Below, one piece after another: positions 1 to 64,000 of a stretch of 64,000 nt of DNA. Below the pieces are notes generated by a model. The model did not search any database. It was not told the DNA's origin and saw nothing but the letters and a program-made list of their open reading frames with translations. The stretch spans positions 558,001 through 622,000 of the forward strand of contig JAMXDE010000024.1 in the NCBI GenBank assembly GCA_026770025.1, read 5' to 3'. Each line of letters opens with the position of its first letter. Positions within the stretch are counted from its first letter, which is position 1. Position numbers and translations under genes: made by a program. This stretch comes from Craspedostauros australis. Taxonomy: Eukaryota > Bacillariophyta > Bacillariophyceae > Mastogloiales > Achnanthaceae.

Positions 1-351
1 CCCTCGAGTCGAGTCGTGTTTCTTGCGCGGCGAGAATTTCCACGTCTGTGATGGCGCCACGCGCTCTGGCGTACAGAGCCTTCGCACAAGCTGTTCGCAT
101 TCTGCGCAACGTGCACAAAGGCAGCTCTCTGGTGGCCATGGGCGGGTGTAATAGATCGTATGGCGTGGTGTTGAAGCCCCGAATCAATACCCGTGCATTG
201 TTGTTCTTGGGACACATAAAAGAATAGGAATCTTGTGCATGGCAGTGTCTGCAAGTGGTGCCAGCAAGAGAAGCACAGCAATAATACAACAGCAACCTCT
301 GTCCCCGGCAGTAGTACCATAGAGAGAAGCGGAGCAAGGCAACAAGGCAAC
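1..351. other. Upstream region of the TM9SF gene, no supported gene
   Basis: No gene is supported here. A 58-codon ATG-initiated frame (51-227, plus strand) exists but has no recognisable motif. The stretch from 235 to 351 is open in the TM9SF frame, but it encodes low-complexity residues ahead of an obvious signal peptide, so it is read as 5' UTR. Confidence 0.4.
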
Positions 352-2304
352 ATGCTGTCCTCACTCACGCGAGCGATCTTGGCTGCCCTCGCTGCGGCGC
401 AATGCGCACAGGCCTTCTACATCCCAGGCGTCCAGCCGGAGGAGTTCAAGAAGGGCGAGCCGGTGCATCTCAAGGTGAACTCACTGACATCCATCCGTAC
501 CCAGGTGCCGATGGATTACTACCATCTCCCATTCTGCCAGCCCAAGGGAGGCGTTAAGATGGCCTCCCAGAACCTGGGAGAATTCCTCACCGGCAACAAG
601 ATCCGGAACAGCCCGTACGTGATCAAGATGCTCCAGAAGTCCTACTGCAGCAGGCTGTGCCAAGTCGAGCTCTACAAGGACAACGTCAAGCGCATCGTCA
701 AGCACATCAAGCAGGATTACCATCACAACTGGATCATCGACAACCTCCCCTCCGCTTCCATCATGCGCGATATCAGCGGAAGCGAGAAGAAGCACTTCTC
801 CGGCGGCTTCCCCATCGGCTTCGTCGACCGCAAGTCCAAGGATCCCTACATCTTCAACCACGTCAACATCCAGCTCGACTACCACCAGCCTGATCCAACC
901 ATCAAGGCCTACCGCGTCGTGGGCTTCTCCGTGGAGCCGGTCAGTGTCGCCCACACATTCTCCGGAGGGTACGAATGGGATGGCAAGGAGGAGGGCGGGC
1001 TCACCAAGCCCCTCGAGACATGCACGCCGAACGCCCACGTGAGTCCTGACCGGGTTCAGAAGGGCCAAATCGTAGAAGAGAATCAGAAGATCCTCTTCAC
1101 CTACGACGTCGTCTGGAAGGAGAGCCCCGTCGCGTGGGCCTCGCGTTGGAATGTCTACCTCTCAGAGGATAACCTCGTCCCATCACAGGTGCACTGGTAC
1201 TCCATCGCCAACTCTATCAGCACCATCATCATCTTCCTTGTGATCATGGCCGTCATCGTCGTTCGAAACTTGCGTGATGACAATGATTCCCAAAATACTG
1301 AGGCTGGCGACATTGACAAAGCGATGGACGAAGCGACGCACGAGAGCGGTTGGAAGGTGTTGCACGCCGACGTCTTCCGCCCACCACAAACCAGGCCAAT
1401 GCTGTACTGCGTCTTCGTCGGTACCGGATCACAGCTGGGAGTGACAGCCCTGATCTGCATCGTCCTCTCCGCCTTAGGCATCCTCAATCCATCCAGACGC
1501 GGATCCCTCTTCACCGCCATCCTCGTCTACTTTGCGTTCTGCGGCATCGTGGCTGGATACGTCAGCAGCCGTCTCTACCAGTCATTCGGAGGCAGCGACC
1601 GCCAGCGCTGTACCGTCCTCACGGCCACCGTCTTTCCAGGTACTGCATTCTCCATCTTCCTCGTCTTCAACGTCATCCTCTTCTTCCTTCACTCCACCGC
1701 TTCAGTGCCGGTCGTGACAATCGCCGTCCTCGCCTTGCTCTGGTGCGGAGTCTCCATGCCGCTCGTCTTCCTCGGGGCATACTTCGGATACAAGAAGGAT
1801 GCCATCGAGTTCCCAACCGTCACGTCCACCGTCGCACGTGCCATTCCGCCACCGCGGCCAGTCTTCAACCCAACCCACGGAATTTTCGTGGCCGGGATCA
1901 TGCCATTCGCCGCCGCCTACGTCGAGCTCTTCTTCATCATGTCCAGCCTGTGGATGGACCAGTACTACTACGTCTTCGGATTCACCCTCATCGTGTACCT
2001 CATCCTCATCTTGACATGCGCCGTGGTCACCATGCTGGTGGTGTACTCCCAGCTTCATGCCGAGAATCATCGATGGTGGTGGCTCGCCTTCTTCGCGCCA
2101 GGATCCACCGCGCTGTACATCTTCCTGTACAGTGTGTTCTATTTCCGATCGCTGAATGCATCCGGGATGCTCATCACCTACTTCCTCTACTTCGGCTACA
2201 TGTTCCTCATCAGCATCTCCATGCTGTTGGTGCTCGGTGCCGTTGGCGTCCTCACATCGTTGTGGTTCATGCGCAAGATCTACGGCACGCTCAAGGTGGA
2301 TTAG
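352..2304 (+). CDS. Transmembrane 9 superfamily protein (nonaspanin/EMP70)
   Basis: This encodes a 650-aa nonaspanin, a multispanning protein of the Golgi and endosomes involved in sorting of membrane cargo. The frame is open from 235, but the ATG at 352 is preferred because it starts a clear signal peptide (MLSSLTRAILAALAAAQCAQA) followed by FYIPGV, a typical mature TM9SF start. A lumenal domain of roughly 270 residues follows, then a first membrane segment (ISTIIIFLVIMAVIVV), a cytosolic loop containing the family-typical HADVFRPP, and a C-terminal block of about eight more hydrophobic helices. The protein ends in LKVD, matching the KxD/E COPI-type Golgi-retention signal known for this family. 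Length and architecture are normal and no intron is needed. The downstream neighbour is convergent. Confidence 0.93.
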   Translation: MLSSLTRAILAALAAAQCAQAFYIPGVQPEEFKKGEPVHLKVNSLTSIRTQVPMDYYHLPFCQPKGGVKMASQNLGEFLTGNKIRNSPYVIKMLQKSYCSRLCQVELYKDNVKRIVKHIKQDYHHNWIIDNLPSASIMRDISGSEKKHFSGGFPIGFVDRKSKDPYIFNHVNIQLDYHQPDPTIKAYRVVGFSVEPVSVAHTFSGGYEWDGKEEGGLTKPLETCTPNAHVSPDRVQKGQIVEENQKILFTYDVVWKESPVAWASRWNVYLSEDNLVPSQVHWYSIANSISTIIIFLVIMAVIVVRNLRDDNDSQNTEAGDIDKAMDEATHESGWKVLHADVFRPPQTRPMLYCVFVGTGSQLGVTALICIVLSALGILNPSRRGSLFTAILVYFAFCGIVAGYVSSRLYQSFGGSDRQRCTVLTATVFPGTAFSIFLVFNVILFFLHSTASVPVVTIAVLALLWCGVSMPLVFLGAYFGYKKDAIEFPTVTSTVARAIPPPRPVFNPTHGIFVAGIMPFAAAYVELFFIMSSLWMDQYYYVFGFTLIVYLILILTCAVVTMLVVYSQLHAENHRWWWLAFFAPGSTALYIFLYSVFYFRSLNASGMLITYFLYFGYMFLISISMLLVLGAVGVLTSLWFMRKIYGTLKVD

Positions 2305-2694
2305 AGTGAGCAGTGTCGAGTAAAGTTGGTCATGTGCATGCATATGGATGAATACTTGTAGAATGTAATGAATGAAATAGTATTGTAGATGTTACAATTG
2401 GAAGGCAATCCACTGGAATTACGCGCCTTCCACAGTGTGTAGATCATCACATATGGAATCGATTGAACCACACCAAGCTCATGCATCAATGTCCAACAAC
2501 ATTCAATGAGCCAGACAGTGAAGTACGAGGAAATGATGAACCATCGTAAAGGCGAGGAAAGTACACTATGTACAACGTAATAGAATAGAAGGGAGTGCTA
2601 TGATTCGATGGTGCGGAGCGAAGCATGATAGACGATTCATCTCTCCCTTCTCCTGTGTATGGAAGTGATGGCTTATGATTCGTACTCTAGTACT
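2305..2694. other. Convergent intergenic spacer
   Basis: This is AT-richer sequence between two convergent genes, presumably both 3' UTRs. Nothing else was recognised in it. Confidence 0.5.
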
Positions 2695-3540
2695 TCAGGG
2701 TACTTGGAGATCGGTTTGAGGTGATCTATTCACCAGTTTTCTTCGTTTGTTTTCGCCGCCGACGTTGACATTACCACACATGGACGTCTCTGGAACATAC
2801 GAATACACGGTCGGAGGAGCATTTTCGTCACTCTCTGGCCGTGCAGTGATCAATGGAGCGAGATCATTGATCGTGCCCTCGTTGGCAGGCACTGACTTGG
2901 CGAAGCAAACGATCTTGACATTGTCTGGGTCGGTGAGCCATCTGATCATCAAATTCAATGATCGAAGTCCGACAGCAGTGTCAACTGCCCATTTCAGCAA
3001 GAGGTTGGCAGGATCTGCGTGTTTGTCATCATCCGCGGTCTCGATTGCAATCTTTCTGGCCGCCGTGGTCTCGTCCACGATGTCTTGCTGTTCTTCGTTG
3101 GTTAGATTGCCGTTTCGCAGCATTTCCATCACGCTCTTCTCCACCACCGAGTCTTCCAATTCTCTGTCCCAGAACGTGGACTTCTCGAACAGCTGCGCAA
3201 GTTTGATGGCATTGAAGAACCTCTTGAACACAATGATGGGCATGGATCCCCAGTGTCGGAGCTCCTTGTTCTTCTTCGCGAGCGCGACCACATCGTCGAA
3301 TGCCGTCTTGAAAGTTTCGTCATCGCGATGCAGTTCCTTCATCCGTTTTGTGAAGATCTCGAAATTAGTTGCATTGTCGGCGCGGAGGACGCTCATCTTG
3401 AGTTCCTGAAAACCTGGTGTGGTCTTGAGCAACGAGAACTCGGTCGGTGGCAATTTTGCAGACGTAGCCGCATCAATTCCGGTTGTGCCGATCGACATCT
3501 GGCTGTCCATGTTCATGTCCATTTCTGTGTCCAGGCTCAT
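2695..3540 (-). CDS. Hypothetical protein, 281 aa, acidic and helical
   Basis: An intact ATG-initiated frame encodes 281 aa of no family I recognise. The N-terminus is methionine- and aspartate-rich (MSLDTEMDMNMDSQMS). The middle reads like a soluble, largely helical domain with regular charged and hydrophobic spacing (for example KRMKELHRDDETFKTAFDD). The C-terminus carries a basic cluster (NKRRKL) that could be a nuclear localisation signal. There is no signal peptide, membrane segment or cysteine cluster. It is convergent with the TM9SF gene and divergent from the ATPase gene, from which it is separated by about 650 bases. Length and biased composition favour a real gene over a chance frame, but this is inference; transcript evidence is not available here. 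Confidence 0.6.
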   Translation of the reverse strand: MSLDTEMDMNMDSQMSIGTTGIDAATSAKLPPTEFSLLKTTPGFQELKMSVLRADNATNFEIFTKRMKELHRDDETFKTAFDDVVALAKKNKELRHWGSMPIIVFKRFFNAIKLAQLFEKSTFWDRELEDSVVEKSVMEMLRNGNLTNEEQQDIVDETTAARKIAIETADDDKHADPANLLLKWAVDTAVGLRSLNLMIRWLTDPDNVKIVCFAKSVPANEGTINDLAPLITARPESDENAPPTVYSYVPETSMCGNVNVGGENKRRKLVNRSPQTDLQVP

Positions 3541-4192
3541 GTTAAGTGATTGCTGTTGTTGATGACAATGATGCTATGGTGCTGTGGTGCTGCTGGTGAT
3601 CTCACTTGTCTGTTGTGATGCGCTCTTGTTTTGTGGTTGACTGGATCAAGAGTCGAGCATCGCTCTCTGGAAAGAGGCAGTGGAGCATCGTGGAGAAGTT
3701 ACATACTCCCCAGAGTCGATTGGGCCATTGCTTCTTGTGATCGAGTCAGCATTGGCATGGTTGCGATGAAATCCGCAAGTGTCGGAGGGATGTTGTGTCC
3801 TTCCACGCTGTCGCGGGTCTTGGTCGTTGCTGTCGGTTTTGGGAACACGATTGTGTTCTTCTTTCTTCGATTTTGTGCACCGTGTCAAACTCCAACACGA
3901 TCCGCAAATCATTTCGTGACGAATCTCGACCACTCGGGACAAGATTGGAAACGTCTTGCCTTCGTCGGTTGGATACGTGCACAGGATCCAACGACCACAG
4001 AATCGTATCTTTCTTCTCGATGAGGACGAGTTGCTATCCTGTAACATGTGTTGTTGTCTCCTTGCGTCGTACGATCCACTGACGCATTGCCACAGAGTGC
4101 GCACTATTGCATTGGAATGCCATGATGTACACTGTTACCAGCACCAGCAGCATCACATCACATCACATCACATCACATAACACCTTGTCTCC
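3541..4192. other. Divergent intergenic region, possible shared promoter
   Basis: This separates the divergent hypothetical gene (-) and the ATPase gene (+). Overlapping frames of 130 aa (3631-4023, +) and 152 aa (3646-4104, -) lie here. They overlap each other and carry no motif, so neither is called. No promoter element could be assigned with confidence. Confidence 0.4.
4151..4175 (+). repeat. (CATCA)5 tandem repeat
   Basis: Five consecutive CATCA units lie just upstream of the ATPase start codon, probably in its 5' UTR. It is a simple microsatellite. Confidence 0.85.
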
Positions 4193-6658
4193 ATGCCAAC
4201 CACCATCCTCCTTCGCTCTCTTCAAGTCGTGACGTTGATTGCATTGCCCCATTGCGCTACATCGTGGCAACGTTCCACAACGAGACTTGCGCATTCGTCG
4301 GCTCGCAGCGCGTTCATTGCCTCGTCGCAACATCGATCCACTGCGCTCTTCGTCAGCACCAGCAACAACGGTGACAGCAGCGACAATAGCAACGGCAACG
4401 ATAATAGAGACTCCAAGAAGAGCAGGACGATGGGACGCGGAGAGTACTACAAGAACAAATACGGACGCGGCGGCGGCGGACGAGGTGGAGGCCGCGGTGG
4501 TGGTGGCCGTGGCAGAGGCCGTGGCGGAAGAGGAGGCGGGTATCAGCGGCGTGACAATGATTCCTACAACAACAGTCGCGGCGGCGGCTCCTTCGAAGAT
4601 CTGCGCAATCTCTTGCGCAACCTAGATTCTCAATCGTACGGAGCCTACCACGATCTCGACACGCCATTGAATGGCAACGGTTGGTCCTTTCCATCGCCCG
4701 GATTCCATTTCTACGTGGAACGTGCGCAGAGCGATCCGTTCGCCGCGCCCACGCGGTGTCGCGTCGTGATTCCCGTGACGGACTTTCCATCTCAGCTCTT
4801 TCGCAACAACCCGGTCCGCGCCATGGCATTGTCGGACTACCTTCTGCGATCGATCCACAGCAAGTGTCAGCATCTTGGAGCGGATCGGGCGCTCAACAGT
4901 GGCGGCGGCGGTGGACGAGGTGGTCGTGGTGGCGGCGGCGGTTGGAGTGGTCCAAAGGGTGGGAACATCCAGATCCTGGAACCGTGCCAGCATGTCTTGC
5001 AGCAAAGCGCGGTGCAGATGCAGAATGATGGGAAGCTCGTCGTCCAATTCTCCGTTGGGCTGCCCGCGAGAGGCAGGACCATCCTGGGTCGTGAGGCCGA
5101 TACCATCCTGTGCTCCACTCTGCCGTCGTTGGTGTGGGACACCCTGCAGTATTCCTGCCACGACCGCAACCGTCTCCAGAACTTCGTCGAGTCCGTCGAA
5201 GATCAGGTGTGGCTGCAACAACAGCTCAAGTCCAACAACCTCGTCGGCTTTGTCAAGAACGGAGCCATCCTTCCGAGGCAGTCGGGTGTCGACGACCGCC
5301 CGTTGATGCCACCTTCCAAGGCGGTTCCATTCCAGACCCCGGACTCGTTGAAGGCATCCTTCACGCTGCCCAATTCCAAAGTCACGATCGAGGGCATGGG
5401 CATTCCAGCTGGCATCACTCTGATCTGCGGTGGCGGCTTTCATGGCAAGTCCACCCTGTTGCAGACCTTGCAGCTGGGCATCTATCCCAAGATACCAGGC
5501 GATGGCCGAGAGTACTGCGTCATGTCTCCCGAAACCTACAAGATCCGTTCGGAGGATGGACGGTACATCCAGGCGGTGGACATCTCGCCCTTCATCACCA
5601 ACCTTCCTTTCCAAAAGGACACCACCAACTTCTCCACACCAGACGCCAGCGGAAGTACCAGCCAGGCAGCCAGCATCGTTGAGGTAAGCAAATGGGTTCC
5701 GGAGGATGCTGTATCTTGCTTCTGTGCCAGGCGTTTCATGGATGCACTCTTGTGTCTTCTATCTACGAGTGCGGGGTGAATGCGGCGTTTGTTGGGTCTG
5801 GATACAACTCGAATTCCTCTTCATGCCGTCGCATTGATGGCCTTCAATTCGATACAAGCGCGAGTGCTCACACTGACATATGCTGCATGCCGTTCGCTCG
5901 CAACTCTACTTCATCGATCTTCCCATGACGCTGTCCACTGCCGACTGTCGATCATCCAGTCTGTCGAGCTCGGCGCCGACGTCCTGCTGATGGATGAAGA
6001 CACGTGCGCCACCAACTTCATGATCCGTGACGACAAGATGATGCAGCTCGTCGCACCCAACAAGGAACCCATCACGCCCTTCATCCACACCGTGCGATCG
6101 CTCCATGATGACTTCAAAGTCAGCTCCATCCTCGCAATCGGTGGTGTCGGCGACTACTTCGATGTTGCTGACACCGTCCTCATGATGGATTCGTATCACT
6201 GTCAGGACGTCACGCAACGCGCCAAAGAAATCGTGCAGCAGAGCAAGCGCAAAGCAGCAGATGACGCGCAACCGCAGGAGCAACAGCACAACGTCAAATA
6301 CCACAAGACCAAGCAGCGCATCGTCGACGTATCGCAATTGGATGCAAACGGGAAGGTCAAGGTCCTCAATCGAAACACGATCTCGTACAGCGACACAGAG
6401 TTGGACTTATCCTCCGTGGAACAGATCGTCACCAAGGCGCAGACCGTCGCCATCTCGAAGGCGTTGCAAACATTGGCCAAGACTTCGTCTGCCAATGCCA
6501 TCCGGGACGTCGTGGATCAGCTCGATGCTTCCATGGATACGAATGGTCTGAATGTTCTGGCGCCCACCGAATGCAATGGTGGCATGGCTCGTCCACGCAA
6601 ACTGGAGATAGCTGCATCGTTGAATCGATTGCGGCGCGCAAAATCCATCCACCAATAA
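4193..6658 (+). CDS. Predicted ABC-class ATPase (MRB1590-like) with RGG-rich N-terminus
   Basis: Two exons (4193-5683 and 5960-6658) encode 729 aa of the ABC_ATPase family (Pfam PF09818), found in bacteria and, as MRB1590, in trypanosome mitochondrial RNA editing. The P-loop GGGFHGKST is near residue 413. The signature-like block GSTSQAASIVE ends exon 1, and splicing joins it in phase to SVELGADVLLMDEDT, the Walker B region, followed by CATNFMIRD, a hallmark of the family. The first 60 residues look like an organellar presequence (hydrophobic ALPHCATSW, then Ser/Arg/His-rich). Residues of about 82-121 are a dense RGG/RG box, and a second Gly/Arg-rich stretch follows near 236-259; both suggest RNA binding. 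It probably acts on organellar RNA, but this is inferred from MRB1590. Its 3' end is convergent with the polymerase kappa gene, 124 bases away. Confidence 0.88.
5684..5959 (+). other. Spliceosomal intron in the ABC-class ATPase gene
   Basis: The donor GAG|GTAAGC and acceptor ATCCAG|TCT flank 276 bases that contain stops in the coding frame. Removal is phase 0 and restores the family motif (IVE followed by SVELGAD), which supports the exact junctions. Confidence 0.9.
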
Positions 6659-6782
6659 ATCCACAGGCGGAGTACTCAGAATGAAGTGTTACATAATACT
6701 ACAAATAGAGAGATCTACCATATACTTTTTCTGACGCCATGGCAGGAATGGAAGAAAGATATCCAGTCTACTCGCGTGCACT

Positions 6783-9337
6783 TTAAAGAGTTGCGAAGAA
6801 ATCGGTCATGTGCTGCCGTTTTCTCTTCTTGCTGTTTGTCCCGTTCCTCTCATTTGTTTGAAGCGTTGTGCATTCATTCCCGAGGCAATCGTCGATGTGA
6901 CGATTGATTTGCGCGTTGTTCATGGAGTGCAATGCTTTGTGGCAGATGGGGCAGGAGCTGGTCTCACGAATGTCGTTATTCTCGCTGGGACGTGGCTGCT
7001 GTATTGGCGCTTGCGTTGGCACTGTAGACGCTACCGTGCCACGCTTCCGAAGGCTCCCACCTCCGCTGCTCATACCCATGCTTTGCGTTTTGCATCCCTT
7101 TGCGAAGAAGCGTTGAATGGTTGCGGGTTGCTGCTTTGGATGTCGAAAGTTCGAGCATCGAACACCCAATAATCGAAGCTCGAAAGTGCTTGCGTGCTTC
7201 TTCGTCTGCTGCTGTCGCAGAACAGATAGCAGATCCACAACGATCGGCACAATGTCCTTCGCATCCTGCATGGCGATCGGCACCGTCCTGCATTTGCTCA
7301 GCACATCGAAGGTGTGCAGCTTGACCTTGAGCGTGATGGTCTGCGCCCATAGATCCTTCTGCTTCATCGCTTGGCTCAGCGATTGCGTGATGTCTTCGAG
7401 CTTGATGAGAATATCCGTCCACGACTTGCCTGAAGAAAAGGTGCGCTCCTTCGAGATGCCTTTGCGACTGCTCCCCTCATCGTGGCTGCCATTCGTGACA
7501 CAGCCTTGATCTTCCGATCCCACTTCATGACTTGCAATGGCCAGCGAGGCACGCAGCAAGGACTTGCGAGTGGCATTGTGAAAGAGACAATGGACCAGCG
7601 CCCGTTTTGCGTAGAGCTGTTGCACCGTCTCGATCTGCAGAGCCCGCAGCATCTTTTCTGTGACCCTTCCAATGCCCGGGACCTTTCTGGTTGGCATCGG
7701 ATGAAGGAAGGCGATTGTGCTGTCGGGACTGACGACACATTGGCCGTTCGGTTTGTTGCGGTCGCTGGCGATCTTTGCGAGCATGGTGTTGGGCGCCAAT
7801 CCGGCCGAGCAGGTGAGGCCGCCGGTTGCGATCTGCACACGTTTGCGCATGTCTCGGACCACTTCCGATGCTGCTTGGAGAGCGATGTTTTGCGGGAACC
7901 GAGAGAGGGGATGTAGGTCGCAGTCTGTTGTCTTAATAGTTGCACCTGCGTGTGTGCTTGCAGTAGAGCCGCGGTTGCTGGCTTGTGAGGTATCAGAGCG
8001 AGTTTGGTTTGAGGGCATTGGTTCAACGGGCTTCTTCGTTTGTTGCTGTTGCTGTTGCAGTTGGCGCGCGATATCTTCATGTGCATGACCATCCAGATAG
8101 AGAGCAACGTACGGGCCGATATCCAAGTACGCTTCGTCCAATGAGTACGACTTCATGTTGGGATCGAACTGAGCCATGATACTCGTGACGATCTCCGATT
8201 TCTGTTTGTAGAGCGGGAAGTTGGCCGGCACATGGATCAAGCGCTCCTTGCCATCGCTGAGTTCCTCCACGAGCTTGTCGCCGATCCATCCCGCCATGGC
8301 GGATCGCACACCGTAGCGCCTCGCAGTATAGTTCGATGTGAGGAGCATTCCGCTGCCAACGCAGCATGGTTTGGAATCCAGCTCGGGTCTACATTCGTGC
8401 GTTTGTGTATCATCGACGGTGACGGCAAAGCGAAGTACGAGTATGGTATTGCGCTGGGTCTGTGAGTACATTGTATAGTATAATATAATACATATATATT
8501 CATGATTTGTACGTCGGCGAATACAGACACACTGATGATACCTGTACGATCGCAACCCCTTTGCAATCGCGTCACTCCTTCATCCACTTGTTCGCTCGCT
8601 CACCTCGACAGCAGCTCACACGCCATGTAGAACATGTCCATATCCACCACCACCTTGGACGATCTCGCACAGCGGGTCTTCTGCAATCGATCCACGTGCG
8701 GTTGCAACTCGTCCTCCACGCGTCGCAATTCCGCAGGCGTGATCTGGGCCTTGCGTTGCAAGAGCTTGCGGATGCGACGATTGACCTGCTCGTCCCGTTT
8801 GCGTTGCTGCAGGATGTACTTGGAATTGCCAGACTCGCGCAGAATGATGGCATCGATGCGCGATCGGTCGATGTTGTCCATCCCGGCCTTGTCCGACGCG
8901 GCGATCACCAGGGCTGAGGCTGTGGCCGAAATGTCTTGTTCTCCACGATTTCCGCCAATGCATTCCCCGTGCACTTCCTCTTGCTCCTCGTGTTGTCCCT
9001 CTTCCTCCTCCTCCGTCTGCACATCTTCGTCTGATTCGTCACCATCGTCACGTTCGCTCGTGCGCTTATGTTCGAAGGCACCATGTTTGGGAGAGCAGAT
9101 TGTGGGAGATCCACTCATTCGGTCGTCGGTCCTGCTTGATGCCTTCGTCGTCCCTGTTGTCGCCGTCATCGTCATCCCCATCGTTGTTGATCTGGTTGTG
9201 CTTGTGGTTGGGTGAAAGGTGGGGATCATCTTCATCTTCTTTGTGCAGCTTGTTGTCGCAGTTGTATGTACGTACACATGTGCGCGTGTTGTGCCGTTCA
9301 CTTCCGTTGCGTCTTGTATTTGTTGCGTTGGTTTCAT
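6783..9337 (-). CDS. POLK: DNA polymerase kappa (Y-family translesion polymerase)
   Basis: Two exons on the minus strand (9337-8604 and 8388-6783; 215-nt intron with GTGAGC donor and TGTAG acceptor) encode about 779 aa. Exon 1 carries the pol-kappa-specific N-clasp (DKAGMDNIDRSRID, QVNRRIRKLLQRKAQIT) and the first catalytic block VVVDMDMFYMACE. Splicing yields CELLSR-PELDSKPCCVGSG. Exon 2 continues with the palm (ARRYGVRSAM), the catalytic YSLDEAYLDI, the helix-hairpin thumb (KVPGIGRVTEKM) and the little finger (KERTFSSG). Near the C-terminus is a UBZ-type zinc finger (CPICHKAL...HIDDC), then a basic stretch and a PIP-like ending (RQHMTDFFATL) comparable in form to the KxxLxxFF end of animal pol kappa. 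It bypasses minor-groove DNA lesions. The acidic N-terminus is low-complexity and the exact start codon is uncertain. Confidence 0.9.
8389..8603 (-). other. Intron in the polymerase kappa gene
   Basis: A 215-nt phase-2 intron has a GTGAGC donor (from 8603 downward) and a TGTAG acceptor ending at 8389. It is AT-rich in the middle (8470-8505). Splicing joins the catalytic MDMFYMACELLSR block to PELDSKP, as expected for the palm domain. Confidence 0.88.
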
Positions 9338-9498
9338 CGCGTTGTTTTTCCTTGTTGTTCACTCTTTCGACATCTCGGCATCAAGTTTGTACAATTTCTG
9401 TTCCACGTTCTCATGTAGTCCAACGAATCACATCCAATCATAGACTTCGTGTTATGTCTAGATCGTACAGAGACTTCGAACGCCAAAACAAGAAGAAG

Positions 9499-11307
9499 TC
9501 ATCGCCTCACGACAACACCAAACTCCAAGTCCAGATACACATCGGGGAGTTCCTGCATCGCCAACCGCAGCATGTGAGCTGGACCGCAGTTCCGAATGGT
9601 CTCGTCACGGAGCAAGCGTTCACAAACGTGACGAAACTGCTTGTTGCAGGGCAGGCCGGCAAACAGACTCAAAGTCGGCTTCAGGGCGTTGGCGGCGATG
9701 CGACCTGCGATCTTGGGATCGTCGTTGGACTCGACGCGGAAGGCTTCCTGCACCCTGTAGGACGGGTTGGTCGCAGCGGCCGTACCTGGATCTGATGATT
9801 TGGTGCAAGTTGTGTCGACGTCTGCAGACGCATCGTAGTCTCGCGTTGGCAGCTTGCCGTAGATGGGTTCGCACACGTCGCAGTGCGGCGCAACACATTG
9901 GATGCCGCTGGGCGGTGGGAATTTGGACGTCACGCGCAGGTCCGCATCGCAGCACCGTCGCGGATAGTTGAGTTCGAGATACTCGCAGTACTGCTCCAAG
10001 GCTTGGCGACGGTTGTGACACGGGTTGCCTGCGGGGTCCTCGTAGAAGTACCGATCGGCATCTGCGAACATGGCCACGTTGTTGAGTGCGGCGCGTCCCA
10101 GCATGCAGCCGCGCAGGTTGGGCGGCGCGACGTGGAGCGGTTGCGTCATTGTCGAATCTGAGAAAGGGGCGCATGCGTCCGATGGCGAGAAGGAAGCTAC
10201 AACCGCGAATCCGGCCGATTGTGGATTGCCACAGCGGGACCTCGCGTCGTCGTTCTGCTTCTTCTCGTCTTCCCTGTCGGCATCCATCACAGCGTACTTG
10301 ACCTTCCCCTCCGCATCGACCAAGTCACAAATACGGGCGACCTTGATCAACCGTTTAGACGCCCGCGCCTCCTTGTCCCGCACGACGCCCATGCCGTACG
10401 CCAGTATCTTTGCCTCTCGCAATGTCAACACGCCACCGTTGAGCCAGAAATCAGCCTGCGGGAACAGCCGGCACATTTCAAAGACGCGGGCGTAGTTCAA
10501 CGGCGGGACTGTTCGATTCTGCTTGGCATTCAATCCTCTGAGATGCACCTTGCGCGCGTGCATGAAGAACCGCCGGCAATCGCACTGTTCCACGACGGTC
10601 TGGATCATCTCCCGCAGGAATTCCGAGCTGTCATCGTCATCGACGCCGATCCTCATCTTGATGGAGATCTTGGGCAGTTTGTTTTGCGCGCTGCATTTCG
10701 CCATCTGCCTCTCCTCTGATTCTGCCTGTTGCTGCTGTATTTGTTGCGCGCCAGAAGTCATACCGATTTGATCCTCCTCCATGCAGAGCCCCTTCAACTG
10801 TTCTTCCATTGCTCTCGCATCTGTGTCATCGCCTCTACTATCACGTTCGTCATCACCGACCTGCTGTCCGGAATGCACAACGTCCGACATGGACTGCGCG
10901 ATCTGCGCCATCCGCAAAGGCCGCTTCATCAAGGCCGCGCCGAAATCATTCTTTTTGGCCACCCTCTCCGATGGACAGCCGCAGTTCAGGTTGACTTCGT
11001 CGTACCCGTAGCCCTGCAGGATGCGTGTTGCCACAGCGGCCTTGTCCACATCGTTGCCGCCAATTTGCACGACGACGGGATGATTGTGATCTTCCAACCC
11101 CAGCATCGCATCGCGACGTTCGGCTCCCATGTGTATCACGGTGTTGTCCGCCATCATCTCCGTCCACAGCACGCATCGCTTGCTCAAGATGCGAAGGAAT
11201 GCGCGGAAGTCGCGATCCGAAAAGCGGATCATCGGTGCGATGTGAAGTTCCTTGACTTGCTGCGTCGTCGTCGCCGTCGTTGCCGCCGTCGGTTCCTGCA
11301 GGGTCAT
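9499..11307 (-). CDS. tRNA-dihydrouridine synthase, DusA type
   Basis: An intronless 602-aa FMN enzyme that reduces uridine to dihydrouridine in the tRNA D-loop, as DusA does at U20/20a. N-terminal LHIAPMIRFSDRDFR is the FMN-binding start of the TIM barrel. HPVVVQIGGND and VNLNCGCPSERVAKKNDFGA follow, with the catalytic cysteine in GCPS. KMRIGVDDDDSSEF and FMHARKVHLRGLNAKQNR are DusA-type blocks, and LNGGVLTL plus GCMLGRAALNN close the barrel. Two insertions are unusual: a Gln/Asp-rich one of about 90 residues after the GCPS block, and another of about 80 residues before GCMLGRA. The frame is open upstream to 11325, but that position is GTG; the first ATG, at 11307, is used. An upstream targeting exon cannot be excluded. 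Only 161 bases separate its end from the polymerase kappa start. Confidence 0.9.
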   Translation of the reverse strand: MTLQEPTAATTATTTQQVKELHIAPMIRFSDRDFRAFLRILSKRCVLWTEMMADNTVIHMGAERRDAMLGLEDHNHPVVVQIGGNDVDKAAVATRILQGYGYDEVNLNCGCPSERVAKKNDFGAALMKRPLRMAQIAQSMSDVVHSGQQVGDDERDSRGDDTDARAMEEQLKGLCMEEDQIGMTSGAQQIQQQQAESEERQMAKCSAQNKLPKISIKMRIGVDDDDSSEFLREMIQTVVEQCDCRRFFMHARKVHLRGLNAKQNRTVPPLNYARVFEMCRLFPQADFWLNGGVLTLREAKILAYGMGVVRDKEARASKRLIKVARICDLVDAEGKVKYAVMDADREDEKKQNDDARSRCGNPQSAGFAVVASFSPSDACAPFSDSTMTQPLHVAPPNLRGCMLGRAALNNVAMFADADRYFYEDPAGNPCHNRRQALEQYCEYLELNYPRRCCDADLRVTSKFPPPSGIQCVAPHCDVCEPIYGKLPTRDYDASADVDTTCTKSSDPGTAAATNPSYRVQEAFRVESNDDPKIAGRIAANALKPTLSLFAGLPCNKQFRHVCERLLRDETIRNCGPAHMLRLAMQELPDVYLDLEFGVVVRR

Positions 11308-13487
11308 GGTGGTCTCTTGTTGCACCGTCGCTGATCTCTTGAGGTCTGAAGTGCAAGCGAGGGTGGGACGAAGACAAGAGGGGTAGGGTGTTGGTGGATG
11401 GATGGATGGATGGATGAATGAATGAAGGTGGAGACACTGTCGTGATTAGTGCATGTTCGTGTGTTGTTGCTGGGTTTTTCGCTTTTTTGTGTGGTTGTCA
11501 ACATGTGTATAATATCAGTATGTATACAATTACCGCAACTTTTACATGTTCGTTGGTCGAATGAGTCGGTCGCGGTTCGTGATCGGAACTGTTATTTCTC
11601 GCCCAACAAGCACACTGTGACGAACAGTTTCAGTTCCAACTCTGTCATGTTGGGCGTGTCCTCGCGTATGGGACTGTTGCCATCACGCTTCAACTAGCCG
11701 TTGATGTTGCATCGCTCGTGTACCTTGCAATCGAAGCATTTTTGCAAGCGTTTCTGCACGTCCACTCACGGATCCTCTGACTCTCCATCTCTGGAACACC
11801 TCTCTGGAGAAGCCGAATATCGACGAGCCCCGCAGACAGAGTGGTTCATACGCTCATTCACATCATCCTTGCTCTTCCCATTTCCACATCCACTCATTCA
11901 CAATCTGGTCCACTTGCGCGCTCGCACGATTGACGACTTTTGCGAACGTGCGTACTCAATGCAACTCCACCGATGATGTGTGGTAGATGGTTGAATGCGT
12001 CATTGGGGGAAGCGACCCAACTGCTGTTTAGGTCGAGGTCAGTTTGGGTTGGCGCCGACGGTCCCCGAGGTCCGCTCCATCTTTGTCTGTCTCGGAACAC
12101 TTCTTTCTCTCAGCGTTGTTGAGCACATCCAGAGCCGTGGCTTCTCACTTTGTTGTTTGAGATGGACCCTCCGTCGGCTTTTACTTCGGATCAATGGTGT
12201 GATCCATGATCAAGGCTAGTCCTCCAAAAACGTCATTTTCGACAATGCCGACAGCACAATCGTCACAGACATGCCACATGCTTCGTCACCAAGTGCGTCT
12301 CGAGCACATCCGCCATCACAACGAGACGCACAAGTTGTCCAACGGATCGTGTTGTCATGTTCTCCTGCATCGCTTGGCTTTCCCCTCTGTTGGACGAATT
12401 CGACGCATTAACAGGCAGAACATTTTGATGGCACGGCGATCACAACAACCATGAATCCGCAGGAGGTGGGCACGATCAATGAAGGAGAGCAGTCGTGGAG
12501 GACGTCGGCATCGAAGGATCGCCGACCTTACGCACCCAGGACGATGCCGTTCCTCTCCTCCATCAAGCACTCCACTCCACCGCCTTTCTTGTACCCGCGA
12601 TTTACAGCTTTAAATTCTGCTCCGTCACAGACAAGCAATGTGGTTGTCCGCACTGGTTGCGTGATCCTCATGCCTGCTCCACCCTCGCAGAGATTGTCAG
12701 TTGTGAAGCAGGAAAAAACAGTCCAGAGGGTAGTCCTCCGATGAGCTTTGCTCAAGTCCGTGAGAGCAGATGCCCATCCCATTGTGGGAGTTTGGTGCAA
12801 TGTTGAATCGTGATGCCGATGTTGCAGCAAGTACCTCAACGAACCGAACCGGTCTTTCCAACCACGGATGGAAACGTCATCAGAGGCTCCCATGTTGTGT
12901 GCAATGGGTTGCAAGTGAAACGGCGACGTCCACAGCATCGGATAACGGCGGTTCTGTTGCGCCGATTGTTATTCACGCTGTCCGACCCAACAGCTCTCTG
13001 TTCACAGTATTTTTCACTTTATCTCTTTGCCTCTCTGGTCTCCATTTGCTATCGCCGAACGGAAAAGCCGACGAGGAAGCGCAATCGTGGGCAATTCACA
13101 AGCACTGGTCTGACGACTTTCTCCTCACGTTTTCAGAACCAGCTCGCAATCACTTCTAAAATTGGCATACAGTCTTCGAGAACGTGTGACGGCCATCCAT
13201 TCCGGATTACGATCGTCCCCACAGATGCATTCTTTCATCATTGGGCACCTCATGATTCTCCTGTCGGAAACCACCGGCTTATTGAGGGCAGCTTCGTCAC
13301 ACGGCACAGCTGGGTACATTTCACCATGCATCGTCAATTCAATGAGTACGCACAACCTCCAACTTCCAATCTCCAGCTTCTGACCTCACAAAATCCTCAC
13401 CGACAACAACACTCACACTGGCACAATACAACACAAAACAAAACATAGAGTAGAATAGAATAATTCCCGCACATAGCAGTCGCAATA
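11308..13487. other. 2.2-kb region without a supported gene
   Basis: This lies between the divergent DUS (-) and ceramidase-like (+) genes. Several frames of 60-212 codons exist on both strands (the longest at 12810-13448, +), but they overlap, are low-complexity or have no recognisable domain. It may hold long UTRs, a short non-coding gene or a decayed gene; I see no basis to choose. Confidence 0.5.
11393..11427 (+). repeat. GGAT/GAAT tetranucleotide microsatellite
   Basis: A run of GGAT units grades into GAAT units, about 85 bases upstream of the DUS start codon on the opposite strand, in its likely 5' UTR or promoter. Confidence 0.8.
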
Positions 13488-15068
13488 ATGGTGAATTCAC
13501 AGGAGGAACAAATGGTGAGAGACCCGCCCGTTGGAAATGACGCATCACCAGAGCCAACAGAGAAGACTCAGATCAGAGGCAAGGCCATGACATTTGAACA
13601 TCGTACCATCACCAGAAGCATCAGTAGCGATGGCAGCCTGAGTGATGGCAGCAGAAGTGACGACAATAGCATCCCAACCACCGCCACCGATGCTTCCAAA
13701 CGTCAAGGCAGCTTCTACACTGCTGTGGACGCAACACGGGCTCTTCAACTTTCGCTCGTGGTCTCTGCCATCGTCTTCGCAGCGCTGGAACTTCTGAATG
13801 CGAAGTTCAAGAATGACAATGTCTGGGGATACTGCCAGACAGGATTCCCCGAGCCGTTGCGTTGGTGTGAGGCGGGAGGAGCGGAACTCGCACACTTCAT
13901 GGTGGAGCCGGCCAACGCACGTAGCAACTACGGATATTTCATCCTCGGCGTCTACCTCGTGACATGGGGCTGCCTGCAACGACAAAAGGTCCTTGCATTG
14001 GAACGGATTGCTGCGGATAGCGGCAAAGAATCCCCGCAGCAGCCCAAATCGATAGACACCCGGCGTCGTCGCAGCGAACAGTCTGCCACGACGAATGCCA
14101 CGATCAGTGAAATCTTCAGCGACACAATCGGGTCCACAAGGTCCGGGGCAATCATCGCCGCTGAGGCCGGCGCTAGGGATACACCAGCAACTGAAACAGC
14201 AGCAGCAGCCGCAGCCGCAGCAACTGATGTCGCCAGCGAAGCTGATGAATCATCAATGGACCCGCTTGAGTACCTGGAGCAAATGAATGCGTACCACCGT
14301 TTCCCATTGTTAACCATCACATCCGGTCTGTCGTTGATGGTCCTCGGATTCGGTTCTTGGTGGTTCCATGCGTCGGAATGCCCCAGTGCAAATCAATGGG
14401 ACGCAATCGGTATGTTCGGCATCTCTGTGTCTCCGGCACTCTTCTGTCTGGCATCGCTGATCCCCAACCCACGCCGCTTCCTCTTCGTGGTCCCGCTCAC
14501 CCACGCATCACTCATCGCAATGGAGCTGCTGGTCGACCTTGGGGACTTGATTTGGGTGGGAGCCCTGCTGGGGATTTCGTTCGTCCTCATCATCGTCATG
14601 GTGGTTGTCCACAGGGGTGCCTACACGTACGACTTCCGAGCGCTAGGAGCCACTCTCTTCACCCTGGCCGTATCATTCTCCATCTGGATCCTGGATGTGA
14701 GTGATAACATCTGCGGCAGCGGATTTGGCGGCCACCCATTCTGGCATCTCGGCACGTGTCTGGCCATTGCTTTCATCTTCCTCTTCCTCAAGTCGGAGAG
14801 ACCCGTGACGAAAGCGAGCATTAACAACTGCAGCGACGGTTGCGATGATATTGGAATTGGCGGCGGCGACAGCAATGCTGATAGAGTAGCTGACACGATC
14901 ATTGATTTGGAAGCAAACGTCGCTCCTTCCATGGCCGATACAAGACACACACTGGTGGAATCGGGCACATCTCCATCGCATGTTGCAGTTGCTGCTCCTG
15001 CTGCTGAGTTGCGCGCAAAATCGGTTGGAGCTCCGCAAGGTTGCGACATGGAGCACGGCGCCGATTGA
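13488..15068 (+). CDS. Alkaline ceramidase/CREST-superfamily membrane hydrolase-like protein
   Basis: This 526-aa protein has about seven transmembrane segments. The CREST-family metal-hydrolase signature can be followed in order: WCEAGG and ARSNYGYF (glutamate and the conserved Ser-Asn), FGSWWFHAS then QWDAIGMF (His and Asp), and C-terminal HPFWHLGTC (two His). These are the residues that bind zinc in alkaline ceramidases and related receptors. A long Ser/Ala-rich loop with an eight-alanine run separates the early helices from the middle ones, and the C-terminal tail after the last helix (from about residue 440) is hydrophilic. A likely role is ceramide or other lipid amide hydrolysis in the ER or Golgi membrane, but the substrate cannot be inferred from motifs alone. 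It starts at the first ATG of the frame. Confidence 0.72.
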   Translation: MVNSQEEQMVRDPPVGNDASPEPTEKTQIRGKAMTFEHRTITRSISSDGSLSDGSRSDDNSIPTTATDASKRQGSFYTAVDATRALQLSLVVSAIVFAALELLNAKFKNDNVWGYCQTGFPEPLRWCEAGGAELAHFMVEPANARSNYGYFILGVYLVTWGCLQRQKVLALERIAADSGKESPQQPKSIDTRRRRSEQSATTNATISEIFSDTIGSTRSGAIIAAEAGARDTPATETAAAAAAAATDVASEADESSMDPLEYLEQMNAYHRFPLLTITSGLSLMVLGFGSWWFHASECPSANQWDAIGMFGISVSPALFCLASLIPNPRRFLFVVPLTHASLIAMELLVDLGDLIWVGALLGISFVLIIVMVVVHRGAYTYDFRALGATLFTLAVSFSIWILDVSDNICGSGFGGHPFWHLGTCLAIAFIFLFLKSERPVTKASINNCSDGCDDIGIGGGDSNADRVADTIIDLEANVAPSMADTRHTLVESGTSPSHVAVAAPAAELRAKSVGAPQGCDMEHGAD

Positions 15069-15790
15069 TGTCGCACAAGTTTTGACAAGTACAGCAAGAG
15101 ACTACAGTTAACATCACAGATACGTACCAACAAGGCTGGCATCTATAATACTTTGCATTGACGAAGCCTTTTAGCCCCGACAAGAAAGAGAAAGGGTACG
15201 AGTGCGAGGCTCCACCTTCCACGGAAGACTTTTGTTGCCTCCGACTTGCACCACACGCGAAGGTGAATGTGGCGGGAAAAGGGTTTGCGACGTATAATAC
15301 CTATCATCCGAGACGAGGAACTGAAGAGTAGAGGAGGAGAGCAAAGGAGACTGCCTGTCTTGCTTCTATCTGCAGGTTTGCAACTGCAACACGTACATGG
15401 GTCACGTTGTCTGTTGCTCTTCCGCTGTAGTCTATGTGCACGCCTCCGTCCATCTTGTGCCCACCCGCAACAACATCTCGTTACCAGCGTAGCGTGGCGG
15501 ACGATGGACAGTCGGAGTATGTGAGGTATTGAGTGATACATACCATGTACCACTTGACCAAAAGATACGAAACCGCTTTTGTCGTGGAAGCCCATCGAAT
15601 GCTAAGCACTCCTCAGGCGAATTCTATCGAAGGTTGAGAGAACGGCAGACACTTTCCTTCTCGTTGACATCCACAAGCGGACGCAGACAAACACAGGTAA
15701 ACAACACCAACTGCGACAACCAGAAATGACTTAGGAAACACAAGGGCCAGCCATGAGAAGGCACACAATCTGGACAGCAGCAACATCGCG
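15069..15790. other. Intergenic region, no supported gene
   Basis: This separates two plus-strand genes. A 150-aa minus-strand frame (15143-15595) and smaller frames have no recognisable motif and biased composition. It is probably the 3' UTR of the ceramidase-like gene plus the promoter of the DsbA-like gene. Confidence 0.4.
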
Positions 15791-16699
15791 ATGTCCCACC
15801 TGGCCATGTCATCGCCTTTGTCGTCGGCTGGATTATTCCCAAGGAGCAAGGCATTCTTCAGAGCTCTGTCTCTTCTTCTCGTCCTGATCGCGAGCGAGAG
15901 CTTCTACGTGAACCAGACGGCATTTCTTCCACAAGCGCACGCCATGACCACTCCAAGAGCAGCAGCGGCATCGAAGCTAGGACGCGCGGTGCCTTCCAAG
16001 ATCAAGGTTACCATCTATTCCGACCTTGCGTGACCCTGGTGTTACGTTGGGCAGAAGCGGTTGACGAAGGCCATCGAGCAATTCACAGCCGCCAATGCAT
16101 CCAACGAGGCAGGTGGGAACGGTGGCACGCCATCCACCATCGAGGTGAACTGGAAGCCGTTCATGATCGACCCTGCCACCAACATCAACGGCGAGACTGT
16201 TCCGGACTACTGCCAAAGGCGTTGGGGCGGCGGCGGCTGGACCAAGAACCTCAAGGTGCAGGGTCGCAAGGATGGTGCGAGTTTCAACAATTGGCAATGG
16301 TGGCCTCACACACTGAAGGCCCACCAGCTGGTGCACTACTGCGAGACGAAGCATCTGCCCACCAACAAATGCAACGCCTTGCTCTTCGACGCCGAGTACG
16401 AACAGGGGCTGAACCTGGCGGACGTCGAAGTGTTGATGGATGTCGCCAGCAAGATGGAGATCACCGAACTGGATGAGCTCAAGAAGTACCTCACGGAAGA
16501 CGAAGGTGCCGCGGAAGTGAACAGAGCAATTGCTTTGGGACGCCGCGATTATGAGATCTCCAGCGTTCCCTTCTTCGTGATCGGCAAAGTGGATGCCGAT
16601 GGCAATCCTTCTCGAAAGCCGTACGGATTCTCTGGTGCCCAAGGACCTGAGACCTTCCTGGGTATCTTCGAGAAGCTGTCATCTTCCGAAACGGCTTAG
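15791..16699 (+). CDS. DsbA/FrnE-type thiol oxidoreductase, predicted selenoprotein (UPWC)
   Basis: The frame 15791-16699 (302 residues) is interrupted by a single TGA at 16031-16033. The bases around it read VTIYSDLA-[TGA]-PWCYVGQKRL. In the DsbA/FrnE family (PF01323) the residue here is the first cysteine of the CPWC redox motif, so TGA as selenocysteine (residue 81) gives UPWC. Both sides are clearly one protein: the thioredoxin strand precedes the TGA, and the helical insertion, the cis-proline loop SVPFFVIG and the family-typical SGAQGPETFLGIFEKL follow in the same frame. The N-terminus has a hydrophobic signal (ALSLLLVLIASESF) and a hydroxylated, basic stretch, so secretory or plastid import is likely. 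The role would be thiol-disulfide exchange. No SECIS element was identified with confidence. Flavodoxin follows downstream on the same strand. Confidence 0.82.
16031..16033 (+). other. In-frame TGA, predicted selenocysteine codon
   Basis: This TGA replaces the first cysteine codon of the CxxC active site. It is the only stop in the 303-codon frame. No plausible GT-AG intron removes it without also deleting the conserved strand and active site. Confidence 0.8.
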
Positions 16700-17822
16700 C
16701 CTGCGACGAGCTGTGATAACAGAGAACGCTCCACGTGGTACGGAGGTTGGTGGATTGGATCGCAACAGAGGAGTGTCCTCCACTCTACTCCGCTCCACTC
16801 TGCTCTCGAGTCTTATATATTGTTTGGGAGCGGATGCCTGATCATGCGATGCCTCGATTGTGATGCCTTGAATGACCGGTGCTTGTGCCTGCAACTGTCT
16901 CTCCCTCTCTGAAGAAGGAGCATTTGTTGTGGCAAACATCGTGAAGAAAGGAGGAACAACAAAAGAGCACTTGCATAAAGAACGGTGCCATGACAGGAGA
17001 GTAGAGTAGAGTAGAACAACAATAATGAAACCAGCGCCACAATATTTGTTCCAACATGTGGCTAGTAGCATACCTGCTCCAGAGTGCATCACATCGCGAA
17101 GGGCTCTGCTCTGCTCTGTTCTCGGCTCTGCTCTCCGAGTGCGACACGCAGACGCAAATCACACATCGCTGTTCTCGACACACAGATCTAATCGAAGTAA
17201 TCACAGAAAATACTACATAGTCGGACGAGTCACAAAGATACCCGCCTTTGCGGTTCTTCTTTTCTCCAGCCACACAAAGTTCCCGACACGAGATGAACAC
17301 GCGTCATGCGAACGGGGAGCGTGTCCAACACCCACGAAACGACGATGGTGACGACTTTGGACAACAGTGTTCACAAAATGCACGATGCAGCCACACTCCC
17401 GAAGCAAGGCGTGCACTCATCCGATGCGTGCTCGACACGATCTGTGTTGGATTTGCTGTCGCGGACTCGACTGATTGGAGGAGGTGCCATGATCGGTCTT
17501 CAAATCTGACAGACCCATCATGACGATCTTCGCACGATGACGTTTCGTTGTGGCTGTTTCTTCCTTCCTGTTGGGCTTCGTTGCGTGTGGATCGCAGTGG
17601 CAATAGCGGTGCGCACATGGTGGTGGCACTGCCGTTGTGTGGAAGGAGAAACAGGGGATGAAGATGTGGCCCTGCAACGCAGCGGTTGCATCGTGGCATG
17701 CTGGGGAGGACGTTTGATCCAACATGAACCAGCCTTCCAACAACCGTATCCATCTCATAAAAACGAGAAAGATATCTCAACGAGCCATCAATACCACCAC
17801 CACCACCACTGCAATCAACATC
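16700..17822 (+). other. 3' region of the DsbA-like gene and flavodoxin upstream region
   Basis: No protein gene is supported, although frames of 60-150 codons occur. If the DsbA-like gene is a selenoprotein, a SECIS stem-loop should lie here on the plus strand. I found hairpins but none with a convincing SECIS core: GAGGA/TCCTC around 16768-16780, ACACGC/GCGTGT around 17294-17323, and a two-part stem at 17489-17522 following an ATGA. A short GAGTA repeat is at about 16998-17013. Confidence 0.45.
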
Positions 17823-18422
17823 ATGAAGATCGTCATCCTTTCCGCTCTCGTCGCAGGCTCCAGCGCCTGGGTCGTGCCATCCGCCAGCATGCGCTCTGCC
17901 ACCGCCCTCAACGCCCACGGCCTCTTCTACTCCACCTCCACTGGAAACACCGAGACCTGCGCCGGATACATCGCCGAGGCCACCGGCCTTGAAGCCCTTG
18001 ACATTGGTGATGCTTCCGACGGTGACATCACCGGAGCCGACGGCCTTATCGTGGGTGCCCCAACTTGGCACACTGGCTCCGACGAGCAACGCTCCGGAAC
18101 CTCGTGGGATGACTGGCTCTACGACACCCTCCCAAACCTCGAGCTCGAGGGCAAGAAGGTCGCCATCTTCGGATGCGGAGACCAGCAGTCGTACTCCGAC
18201 TACTACTGCGACGCCGCCGGTGAGCTGTATGACAAGTTCGTCGAGAAGGGCTGCAAGGTCTACGGTCTCACCTCCACCGATGGATACGAGCACCAGGAAT
18301 CCAAGGCCCAGAAGGACGGCAAGTTCGTCGGTTGCATGTTCGACGAGGACAACCAGTACGACATGTCCGAGGATCGCGCCAAGGCTTGGGTTGCCCAGCT
18401 CAAGACAGAGGGATTCTTCTAA
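17823..18422 (+). CDS. FLD: Flavodoxin, plastid-targeted
   Basis: This 199-aa precursor of flavodoxin is an FMN electron carrier that replaces ferredoxin at photosystem I, classically under iron limitation. The frame opens upstream at 17724, but the ATG at 17823 starts the signal peptide MKIVILSALVAGSSA, followed by WVVPSASMRSATAL. The signal cleavage site followed by an aromatic residue and a short Ser/Arg-rich transit segment is the bipartite plastid import signal of diatoms and relatives. The mature protein begins HGLFYSTSTGNTE, whose STSTGNT loop binds the FMN phosphate. APTWHTGS and FGCGDQQSYSDYYCD form the two isoalloxazine loops, with Trp and Tyr in the usual places. The C-terminal block FVGCMFDEDNQYDMSEDR is typical of long-chain flavodoxins. 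Confidence 0.96.
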   Translation: MKIVILSALVAGSSAWVVPSASMRSATALNAHGLFYSTSTGNTETCAGYIAEATGLEALDIGDASDGDITGADGLIVGAPTWHTGSDEQRSGTSWDDWLYDTLPNLELEGKKVAIFGCGDQQSYSDYYCDAAGELYDKFVEKGCKVYGLTSTDGYEHQESKAQKDGKFVGCMFDEDNQYDMSEDRAKAWVAQLKTEGFF

Positions 18423-18891
18423 ACTCTCAGACCTCGGTGCACTGTTGGCTCATGCAATGTGCTGAGATACAAGCTTGTTTCAGGCAGGTAGACAGGCAGG
18501 TACACCACGCACGCACGCATACACGCACAGACAGACAGATATCCACCCAGACTTTCCAATAACCAAAGCAAAATAGAAGGAACCATTTACCACTTTCTGC
18601 GACATTCTGGGATGAGATTTGTATTCTCTAGGTTCGATACTCTAGCCCCTCTTGCGAACTTGTGTTGTTACGGAGAACGCGGGAGACTTTCTCCACATCA
18701 CGGGATGTTTGGACCGGAACGTTCGAACGTGATCGCACCACACAAAAACAGCATCCTGGTGGCCTTTGTTGATGTCTCCAGACAACCCAACGACCCATCC
18801 TTGATCATCTCCACACTAACACGATTTCACAAGCACGCCAACAACAGGAACGAACGTATCGCCAACAGCATTAGCAGAAGGCGGAATAGGC
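18423..18891. other. Intergenic region with short CA/GA-rich repeats
   Basis: This is probably the flavodoxin 3' UTR and the PIG-W promoter. Imperfect ACGC, GGCAGGTA and CAGA repeats occupy about 18480-18540. No gene was seen. Confidence 0.5.
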
Positions 18892-20412
18892 ATGGCGTCG
18901 TCAAAGGCAGACAAGGAAGCCTTCGTGACAGGCCACGAGGGATCCAACCCGTTCGAAGTATTCTTCGTGACGCTCTCGGCACCTCTCAGCGTGATGGTGG
19001 GCGCCATCTTGCAGCAGCATCTACGACAACGAGTCAGAAAGAGGGATGGGACCAGCGTGGATCTGCCCATAAATGCTCCCGAGTTGGCACTGCAATGCGT
19101 CGTCATATTTCTGCCAATCATCCTGCAGCAGACGAGGTACCTGTGGCCGTACGGTGCTGCCATCGCCCTCATCCAACTGTGCGTCATGTTCGTCCATTGT
19201 CAATTACAGGGCCAGCACAGCACCACAACAGCAACGCCAAGTGCAAGCCACGCAGACACCGGCGACAATCCACAACCCGAACAGCCACAACGACGACGAT
19301 TGCGACCACGCCTCCCGTTCCTCACGATCTACCGATCTTCCGTCATGGTGCTGACCTTCGTCGCCATCCTGGCAGTCGATTTCCACGTCTTCCCGCGCAG
19401 GCACTGCAAGACAGAGGTCTACGGATACGGGTTGATGGATGTGGGGGCGGCGTCCTTTTGTTTTTCGGGCGGCTTGGCAGGTTCCAAATTCTCCAACACC
19501 CTTCCCCTCATCGCATTGGGCGTGATTCGGTTGGTGACCAACAAGGGGCTGGAGTATCAGGAACACGTGACAGAGTACGGCGTGCACTGGAACTTCTTCT
19601 TCACGTTGGCGGTGCTGGCAGTGATGGGAAATCTGATGCCATCCTCATTGCAGAAGCCAACGTGGGCGCTGCCGGCTGGGTCACTGGGCCTGTACCAATC
19701 ATTGCTATCGTTCGGCAACGTTCAGGTGTACATTGAAGACGCACCGCGCGTCTGCTCCGGCGATCCCTACGCGATGGAATCCGTCTGCGATCTGTTTGCC
19801 GCGAATCGCGAAGGCATTCTGAGTTGCGTAGGGTATGTCGCAGTCTATTGGATGGGGCAAGCCATTGGTCAGCAATGCCTGTGGTCCCAAACAGATCCAA
19901 CAGGCATGACGAAGGTCCCGCAACCGCGGCCATTGGCCTTCCTCAAGATCGCAGCGACGCTGTGGACTATCCATGCAATCCTAACAGTCGCATTGCAAAT
20001 TCCGGTATCCCGACGAAGTGCCAACTCCAGTTTTTGCGTCTGGATAGCAGCACATCATGCGACGTTGCTGGCAATGATCGATTGGACATGGGCGCGCATT
20101 CATTCAGGCAGCAGCCATCCCACGACAGACTCGACCGTTCCAGATGTGTGGTCCAAGATCAATCGCCATGGATTGCCCATGTTCGTCATCGCCAACCTCC
20201 TCACAGGAATCGTCAATCTCTCCATCGATACGATGGCTGTATCCGACCCCATCGCAGTTTGCATCGTGTTTGCGTACCTTGCCATCGTGGGTATCATTGC
20301 CACGAAAATCGGCTGGATACGGTCAACGATCATCACGGTGGCGCAATTGTCAAGAAAACCTGCCAATCTGCAAGTGTCGGGAGCATCCAAGTTCGAGGAA
20401 AAGGAGCAGTGA
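18892..20412 (+). CDS. PIGW: GPI-anchor inositol acyltransferase PIG-W/GWT1
   Basis: An intact 506-aa multispanning ER protein that acylates the inositol of glucosaminyl-phosphatidylinositol early in GPI-anchor synthesis. The N-terminal KEAFVTGHEGSNPFEVFFVT and the signature DFHVFPRRHCKTEVYGYGLMDVGAASFCFSGGL region match the family (FPRR, E, G, LMD-G-G-F-FS). About a dozen hydrophobic helices follow; the C-terminal one (IAVCIVFAYLAIVGIIATKI) precedes a short charged tail. It starts at the ATG at 18892, which opens the hydrophilic N-terminus typical of the family. The gene is convergent with GC-PDE copy A. Its last 250 bases are duplicated at 50956-51205. Confidence 0.92.
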   Translation: MASSKADKEAFVTGHEGSNPFEVFFVTLSAPLSVMVGAILQQHLRQRVRKRDGTSVDLPINAPELALQCVVIFLPIILQQTRYLWPYGAAIALIQLCVMFVHCQLQGQHSTTTATPSASHADTGDNPQPEQPQRRRLRPRLPFLTIYRSSVMVLTFVAILAVDFHVFPRRHCKTEVYGYGLMDVGAASFCFSGGLAGSKFSNTLPLIALGVIRLVTNKGLEYQEHVTEYGVHWNFFFTLAVLAVMGNLMPSSLQKPTWALPAGSLGLYQSLLSFGNVQVYIEDAPRVCSGDPYAMESVCDLFAANREGILSCVGYVAVYWMGQAIGQQCLWSQTDPTGMTKVPQPRPLAFLKIAATLWTIHAILTVALQIPVSRRSANSSFCVWIAAHHATLLAMIDWTWARIHSGSSHPTTDSTVPDVWSKINRHGLPMFVIANLLTGIVNLSIDTMAVSDPIAVCIVFAYLAIVGIIATKIGWIRSTIITVAQLSRKPANLQVSGASKFEEKEQ

Positions 20413-20831
20413 CGGCACCATCTATCGCCGCTTCGGATCCTCTCCCTCTGTTGCATTCGCATGTTGCTTGATGGACTCCAACAGACGAGTACAACCACAT
20501 ACCATGTCCCGGAGCTGGATGGGGCGAGTAGGCCACAAGCAAAACGTAGAGGACGCAAACTACGCCAGTTAGGGCCTTCAAAATGAATTCCGCGCGGACA
20601 TGCTCGATGATCTCAACGAACAGGAGGACAGGTAAGAGTGTGTATGGTTCTTATTGTTAACATTTGCGATGGTGCGATTTGGGCATCCGATTTCCTCTTC
20701 CCTCAGAGTCTCCGTTCGCTCTCAGATCTCACACATTGCCATGTCTGGGCAACCTCCGTCGTGATTCCATCATCGACGTGACCTCCCACGGTCACGTTAT
20801 CGCTCCTTGCGTTCGCCAGTTATACTCACGA
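20413..20831. other. Convergent spacer between PIG-W and GC-PDE copy A
   Basis: This is probably the two 3' UTRs. Short frames exist on both strands and are shared with copy B, but they have no motif. No gene was called. Confidence 0.5.
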
Positions 20832-23800
20832 TTAAGATGAAGCTGTCGACACTGAGGTTGCTGCCGACAGAGCGAGTGGATCGGGTTTCGCTGCTTCGGA
20901 AGAGATACTGCTGTTCTCCAAATCGAGCGCATCCACCATGTCTGCCAACACCTCACGCCCTCTGGCCTCCCACTCCTTTCGGTTTGCTAGCGCATAGTTC
21001 AGGTACTCATCGCTCGACTTGCCAAATACACCACACTCCTTCAGCTTCTTGGCCAACGGGATGATGTAAAAGTCAAAGAAACCGATCTCACCTTCATACC
21101 AATTCTCCATGGGATTGGTACCAGATCGACCAGCTTGGTAGGCTGTGTAAAACTCCTTGAACAGCCTCTCGTTCCACTTGCGATACACATGCCAGTGCTG
21201 CATGGTGTGCGCGACATCGGAGGCCTGGATCAAGTGCTCAATCACGATCGTGGCCTTGCGGTTGATCGCATCTCGAGGATCGTCCAGCTGGGTTGATGGA
21301 TAGTCTGGTGATGACACCGATTCACCCGCTGGCTGTTGCAGCAGCTGCTGCTGTTGTTGTTGCTGCTGTTGTTGCTGCTGCTGGTGGTGCTGCTGGTTGA
21401 AGGCCTTGTCCCATCGGTCATTCCTCAGCTTCTTCAGATCGGCGTCGACGATGTCTGTTGCCATGACACCGTTCACCACAAGCTGCCTCAGACGACGGAG
21501 CTCGGATGTCGTGGAGCAGATGCACTCACGAAGCTCCAGGAAGTCCTCGGCCATGAATAGATCCCAGGCAAGGACCACGGAGTTCTGCTCGGCCACAGAT
21601 CGGTTGTTGTACAGCGTTGCGATCCTGGTCTTCTCCTTCACGAGCTGAGCGTTGGTCACTCCGACATGATCGACATCATGGATGAGAGCAGAGAAGGCGC
21701 AGGCAAACTGGGTCAACGGATCAGAAGTGATACCGCACGTGTGATCGTGGAGGCTGGCCGCGACTTGATCGGTGGCTTCGGTGACCGAAACTCCATCAAT
21801 CGACTTCTCCAGCATCAGGTCGGTCGGTGCAACGATGCGAGCCAGGAGTTTGATGACGGACATGGTCACATGCGATGCGTGCTCGAAGTTGTGGAAGGAA
21901 TTGGCTCGGTACATGCTGGCGATGCTGGCGATCAGCTCTCGCAGCTGCTGCACGATGACAGGATCGAGATGGATCTGATCTGGATCGGCATACTGTCTGG
22001 CGATCTTGGAATCGAACTCAGGAAGGCTGATGATCTCCCGCACCTCATCGAGCGGATTGAAAGTCGTACCGATATCGATGTCGATGTCGGATGGGTGAGC
22101 AGAAGGCTGGTCCCAACTTGAGGAGCTTGCGAATACTTGAGATCGACGTGGCTTCACAGTGGAGTTCTTGTTGATGGCATCCCTGCGGGCGACGATCTGC
22201 TTGATCAGATTCAGCAGCATCTCCACGTTCCAGTCCACAAGACGCAGGCTGCGCTCGTCCAGTCCGCTTTCTGCGACGCGGCCTGATTGGTGCACTGGTC
22301 TGGATGGAACCGACATGAGGCTCTGCAGGAATCCAGCATCGCTGTTGCTGGTGCAGCTTCCGCGATCCTTCTGGTCGTATCCAGAGCCGATCCAGTATCT
22401 GCGCATCGGAGGGACGTCAAATGAGCGATGGAGCAGACAGGAAGACAGGTGGCAATTGAGAGATAGATTGCACAGAACAGGAGTAATCATGAGTGAGATG
22501 AAGATGAAGACGACAAACGAAGCAACAACAGTGTCGGGAATAGTAGGCAGTAGCATCAACAGCATCAACAGCATCAACAACACAAACACAAACACCAATG
22601 CAACCGTCAACTCACGTTTGCATATCCCCCTTTCCTTTGGCATTCACCATGTGCTCGCGTTTGATCAGCCAGTGCCCCTTGCCGCAGAATTTCAAATACT
22701 CAGCAGTCTCCGTAGACACCTGGATTCGCCCAACCTGACCAGTGTGCTCGATACGGGAAGCCGTATTCATCGTGTCCCCGAACAGCTGGAAGCGAGCCCT
22801 CTCTCCTCTCAGGACACCAGCGGTCACCGGACCCGAGTGGATTCCGATACGAAGCGACAGATCACCCGTATCTGGGCCGTGCGTGATCTCCAGCTCCTTC
22901 GTCATCACGTTCACGCGTGTGAGGATATCGCGAGCGAATCGGACCATCACCACGGCATGATCCTTTCGCGGATCAGGGATGCCGGTGGCGGCGACGTAGC
23001 AGTCACCGACGGTCTCGACCTTGAACACACGACGGGCCTTGGCGATCTGATCGAAGGAAGAGAAGATCTTCTCCAGGAACGTGAACACCTGGGATGGCTC
23101 ACGGACGGAGCTCCAGGCGGTGAAGCCTGCGATATCCGCGAACAGGATCGTCGTGTCAAGGAACAGATCAGCCATGGGACGTGAGTCCATGCCAGAACCC
23201 TCAATGTCTCCGGCCAGGAAGCTCTTGAGGCCGGAGATTTGGCTGGCAACGCCCTTGTTTTTTCCTGCCTGACTGTTGGTGATGAGTCGATCGCGGATGT
23301 TTCGCGGGAAGAGGGACGAGACGATGGCGTTGGACTTGGCCGCATTCTCGACCAGTCTTTCGTTGCGGCGGTAGACGAAGAGGTCGTAGATGAAGAAGAC
23401 GACCGCAACGAAGACGAATGTACAGCACACGATGATGGCGAATATCTCCGGAGTGAACTTGTCGTATGGTTGCTGGAAGTCGCGGGAGGGGTAGAGGAAC
23501 ATTGAGTACTGGCAGTGTCCTGGGGTGGTTGCGAAGTCTGCATGATCGTTGAGGGCGAGGTCGACCTTTCGTTCGTAGTTGTTGTACTTTGGGTCATGCA
23601 GGTCACCTGGTGGTTGTGGACGATGGGTGGATTGAGTGAAAGAGAGAAAGAAGGAGGGGCTGTGTGAGCTTGTTGCGTCTGAGGGTTGGGTGCATTAGTG
23701 TCATACTTGCATACAGACACTTGTACGTTGGTTGCTTCCTGCCTAGTGTGTATCGTTGCACGGGAGTGATGTGATGCGCGATCGGTGAAGTTCAACTCAC

Positions 23801-25538
23801 GCGACTCGTGGTGTGCACCACTTCGCGAGTATCAAGACAGTATGCTTCGAGCGAAGCGAGTGGCAACACTTACCGTTTCCCTCGAAGATGGCATCACCGC
23901 CATTGATGACATAGGTGTAGGATTGGTTGCAGTCGTTCTTGATGACAGCGTAGAGGCCCTTGACGTTGGAAGGGAGTAGATCCTTCAGTGCAGCGTCCCA
24001 TGCAGCTCCGCCACCCAACACAGCGACGATTTTGGAGTTGTAGTCTCCCGGTTTCTCATGAACGGGTTGGTACATGAAGCTGTGTGGATGTTCGGTGCTG
24101 GAATCTTTCAGCTTGGCATGCATGGCCTCATGTTCTTCTTGTGTAAAGCTGATGCCTGCCCCAACGTAGTGTCGAACATTGGTGACCATTGTTTGGTTCT
24201 TGAGGGCAAATAGTGCGCCGGGGATCCCAGCAAAGTCAGGCACAGAGTAAACATTCCAGTTGACGAAGCCGTATGTAAACGGTGCAGGATAGAATTCCCA
24301 AGTCGCAAAGTAGCGATCGCGTGGAATGTCTTCAATCAAGCCCTTCGGAGTGGCTCGGGTGATGTACGGGTGAAATCCAACTGGAATTAGCCTATCCAAG
24401 TGTCCGTGCTGTTCGATGTGAGCGCCTTGGACCATGGACTCGTGTCTCTCGGTGGTGTAACTGGCCCACTCCTCCAGCTGGTTGGGTTCCACAAGATGAA
24501 AGCAGCCAACCAACTCCATCGGAGTTTGGTCAAGGAAGGGTTGGACATGCGTTCCGTAGTAATCATTCGTCACGAATGGCCATGTTTGGTTGGTGATCTC
24601 GGCCGATGCTGACACGGCATCTGCCAACCCCCGGTATCCTATGCGGAGGACTCGTTGCTGATCGACAGCAGCATCTCCGACTGTTCTGGAGAATTGCTTG
24701 AACTGTGCGCATGAGCGTCCAAACGATTGATTGATGCGAATTGGTAGTACGATGGCGCACAGCAGTTCGAAAACCGGGGAGGTTCAGTCATAGACAAGGA
24801 AGGATTGAGATGGATGAGTGATGGTTGACGTGATGAAGAGAAGAGAGGTGAGATGCCGTTTTGCCATAAAGCACGGGGGACGCTTGACCAGGAGGAAATT
24901 TGGTGGACTGTTTTGCCCACGAACTTGGAAGTTGGTATCCTCGAAGGGACAGACTTCTTGGCGGCATACTTACGGCGGTCTCGAAGTTCTCGTCCTGTTC
25001 ATCTTGGAGGAACTGGTGGGAGGAGCATGCGGGGCAGGTTGGTGTGAGGGTGTGCAGCAATGGCGAAACAGATCGATGGTGAGGTTAGTGCATGAACGAC
25101 AAGCATTGAGATGGTGCCGGTTGAGATCAGGCATCGGGCATCGACATCGACAAAGTCAAGATCGATGTTGGTGATGATAACACCAAAGATAACACCAATG
25201 AAACCACTGGTGATGGATGCTGTACATAGTCGTGGATGAAGATGAATCATCGACAGGCCACCAACCCAAACCTCCAGCCGTGTGAGCATTCAGATCTCTC
25301 GCATTTGAGATCGTGAGTCAACAAGTTCTTGGACACAACTTACGCTGTATGTGGTCCAGGTGACCGTGACTGCTGTTGCGAGGAGAGCGCCGGTTACCAT
25401 CAGCCTCCACAGCCGAATGTTCAGTGTGTCATTTCTGGCGGCATTGCGCACAGCCTGAACCTCATCGCCCTCGTCGGACACAGAGCCCATACCTTGGCTC
25501 GGTGCCACGGAAATAGATTCATCGATACTCTCTGACAT
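20832..25538 (-). CDS. Receptor cyclase-phosphodiesterase fusion, copy A
   Basis: Five exons (25538-25344, 25012-24974, 24702-23874, 23606-22616, 22398-20832) have GT-AG junctions and phases that sum to a 1206-aa frame. Residues 1-46 are cytosolic and about 43-65 form TM1 (LMVTGALLATAVTVTW). Residues 66-407 are a sensor region beginning with a short coiled segment (FLQDEQDENFETAFKQF) and with several N-glycosylation sequons. TM2 is near 409-428 (IVCCTFVFVAVVFFIY). The class III cyclase (about 500-690) has metal Asp in ILFADIAGFT and VETVGDCYV, and transition-state Asn/Arg in MNTASR. The class I PDE follows with HNFEHA, LIHDVDHVGVTN and ASDVAH. It probably makes and degrades a cyclic nucleotide at the plasma membrane. 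A CAG-encoded glutamine tract (13 Q) lies inside the PDE and is longer than in B and C. Confidence 0.9.
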
Positions 25539-25780
25539 CTCGACCCCTCGCTTCTTCGACGTTGTCTCGGCCTCTTGATTGATGGTGTTGTTGTTGTTGT
25601 TGTTGTTGTCGTCGTCGTCGTCGTTGAACTGGTGCGTGCTTTGTTTGCAATACGCGCGCGGCTTGTCTTGTGTTGCTCTTGTTCGTGATGCTATTGGTTC
25701 GTTTGCTTGTCTTGCTTTGCTTGTCTCTCTCTCCCTCTCTCTCTCTGCGTTTATGTTTGAATGTGCGTCTCTCTCTCTCT

Positions 25781-25851
25781 GTGCGTGTGTTTGTGTGCGT
25801 GTGTTTGTGTGCGTGTGTTTGTGTGCGTGTGTTTGTGTGCGTGTGTTTGTT
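25781..25851 (+). repeat. 12-bp minisatellite (GTGTTTGTGTGC)n
   Basis: About six tandem 12-bp units lie some 240 bases upstream of the GC-PDE copy A start codon, flanked by CT-rich runs. Copy B has a shorter version at 56591-56632. It lies in the gene's 5' UTR or promoter. Confidence 0.85.
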
Positions 25852-26099
25852 GCTTCCTTCTTTTCCAGTATTCTGCATTTGTGAGCGGCCAGCAAAAGAG
25901 ATGTCGCAAGTTGTGTCGCTTACGCTCCCACCGCTCGAATCTTCCGAGTATGCGTAATAAGTTCCCCTTCATTGCTGACACAGCGCTGCTTTTTCGAAGC
26001 GGTTTCAGGGGAAGGCAAAGCGGATTCGCCAAACTCTCTGGCATGCCATCGTCAAGGTTCAGATACAGACACATGTCCACCCATGAACTGGTAGTTTTT

Positions 26100-26336
26100 G
26101 GGAGAGTCATGCCACCCGAGGTTTCGAGACTTTCCCGCCCCCGTGAACTTCATCGGTGTGGAAAGCTGCTCCCCTCACCAAAGCAATCCACTTCCAAAGC
26201 GCTTCACTTCGTTTGCGATCAGCCCGAGAAGGTTCACATGCTTGTGGCAGCATCCCCAGAGCATCAGGTTCTGAGCGACATCCAAACAGCTTCTTCTTTT
26301 CTTCCCACGAGCCTAACTTGCCCACATCCTTGAGTG
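26100..26336 (-). pseudogene. Unrecognised coding remnant upstream of GC-PDE copy A
   Basis: On the minus strand the frame LKDVGKLGSWEEKKKLFG and its continuation (PQACEPSRADRKRSEALWKW) is shared with copy B at 56739-57110, with mostly conservative changes; this suggests former coding sequence. In copy A the frame is closed upstream by a TGA where B has TGG, and it ends early downstream. The family was not recognised; a mobile-element origin is possible. Confidence 0.35.
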
Positions 26337-27518
26337 AAGGTCAAAGAGCCAACCACTCTTGCGCACAGCTGAGACTTCACCAAGCACATCTATCGTACGT
26401 TCAGACAAGTGCAAGTCACAAGATGGGCAAGAGAGCACAGAATGAATCATCGCACTTCATTCACCAATCGATTTACCCACATCAAGATCCACGACCAAAC
26501 CAGGTCGGAGCTTGTTCCGGTACACTCTGCTGAGGTGTAGGTAAGCATTCTACGACTCGGTCGTGGCAACTTCTGGTCAGGGTGCGTCGACCCGATAAAC
26601 TTTGGTCTTTTGTGAGACCCCCGGGGCTGCTTGTCAACGTTTGCGTCCACAATGTCGTCAACGGATAAAATGGCGTGGGTCATTCAAGAACAACTTCTTG
26701 ACGCAAGCGCTTCTCCATCAACTGCGACAAACAGGTTGAATTCGTCTTTCGGCAGCTTTGACATAATGGAAGGAATAAGAAAGCCATTCTGGGACATGTC
26801 CAAGAGTAGAGCGTTGTCAAAGTGAAACGTTCTTGTTCTGCACACTACACCAACAGCTAGAGTTAGAACACCAGGCAAGGACCATGTGATTTGCACTCAA
26901 ACAGACTCAGTCATTTGTCGTCCGTTGCTTCTCGAACTATTCGTGACGTTGTTGTCTTGATGCGAAACTCATCGGATGATATTCGGAAGCGAGAACTCTC
27001 TCCATTCTTCGGTGGGGGATCGCCAAGTATATGACTAGTACCGGTCACAGCAAGGCCTCCCCATGTGAAGGAATAAGTGCATTTAGCTCCCCTGGTTCTC
27101 CACCTTGTTTATTCGTCACAATTCGTCGGATAAATGTGCACGCAATGTTGCAGCCCACTGACATCGTGGTCGCAGCCTTCGATTGAAAAGGGTTGTATCG
27201 TTGGCGAAGTTTGATCTTGGTTCCGCGACTCCCTGACTTGCCTTCCCGGATTTTTTTGTCAACATCCCTGCCAAACCGCGACATGTCGAGGATCGAGAGT
27301 ACAATAGTGTTTCAATATTCACTATTACCCCACCCTCCGATAGTATCATTGGGACCAACTATAGTCAGCCCATGTTGATCGCACTCGGACTACCTTGGAG
27401 CGTTTCCAGTCCCGTGTCACAAACAGTCGTGTACCGAAATGCAGCCTGTCAGTTGAAGTTCATCTAAAGAACGGACTACTTTTATACTCAGTGTGTTCCT
27501 TGTCGCACCATGAAATTA

Positions 27519-27546
27519 CTTTTGGCGCGAAACTTTTGGCGCGAAA
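27519..27546 (+). promoter_or_regulatory. Tandem E2F-like sites
   Basis: The 14-bp unit CTTTTGGCGCGAAA occurs twice head to tail with no spacer. TTTGGCGCGAAA fits the palindromic E2F/DP consensus TTTSSCGC on both strands. No gene is recognised immediately next to it, so its target is unknown. Confidence 0.4.
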
Positions 27547-27616
27547 CCTCCCACCAACAAATACGGAACAATCACTCTTTTCCCTCCTTCTCCCACTTTC
27601 ACTCATGAATCACCAC

Positions 27617-27639
27617 TGACTCGAATACTATTCGAGTCA
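27617..27639. repeat. 23-bp palindrome
   Basis: TGACTCGAATA and its exact reverse complement are separated by a single C. It could be a protein-binding site or a small transposon scar. Confidence 0.6.
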
Positions 27640-28204
27640 ATGGGATCAAGACACCTTGGGAACTATGTGCTCTCCTGAGCTATTGCAATGCTGCCAACCT
27701 GAATTCCGTTGTCAGCTATACAACCTGATAGCCCCGCATGACAATAACCAAGAGATCTTCCCTGCTTCAACACATGCAGGGAATCCTACATCAATTCCCT
27801 CGGCCCGACAACCTGTGTTCTCGATCTCAACCTCAATCAAGGTGTCAAGGCTTAGTACTCAAACGTAGAATGACTACGATGAGATACTGGGGAAAGAGAG
27901 AGAGAGAGGACCCATCCGCCCTCAGCACTGAACCTCTGAAGGTAAGTGCAGAGCCGCACTACTCAAACTGACTATCGTTTCTTCATCCTGCATCTCAAAC
28001 TGATCAACTCACAATGCAGACTATTCAAATAACAAATAGCACAACTCAAGATCAGCACAACAACACTAATCTACTTCATTGTCACACACTACTAATCTCC
28101 AGACGGTCGCCCCACGTTGACTTCACCATCAGATTCCTAGAATCTGGCAGTCAGCTAGGCCATCCCTTCCGGATCGTGTCACAACAGCACACGAAAATCC
28201 AACT

Positions 28205-28636
28205 GTAACCTACGATCGTGGAAGATGGTGTTGGTTGATAGTCGTTCGTTTGCTATTTCATTACGGTGGTACTCCGATCCTCTCGGTGTCCGTTCTCTTG
28301 CCCGATGCTCTTGGCGCTTCAATCTGTTTCATAGATTTGGTCTCCGACTATGAGTCGGTGTGCAAGATACTCTCTCGCTACTCTTCGTATTCTCTCTCTC
28401 TCTCTCTCTCTCTCTCAATATCGTGTGCTTCATGCTACACAATACTCCGTGTTCGATGCGTACTGCGTATTTGACACTTTGTTCGTTCCCTACTGGTTCC
28501 TACTCCATGAGTACTTACCATTTGAACTTCACCTCCTGTATCCATGATCTCGATGTCCTTCGGTCATCAGATCTTCGCCTCCTGCTCTGACTTGGAGACA
28601 GATGGCGACGTGGTGACACAATGACATCCTGTCGAC
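28205..28636 (-). repeat. LTR fragment of an old element-1-family Copia copy, left part
   Basis: This is the reverse complement of the element-1 LTR 3' portion (GTAACCTACGATCGTGG to the CT microsatellite and on). It stops at GTCGAC, where element 1 is inserted, and its continuation is at 36470-36835. The terminal 20-30 bases of the LTR are missing at 28205. Confidence 0.8.
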
Positions 28637-29436
28637 TGTCGAGATGTACATGTGAGTATATGTCAAGATGTACGTGTATATGTGCATCGTTCACCCGCTA
28701 TTCTCTCATACGCACTTGGATGGTATAACTACACTCGTGTCGATAGTATGCTGTGATTCGTCAGAATTACAGAGGAAATGGAACACACGAAAAGGGGCAA
28801 GATTTCTGGAGGAAATTTGCAAATAACGATTTCTGGGAGAATCAGAATATCGTCCGTCCATGCATCAATGGTACCAAGAGAATCTCGAGGTACTTCCCAA
28901 CTAAACCTCAGATGACGATATCATCTGACAGACTACTGCATCACCAATGGAACGTGACATCTGGAGAACAGAAGGACGCCTACTGACGTCGACAGGATGT
29001 CAACATGTCACCACGTCGACAGCTGTCTCCAAGTCAGAGCAGGAGGCGAAGATACAATGACCCATGAAGATCATGGATACTGAAGGTGAACTTCAAATGG
29101 TAAGTACTCATGGAGTAGAAGCCAGTACTGAATGAACGGAGTGTCGAATGCGGAGCACGCATCAAACACGGAGTATCGTGTAGCATGAGCACATGATGTT
29201 GAGAGAGAGAGAGAGAGAGAGAGAGAATACAGAGAGGAGCGAGAGAGGATCTCGCGTACCGACTCATAGTCGGAGACTGAATCTACGAAACAGATTGAAG
29301 CGCCGAGAGCATCGGGCAAGAAAACGGCGTACACCGAGAGCATCGGAGTAGCCAAGTAATGAAATAGCAAACAGACGACTATCAACCAACACCATCTTCC
29401 ACAATCGTAGGTTACCGTGAGCGGAACTTGCCAACA
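28637..29436 (+). repeat. 5' LTR of element 1
   Basis: 800 bp, TG...CA, containing a GA microsatellite (about 29200-29226). Confidence 0.9.
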
Positions 29437-29518
29437 CGTTTATAAACGATAGATCAGGGCGAGCCCGCGTATCGGATCGTGCGAGGAAGACGAACATCAT
29501 TCAGGAGCAACAGACTGA

Positions 29519-32500
29519 ATGAGCGAGGAAGAGGAATTGAAAGAGATCCCTCTGTCCAATCCGGCTATCAAGATAGAAGAAGGTGCGAGTGAGACTCCAC
29601 CACGACAAGAGAAGGAAGCAGCCGCGGCTACTGTCCTATCAGGCGCAGACGCAAGCGCAATCGACGAGACCGAAGAAGAACGGTCTGCAAGACTACATCG
29701 TAAGGAGAAGAGGATTCTCGAGGCGATCAAGCAAGAGGAGACTGGTGTGACGAAGAGCATTCGCACAGCCAAACAGGGTGGGAAAAGTGAGACACCACCA
29801 GGAGGAGAATTTGTGACGAAAACAATCTCCGCGCAACAACAGGCGAAAATCGAAGAATCGGCAACACAGAAACAGACGGAAATCAAGGGCGCGAGCGCAC
29901 CAACGACGAAACAACGAACCAACATGGCGACATCAGCCAACATGAACAAGCGACGCATCAAGGCGCCAATGTTCAGCGGTGAACAGGAAGACTACAGCGC
30001 ATGGGAGTCCCAAGCGAAGGCATACGCTCGTGCACAGAAGACGAGAGACGTGATGCTGGGCAAGACCAAGGTGCCAACAGTGAGCGAGACCGCGGCAGCC
30101 GCCGATGAAGACAAGGAAGCGATGGAGGAGATCTACGAGCTGGGATGCGACTGCTTCAGCGATCTGATCCTCATGATGGATGCAGAGAAAGGAAAAGGTA
30201 AGCAGGCCATCCAGTACATCAACCAATGCGTCTCCGACGACTACCCCGAAGGAGACGCACACGGAGCGTGGAACGTTCTCGCGGAGAAGTTCCGACCATC
30301 CGACGCAGTGACGAAGATCAAACTCAAGCGCCAATTCAACAACGAAAAGATAAAGAGAGACACGGACCCCGACATCTACATCACGCAACTCGAGAGTCTA
30401 CGATCGCGTCTCCACGATGTCAAGTACACGATCACGGACGAGGAGATGATCATGCAGATTCTCAGCACGGTGAGCGTGGAATACAAAACCCACGTCGTGA
30501 ACTTCCAACACCAACTCACGTTCAATCCGGAACTGGTTACCATCAACACGATCAAAGGAGTACTCCGCACTGCATACGCCACGCACAGAGGAGGCAAAGC
30601 ATACGTCGACGACTTCCAAGACAGCAACACAAAGAGCAACGACACCGGCTTCACAAGCACCGGTAACTTCAAGGGTACTTGTCACAACTGTGGCATGTAT
30701 GGCCATAGATCCGCCGATTGCCCAGAACGCAAGAAATCGAACAACGAGAAAAACAACAACAACAACAACAAAATGAACGGAAAGCGCAACAAGGGAAGCG
30801 GCTTCAAAGGCAAGTGCAACTACTGCGGCATCTTCGGACATCGTGAGGCGGAGTGCCGAAAGAAGAAGTTCAACGAAAGCAAGAAGAACAACGAACAAGC
30901 CAACGCGGCTACGGAAGGACACGACAAGAGTGGGCACGAGATGGTACTCTCAGCAAAGGACATGCCGCTCTGCATGTTGGTGTCCGACGACTACATCAAA
31001 GACTCCTTCTTCGATAACTTCGAATACGTCGGGAGTGACGACGAAGTGCAGGATGATGAGATCATCCCGGAGTGGCTCAGCGAGGAGCCAATCATCCACG
31101 AGGTGGATCCAAGACGCGAAGTGAGCTACGAATGCTGCTTCAACGCGCACGATCTGATCGGTTCATACGGCGACGAAGCTGAGATGGACGACGAGGCCAA
31201 CGATAGCGACATCGAAGAGGCCATGAGCGATGACGATGAGGCGGACCGCGGCGCGGCGCCTCCTCCCCCAGCGGCGGGAAACAACAGATCGGGCATCTTC
31301 GACGAGGATGACAGCGACGAATCCGAGGACGGCAATCATCCAGACGACAGCTTCAATCCAAACGAGCGTGTCGTCTACCCAGGGAACATCGACTTCCCAC
31401 CTATTGAGGATCCCAACAGCGTCGATTACCTCCTCCGTCACAGCACCATCCCGAATGCAACAGCAACAGCATTGATAATCCAAAAGCAGCTCATCTTTGA
31501 CGCCGTAATGGAAGCGGGGATGCGAGTGTTCCCAGGAACAACACGAGGAGCACTCATGCCAATATGGGTGAACATGATGGGATCCATCCTATCCGAGAAC
31601 TTCGAATCAATCGAAGAGATCCTTGTCAATGCGATCATCATCAACCGCATACTGGAAGCGAACAACTCGGAAACGATCCCAGAGACGGATCTGCATTACA
31701 TCCTTGGAGGATGCATGCGCGTGCTCTTACGAGAGCGATCACGCGTCCACCCATACGATCCAGCCACAGGATCTCATCGGAACAGTACGATTCCATCGGA
31801 CTACGCGCAACTACCCAATGACATGGACGATGAGGATCACCGCAATCCATACAACGAAGATGGAGTCCACAAAGACGACGATGACGGCAGCTTCAACGAC
31901 GAGATAGCTGCAGCAGCCGTGGAGCAGCTCCACGAGCTGAGCACCAGATACAAGGACAAGGTCAACAAGGACACCTGGCTCGCCGACAGCGGAGCTTCGT
32001 GTCACATCGTCAACTCGGACGCCGCTCTCTTCAACGTGCGGCACATCAAGTCCTTCGTCCAAGTGGGAGACAGCACGAAGCTGGATTCTCCCAAGATGGG
32101 ATCCATTCGCTTGAAGGTCAAGCAGCGAGACAACACTGGCCACATCATCCGGCTCGATGACGTGAAGTACACACCGAAAATGGCGGTGAACCTTTTCTCC
32201 ACGAACAAGGCTCTGTACAACGGTTACCAGCTTGGTAACAACGGCATTCTGATGGACATCATCAACGGATCCGGAACGAAGATCGTGTTCGATCGAGTCT
32301 TCCCTACATCCAACGGATTCATCACGGGAGTGCAGATGCATCCCATCATGCCGACAGACGACGACAAGGCTTGCACAGCCATCGTCAAGAATTCATCCAA
32401 GGAGATCAGCGCGGTGAACCTGCACCGAATGCTCGGCCACGCGCCACTCGAGACCATGAAGCGGACGGCCGCTCAGTATGGATGGAAGATCATCGGCGAG

Positions 32501-35500
32501 ATGCCGGTATGTCGCGACTGCGCGGTCGCGAACGCAAGAGTGAAGAATATTCCGAAGGCAACCATTCCAAGAGCAACTCGCCGTGGCGAACGGCTCTTCA
32601 TTGACATTAGTTACACTAAACACATAAGCTTCGGAGATAAACGCTACTGGACCCTGATCGTGGACGACTGCACGGATCACTGCTGGAGTTTCTTTCTCAA
32701 GAACAAAAGTGATCAACCAGGATACATCAAACGATTCGTTCAAACGATCAAGTCACAGACTGGTGACCAACAGATCATCTTCCGAGGTGACAACAGCGGA
32801 GAGAACAAATCCACGCAGGATATTCTCATCGATGCAGGACTCAACGTGAAATTCGAATACACGGCATCGAACACGCCGCAACAGAACGGCAGAGTGGAAC
32901 GCAAGTTCGCGTACCTCTACACCAAGATCCGCTCCATGCTCAACGGAGCACAGCTCGACGAAGAGTATAGGCATGGCCTGTGGGCAGCGGCTGCTAGCAC
33001 TGCCACCGCCATCGCCAACATCACCGTAGCGAAGAACCAGAAGGAGTCACCACATCGACAATTCTTCGGCAACGATCCACCATATGCGGATGCACTCCGC
33101 ACGTTTGGAGAGGTGGGTGTTGTGAAGACTACCTACGGCGGGATTACCGCCAAACTCAAGAATAGAGGAGAAGAGATGGTGTTCATCGGATATGCACACC
33201 AACATGCATCAGGGGTCTACAACATGTACAGACCATCGACCAAGTCACTCATCTGTTCACGGGACATCAAGTGGCTCAACCAATCATACGGACAGTTCCG
33301 TGGCTGGGCACCAGCACCGAACATATCCAACGAAACAGGAACAACGGACGCAGATGGCTTCACAACCATCGGACGGAAGGGAGCAACGCCAAGAACGGTA
33401 ACGCGTCAAACATCGGAAGCGAAGAGAGTATCTTTCGCTGACAGCAACAGGTACTACATCCTATCAGACAGCGATGATGAGGATAATGAGGACGACGGAG
33501 TAGTGACTCAAGCAATCCGAAATAACGAGGAGGATCGGAGCGAATCCAATCATGAGGATGATGAGATCCTACCATCCGGCGACGAAGCCGACGATGACAC
33601 AGGTGTCACCCCTCCGAATACACCAGCGAGGTCTACACATGACACACCATCCAGACCTCCACCGAGCAAACCAAGCAAGCGTGACATGGCTAGAAAGGAG
33701 AGGATCCGACGTCACGAATCACGAGGCAGGAAGGGAGAAACTAATCCCAAGTCAACTGCAGGGAAAAGTATTCCCAGAGCTCTGCGTGAGCTCGCAGACT
33801 TCAACGAACGAGGTCGAAAGGAACAAGGCTATGAAAGCGATCCATCATCCAATGAGGCGAGTGACGAACTCAGCGACGAGATGATCGACGATTCCAATAA
33901 CGAAACTACAGATGACGAAGAAATCGAAGACGAAGATGAAGAGATCGAGATCACTCACCATAGCACAACTGGATTATACGGGATGAATGCAATCATTACC
34001 GAGAGACCAGCGATCGACATCGGATTGTCGATGCAGGACGAGAACAAGGAACCAGAGAAGCACATCGAACCTACAACGTTCGACGGAGCTTTCAATCACC
34101 CAGATCCTATCCATCGAAAGGGATATCGAGCAGCCATCAAGAAGGAGTTCGACTCCATGGATACACGCAAGGTGTACAGCAAGATCAAACGAGACGCCAT
34201 CCCACGCGGCCGCAGATGCTGCAAGTGCAAATGGGTCTTCAAGCTGAAGCGTGATGGCACACATCGAGCACGGCTCGTTGCATGTGGCTATTCACAAGTC
34301 GCAGGAGTAGACTTCCAAGAGCATTACTCACCCGTCATCCATGACGTGACCTATCGGGTCATGATGGTGATCATGCTAATCAAGAAAATGGACTGCGCAC
34401 TCGTCGATGTCGTAACAGCATTCCTACATGGAGACCTCGACGAGGAGATCTACATGAACTGTCCCAACGGGATGGATCATCAACCAGACGAAGCCCTGAC
34501 CCTACACAAGCCAATCTACGGACTTGTGCAGAGCGCCAGGCAATGGTTCAAGATGTTGGTATCGACCCTCAAAAATATCAACTTCGAACAGAGCGCAACA
34601 GACCCATGCCTGTTCTACAGGAAGACGAACGAAGGAAGCATGATCGTGGCCATCTACGTGGACGATTGCTTCTGTTGTGGAGACTCCAAGGCACTGGAGA
34701 CATTCCTGAAGGACATCCAAGGTAGCAAGTTCAAGGTGACAATCGAGCGCGGACTCGGAGACTACCTCAGCTGCAACATCAAACTGAACCATGACAAGAC
34801 TAGAGCGACATTGCGTCAACCACATCTCATCCGACACCTCATCAAAGAGTTCGGAACCAAGGTTGAGAAGATGCAACGCTATGGGACACCGGGAACCCCG
34901 GGCCAAATCATCGTACGACCATCCGAAGATAACGGACTGCAGAAGGTCGGACCGGAAGAACATGCCGAATACCGCCGAGGCGTCGGTATGCTACTCTTCC
35001 TCATCAAGCACTCGCAACCAGATATCGCGAACCCTGTGAGGGAACTCTCCAAGGTATTGATCGGGCCCACCAAGGCCGCAATGAAGGAGATGTATCGGAT
35101 CATCAAATACGTGATCAATACACAACACTACAGATTGAAGATCCATCCAGCGCGTCCAGACGACGACGGCTGGGACATGGAGCTCTTCTGCGATAGCGAA
35201 TATGCAGGAGACAAGAACACAAGAATCAGCGTAGGAGGGTTCATCCTATACCTGTGCAAGGTACCAATCCTTTGGCGATCCAAAGTACAGAAGGCCGTCA
35301 CACTCAGCTCATCCGAAGCAGAATACGTTGCCCTTTCCGAAGCGGCAAAGGAGATCTTCTTCGTTGTGCAGCTACTCGAAAGTGTGGGCGTCCCAGTGAA
35401 GACACCGATCAAGGTCCGCGTGGACAACATCGAAGCAATCTTCATCGCCAAGAACCCATCAACATCCCAACAATCGCGGCACATCGACGTGCGCCATCAC

Positions 35501-35653
35501 TACGTGAGGAACATGGTAATCAACAAAACCATCGAAATCATTTTTGTCAAATCCGAGCAGAACACAAGCGACGGATTCACCAAGAACATCAAGGCTGACT
35601 TACAACGTGAACACGAGAAGTCGTACCTTGACACATCGAGAACATTCGAATGA
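29519..35653 (+). CDS. Copia gag-pol polyprotein, element 1
   Basis: A single intact frame encodes 2044 aa. Gag is followed by two CCHC zinc knuckles (CHNCGMYGHRSADC and CNYCGIFGHREAEC) near residues 390-450. An acidic region and an uncharacterised helical domain lie at about 30950-31900. The aspartic protease follows (WLADSGASCH, near residue 820), then the integrase with its His-His-Cys-Cys zinc domain (HRMLGH...CRDC) and D,D-35-E core ending in QQNGRVERK. A long acidic linker leads to the reverse transcriptase (KWVFKLKRDG, YVDDC near residue 1712) and RNase H (SDSEYAGD, LSSSEAEYVAL). This order (integrase before reverse transcriptase) defines Copia. The acidic, Asp/Glu-rich spacers are long for the family. 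All catalytic motifs are present and no stop interrupts the frame, so the element may be competent. Confidence 0.95.
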   Translation: MSEEEELKEIPLSNPAIKIEEGASETPPRQEKEAAAATVLSGADASAIDETEEERSARLHRKEKRILEAIKQEETGVTKSIRTAKQGGKSETPPGGEFVTKTISAQQQAKIEESATQKQTEIKGASAPTTKQRTNMATSANMNKRRIKAPMFSGEQEDYSAWESQAKAYARAQKTRDVMLGKTKVPTVSETAAAADEDKEAMEEIYELGCDCFSDLILMMDAEKGKGKQAIQYINQCVSDDYPEGDAHGAWNVLAEKFRPSDAVTKIKLKRQFNNEKIKRDTDPDIYITQLESLRSRLHDVKYTITDEEMIMQILSTVSVEYKTHVVNFQHQLTFNPELVTINTIKGVLRTAYATHRGGKAYVDDFQDSNTKSNDTGFTSTGNFKGTCHNCGMYGHRSADCPERKKSNNEKNNNNNNKMNGKRNKGSGFKGKCNYCGIFGHREAECRKKKFNESKKNNEQANAATEGHDKSGHEMVLSAKDMPLCMLVSDDYIKDSFFDNFEYVGSDDEVQDDEIIPEWLSEEPIIHEVDPRREVSYECCFNAHDLIGSYGDEAEMDDEANDSDIEEAMSDDDEADRGAAPPPPAAGNNRSGIFDEDDSDESEDGNHPDDSFNPNERVVYPGNIDFPPIEDPNSVDYLLRHSTIPNATATALIIQKQLIFDAVMEAGMRVFPGTTRGALMPIWVNMMGSILSENFESIEEILVNAIIINRILEANNSETIPETDLHYILGGCMRVLLRERSRVHPYDPATGSHRNSTIPSDYAQLPNDMDDEDHRNPYNEDGVHKDDDDGSFNDEIAAAAVEQLHELSTRYKDKVNKDTWLADSGASCHIVNSDAALFNVRHIKSFVQVGDSTKLDSPKMGSIRLKVKQRDNTGHIIRLDDVKYTPKMAVNLFSTNKALYNGYQLGNNGILMDIINGSGTKIVFDRVFPTSNGFITGVQMHPIMPTDDDKACTAIVKNSSKEISAVNLHRMLGHAPLETMKRTAAQYGWKIIGEMPVCRDCAVANARVKNIPKATIPRATRRGERLFIDISYTKHISFGDKRYWTLIVDDCTDHCWSFFLKNKSDQPGYIKRFVQTIKSQTGDQQIIFRGDNSGENKSTQDILIDAGLNVKFEYTASNTPQQNGRVERKFAYLYTKIRSMLNGAQLDEEYRHGLWAAAASTATAIANITVAKNQKESPHRQFFGNDPPYADALRTFGEVGVVKTTYGGITAKLKNRGEEMVFIGYAHQHASGVYNMYRPSTKSLICSRDIKWLNQSYGQFRGWAPAPNISNETGTTDADGFTTIGRKGATPRTVTRQTSEAKRVSFADSNRYYILSDSDDEDNEDDGVVTQAIRNNEEDRSESNHEDDEILPSGDEADDDTGVTPPNTPARSTHDTPSRPPPSKPSKRDMARKERIRRHESRGRKGETNPKSTAGKSIPRALRELADFNERGRKEQGYESDPSSNEASDELSDEMIDDSNNETTDDEEIEDEDEEIEITHHSTTGLYGMNAIITERPAIDIGLSMQDENKEPEKHIEPTTFDGAFNHPDPIHRKGYRAAIKKEFDSMDTRKVYSKIKRDAIPRGRRCCKCKWVFKLKRDGTHRARLVACGYSQVAGVDFQEHYSPVIHDVTYRVMMVIMLIKKMDCALVDVVTAFLHGDLDEEIYMNCPNGMDHQPDEALTLHKPIYGLVQSARQWFKMLVSTLKNINFEQSATDPCLFYRKTNEGSMIVAIYVDDCFCCGDSKALETFLKDIQGSKFKVTIERGLGDYLSCNIKLNHDKTRATLRQPHLIRHLIKEFGTKVEKMQRYGTPGTPGQIIVRPSEDNGLQKVGPEEHAEYRRGVGMLLFLIKHSQPDIANPVRELSKVLIGPTKAAMKEMYRIIKYVINTQHYRLKIHPARPDDDGWDMELFCDSEYAGDKNTRISVGGFILYLCKVPILWRSKVQKAVTLSSSEAEYVALSEAAKEIFFVVQLLESVGVPVKTPIKVRVDNIEAIFIAKNPSTSQQSRHIDVRHHYVRNMVINKTIEIIFVKSEQNTSDGFTKNIKADLQREHEKSYLDTSRTFE

Positions 35654-35673
35654 CCGAATGCACACAGGAAGGG

Positions 35674-36469
35674 TGTCGAGATGTACATGTGAGTATATGT
35701 CAAGATGTACTTGTATATGTGCATCGTTCACCCGCTATTCTCTCATACGCACTTGGACGGTATAACTACACTCGTGTCGATAGTATGCTGTGATTCGTCA
35801 GAATTACAGAGGAAATGGAACACACGAAAAGGGGCAAGATTTCTGGAGGAAATTTGCAAATAACGATTTCTGGGAGAATCAGAATATCGTCCGTCCATGC
35901 ATCAATGGTACCAAGAGAATCTCGAGGTACTTCCCAACTAAACCTCAGATGACGATATCATCTGACAGACTACTGCATTACCAATGGAACGTGACATCTG
36001 GAGAACAGAAGGACGCCTACTGACGTCGACAGGATGTCAACATGTCACCACGTCGACAGCTGTCTCCAAGTCAGAGCAGGAGGCGAAGATACAATGACCC
36101 ATGAAGATCATGGATACTGAAGGTGAACTTCAAATGGTAAGTACTCATGGAGTAGAAGCCAGTACTGAATGAACGGAGTGTCGAATGCGGAGCACGCATC
36201 AAACACGGAGTATCGTGTAGCATGAGCACATGATGTTGAGAGAGAGAGAGAGAGAGAGAATACAGAGAGGAGCGAGAGAGGATCTCGCGTACCGACTCAT
36301 AGTCGGAGACTGAATCTACGAAACAGATTGAAGCGCCGAGAGCATCGGGCAAGAAAACGGCGTACACCGAGAGCATCGGAGTAGCCAAGTAATGAAATAG
36401 CAAACAGACGACTATCAACCAACACCATCTTCCACAATCGTAGGTTACCGTGAGCGGAACTTGCCAACA
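35674..36469 (+). repeat. 3' LTR of element 1
   Basis: 796 bp, preceded by the polypurine tract AGGAAGGG, and nearly identical to the 5' LTR. Confidence 0.9.
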
Positions 36470-36835
36470 GTCGACGTCAGTAGGCGTCCTTCTGCTCTCC
36501 AGATGTCACGTTCCATTGGTGATGCAGTGCTCTGTCAGATGGTATCGTCATCTCAGGTTTAGTTGGGAAGTACCTCGAGATTCGCTTGGTACCATACGTT
36601 TCCATTGATGGATGGACGGACGATGTTTCTAATTCTCTCAGAAATCGTCGATTGCAAATTTCCTCCAGAAATTTTGCTCATTTCCGTGTGTTCCATTTCC
36701 TCTGTAATTCTGACGAATCACAGCATACTATTGACACGAATGTAGTTGTACCGTCCAAGTGCGTATGAGAGAATAACAGGTGAACGATGCACATACACGT
36801 ACATCTCGACATATGCTCACATGTACGTCTCGACG
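36470..36835 (-). repeat. LTR fragment of the old minus-strand Copia copy, right part
   Basis: This continues the LTR interrupted at 28636. It is the reverse complement of the first part of the element-1 LTR and ends at 36835, next to the complementary polypurine tract (CCCTTCCTG). With 28205-28636 it formed the 3' LTR of an older, diverged copy. Confidence 0.85.
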
Positions 36836-37260
36836 CCCTTCCTGTGTGCATTCGGTCATTCGAATGTTCTTGATGTGTCAAGGTACAACTTCTCATGTTC
36901 ACGTTGTAAGTCAGCCTTGATGTTCTTGGTGAATCCATCGCTTGTGTTCTGCTTGGATTTGACGAAAATGATTTCGATGGTTTTGTTGATTACCATGTTC
37001 CTCACATAGTGATGGCGCACGTCGATGTGCCACGATCGCTGTGATGTTGATGGGTTCTTGGCGATGAAGATCGCTTCGATGTTGTCCACACGGACCTTGA
37101 TCGGTGTCTTCACTGGGACGCCCACACTTTCGAGTAGCTGCATGACGAAGAAGATTTCCTTTGCCGCTTCGGAAAGGGCGATGTATTCTGTTTTGGATGA
37201 GCTGAGTGTGACAGCCTTCTGTGGCTTGGATCGCCAAAGGATTGGTACCTTGCACAGGTA
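36836..37260 (-). pseudogene. Copia pol C-terminus (RNase H), old copy
   Basis: The minus strand encodes the RNase H end of element-1-like pol (LLESVGVPVKTPIKVRV, HIDVRHHYVRNMVINK) in near-collinear order with 35230-35653. It is cut at 37260 by the piggyBac-like insertion and continues at 40466. Confidence 0.85.
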
Positions 37261-37389
37261 TCCCTTAATGGACCAGCCATAAAGGATCTGTCAGATCCAT
37301 TATAAAGCCTCCGTGTTAAATTTCTACGACTTTTTCCTACCATGCCCTACGTATGAAAACTAGTTCTGTACCTGTCTCTAAACTGGATT

Positions 37390-39888
37390 TTAGACTGTAA
37401 TGGTCAGTTCACTTTCGTCGGAGTTGATTGTACTCTCATCATCCTTCCCATGAAATACATTCCAGTGCAGCTTACAGACATGGATTCCACACACACTGCA
37501 CATCCTTCTGACTCTGCTTGGTTCATGTGCTGGCCTGCCTTCGAGCTTTGCTTTTGCTTTAAGGTAAGAACAGTATCTGCAAGTCTTCTGGCTTCCGTCC
37601 CTGCTGATGATCTCCTTGTGATCTTCGAATCTCCCCTCCAACCTCGATCTGGGCAGCTTTGGAGAGCAGGGGCTCATCCGACTCCTTGTTCGAATGGTGT
37701 GTGGGACTCTCTGGTGGCTTGCCCTTGTTGCCATCAAATCTGCTTCATTCCCTTTGCGGACCAGAGCCTCAATCATCTCGATCATGAATGCCTTGCTCCC
37801 CAATCGATCTTGCTCTCTTGCCAGGTGATTGAATGCAATCCAAGTATTGACGCGCATGATGTCGAACAAGTGGAACATGAGGGGCATCCATACTCTCCGA
37901 GCCCTCAAGTCAGGGCGATAGTATGCGATGAGTTGGTCGCATTTGTCAACTCCAAGCATCCAATGATTGTAGTCGTCAATCATCTTCGGGATTCGGATGT
38001 GAGCAGAGTACTTGCTCCCCCAGACCATCTCCAAGTGCCCTGCATTCACCTTGTTCTTTCTTGGCTTGTGGCGATTGGAAAGTACCGACTCGTTCCCATG
38101 GTGCACCGTACTGACCATCAACACCACATTGTTGTCAATCCACCTGGCCACCACGTACTGATTGTTCTCAATCCAGACATAGAGTGAGTTGAAGCGCATG
38201 TCCTCAACTTCCTTCACCTCTGTGCTGGGGAATCCATTCCTCCTCCTTGCAGTGCCAACAACTCCGATGCCCATCTCTCTTGACTTCGCCATGACTGTCT
38301 TGGTTGTGAAGAGGTTGTCCATTGCAACGACATGGTGATTTGTTGGGTCCAATGTCTTCATGAGCTCCTCCACAGTGTTGTTGATTTTTGTTGTTGTGTC
38401 CAGACGTCCTGCAGGCAGTACATGATATCCAAATCCAGTCTTCGAGCAGCACAGAGCATAGAATTTGTACCCCTCTTTGATGGGTTTCTGCTTCATCCAA
38501 GTGGTCTGCCTGGACCTGCCCTTGAATCTCACCATCATCTCATTGATTGCACAGGCAAAGCCTGGCTTGATGCAGATACTCTTTGACACCTGGTTGACGT
38601 GGTCAAGCAGTGGTTGGATCTTGTGATACCAGCTTCTGTTGGTGTCAACAATTGGTGTAGGAGGAGTGGGGGGCTGTGTGTGCAGGGTTTGGTTGCTGCC
38701 TGTGCATGTGGAGCAGCTCAAAGTTGCAGACCGACTTGAGGGAGAGCAGCTGCTGGCCGTTGCACTCATGATAGATTCATATCGGCTCTGGATGAGATCG
38801 TCTTCGCTGTCACTGATATCCTCATCTTCCGAGTCAGTGGCATTGGTTGTATCAGAAGCAACTGCATTCCTCACAGCTGAGAAGTGAATGTGGTTCCACA
38901 CAACTTCATATCTTGCTCGTGTCATGTACTTTGTGAGCAGGTGGGATGGTACACCAATGGACGGGGCGCGCCAATAATCCCGCTTGGCTGGTGCCTTGAA
39001 GACTCCCATGTAGTAGTAGATTGCAAGGAAGAGGTAGATCTCCTTCACTGAAACGAAGCTGGCCGTGGATCCACTGTTGAAGATATGGTTGTTGGTGTGG
39101 ACTTGAATGGACTTGATGAGTTGCCGTGAGAAGTAAACCTCCAGGATGGTATCAACTGATGGGTTGAAACCTCCAACTGACCGGAAGAGTGGCTTGTGCA
39201 AACTGATGGGGAGTGGTGCATAGGCAACATTGTTGTCGGCTCCATGCACAGGAATGGCTGTGCCGTCCACAGCGGTTGCTCCATCAGGAGCCATGGCAAC
39301 ACCAGTCAAAGTGGTGCGGTCTGCATTCATTGCTCCATTGTTGCTGGCCGTGCCATCATTGCTGGCCATTGCTCCATTGTTGCTGGCCGTGCCATCATTG
39401 CTGCTGGCCGTGCCATCATTGCTGGCCGTGCCATTGTTGCTGGCCGTGCCATTGTTGCTGGCCGTGCCATTGTTGCTGGCCGTGCCATCATTGCTGGCCA
39501 TGCCATCGTTGCTGTTGTTGGTTGCAATCGGGCCACTCCTCTTGTTTTTTCTTCCCCACCTCAATGCAAGTTTGCGTTTGAGGCGCTCGATAATGCGACT
39601 GCTGCGCCTGTTGCTTTCGAGTATGCTTGCAGTGCTGCTGGCAGTGGTGGTACCAGCCACGCTGATGCAGGCACTGTTGCCATTGCATACTCCCTTGCTG
39701 CTTGCGGTTGGTGCTCCTGCGGAACAGTCTCCCGTCACTCCATTGGTAGCATGAAGGGATTTTTTCCGATTGCTGTTGAGGAATACCACGAAGGGTTTGG
39801 CGCAATTGTAGCTTGCCGCGCCATTGGAAGAAGGCTTGGATACTTTGGCACGCTTGGATGTGGGAGAAGCCGGAGATGATGCAGGCAT
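37390..39888 (-). CDS. PiggyBac-type transposase (DDE_Tnp_1_7)
   Basis: This is an 832-aa frame from the first ATG (39888); the frame is open further upstream, but from a TTG. The N-terminus has basic, NLS-like KRAKVSK and a tandem ASNDGT/ASNNGT repeat. The transposase core includes MVRFKGRSRQTTWMKQKP, GYKFYALCCSKTGF, VVAMDNLFTT (second Asp) and MLGVDKCDQLIAYY (late Asp), all typical of PF13843. The first catalytic position, normally in an IDE motif, reads AINEMM: Asp is Asn (codon AAT). The C-terminus is a cysteine-rich zinc ribbon (CRYCSYLK...CSVCGIHVCKLHW). Because of the Asp-to-Asn change the protein may be catalytically dead despite its intact frame. No intron is needed. Confidence 0.9.
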   Translation of the reverse strand: MPASSPASPTSKRAKVSKPSSNGAASYNCAKPFVVFLNSNRKKSLHATNGVTGDCSAGAPTASSKGVCNGNSACISVAGTTTASSTASILESNRRSSRIIERLKRKLALRWGRKNKRSGPIATNNSNDGMASNDGTASNNGTASNNGTASNNGTASNDGTASSNDGTASNNGAMASNDGTASNNGAMNADRTTLTGVAMAPDGATAVDGTAIPVHGADNNVAYAPLPISLHKPLFRSVGGFNPSVDTILEVYFSRQLIKSIQVHTNNHIFNSGSTASFVSVKEIYLFLAIYYYMGVFKAPAKRDYWRAPSIGVPSHLLTKYMTRARYEVVWNHIHFSAVRNAVASDTTNATDSEDEDISDSEDDLIQSRYESIMSATASSCSPSSRSATLSCSTCTGSNQTLHTQPPTPPTPIVDTNRSWYHKIQPLLDHVNQVSKSICIKPGFACAINEMMVRFKGRSRQTTWMKQKPIKEGYKFYALCCSKTGFGYHVLPAGRLDTTTKINNTVEELMKTLDPTNHHVVAMDNLFTTKTVMAKSREMGIGVVGTARRRNGFPSTEVKEVEDMRFNSLYVWIENNQYVVARWIDNNVVLMVSTVHHGNESVLSNRHKPRKNKVNAGHLEMVWGSKYSAHIRIPKMIDDYNHWMLGVDKCDQLIAYYRPDLRARRVWMPLMFHLFDIMRVNTWIAFNHLAREQDRLGSKAFMIEMIEALVRKGNEADLMATRASHQRVPHTIRTRSRMSPCSPKLPRSRLEGRFEDHKEIISRDGSQKTCRYCSYLKAKAKLEGRPAHEPSRVRRMCSVCGIHVCKLHWNVFHGKDDESTINSDESELTITV
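39331..39515 (-). repeat. 18-bp tandem repeat inside the transposase gene
   Basis: About ten near-identical 18-bp units encode the hexapeptide ASNNGT or ASNDGT in the low-complexity N-terminus of the transposase. Unit differences are mainly an A/G change (AAT/GAT) giving N or D. Confidence 0.85.
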
Positions 39889-40465
39889 GGCCGCGGGTGC
39901 ATGCGATTGGCTGTGTTTGTGTTGTGATGGGCGATCGATGATGTGGAATGGTTGGAATTGCGATTGCGATTTTGTGATCACCAATCGCGATGATCTCTTC
40001 GACGGTGCGAAGAAACAATCAAAGAGATTGCGTGCAACGAAGAATGATCCATGAGCGATGAGCCACAGAGATCATCAGCGAAGCAATGTGTTGGCAGGTA
40101 TTCATGGAGCTGTATGAACACGCATGCCAAGTGATGCATGTGAAAACGGCGATCGAGTTGAGAGATGTGAGCACCGAAAAAATCATTGATGTGTCGCGAA
40201 AATCAGCGATGATGGCCTCGCTGATGAGTTTTCCCATCAGTCCCGTCGCCGAAAAAACGATTCACGAGTACTTCGGAGGACGATGGCGACCCGACCGCAG
40301 TAAGAAGACCCCTGATTCAGGAAGATCAGAAGAAGCGCCAACTCCCAAGGATTCCGTTGGTACAAGAAAAGTGGAGGGGTACATGTAAAAGTTGCGGTCA
40401 AAAACGGAATGGGGTGAGAATGAAATTTATATTGGATCGAAGTAATCCCCTAGGTCATGAAGGGA

Positions 40466-41358
40466 TAGGATGAACCCTCCTACGCTGATTCTTGTGTTCT
40501 TGTCTCCTGCATATTCGCTATCGCAGAAGAGCTCCATGTCCCAGCCGTCGTCGTCTGGACGCGCTGGATGGATCTTCAATCTGTAGTGTTGTGTATTGAT
40601 CACGTATTTGATGATCCGATACATCTCCTTCATTGCGGCCTTGGTGGGCCCGATCAATACCTTGGAGAGTTCTCTCACGGGGTTCGCGATATCTGGTCGC
40701 GAGTGCTTGATGAGGAAGAGTAGCATACCAACGCCTTGGCGGTATTCAGCATGTTCTTCCGGTCCGACCTTCTGTAGTCCGTTGTCTTGGGATGGTCGTA
40801 CGATGATTTGACCTGGGGTTCCCGGTGTTGTATAGCGTTGCATCTTTTCAACCTTGGTTCCGAACTCTTCAATGAGGTGTCAGATGAGATGTGGTTGACG
40901 CAACGTTGCTCTAGTCTTGTCATGGTTCAACTCGATGTTGCAACTGAGGTAGTCGCCGAGTCCGCGCTCGATGGTTACCTTGAACTTGCTGCCTTGGATG
41001 TCCTTCAGGAATCCCTCCAATGCCTTGGAGTCTCCGCAGCAGAAGCAATCGTCCACGTAGATGGCTACAATCATGCTTCCTTCGTTCGTCTTCCTGTAGA
41101 ACAGGCACGGGTCTGCTTTGCTCTGTTCGACGTTGATGTTCTTGAGGGTCAACACCAACATCTTGAACCACTGCCTGGCGCTCTGCACAAGTCCGTAGAT
41201 TGGCTTATGTAGGGTCAGGGCTTCGTCTGGTTGATAATCCATCCCATCAGGACAGTTCATGTAGATCTCCTCATCGAGGTCTCCGTGTAGGAATACCGTT
41301 ACGACGTCGACGAGTGAGCAGTCCATCTTCTTGATCAGCATGATCACCATCATGACTC
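40466..41358 (-). pseudogene. Copia reverse transcriptase fragment, old copy
   Basis: The minus strand encodes the RT region of an element-1-like pol (VMMVIMLIKKMDC through YVDDC to ISVGGFIL), continuous with 36836-37260 once the transposon is removed. A CGA-to-TGA change in the LIRHLI region breaks the frame near 40880. The upstream part (gag, integrase) is absent: the sequence ends abruptly at 41358 against a plus-strand LTR. Confidence 0.88.
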
Positions 41359-41838
41359 TGTCGAGATGTACATGTGAGTATATGTCGAGATGTACGTGTA
41401 TGTGCATCGTTCACCTGTTATTCTCTCATACGCACTTGAACGGTACAACTACATTCGTGACGATAGTATGCTGTGATTCGTCAGAATTGCAGAGGAAATG
41501 GAACACACGGAAATGAGCAGAATGTCTGGAGGAAATTTGCAATCGACGATTTCTGGGAGAATCAGAATATCGTCCGTCCATGCATCAATGGTACCAAGCG
41601 AATCTCGAGGTACTTCCCAACTAAACCTGAGATGACGATACCATCTGACAGACTACTGCATCACCAATGGAACGTGACATCTGGAGAGCAGAAGGACACC
41701 TACTGACGTCGACAGGATGTCATCATGTCACCATGTCAACATCTGTCTCCATGTCAGAGCAAGAGGCAAAGATCTGATGACCGAAGGACATCGAGATCAT
41801 GGATACAGGAGGTGAAGTTCAAATGGTAAGTACTCATG
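41359..41838 (+). repeat. Plus-strand LTR of element-1 family, first part
   Basis: It starts TGTCGAGATGTACATG like the element-1 LTR and runs to the CTCATG where element 2 is inserted; the rest is at 49250-49574. Together they make about 805 bp. No internal element-1 sequence follows, so it behaves as a solo LTR, but its two outer flanks (TGACTC and CTCCTG) are not a target duplication. Confidence 0.85.
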
Positions 41839-42667
41839 TGTCAGGAATCGGGTGTTCTGAAACACCATATTGCCGCACCTCCCAGGAGTAAGGAGCCGAA
41901 TGTCATGATATGCTACATTACCGCAACTCCCACCTTTGGATCTTTGTGACAGAAAAATGTGAGCTGCACGTGTTCTGATGATGGAGAACGACACGTGCCG
42001 AATGCGAACCGTACCTTGGCGTTCGTGACCTCAATACAGGAATGCCAATCACACGTGAATGTCGCAGGGGGCAGGGATGTTGGAATCGTGACCAACATCA
42101 CGATACGAGCGACTACGGCCCCCATGTCGCAACCAATGAGAAAAGAGTACTGGAGGAAGGCCGATGTCACGAAGAGTGAGATGGCCTATGAACGAACCTG
42201 GTATGAGGAACCTCCAGGAAGCCGGTGAAGTGATCGGCGAAGTAAGTGGAGAAACGACAGGCGAAACATCGGAGATGATCGGAGATGATCGGAGATGTGT
42301 GATGGTCGAGGAGCTGAATGAGCTCCCAACCGAGGTGTTCCCGTGACGAATGGGAGACCGTGATCTGGTTGAATGGACCGACCTGTGTGATGCCTACGAC
42401 TCGGCGATGTCTAAAGCATCGAAACTATCAGCGGAGGACAACGAGCTTTTGTGCACGAACATGGGGTACTCGGTGGAGCATGCATGTCCATGATGAATTT
42501 GCAATGAATGCAAGATGGATGCATGCTAGACCAACAGAGGGACCCATGGCAATCTCAGGAGGAGATTGGACTTTGCAATTGAGAGCGATGAAGAGCTCAC
42601 AGTTCAGAGAAGTAGATTCTAACAAACGATTAGTTCTCTACTATCATACCACCCCGGATTTCCAACA
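41839..42667 (+). repeat. 5' LTR of element 2
   Basis: 829 bp, TG...CA, apparently identical to 48415-49243. Confidence 0.92.
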
Positions 42668-42745
42668 CGTTTCGAAACGTTACGATTGAAATCCTACGTT
42701 TCACCCCGCACCAACAAGCCATCATCCACCTTCATCATCATCATC

Positions 42746-45700
42746 ATGAGTACCTACGAGACCAAGTCCGACAAGATCGTCTACTTCGACGGTAAAAAGG
42801 AGAACTGGAAGTTCTGGCACGCCAAGTTCCTCTGTCGCGCTAACCGTCGTGGTTACCGCGACATGCTCTTGAAGCCCTACTCCGATGTGAAGGTGACTGC
42901 TCCCTCCACCGCAGCCGAGTCCCTGGTCGCAACCATCAAGCCTGATCCAGGCGCCAAACTCAAAGCGGGTACCAAGTCCGGTACCAAACCAAGCGCTGCG
43001 GATCTAGCGGAGTACAAGGCAGCAATGGCAAGGTTCGCCTTCGAGGAACTGACCATGGCGATGAACCATGATTCGAAGGAAGGCAAGATCGCCTTCGAGG
43101 CGGTGTGGGGATGCGAGGGCATGCTGAATGGAGGAGGAGATCCTCATGCAGCTTGGGTGGCCCTCGGTCGCATTTACGAGCAGCGCACTGCGCCTATGAA
43201 GGCAAAGTTGCTGGCGGAGCTCAATGCGATGCGATTGAAGAAGGGAGAGAATCCGGATCTCTTCTTGACGGACATGGAGGTCCTTCGCAACCGACTAATC
43301 GACCAGGAGGTGGTCATCGATGCGGAGCAGTTCAACATGCTCGTGCTCAACGCTCTCTGCCGCGAGTACGAGATGGACGTGAAGCTGCTCGAACTCAAGT
43401 TCCACGGAAAGGAACGAGAGATGACTGTGGGCGACATCCGCGAAGCTGTGAGCCTAACCTACGACCGCCACCATCTCAAACATGGTTATAAGCGCGCAGG
43501 CAACAGCAGCAACGAGGAGCTCGCTCTGTTCGGAGCTGGACAGTTCAAGGGAAACTGTCGCAACTGCGGTGCCTACGGGCACAAGAAGGCGGACTGTCGT
43601 GCGCCAGCCAAGGGAGGCAACAACAAGAGTGGCGGTGGGTCCAAGAAGAAGGGCAACCACGCCGACGCCAAGGGCGGATCCAAGAAAGGCGGATTCGACG
43701 GCAAATGCAACTACTGCGGGAAGGCAGGGCACAAAATCGTCCAATGCTTCAAGCTGAAGGCAGCAATGAAGGAAGCAGAGAGCGCCAACATGGCGATGGA
43801 CGGCGACGACGCGATGGACGATATGGCACTCGTCATCGCAGACGGTGGTTTCGTTGAGATCGACGATCTCGATGAGATCGAACTCGAGGATGGACTCGAA
43901 GAGGATCTCTTTGAAATCATGGAGTCGTACCCTTCGACCGAGAGAGTCGAACCACCAACCAACCAAGACATTCGCGACCTCATGAACGATGACTTGCTCG
44001 AATCAGACGAGAGCATCGGGATCACCGAAGTCGCAATGCCAGGGGTCGATGTCAACAATGCGCCACCAGCGCAAGAAGAGGAAGCAACCGGCACTCGCAT
44101 GAGCAGCGCCATTGACTACTTCCTGCGTGACGAGATCGACCGCGTGTGTGAACGCAGCAGGATGGATGCATGGTGTCCAATCTGTCTCGCGCGTGGAGCG
44201 ATGTATTCGTGGTGCATGGAGTGCACCGAATTCAACGTGTTCAAGATCCGGGCCCCATGGGCGTTCAGAAAGATTCCGACAACCACCGACCCGGAAAGGA
44301 TTCGCCGTCGTGCGATCCTGAGCCGATTCGACTCAGTGGAGGACGCCGTGAGGATCTCACTATCCAACGTCATGGAGGCTGTGCAAGTCCGAATCAATGA
44401 CGCACTTCTGTGCTACGACGTCAGGAGGGAATCCATTCGGGAGAAAGCCTACTGCTTGGGAACCCGAGAGCTCTACTACATGCTCACCCAAATTGGGTTC
44501 CACGGAGCATACGACATATCGCTCAAAATCGTGGTCATCAACGAACTGCTCGAAGAGCGCAGACTGCCACTACTTCCCAAACACCTCATTTTGCGGATGA
44601 GCCGCTTGTGTACCCAACGCGTCTCATGGATGAGAGGCTGGGACGACACCGAAGTAAGAGACGGCTTGGAGTGCCCGGAACTCCCAAAAGTCAGACCGAT
44701 GGCAGGAAGCCCGGAATACAAATTCGAGCTGATGGAACACTTCGAACAAGCAAGGTTCGGACACGAAATGGCCATGGTGATCGAAGATCACGAGTCGAAT
44801 GAGAGCAACCGAGAGCTGGTTGCACCAGACCAACATGAAGCTAACACATGGTTGGGGGATACCGGCGCGTCTTGCCACTTGACTAACAACGATGAGGGCA
44901 TGACTAACGTGCGCCTCTCGAACTTCTCTGTGAAAGTGGGGAGCGGAAAATTCCTCCGCGCCACTAAGGTCGGTGATCTACGCATGCGAGTGATGCAGAA
45001 GGACGGCAAGAGCGCCATCATCATCCTGAAGGGAGTGCGTTACGTGCCTAAGCTCTGGGTCAACCTGTTGAGCATCGGCAAGGCGCTCCATAATGGATTC
45101 AACATCAGTAACAAGGGCGTGATCATTGCACTGGATAAGAATGGGCAGCGCATCCGATTCGATCGGATCATGGCAACTCACAGCGGATTCGTGCTCGGTG
45201 TGAACATGGTACCTGCCCCCAAGAGCGAAGAGATGGCGAACATTGGGCTCGACACAAAGAAGCCCATGGATGTGAATAAGCTCCATAAAATGCTAGGCCA
45301 CGTTGACTCTTACACGATCTCCAGGACGGCGAGACAATATGGATGGAATATCACTGGGACTCTTAACCCATGCGAGGACTGCGCGATCGGGAAGGCGAAG
45401 CAAAAACGCCTGACCAAAACTCTCCAACTACGAGCGAAGAAGGTCGGAGAACGACTCTTCATGGATACTTCAAGTGTCCAAGCAACGAGCTTCGGACATG
45501 GGAAGTACTGGTTGCTGGTCATTGACGACTACAGTGACTATTGCTGGAGCTACTTCGTTAAAGAAAAGAGCGAAGTCGGTCCCAAACTACTATCATTGTT
45601 GAAGTGGCTATCAGGCAATCAACAAGTGACAGTGAAGAATGTCAGATGTGACAATGCCGGAGAGAACTACAGCGCAGAGGCGCTATTACTAAGAGCAGGC

Positions 45701-46633
45701 TTCGCCCCAACCTTCGAGTACACTGCCGCATCAACTCCTCAACAGAATGGAAGAGTGGAACGGAAATTCGCGGTTCTCTATGGAAAGGTCAGGTCAATGC
45801 TGAACCAGGCGCACCTACCGAGACAACTGCGCGGCAAACTATGGGCAGAGGCAGCAAGGAACGCAACGCAGATCGAGAACATCATCGAGACTAAGTCGAG
45901 AGATCCAGCGTGCCTGCTACTCAATGGACAGACCCCAACCTATGCGAAAGGATTGCGTATCTTCGGGGAGATCGGAATGGTCTACATCGGCAGTCGCGCA
46001 ATCAAAGCGAAACTGGATGACAGGTCCAAGCCAGCCATGTTCGTCGGGTACGGACAGTCTCATGCGAATGGCGTATACCGCATGATGAATCTGGCAACCA
46101 CGAGAATCCTAATCACCAGAGACGTGACATGGATGAACCAGTCGTACGGGCAATTCAAAGGCGTTGAGAATGCCAACAGAACACAAATGGTGGATCTGGA
46201 AGACGACGACTTCGATGCCGGAGCAGCACTCCGCAATACGAAGGTTACTTGGGAGCATGACACGAGTATCGCAAGAGAAGCGAAGACCGTATCATCTGAT
46301 CGAAGCAGAGAGCCCGGAACCAACTACGAAGATACAGCAGGCTATGCATCGAAGCAAGATGAACTGCTACCTGCCCAAGGAGACGATCCATCGGACGATG
46401 AACACGACGATGAATCCGGAAGGGACGACACACGAGTGACTCGAAGACAAGCCGCGGAAGGCAGAGAGATCGAGCAACCCCCAGCGAGACCTGTGGCAAA
46501 GATGTCAAGAATGCTACGGGGTTTGGTCCCATACAACAACCCACCAGGATATGAATCCGACTCGGAATCAAGCAGTGGAAACGATGAACCAGCTGAGGCA
46601 GCTGAGACGATCCATGCAACTACGGGCGAATGA
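42746..46633 (+). CDS. Copia gag-protease-integrase part, element 2 (ends in TGA)
   Basis: This is 1295 aa from the first ATG (MSTYETKSDK); the frame is open to 42686 without an ATG. Gag is followed by two CCHC knuckles (CRNCGAYGHKKADC, CNYCGKAGHKIVQC). A region with paired cysteines (WCPICLARG...WCMECTEF) and a helical domain comes next (44100-44650), then protease WLGDTGASCH, the integrase zinc domain (HKMLGHVDS...CEDC) and the catalytic core ending QQNGRVERK. The frame stops at TGA (46631-46633), and the same frame then stays open through reverse transcriptase and RNase H to 48376. The stop therefore separates integrase from reverse transcriptase. Confidence 0.93.
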   Translation: MSTYETKSDKIVYFDGKKENWKFWHAKFLCRANRRGYRDMLLKPYSDVKVTAPSTAAESLVATIKPDPGAKLKAGTKSGTKPSAADLAEYKAAMARFAFEELTMAMNHDSKEGKIAFEAVWGCEGMLNGGGDPHAAWVALGRIYEQRTAPMKAKLLAELNAMRLKKGENPDLFLTDMEVLRNRLIDQEVVIDAEQFNMLVLNALCREYEMDVKLLELKFHGKEREMTVGDIREAVSLTYDRHHLKHGYKRAGNSSNEELALFGAGQFKGNCRNCGAYGHKKADCRAPAKGGNNKSGGGSKKKGNHADAKGGSKKGGFDGKCNYCGKAGHKIVQCFKLKAAMKEAESANMAMDGDDAMDDMALVIADGGFVEIDDLDEIELEDGLEEDLFEIMESYPSTERVEPPTNQDIRDLMNDDLLESDESIGITEVAMPGVDVNNAPPAQEEEATGTRMSSAIDYFLRDEIDRVCERSRMDAWCPICLARGAMYSWCMECTEFNVFKIRAPWAFRKIPTTTDPERIRRRAILSRFDSVEDAVRISLSNVMEAVQVRINDALLCYDVRRESIREKAYCLGTRELYYMLTQIGFHGAYDISLKIVVINELLEERRLPLLPKHLILRMSRLCTQRVSWMRGWDDTEVRDGLECPELPKVRPMAGSPEYKFELMEHFEQARFGHEMAMVIEDHESNESNRELVAPDQHEANTWLGDTGASCHLTNNDEGMTNVRLSNFSVKVGSGKFLRATKVGDLRMRVMQKDGKSAIIILKGVRYVPKLWVNLLSIGKALHNGFNISNKGVIIALDKNGQRIRFDRIMATHSGFVLGVNMVPAPKSEEMANIGLDTKKPMDVNKLHKMLGHVDSYTISRTARQYGWNITGTLNPCEDCAIGKAKQKRLTKTLQLRAKKVGERLFMDTSSVQATSFGHGKYWLLVIDDYSDYCWSYFVKEKSEVGPKLLSLLKWLSGNQQVTVKNVRCDNAGENYSAEALLLRAGFAPTFEYTAASTPQQNGRVERKFAVLYGKVRSMLNQAHLPRQLRGKLWAEAARNATQIENIIETKSRDPACLLLNGQTPTYAKGLRIFGEIGMVYIGSRAIKAKLDDRSKPAMFVGYGQSHANGVYRMMNLATTRILITRDVTWMNQSYGQFKGVENANRTQMVDLEDDDFDAGAALRNTKVTWEHDTSIAREAKTVSSDRSREPGTNYEDTAGYASKQDELLPAQGDDPSDDEHDDESGRDDTRVTRRQAAEGREIEQPPARPVAKMSRMLRGLVPYNNPPGYESDSESSSGNDEPAEAAETIHATTGE

Positions 46634-48376
46634 GACTTCCATTCGAACATATCCATGTTCAATCGAGATGTGGCGAGTCTAATGATCGACACCACGGAAG
46701 GGAGAATGAGGCTGGATGAATTCATCGCAGCGAACCAACGAGTCGAGAGAGGGGATTGGAACGAGACGTCCGAGCATGCATACACAGCTATGATGCTGGA
46801 CCCTACCACCTTTGAGGAATGCTGGGATCATGCGGATCCAGCGAAGCGAAGGAAATGGCGGGAGGCCATCGATAAGGAGTTCTACGATATGACGAGACGA
46901 GGAGTCTGGCAGAAGATCAAGAAGAACAAGATGCCGAGGGATCGGCGATGTGTGAAGACGAAGTGGGTCTTCAAGGAGAAGAGGAATGGAGTCTTTCGCG
47001 CCAGGTTGGTTGCCTGTGGATACTCGCAGATTGCTGGAGTGGATTTCTCCGCTCATCACGCACCAGTGATCCACGATGCAACATACCGAGTGATGCTGAC
47101 TATGAAGATGCTATTGAAGACAGACAGCATCATCATCGACTTCGAAACCGCCTTCCTGCATGGAGACCTCGAGGAAGAGATCTACATGCAATGCCCCAAG
47201 GGAATGGAGCATGAACCGGACGAATGCCTGCTACTGAAGAAGACCATCTACGGGTTGGTTCAGAGCGCAAGGCAGTGGAATAAGAAGCTTGTGGACATCC
47301 TGATCAAGCTTGGTTTCCGGCAGAGCAAGGTAGACCCATGCCTGCTAATTCGGAATCGGGAAGGGAATCTCGTCCTCATCGGGACGTACGTCGATGATTG
47401 CCTGTGCATCGGAAGCACCCTCGAACTGAAGCGACTGGTGAAGGACATCAAGCGCGAACGATTCGGAATCAAGATCGAGGATGGACTCGAAGACTACTTG
47501 AGTTGCCGGATCGAGTTCAACGAGAGCGAAACCAACTGCTGGGTGAACCAGCCACACATCATCAAGAACATGACGGACACATTCAAAAGCGATGTGACGA
47601 AGCTTCAACGATATGGAACCCCAGGCACACCAGGCCAAGGGATCCAGAGGAACAGTGAAGCACCCAAGGTCGACAAGGATCGACACAGCAGATACCGCAG
47701 TGGAGTGGGCATGCTACTATACCTGGTGAAGCATTCGAGACCAGACATCGCGAATGCAGTCCGAGAGCTCACGAAGGTGTTGGATGGACCAACGATCACA
47801 GCATACAAGGAGATGCTGAGAGTGATGAAGTTCGTGTCAGACACGAGAGAATACGGATTGAGGATGGAGCCCAAGCCGTTGAACAACAACGCATGGAAGA
47901 TCGTGGTGTACACCGACAGCAAGTTCGCTGGAGACAAGGACAACCGCATCAGCGTTGGAGGACATCTGGTCCTGCTGCAAGGAGTGCCTATCATCTGGAG
48001 ATCGAAGGCGCAACGCAGCGTGACACTGAGCTCGACCGAGGCCGAGTATGTCGCACTGTCAGAAGCTGGAAAGGAGATCCGCTTTTTGACTCAACTGATG
48101 GAGGACATCGGGTTGAAGATGGAGAAACCTGCAGATGTGATGGTCGACAACGTGGGGGCGATCTTCATCGCCACCAATCCATCGACATCAGCGAGAACGA
48201 GACACATCGATATACGCAACCACTTCATCAGAGAGCTGATTGCTAACAAGGAGGCGAGAGCTCGATTCGTGAAGTCAGAGGATAACATCTCCGACGGGTT
48301 CACGAAGAACACAAAGAAGGAGATCTATGATCGACACAAGGGGAGCATCATTCAGCCCAGATCGGCATTGGACTGA
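46634..48376 (+). CDS. Copia reverse transcriptase-RNase H part, element 2
   Basis: This continues the gag-pol frame after the TGA at 46631. An internal ATG at 46655 could start a 573-aa protein, but Copia reverse transcriptase is normally made as part of the polyprotein. Motifs: KWVFKEKRNGVFRARLVACG, the finger-palm block HAPVIHDATYRVM, YVDDC, the connection region PGTPGQGIQR, and RNase H (TDSKFAGDKDNRIS, LSSTEAEYVALSEA). All are intact. Expression would need readthrough of the TGA, internal initiation, or help from another copy. Confidence 0.93.
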   Translation, partial: DFHSNISMFNRDVASLMIDTTEGRMRLDEFIAANQRVERGDWNETSEHAYTAMMLDPTTFEECWDHADPAKRRKWREAIDKEFYDMTRRGVWQKIKKNKMPRDRRCVKTKWVFKEKRNGVFRARLVACGYSQIAGVDFSAHHAPVIHDATYRVMLTMKMLLKTDSIIIDFETAFLHGDLEEEIYMQCPKGMEHEPDECLLLKKTIYGLVQSARQWNKKLVDILIKLGFRQSKVDPCLLIRNREGNLVLIGTYVDDCLCIGSTLELKRLVKDIKRERFGIKIEDGLEDYLSCRIEFNESETNCWVNQPHIIKNMTDTFKSDVTKLQRYGTPGTPGQGIQRNSEAPKVDKDRHSRYRSGVGMLLYLVKHSRPDIANAVRELTKVLDGPTITAYKEMLRVMKFVSDTREYGLRMEPKPLNNNAWKIVVYTDSKFAGDKDNRISVGGHLVLLQGVPIIWRSKAQRSVTLSSTEAEYVALSEAGKEIRFLTQLMEDIGLKMEKPADVMVDNVGAIFIATNPSTSARTRHIDIRNHFIRELIANKEARARFVKSEDNISDGFTKNTKKEIYDRHKGSIIQPRSALD

Positions 48377-48414
48377 ACATGGTGGATGATATGGTCGGAG
48401 CGGCAATGGAAGGG

Positions 48415-49243
48415 TGTCAGGAATCGGGTGTTCTGAAACACCATATTGCCGCACCTCCCAGGAGTAAGGAGCCGAATGTCATGATATGCTACATTACCGC
48501 AACTCCCACCTTTGGATCTTTGTGACAGAAAAATGTGAGCTGCACGTGTTCTGATGATGGAGAACGACACGTGCCGAATGCGAACCGTACCTTGGCGTTC
48601 GTGACCTCAATACAGGAATGCCAATCACACGTGAATGTCGCAGGGGGCAGGGATGTTGGAATCGTGACCAACATCACGATACGAGCGACTACGGCCCCCA
48701 TGTCGCAACCAATGAGAAAAGAGTACTGGAGGAAGGCCGATGTCACGAAGAGTGAGATGGCCTATGAACGAACCTGGTATGAGGAACCTCCAGGAAGCCG
48801 GTGAAGTGATCGGCGAAGTAAGTGGAGAAACGACAGGCGAAACATCGGAGATGATCGGAGATGATCGGAGATGTGTGATGGTCGAGGAGCTGAATGAGCT
48901 CCCAACCGAGGTGTTCCCGTGACGAATGGGAGACCGTGATCTGGTTGAATGGACCGACCTGTGTGATGCCTACGACTCGGCGATGTCTAAAGCATCGAAA
49001 CTATCAGCGGAGGACAACGAGCTTTTGTGCACGAACATGGGGTACTCGGTGGAGCATGCATGTCCATGATGAATTTGCAATGAATGCAAGATGGATGCAT
49101 GCTAGACCAACAGAGGGACCCATGGCAATCTCAGGAGGAGATTGGACTTTGCAATTGAGAGCGATGAAGAGCTCACAGTTCAGAGAAGTAGATTCTAACA
49201 AACGATTAGTTCTCTACTATCATACCACCCCGGATTTCCAACA
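48415..49243 (+). repeat. 3' LTR of element 2
   Basis: 829 bp, directly after a GGAAGGG purine tract, apparently identical to the 5' LTR. Confidence 0.92.
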
Positions 49244-49574
49244 CTCATGGAGTAGGAACCAGTAGTGAACAAACGGAGTATCGAATGCGGAAGTATGCAT
49301 CGAACGAGAAGTATCGTGTAGCACAAGTACATGATATTGAGAGAGAGAGAGAGAGAGAGAGAATACGAAGAGCGGCGAGAGAGCATCTCGCGTACCGACT
49401 GATAGTCGGAGACTGAATCTACGAAACAGACAAACGCACCGAGAGCATTGGGCAAGAGAACGAACGGACACCGAGAGGATCGGAGCGCCAACGTAATGAA
49501 ATAGCAAACGAACAACTATCAACCAACACCATCTTCCACGATCGTAGGGATCCGAGGTCCGGAACTTGCCAACA
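49244..49574 (+). repeat. Plus-strand LTR of element-1 family, second part
   Basis: This begins with the duplicated CTCATG and continues the LTR broken at 41838, including the GA microsatellite (about 49339-49361), to the terminal TTGCCAACA at 49574. Confidence 0.85.
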
Positions 49575-50955
49575 CTCCTGGGCAGCTTTCACTGTCTCGG
49601 CCTGTCTTGTGGGTGGATGCTTCAGACCCGGTAGAGCTGCTGGTGGTGGTAGCATTGGAAAAAACTCTTGCGTTCCACAATGGCAGTTAGCCACTTGGTG
49701 TTATGTGCACGTTTGGCGCATCTCTTGAATCGGTTGAAGGCCTTCATCATTTTCTTGGTGAGTTCTGCGTTGATGAACATCCTATCAAGGGTTTGGTCGA
49801 GGGATGATTCTTTCTTGACTTAGATAGATCCTACCCATTGGCAATGTGGTAGATGAATAGTCCTGTGTTGATGTTCCTTGCAATGTTGTCTGGGTTTGTG
49901 AAGTTGGTCTTGATGGCTCCTGGGGACATGGTGGGGGTTCCTTCATGGATGGAACTCACCAGGTCAGGGAGTGTCATCACCTCTGCAAGGATCTTGGGTA
50001 GGAAGAGGTTGAAGATCATGGCAGTTTTGATGCTGATTCCAAACTCTTGCTTGAGATTGGTGAATGCATCCCAGGTGGTCTTATGGATGTGGCACACCAA
50101 TGTGGAGTTGTAGGTTTTCCTTTTGGTTCCATGCATCAATGATGATGTGGTGTTGGAAAGCTACCTCAATGAAGTCCTTTCCAATATCCAGGAAGGAGAC
50201 CAATGAGGGTCCATCCGTTGGGGTGCCTGATGTATTGTTGAGGAGGGCAGAGAGTTTGGGGTCCTTGGGGTTGGTCTTGAAGGTTTGAGTTGAGTCTTCT
50301 GGGCCCCACTTGGAGGATCCCCTGGTGGAGGGAACGACATGGTTGGTCAGAGTCATCTTGCAGGGTCAAGAAGCTTGACAATCTTGTTGCAACTGTTAAT
50401 CTAATAGAGACCAAATGTAATGGCTGAGGTCTTGTTTGCTGTGTTGAGCTGTAGGCAGAGGCTTGATTGCAAGCTGTTGAACCCAAGGTCTTTGGATCAC
50501 AAGTAGTCAATTGAGAATACTGATTATGGGTGAAGAAACATATGGATTATGAGTGTTATTGTTATGTTTCCTGTCTTGGGGAGGTTCTTCTACGGTTGCC
50601 TTCAAGAAGGGCCATACAAGATGTGTAGCCCAAGTACTGTCGGAGGAATCCTTTCGTCGAGTGAGGAGGGAGGCGAAGGTTGTCGGTGCGCGCTCCTGTG
50701 GGGTGCTGTTCCCTTGGTCTGGCAGTTTTGCTCTGGTGCTGGGATCTCGTTGGGAAGAGGGGTTCGGTGACCAGGTCATCGGAATCTTTTGTTTTCTCTG
50801 TCTCTGGGGTCTGAAGATTCACTTCAATGACTCCTTTCTGTTTCCAAACGTGGACATATTTGAGACGTGGGTTGGACCAAACTGAATGGTATCGAGTCGT
50901 GGAACTTGATGAGTTCTCCATTGGGATGGTTGCTAGTTTGCTCAATTAAGACCAT
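49575..50955. other. Unassigned sequence between the transposon nest and the duplication
   Basis: Its composition differs from the neighbouring gene-rich DNA (T/G-rich on the plus strand). It holds fragmentary minus-strand frames (one described separately) but no recognised family. It ends exactly where the copy B duplication starts. Confidence 0.5.
49831..50356 (-). pseudogene. Frameshifted unknown coding remnant
   Basis: Two overlapping minus-strand frames (50356-50081 and 50139-49831) read like one protein broken by a frameshift near 50110-50140. The first ends with IGKDFIEVAFQHHIIIDAW, and the second carries on with KTTWDAFTNLKQEFGISIK and LFLPKILAEVMTLPDLV. No family was recognised; a decayed transposon protein or host gene fragment are both possible. 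Confidence 0.35.
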
Positions 50956-51205
50956 TCGCCATGGATTGCCTATGTTCGTCATCGCCAACGTCCTCACTGG
51001 AATCGTCAATCTCTCCATCGATACGATGGCTGTATCCGACCCCATCGCGGTTTGCATCGTGTTTGCGTACCTTGCTATCGTGGGTATCATTGCCACGAAA
51101 ATCGGCTGGATACGGTCAACGATCATCACGGTGGCGCAATTGTCAAGAAAACCTGCCAATCTGCAAGTGTCGGGAGCATCCAAGTTCGAGGAAAAGGAGC
51201 AGTGA
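50956..51205 (+). pseudogene. Truncated PIG-W copy (3' end only)
   Basis: This duplicates 20163-20412: the last 80 or so codons of PIG-W including its stop, with a few substitutions (for example VIANVLTGIVN for VIANLLTGIVN). There is no start or upstream coding sequence; the duplication breakpoint lies at 50956. Confidence 0.92.
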
Positions 51206-51624
51206 CGGCACCATCTATCGCCGCTTCGGATCCTCTCCCTCTGTTGCATTCGCATGTTGCTTGATGGACTCCAACAGACGAGTACAACCACATACCGTGT
51301 CCCGGAGCTGGATGGGGCGAGTAGGCCACAAGCAAAACGTAGAGGACGCAAACTACGCCAGTTAGGGCCTTCAAAATGAATTCCGCGCGGACATGCTCGA
51401 TGATCTCAACGAACAGGAGGACAGGTAAGAGTGTGTATGGTTCTTATTGTTAACGTTTGCGATGGTGCGATTTGGGCATCCGATTTCCTCTTCCCTCAGA
51501 GTCTCCGTTCGCCCTCAGATCTCACACATTGCCATGTCTGGGCAACCTCCGTCGTGATTCCATCATCGACGTGACCTCCCACGGCCACTTCATCGCTCCT
51601 TGCGTTCGCCAGTTATACTCACGG

Positions 51625-54600
51625 TTAAGATGAAACCATCGACACTGAGGTTGATGCCGACAGAGCGAGGGTATCGGGTTTCGCTGCTTCGGAAGAGATA
51701 CTGCTGTTCTCCAAATCGAGCGCATCCACCATGTCTGCCAACACCTCACGCCCTCTGGCCTCCCACTCCTTTCGGTTTGCTAGCGCATAGTTCAGGTACT
51801 CATCGCTCGACTTGCCAAATACACCACACTCCTTCAGCTTCTTGGCCAACGGGATGATGTAAAAGTCAAAGAAACCGATCTCACCTTCATACCAATTCTC
51901 CATGGGATTGGTACCCGATCGACCAGCTTGGTAGGCTGTGTAAAACTCCTTGAACAGCCTCTCGTTCCACTTGCGATACACATGCCAATGCTGCATGGTG
52001 TGCGCGACATCGGAGGCCTGGATCAAGTGCTCAATCACGATCGTGGCCTTGCGGTTGATCGCATCTCGAGGATCGTCCAGCTGGGTTGATGGATAGTCTG
52101 GTGATGACACCGATTCACCCGCAGGCTGTTGCAGCAGCTGCTGTTGCTGCTGCTGGTGGTGCTGCTGGTTGAAGGCCTTGTCCCATCGGTCATTCCTCAG
52201 CTTCTTCAGATCGGCGTCAACGATGTCTGTTGCCATGACACCGTTCACCACAAGCTGTCTCAGACGACGGAGCTCGGATGTCGTGGAGCAGATGCACTCA
52301 CGAAGCTCCAGGAAGTCTTCGGCCATGAATAGATCCCAGGCAAGGACCACGGAGTTCTGCTCGGCCACAGATCGGTTGTTGTACAGCGCTGCGATCCTGG
52401 TCTTCTCCTTCACGAGCTGAGCGTTGGTCACTCCGACATGATCGACATCATGGATGAGAGCAGAGAAGGCGCAGGCAAACTGGGTCAACGGATCAGAGGT
52501 GATACCGCACGTGTGATCGTGGAGGCTGGCCGCGACTTGATCGGTGGCTTCGGTGACCGAAACTCCATCGATCGACTTCTCCAGCATCAGGTCGGTCGGC
52601 GCAACGATGCGAGCCAGGAGCTTGATGACGGACATGGTCACGTGCGATGCGTGCTCGAAGTTGTGGAAGGAATTGGCACGGTACATGCTGGCGATGCTGG
52701 CGATCAGCTCTCGCAGCTGCTGTACGATGACAGGATCGAGATGGATCTGATCTGGATCGGCATACTGTCTGGCGATCTTGGAATCGAACTCAGGAAGGCT
52801 GATGATCTCCCGCACCTCATCGAGCGGATTGAAAGTCGCACCGATATCGAGGTCGATGTCGGATGGGTGAGCAGAAGGCTGGTCCCAACTTGAGGAGCTT
52901 GCGAATACTTGAGATCGACGTGGCTTCACAGTGTTGGAGTTCTCGTTGATGGCATCCCTGCGAGCGACGATCTGCTTGATCAGATGCAGCAGCATCTCCA
53001 CGTTCCAGTCCACAAGACGCAGGCTGCGCTCGTCCAGTCCGCTTTCTGCGACGCGGCCTGATTGGTGCACTGGTCTGGATGGAACCGACATGAGGCTCTG
53101 CAGGAATCCAGCATCGCTGTTGCTGGTGCAGCTTCCGCGATCCTTCTGGTCGTATCCAGAGCCGATCCAGTATCTGCGCATCGGAGGGACGTCGAATGAA
53201 CGATGGAGCAGACAGGAAGACAGGTGACAATTGAGAGGTAGATTGCACAGATCATGAGTAATCATGAGTGAGATGAAGATGAAGAAGACAAACGAAGCAA
53301 CAACAGTGTAGGGAATAGTAGCAGTAGCATCAACAGCATCAACAACACAAACACAAACACCAATGCAACCGTCAACTCACGTTTGCATATCCCCCTTTCC
53401 TTTGGCCTTCACCATGTGCTCGCGTTTGATCAGCCAGTGCCCCTTGCCGCAGAATTTCAAATACTCAGCAGTCTCCGTAGACACCTGGATTCGCCCAACC
53501 TGACCAGTGTGCTCGATACGGGAAGCCGTATTCATCGTGTCCCCGAACAGCTGGAAGCGAGCCCTCTCTCCTCTCAGGACACCAGCGGTCACCGGACCCG
53601 AGTGGATTCCGATACGAAGCGACAGATCACCCGTATCTGGGCCGTGCGTGATCTCCAGCTCCTTCGTCATCACGTTCACGCGTGTGAGGATATCGCGAGC
53701 GAATCGGACCATCACCACGGCATGATCCTTTCGCGGATCAGGGATGCCGGTGGCGGCGACGTAGCAGTCACCGACGGTCTCGACCTTGAACACACGACGG
53801 GCCTTGGCGATCTGATCGAAGGAAGAGAAGATCTTCTCCAGGAACGTGAACACCTGGGATGGCTCACGGACGGAGCTCCAGGCGGTGAAGCCTGCGATAT
53901 CCGCGAACAGGATCGTCGTGTCAAGGAACAGATCAGCCATGGGACGTGAGTCCATGCCAGAACCCTCAATGTCTCCGGCCAGGAAGCTCTTGAGGCCGGA
54001 GATTTGGCTGGCAACGCCCTTGTTTTTTCCTGCCTGACTGTTGGTGATGAGTCGATCGCGGATGTTTCGCGGGAAGAGGGACGAGACGATGGCGTTGGAC
54101 TTGGCCGCATTCTCGACCAGTCTTTCGTTGCGGCGGTAGACGAAGAGGTCGTAGATGAAGAAGACGACCGCAACGAAGACGAATGTACAGCACACGATGA
54201 TGGCGAATATCTCCGGAGTGAACTTGTCGTATGGTTGCTGGAAGTCGCGGGAGGGGTAGAGGAACATTGAGTACTGGCAGTGTCCTGGGGTGGTTGCGAA
54301 GTCTGCATGATCGTTGAGGGCGAGGTCGACCTTTCGTTCGTAGTTGTTGTACTTTGGGTCATGCAGGTCACCTGGTGGTTGTGGACGATGGGTGGATTGA
54401 GTGAAAGAGAGAAAGAAGGAGGGGCTGTGTGAGCTTGTTGCGTCTGAGGGTTGGGTGCATTAGTGTCATACTTGCATACAGACACTTGTACGTTGGTTGC
54501 TTCCTGCCTAGTGTGTATCGTTGCACGGGAGTGATGTGATGCGCGATCGGTGAAGTTCAACTCACGCGACTCGTGGTGTGCACCACTTCGCGAGTATCAA

Positions 54601-56345
54601 GACAGTATGCTTCGAGCGAAGCGAGTGGCAACACTTACCGTTTCCCTCGAAGATGGCATCACCGCCATTGATGACATAGGTGTAGGATTGGTTGCAGTCG
54701 TTCTTGATGACAGCGTAGAGGCCCTTGACGTTGGAAGGGAGTAGATCCTTCAGTGCAGCGTCCCATGCAGCTCCGCCACCCAACACAGCGACGATTTTGG
54801 AGTTGTAGTCTCCCGGTTTCTCATGAACGGGTTGGTACATGAAGCTGTGTGGATGTTCGGTGCTGGAATCTTTCAGCTTGGCATGCATGGCCTCATGTTC
54901 TTCTTGTGTAAAGCTGATGCCTGCCCCAACGTAGTGTCGAACATTGGTGACCATTGTTTGGTTCTTGAGGGCAAATAGTGCGCCGGGGATCCCAGCAAAG
55001 TCAGGCACAGAGTAAACATTCCAGTTGACGAAGCCGTATGTAAACGGTGCAGGATAGAATTCCCAAGTCGCAAAGTAGCGATCGCGTGGAATGTCTTCAA
55101 TCAAGCCCTTCGGAGTGGCTCGGGTGATGTACGGGTGAAATCCAACTGGAATTAGCCTATCCAAGTGTCCGTGCTGTTCGATGTGAGCGCCTTGGACCAT
55201 GGACTCGTGTCTCTCGGTGGTGTAACTGGCCCACTCCTCCAGCTGGTTGGGTTCCACAAGATGAAAGCAGCCAACCAACTCCATCGGAGTTTGGTCAAGG
55301 AAGGGTTGGACATGCGTTCCGTAGTAATCATTCGTCACGAATGGCCATGTTTGGTTGGTGATCTCGGCCGATGCTGACACGGCATCTGCCAACCCCCGGT
55401 ATCCTATGCGGAGGACTCGTTGCTGATCGACAGCAGCATCTCCGACTGTTCTGGAGAATTGCTTGAACTGTGCGCATGAGCGTCCAAACGATTGATTGAT
55501 GCGAATTGGTAGTACGATGGCGCACAGCAGTTCGAAAACCGGGGAGGTTCAGTCATAGACAAGGAAGGATTGAGATGGATGAGTGATGGTTGACGTGATG
55601 AAGAGAAGAGAGGTGAGATGCCGTTTTGCCATAAAGCACGGGGGACGCTTGACCAGGAGGAAATTTGGTGGACTGTTTTGCCCACGAACTTGGAAGTTGG
55701 TATCCTCGAAGGGACAGACTTCTTGGCGGCATACTTACGGCGGTCTCGAAGTTCTCGTCCTGTTCATCTTGGAGGAACTGGTGGGAGGAGCATGCGGGGC
55801 AGGTTGGTGTGAGGGTGTGCAGCAATGGCGAAACAGATCGATGGTGAGGTTAGTGCATGAACGACAAGCATTGAGATGGTGCCGGTTGAGATCAGGCATC
55901 GGGCATCGACATCGACAAAGTCAAGATCGATGTTGGTGATGATAACACCAAAGATAGCACCAATGAAAACGCTGGTGATGGATGTTGTACATAGTCGTGG
56001 ATGAAGATGAATCATCGACAGGCCACCAACCCAAACCTCCAGCCGTGTGAGCATTCAGATCTCTCGCATTTGAGATCGCGAGTCAACAAGTTCTTGGACA
56101 CAACTTACTCTGTATGTGGTCCAGGTGACCGTGACTGCTGTTGCGAGGAGAGCGCCGGTTACCATCAGCCTCCACAACCGAATGTTCAGTGTGTCATTTC
56201 TGGCGGCATTGCGCACAGCCTGAACCTCATCGCCCTCGTCGGACACAGAGCCCATACCTTGATGGCTCGGTGCCACGGTAATAGATTCGTCGAACATGAA
56301 GCCATGTCGATTGCAATCGGCAGGTTCATCGATACTCTCTGACAT
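51625..56345 (-). CDS. Receptor cyclase-phosphodiesterase fusion, copy B
   Basis: The five exons (56345-56109, 55777-55739, 55467-54639, 54371-53381, 53173-51625) correspond one to one with copy A and give a 1214-aa frame. The sensor exon (exon 3) encodes the same protein as A. The cyclase exon differs by one residue (MVKAKG for MVNAKG). The cytosolic N-terminus is 14 residues longer (an insertion after MSESIDE), and the PDE glutamine tract is 7 residues shorter. No break was seen, so the copy appears functional. Neighbours are the truncated PIG-W (3' side) and copy C (5' side, same strand, tandem). Confidence 0.9.
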
Positions 56346-56590
56346 CTTGACCCCTCGCTTCTTCGACGTTGTCTCGGCCTCTTGATTGATGGTGTTGTTG
56401 TTGTTGTTGTCGTCGTCGTCGTTGAACTGGTGCGTGCTTTGTTTGCAATACGCGCAGCTTGTTTTGTGTTGCTCTTGTTTGTGATGCTATTGGTTCGTTT
56501 GCTTGTCTTGCTTTGCTTTTCTCACTCTCTCTCTCTCTCTCTCTCTCTGCGTTTATGTTTGAATGTGCGTCTCTCTCTCTCTTCCTCTCT

Positions 56591-56632
56591 GTGCGTGTGT
56601 TTGTGTGCGTGTGTTTGTGTGCGTGTGTTTGT
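56591..56632 (+). repeat. 12-bp minisatellite, copy B version
   Basis: About three to four GTGTTTGTGTGC units, homologous to the longer array at 25781-25851. Confidence 0.85.
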
Positions 56633-56738
56633 TGCTTCCTCTTTTCCAGTATTCTGCATTTGTGAGCGGCCAGCAAAAGAGATGTCGCAAGTTGTGTCGC
56701 TTACGCTACCACCGCTCGAACCTTCCGAGTATGCGTAA

Positions 56739-57110
56739 TTAGTTCCCCTTCATTGCTGACAGCGCGGCTTTTTCGAAGCGCTTTGGCCAAACTCCCTCAC
56801 ATGTCCTCGCCAGGGCCTGATACGGGCATATGTTGACAAATGTTGACCCGTGGATTGATAGTTCTTTGGAGACTCGTCCCGCTTGATGTTTCGAGACTGT
56901 CCCTGCGTAGAAAACTGCTCCCCTCACCAAAGCAATCCACTTCCAAAGCGCTTCACTTCGTTTGCGATCTGCCCGAGTAGGTTCACATGCTTGTGGCGAC
57001 ATCCCCAGAGCATCAAGTTCTGAGCGATATCCAAACAGCTTCTTCTTTTCTTCCGACGAGCCTAACTTTCCCACATCCTTCAGTGGAGGCCAAAGAGTCG
57101 ACCACTCTTG
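56739..57110 (-). pseudogene. Unrecognised coding remnant upstream of GC-PDE copy B
   Basis: A 111-aa frame (57074-56739), open further upstream, aligns with 26100-26336 of copy A. Shared blocks include GKLGS-EEKKKLFG, PQACEP-RADRKRSEALWKW and IALVRGA. It is longer here than in copy A. The family is unknown. Confidence 0.35.
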
Positions 57111-57890
57111 CGCACAGCTGAGACCTCATCAAATGCACCTATCGTACGTTCAGACAAGCGACAAGATGGGCAAGAGAGCACAGAATGAATCATCGCACTT
57201 CACTCACCAATCGATTTACCCACATCAAGATCCACGACCGAACCAAGTCGGAGCTTGTTTCGCTACACTCTGCTGAGGTGTAGGTAAGCGTTCTAAGACT
57301 CGGTCGTGGCAACTTCTGGTCAGGGTGCGTCCGAATGATTCTGGCTGGCTTGCTTGCTTGCTCAGGATGCAAAGCAGAAAAACTCTCAGGCACACAGATG
57401 ACAGTCTCTATTGATTAGGTGTGAGTGGTGTGTTGCTGATGCGCTCCTTGTTGTCAACACCATGAATCCAGCGAAGACGCCTGTGTTGCTCCAGCCACAG
57501 GCGCTCTGCCTCAGTGGCATTGTGACTGTACTATAGTCACAGGACCTGTGACCGGTTCTACCCACGCGACTCGTTCGCCTCCGAACTTCGCTCTCGACAG
57601 CCCGATCGACTTCGGTGTGTTGTGACCCCCCACGACTCTTTTTGGCGTTTGCGTCCACAGTGAAGTCAACGTCATTTTTGTGAACGGATGAAATGTTGCG
57701 GCCATCCAAGAACAATTCTCGCTGCAAACGCTTCTCCAATCGTGACGAGCGGCTTAAATTCGCCATTTCTGCGGCTTGGACAGAATCACGGACGGAGAAG
57801 GTCATTTGGGGACAAACGGCAAACGCATTTGGGGGAACTCTCAAAAAGTGAAACGTGGTTATTCAGTACACTGTTTCAATAGCTAGACTA

Positions 57891-58806
57891 TTGTTCGAAT
57901 CACACGATTAAAATAGAAGTCGTGACCAATCCAGTCCTGCAAAAGGAGTCACATTTGTCGCAACGACAACTTGAGTGTTCGACGACATAAAAAGCCCATC
58001 TCCTCTTGTTGCCGGACAAAAGACGGTTTAACCATATCCAGGCTTCGACTTGCTCGACTGGAGAGACCCTGTTTCGCCCTTTCGCGCAGTCCTCCGACGT
58101 CAGCTGCCTGGATTTCGTGCTGTTACTGTCATCTTGGTCACCTCTCAATGACAACGAGAAGAAGAGATAAGTTTATCAGACAGTGCTCAACATACCATAA
58201 GTCTCTGAGGAACCATCGGTCCGATCTTCACGGTCAAGGTGATGTATGCACGATCGCTTCGCACGCTTGCGTACAGCAAGCAGTTGAAGTCGATAAATGC
58301 ACGAGCCGATTGCTTTGCCAGGTGCTACTCTGACTTGTCATCTGCTTTGGTTCGTACACGATTCGAAACAGATGGGAATCTTCACATCCAGAGTTCAAAA
58401 GCACGAGCGACGAGGAGTCAGTTCGGAGCGGGGTGTTTGGAGCATGTCGCTGATGTGTTGCGATGTTGACAAAATGCCATGTTCACTGGAGGGAGGGGTG
58501 CGTGGGAGTGCATAACACAAGGAAGAGTGCCCAAGCTTTGTCTGAGGTACAAGCGCGTGGTTGCAGTATCATCAAAGGAGGTGATCGTGTTTTGGTTGCA
58601 ATGCGATTACTCCATTTGAACCTGTATGTAGCGTATGTATGATTATTACCACCCCTGTTATATTCGAACTCGCACTGTCAATGAATCGTTCGCGTGATAC
58701 TCGACTTTGACTTCATTGTGTTCGCTCGTCACCCATCAGAGCGACACAACGCCCTCGATCGACTTCGCCACACCAGCTACCGTCTTCGATCATGTGGACT
58801 ATACCA
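57891..58806. other. Spacer between GC-PDE copies B and C
   Basis: No gene was recognised; frames up to 120 codons (57971-58333, +) lack motifs. It has no PIG-W sequence, unlike the 3' flank of copies A and B. Confidence 0.5.
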
Positions 58807-61800
58807 CTACTCACAGGGTGCAGATTCCGGTATCGATGCAGACATTGAATCTGACGCTGGGCTCGAAGTCGATGGAGGAGTTGCACCCGTTCTCATTGAA
58901 TCGCGGGTGCCGACATCCTGGTCTCGACCATTGCTGTTGTTCTCCAAATCGAGCGCATCCACCATGTCTGCCAGCACCTCACGCCCTCTGGCCTCCCACT
59001 CCTTTCGGTTTGCTAGCGCATAGTTCAGGTACTCATCGCTCGACTTGCCAAATACACCACACTCCTTCAGCTTCTTGGCCAACGGGATGATGTAAAAGTC
59101 AAAGAAACCGATTTCACCTTCATACCAATTCTCCATGGGATTGGTACCCGATCGACCAGCTTGGTAGGCTGTGTAAAACTCCTTGAACAGCCTCTCGTTC
59201 CACTTGCGATACACATGCCAATGCTGCATGGTGTGCGCGACATCGGAGGCCTGGATCAAGTGTTCAATCACGATCGTGGCCTTGCGGTTGATCGCATCTC
59301 GAGGATCGTCCAGCTGGGTTGATGGATAGTCTGGTGATGACACCGATTCACCCGCAGGCTGTTGCAGCAGCTGCTGTTGCTGCTGCTGGTGGTGCTGCTG
59401 GTTGAAGGCCTTGTCCCATCGGTCGTTCCTCAGCTTCTTCAGATCGGCGTCGACGATGTCTGTTGCCATGACACCGTTCACCACAAGCTGTCTCAGACGA
59501 CGGAGCTCGGATGTCGTGGAGCAGATGCACTCACGAAGCTCCAGGAAGTCTTCGGCCATGAACAGATCCCAGGCAAGGACCACGGAGTTCTGCTCGGCCA
59601 CAGATCGGTTGTTGTACAGCGCTGCGATCCTGGTCTTCTCCTTCACGAGCTGAGCGTTGGTCACTCCGACATGATCGACATCATGGATGAGAGCAGAGAA
59701 GGCGCAGGCAAACTGGGTCAACGGATCAGAGGTGATACCGCACGTGTGATCGTGGAGGCTGGCCGCGACTTGATCGGTGGCTTCGGTGACCGAAACTCCA
59801 TCGATCGACTTCTCCAGCATCAGGTCGGTCGGCGCAACGATGCGAGCCAGGAGCTTGATGACGGACATGGTCACGTGCGATGCGTGCTCGAAGTTGTGGA
59901 AGGAATTGGCACGGTACATGCTGGCGATGCTGGCGATCAGCTCTCGCAGCTGCTGTACGATGACAGGATCGAGATGGATCTGATCTGGATCGGCATACTG
60001 TCTGGCGATCTTGGAATCGAACTCAGGAAGGCTGATGATCTCCCGCACCTCATCGAGCGGATTGAAAGTCACACCGATATCGATGTCGATGTCGGATGGG
60101 TGAGCAGAAGGCTGGTCCCAACTTGAGGAGCTTGTGAATACTTGAGATCGACGTGACTTCACAGTGTTGGAGTTCTCGTTGATGGCATCCCTGCGAGCGA
60201 CGATCTGCTTGATCAGATGCAGCATCATCTCCACGTTCCAGTCCACAAGACGCAGGCTGCGCTCGTCCAGTCCGCTTTCTGCGACGCGGCCTGATTGGTC
60301 CGCTGGTCTGGACGGAGCTGGCATGAGGCTCTGCAGGAATCCAGCATCGCTGTTGCTGGTGCAGCTTCCGCGATCCTTCTGGTCGTATCCAGAGCCGATC
60401 CAGTATCTGCGCATCGGAGAGACGTCGAATGAGCGATGGAGCAGACAGGAAGGCAGGTGACAATTGAGAGATAGATTGCACAGATCATGAGTAATCATGT
60501 GTGAGATGAAGAGGAAGACGACAAACGAAGCAACAACAGTGTAGGGAATAGTAGCAGTAGCATCAACAGCATCAACAGCATCAACAGCATCAACAGCATC
60601 AACAACACAAACACAAACACAAACACCAATGCAACCGTCAACTCACGTTTGCATATCCCCCTTTCCTTTGGCCTTCACCATGTGCTCGCGTTTGATCAGC
60701 CAGTGTCCCTTGCCGCAGAACTTCAAATACTCAGCAGTCTCCGTAGACACCTGGATTCGCCCAACCTGACCAGTGTGCTCGATACGGGAAGCCGTATTCA
60801 TCGTGTCCCCGAACAGCTGGAAGCGAGCCCTCTCTCCTCTCAGGACACCAGCGGTCACCGGACCCGAGTGGATTCCGATACGAAGCGACAGATCACCCGT
60901 ATCTGGGCCGTGCGTGATCTCCAGCTCCTTCGTCATCACGTTCACGCGTGTGAGGATATCGCGAGCGAATCGGACCATCACCACGGCATGATCCTTTCGC
61001 GGATCAGGGATGCCGGTGGCGGCGACGTAGCAGTCACCGACGGTCTCGACCTTGAACACACGACGGGCCTTGGCGATCTGATCGAAGGAAGAGAAGATCT
61101 TCTCCAGGAACGTGAACACCTGGGATGGCTCACGGACGGAGCTCCAGGCGGTGAAGCCTGCGATATCCGCGAACAGGATCGTCGTGTCAAGGAACAGATC
61201 AGCCATGGGACGTGAGTCCATGCCAGAACCCTCAATGTCTCCGGCCAGGAAGCTCTTGAGGCCGGAGATTTGGCTGGCAACGCCCTTGTTTTTTCCTGCC
61301 TGACTGTTGGTGATGAGTCGATCGCGGATGTTTCGCGGGAAGAGGGACGAGACGATGGCGTTGGACTTGGCCGCATTCTCGACCAGTCTTTCGTTGCGGC
61401 GGTAGACGAAGAGGTCGTAGATGAAGAAGACGACCGCAACGAAGACGAATGTACAGCACACGATGATGGCGAATATCTCCGGAGTGAATTTGTCGTATGG
61501 TTGCTGGAAGTCGCGGGAGGGGTAGAGGAACATTGAGTACTGGCAGTGTCCTGGGGTGGTTGCGAAGTCTGCATGATCGTTGAGGGCGAGGTCGACCTTT
61601 CGTTCGTAGTTGTTGTACTTTGGGTCATGCAGGTCACCTGGTGGTTGTGCACGATGAATGGGGATGGAAAACGTAGATCAAAGATGGAGAAAGTAGAAGA
61701 CACGAAGACACGAAGACACGAAGAGAGCGAGGATGGTAGAAAGAGAAGCAAGCATACGTTTGAGCGAGATCGCGCGAAGCACTCCAGGGCACACACGCAC

Positions 61801-63618
61801 GGGGAGTGTGACGTAGCGAACAGATGTGAAGGCACTTTGTCAAGAGTGAAGCGAATGGCATGGAGGCGAAGCGAGTGGCAACACTTACCGTTTCCCTCGA
61901 AGATGGCATCACCGCCATTGATGACATAGGTGTAGGATTGGTTGCAGTCGTTCTTGATGACAGCGTAGAGGCCCTTGACGTTGGAAGGGAGTAGATCCTT
62001 CAGTGCAGCGTCCCATGTAGCTCCGCCACCCAACATAGCGACGATTTTGGAGTTGTAGTCTCCAACTTTCTCGTGGACTGGGTGGAACGCGAAGCTGTGT
62101 GGATGTTCGGTGCTGGAATCTTTCAGTTTGGCATGCATAGCCTCATGTTCTTCTTGTGTAAAGCTGATGCCTGCTCCAATGTACTTGCGGACGTTTGAAA
62201 TGATGGTTTGGTTCTTGAGCGCGAAGATTGCTTTGGACACCAGATCATAGTCAGGTACGGATATTGCGTTCCAGTTCACGAAGCCGTAAGTGAAAGCTGC
62301 TGGAGCGTTCTCCCAGAGCGGGAAGTAGTAGTCACGCTTGATGTCCTCCACGAAACCAGCGGGGGACGGGCGCGTGACGTACGGGTGAAAGCCAACTGGC
62401 TTCAGTTTGTCCAGGTTTCCGTTTTGTTCGATGTGGTCACCTTGGACCATTTTATCGTGTCTTTCGGTGGTGTAACTGGCCCACTCCTCCAGCTGGTCGT
62501 GCTCCACACGATGAAAGCAGGCAACAACTTCCATGGGCGTTTGCTCCAGGAAGGTCTGGGCAAATGTTATGTAGTAGTCGATGGATACGAATGGCCATGT
62601 TTGGTTGGTGACCTGTGCCGCCGCTGTTATTGAGTTCGCCAGTCCCCTGTACCCCGTGCGGAGAGCTCGTTGCTGATCGACAGCAGCATCTCCGACTGTT
62701 CTGGAGAATTGCTTGAACTGCGCGCACGAAGGTGGAAGGTGTGGATCGTCGTGATCGCGTGGGTATCAGCCAAGTGCGATGATAAATCAGCATCCATACG
62801 TTGTTACCAAGAATTGTGATGGTGAAGAGCGCACCATCACATGGTTGTCAAATGGTGAGGAAAGTTGGGACAAGATAGGGATGGAGTGAGATGACATGGC
62901 GGGTGACATCGAGCCATGGAGTGTCGTTCATCGGCGAAGCAGCAGACGGATTATCTGAGCTAATTTTGCAGCGAGCGAGGATTTGCTCTTTTCTCTCGTG
63001 AGACACTTACGGCAGTTTCGAAGTTCTCGTCTTGTTCATCTTGGAGGAACTGTTGGCGACAGCGATAGATTGTGAGAAGTCAAGATGAAAGGATGCGTGT
63101 GGTAGACAAAATAGTGTATGAGCAGCAGTAAGGTTGCACGGAAGATTGGGTGGACGGAATGGTTTAGTGCATGAGACGCAAAGACTGAAATGGTCACGGT
63201 CGTCATGGGCATCGGTATCGGCGTGAACAGGATCGTTTTTTGTTGTTGCTATCGTCCTTGTCATCGTGCATGGTGGTGCGGTGACAATGAAGATGGAGAC
63301 GCGCGGGATCAAGGAGCCTCAAGCCTTCTCAGCGTTTGGTGTGTAGAGCATGCGGCGCATGTCACACGTAGTATGCTTCGTGGAACTTACTGTGTATGTA
63401 GTCCAGGTGACCGTGACTGCTGTTGCCAGAAGAGCACCTGTGACCATCAACCTCCACAATCGAATGTTCAGTGTATCTTTCTTGGCTACGTTGCGGACGG
63501 CCTGAAGTTCATCGCCCTCTTCGGATACGGAGTCCACGCGGCCTTCGCTTGCCGAGTGAGCGGTAGATTTGATCGACATCTGATCGTCCATAGTTCCGAC
63601 GCTGAAGCTTCTCCTCAT
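58807..63618 (-). CDS. Receptor cyclase-phosphodiesterase fusion, copy C
   Basis: Exons 63618-63391, 63049-63011, 62717-61889, 61637-60647 and 60406-58807 give a 1228-aa frame with the same phases and exon 2-4 lengths as A and B. Exon 1 has a different cytosolic start (MRRSFSVGTMDDQ; upstream ATGs exist) but keeps TLNIRLWRLMVTGALLATAV. The first three quarters of the sensor exon are strongly diverged (CFHRVEHDQ for CFHLVEPNQ; WENAPAAFTYGFVNW for WEFYPAPFTYGFVNW). Its last part and the cyclase exon match A and B, and the cyclase exon protein equals B's. The PDE is near-identical up to LEN, then has its own tail ending SASIPESAPCE. It is probably an older paralogue with a different ligand or partner; this is inference. 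Confidence 0.88.
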
Positions 63619-64000
63619 CTTTTCGGTTTCTCTCCTTTCCGGATGTTGGGATGTTGTGCGAGATGTTGAGATGGTGCGTTGTGTTGCGTTGCTTTGCTTT
63701 GCTTTTACTGCGCGAGAGTCTGCGTGAGATGCCCCGTGCTGTGCTGGGTATTTTATGAAAGAGTCGAGAGGGGAAATGGGAGATGTGTGCGTTTTGTTTG
63801 TGTTGCGTGCCTCTGTGTATGGAACCTGCGTGTTGCTTGTCTGCATTTTGTGGGGTGGAGGTGGTCATGAAGTGTTCGGTGTGGCCGTTGTGGAGTAAAA
63901 GGTACTGTTTGGCCTCTGTGTTTGATTGTTCTTCGATGGTGACACGTTGCGCAGTACTCGTGCAGTAGAAATCTGCGGAGGCTGCAGCACTTTCATCTAC
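63619..64000. other. Upstream region of GC-PDE copy C
   Basis: Likely 5' UTR and promoter of copy C. T/G-rich frames of about 60 codons occur on the plus strand and are not supported. Confidence 0.45.

Follow-up and report, generated by a model that had tools for sequence, protein, structure and literature searches.

A DsbA/FrnE-like oxidoreductase gene with a probable active-site selenocysteine in a diatom genome

Introduction

The window (the whole stretch of DNA that was analysed, 64,000 nucleotides) holds a long frame for a DsbA/FrnE-like protein that is interrupted by one TGA at the active site. The question raised by this locus is whether the TGA is read as selenocysteine (Sec), marks a decayed gene, is spliced out, or is read through with some other amino acid. 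Published work describes Sec-containing DsbA/FrnE proteins from bacteria, algae and marine invertebrates, with Sec DsbA of algae and marine invertebrates in PMC7539508, PMC2874816 and PMC3473315, and Sec FrnE in PMC6627142. In these papers the DsbA selenoprotein site is given as U(or C)XXC (PMC2874816), 20-44 selenoprotein genes are counted per diatom, and SECIS elements are sought downstream of selenoprotein genes (both PMC7539508).

Coding frame and internal TGA

Translation of 15791-16699 (+ strand) gave 303 codons, with TGA at codon 81 as the sole internal stop and TAG at the end, in agreement with the single interruption of an otherwise open frame described in an earlier note on this DNA. 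The features of the gene were as follows.

15791..16699, + strand: predicted selenoprotein coding frame, 302 aa with the TGA as Sec, ending in TAG (translation)
16031..16033, + strand: in-frame TGA, residue 81, predicted Sec and attacking residue of UPWC (translation, FrnE alignment)
16031..16042, + strand: UPWC redox motif, CPWC in relatives (FrnE match, bacterial loci, 16-row alignment)
16565..16570, + strand: Val259-Pro260, where thioredoxin-fold enzymes have their cis-proline loop (no variation in the 16-row alignment)
15791..15990, + strand: N-terminal presequence with hydrophobic stretch, possible ER or plastid targeting (translation, model)

The translation around the TGA reads ...SDLA*PWCYVG..., and the reading frame extends open upstream to 15701. 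Truncation by a standard gene caller had been foreseen, and the ORF list (frames of at least 150 aa) bore this out, since all that it holds for this strand is a 212-aa piece with its start after the TGA; we regard the locus as a selenoprotein gene with good support, one that ordinary gene callers would cut short. One point change in a Cys codon (TGC or TGT) yields the same TGA, and the gene could on that account be a pseudogene or an allele with a truncated product. Against this, the 663 nt beyond the TGA are open, homologous and GC3-rich (0.73 vs 0.64 before the TGA), and with the further evidence given below we consider such decay highly improbable.

Homology and active site

With the TGA entered as Cys, residues 63-295 matched D. 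radiodurans FrnE (5cp1/5cnw; phmmer, PDB; E 5.2e-15), and the TGA codon aligned with the first Cys of its CPWC. Pfam DSBA (PF01323) was matched over residues 73-288 (3.1e-19; 70 bits against a cut-off of 25.6), so the protein has homology before as well as after the TGA, and the part from 16061 onward, taken alone, still matched DSBA (8.4e-10). The residue aligned with the TGA was Cys in 49 of 49 bacterial loci, a count biased towards Cys because these loci had been retrieved with six patterns, CPWCYVGQ among them. Both the assignment to the DsbA/FrnE-like oxidoreductases and the placing of the TGA on the attacking Cys of CPWC, as proposed earlier, were thus confirmed, the latter by Cys in the FrnE structures and in the bacterial relatives. 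In the NCBIfam search neither the window protein nor its paralogue L002 was matched.

From model and alignment, UPWC (81-84) starts the first domain helix (82-107), and a strand (261-267) follows V259-P260, which we take to be the thioredoxin-fold cis-proline loop. The fold is a thioredoxin fold with a helical insertion, in agreement with solved FrnE. Removal of the TGA within an intron was also weighed, there being 36 frame-keeping GT-AG pairs of at least 60 nt that span it (a raw count). Such splicing would delete the active-site block, which aligns gap-free with FrnE SDIACPWCYIG and is invariant across the 16-row alignment (rows partly retrieved by the CPWCYVGQ pattern), and its probability is close to negligible.

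A helix was modelled at residues 20-43 in the hydrophobic N-terminal stretch, with pLDDT mostly below 60 there. The presequence and this helix would fit a protein exported into endomembranes or a complex plastid, and a secretory or plastid location of the product is suggested by the N-terminal hydrophobic stretch by itself, in a low-confidence model.

Selenocysteine genes of the genome

The genome searched, which contains the window, was a 74.8 Mb eukaryotic assembly of 90 contigs. A tRNA-Sec was present (76.6 bits, cut-off 47; anticodon TCA read from the sequence), as were eEFSec with both eukaryote-specific domains (PF21208, PF21131) and a selenophosphate synthetase (SPS2) with its own TGA in the motif GUACKI. 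SepSecS was found with a Pfam model that is not fully specific, since it passes the cut-off in B. subtilis too. The earlier note had tied its reading to Sec machinery in the genome; this stood for tRNA-Sec, eEFSec, SepSecS and SPS2, and PSTK was not established, its best genome match (24.9 bits) lying far under the cut-off of 382. Near the tRNA-Sec gene (locus L003, C19 of the same genome), at a distance of about 1 kb, an MsrB-like reading frame was seen by eye.

In-frame TGA codons were found in 2 of 3 GPX, 1 of 12 MsrA (rows by exon), 1 of 2 Rdx/SELENOT and 2 of 2 SelM matches; those of the GPX, MsrA, SELENOT-like and SelM-like genes sit at the usual Sec sites. An in-frame TGA alone proves nothing, as one exon piece of an EF-Tu-like gene among 27 selB rows also carries one. 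The searches nevertheless show that several genes of this genome decode Sec, which argues further against a pseudogene in the window.

SECIS-like element in the 3' flank

A candidate SECIS was located downstream of the gene.

16866..16951, + strand: SECIS-like element (pattern scan, folding, comparison with other TGA genes)

The 3' flank carries GAATGACC...CATCGTGAAGA at 16870-16947. A lower stem of 4 bp is followed by an internal loop, GAAUGAC (16870-16876) against UGAAGA (16942-16947), and in the predicted fold by an upper stem and a branched apical part, so that an NTGA...GA core lies between two stems. The quartet ATGA starts at 16872, 172 nt past the stop codon.

A strict pattern was scanned (AATGAC, stem, then [CT]GAA; stem score at least 15). 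It was found in 6 of 10 TGA genes including that of the window (17.1) and in 0 of 23 control loci, the pattern and the threshold of 15 having been picked after the candidates, the window's included, had been viewed. The core also lies 3' of MsrA (L018), SELENOT (L025), SPS2 (L029) and L002, and its sharing with other TGA genes likewise speaks against a pseudogene; the strict pattern was absent from the SECIS candidates of the remaining four of the ten (L011, L012, L027, L028), and a similar-looking pair, AATGACGAACAT...ATGTTCTGAACAG, was seen by eye in L028. The 3' flank of L089, the only clean held-out case, was scanned later with the pattern unchanged and scored 16.8. The controls were partly dependent (L034/L036 are one gene, as are L008/L009), their downstream regions were measured from the match end and not from the stop codon, and neither L024 nor the tRNA loci L003-L007 were among them. 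In 346 kb of other genome sequence the strict pattern reached 15 nowhere (top two background scores 14.1 and 14.0); this length is summed over both strands, with some overlapping loci entered twice, and it does not include the sense strands of the eight other TGA loci or the 1500 nt that follow the window gene.

Less demanding patterns discriminated as follows. AATGAC alone was present in the 1500 nt downstream of all 10 TGA genes and of 10 of the 23 controls, and the score of the looser pattern ATGA...[CT]GA was reached by 53 of 1000 shuffles (1500 nt) or 12 of 1000 (500 nt). For the strict pattern the corresponding values were 1 of 1000 (1500 nt) and 0 of 1000 (500 nt). When the elements of the window, SPS2 and L089 were folded without constraints, all three had the same 7-nt/6-nt internal loop between two stems, GAAUGAC against (U/C)GAAnA. 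The window element did not stand out in fold energy (z = -1.06; of 200 shuffles, 29 were equally or more stable), nor did those of L002 and L089 (z = 0.12 each), against z = -7.09 for SPS2 and -3.38 for SELENOT; in L002 the SECIS stem is missing from the minimum-energy fold and present in the centroid.

SECIS limits given in PMC2375036 call for an unpaired AA or CC that is 10-13 nt away from the quartet and 15-39 nt away from the GA. Measured by hand, the apical AA of the window element follows the quartet by 17 nt and precedes the GA by 48 nt, which is outside both limits, and it is paired in the predicted fold; a CC lies 12 nt from the quartet and 53 nt from the GA, the second distance again outside. 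The SELENOT-like element (L025) likewise has its AA at 17 nt (by hand). This atypical apex would be in keeping with generic read-through that puts a non-Sec amino acid at the TGA, an explanation we hold to be very unlikely: the position is that of the catalytic Cys, the classic Sec site, the genome has tRNA-Sec, eEFSec and SPS2, and other TGAs in it lie at known Sec sites.

A search of 15000-19000 with Rfam returned no SECIS, its one weak match being to an unrelated microRNA family, and Rfam SECIS_1 had no match in the whole genome (133 of 967 first-look candidates scored). The silence of SECIS_1 says little, since a model that finds nothing in this genome misses the other selenoprotein genes too. 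No covariance model was built from the SECIS candidates, because the MAFFT alignments were too poor. The shared GAAUGAC / (U/C)GAAnA core offers a genome-specific SECIS signature, missed by the Rfam model, for finding further selenoproteins.

Paralogues of the gene

Three loci of the genome were matched by Pfam DSBA, namely the window gene, L002 and L089. L002 is 26-29% identical to the window protein, and its sole internal stop is a TGA at the same position, giving UPFC. The third locus was the following.

L089:1321-2934 (C50 of the same genome), - strand: DSBA-domain gene, TGA at 2287-2289 (DSBA search, translation)

L089 was listed with no internal stop because its Pfam match begins after the active site. 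Its codon directly before PHGYIGK is TGA, giving VTCTQ-U-PHGYIGKRN. With this TGA read through, the frame is 538 aa, with DSBA (6.1e-11) at residues 328-478 and profile positions 20-157; this match starts 112 residues past the TGA (residue 216), with about 100 residues between motif and match that are absent from the family. The motif was matched to the window protein in a short BLAST piece, CPHGYIGKRNIAAAIDAF with CPWCYVGQKRLTKAIEQF (24.3 bits, E 0.006), and the AATGAC of the L089 SECIS-like element starts 125 nt past the stop. From these sequence comparisons L089 is probably a third case of a TGA at a DsbA active site. The earlier argument that the TGA was unlikely to be a random stop gains from L002 and, seemingly, from L089; a diverged paralogue with TGA at the same site, and probably a second, also counts against decay of the window gene.

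The least ordinary result of the analysis is L089, whose motif is CTQUPHG instead of UPWC. It has no Cys three residues after the Sec, and has one three residues before. All three DSBA loci may be Sec proteins, with UPWC, UPFC and CTQUPHG, L089 having lost the resolving Cys and being able to form a CxxU pair, so that the partner switched sides; we put this forward tentatively and short of preferring it, since the Pfam match of L089 starts 112 residues past the TGA and ties motif and domain more weakly. If true, the redox partner of Sec moved from one side to the other within one family, and the divergent CTQUPHG of L089 makes such a shift testable.

Proposed decoding and redox cycle

Taking the evidence together, we consider it very probable that the window gene encodes an FrnE-type DsbA-like oxidoreductase in which the attacking Cys is replaced by Sec (UPWC), the UGA being read by the eukaryotic route with a 3' SECIS. 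The claim of the earlier note that the TGA encodes Sec in a UxxC enzyme is supported by the Cys alignment, the Sec genes, the paralogues with TGA and the common 3' motif. The UGA at 16031-16033 would be decoded by Sec-tRNA (anticodon UCA) and eEFSec, with the putative SECIS at about 16866-16951 in the 3' UTR. In bacterial Sec insertion the SECIS is close to the UGA and is not a 3' UTR element.

In DsbA/FrnE proteins the first residue of CxxC attacks a disulfide or forms a mixed disulfide with the substrate, and Sec at this position has a lower pKa and attacks faster. In the predicted cycle U81 would attack the substrate and C84 would resolve, by way of a selenenylsulfide U81-C84, and a partner protein would re-oxidise or re-reduce the enzyme. 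The enzyme would then trade its selenenylsulfide against thiols or disulfides of its substrates, either in the plastid or in the endomembrane system.

Comparison with known proteins

Because Sec-DsbA/FrnE is already known from the literature as a selenoprotein family of algae, the gene is less novel than had been implied, and it adds to that family. The published algal and invertebrate proteins are alike in being DsbA/FrnE-type proteins with Sec, a likeness drawn from description only. D. radiodurans FrnE (5coh/5cnw) and Streptomyces SCO1869 (3gl5) share the fold and the CPWC position (30% and 26% identity, respectively, over 207-209 residues), but have Cys where the algal protein has Sec, and nothing in them aligns to the algal N-terminal presequence. 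Compared with the bacterial rows of the 16-row alignment, the window protein has this extra presequence and two insertions. In a 2026 list of prokaryotic selenoproteins (PMC13188914), the DsbA-like proteins include form 1, UxxC (PF01323), and form 2, DxxUP; form 1 resembles the window protein in that Sec is also first in the CxxC of a PF01323 protein. In viral contigs three stretches fitted a pattern, and none was a relative.

Neighbouring features of the window

A flavodoxin gene (PF00258, 9.3e-19) lies at 17823-18422, following the selenoprotein gene at a distance of about 1.1 kb, and has by eye a plastid-type presequence. Flavodoxin and presequences of this type suggest a diatom. A block occurs in three similar copies (20155-26005, 50948-56784, 58934-62726; 82-98% identical in pieces); with Pfam run on copies 1 and 2, a cyclic-nucleotide phosphodiesterase frame was found in both, and copy 2 had in addition a frame for a guanylate/adenylate cyclase. 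A Copia-type LTR retrotransposon is located at 29519-35653. Its 2044-aa frame is unbroken and the repeats on either side (28637-29436 and 35674-36469) are 99% identical, which suggests that it was inserted recently.
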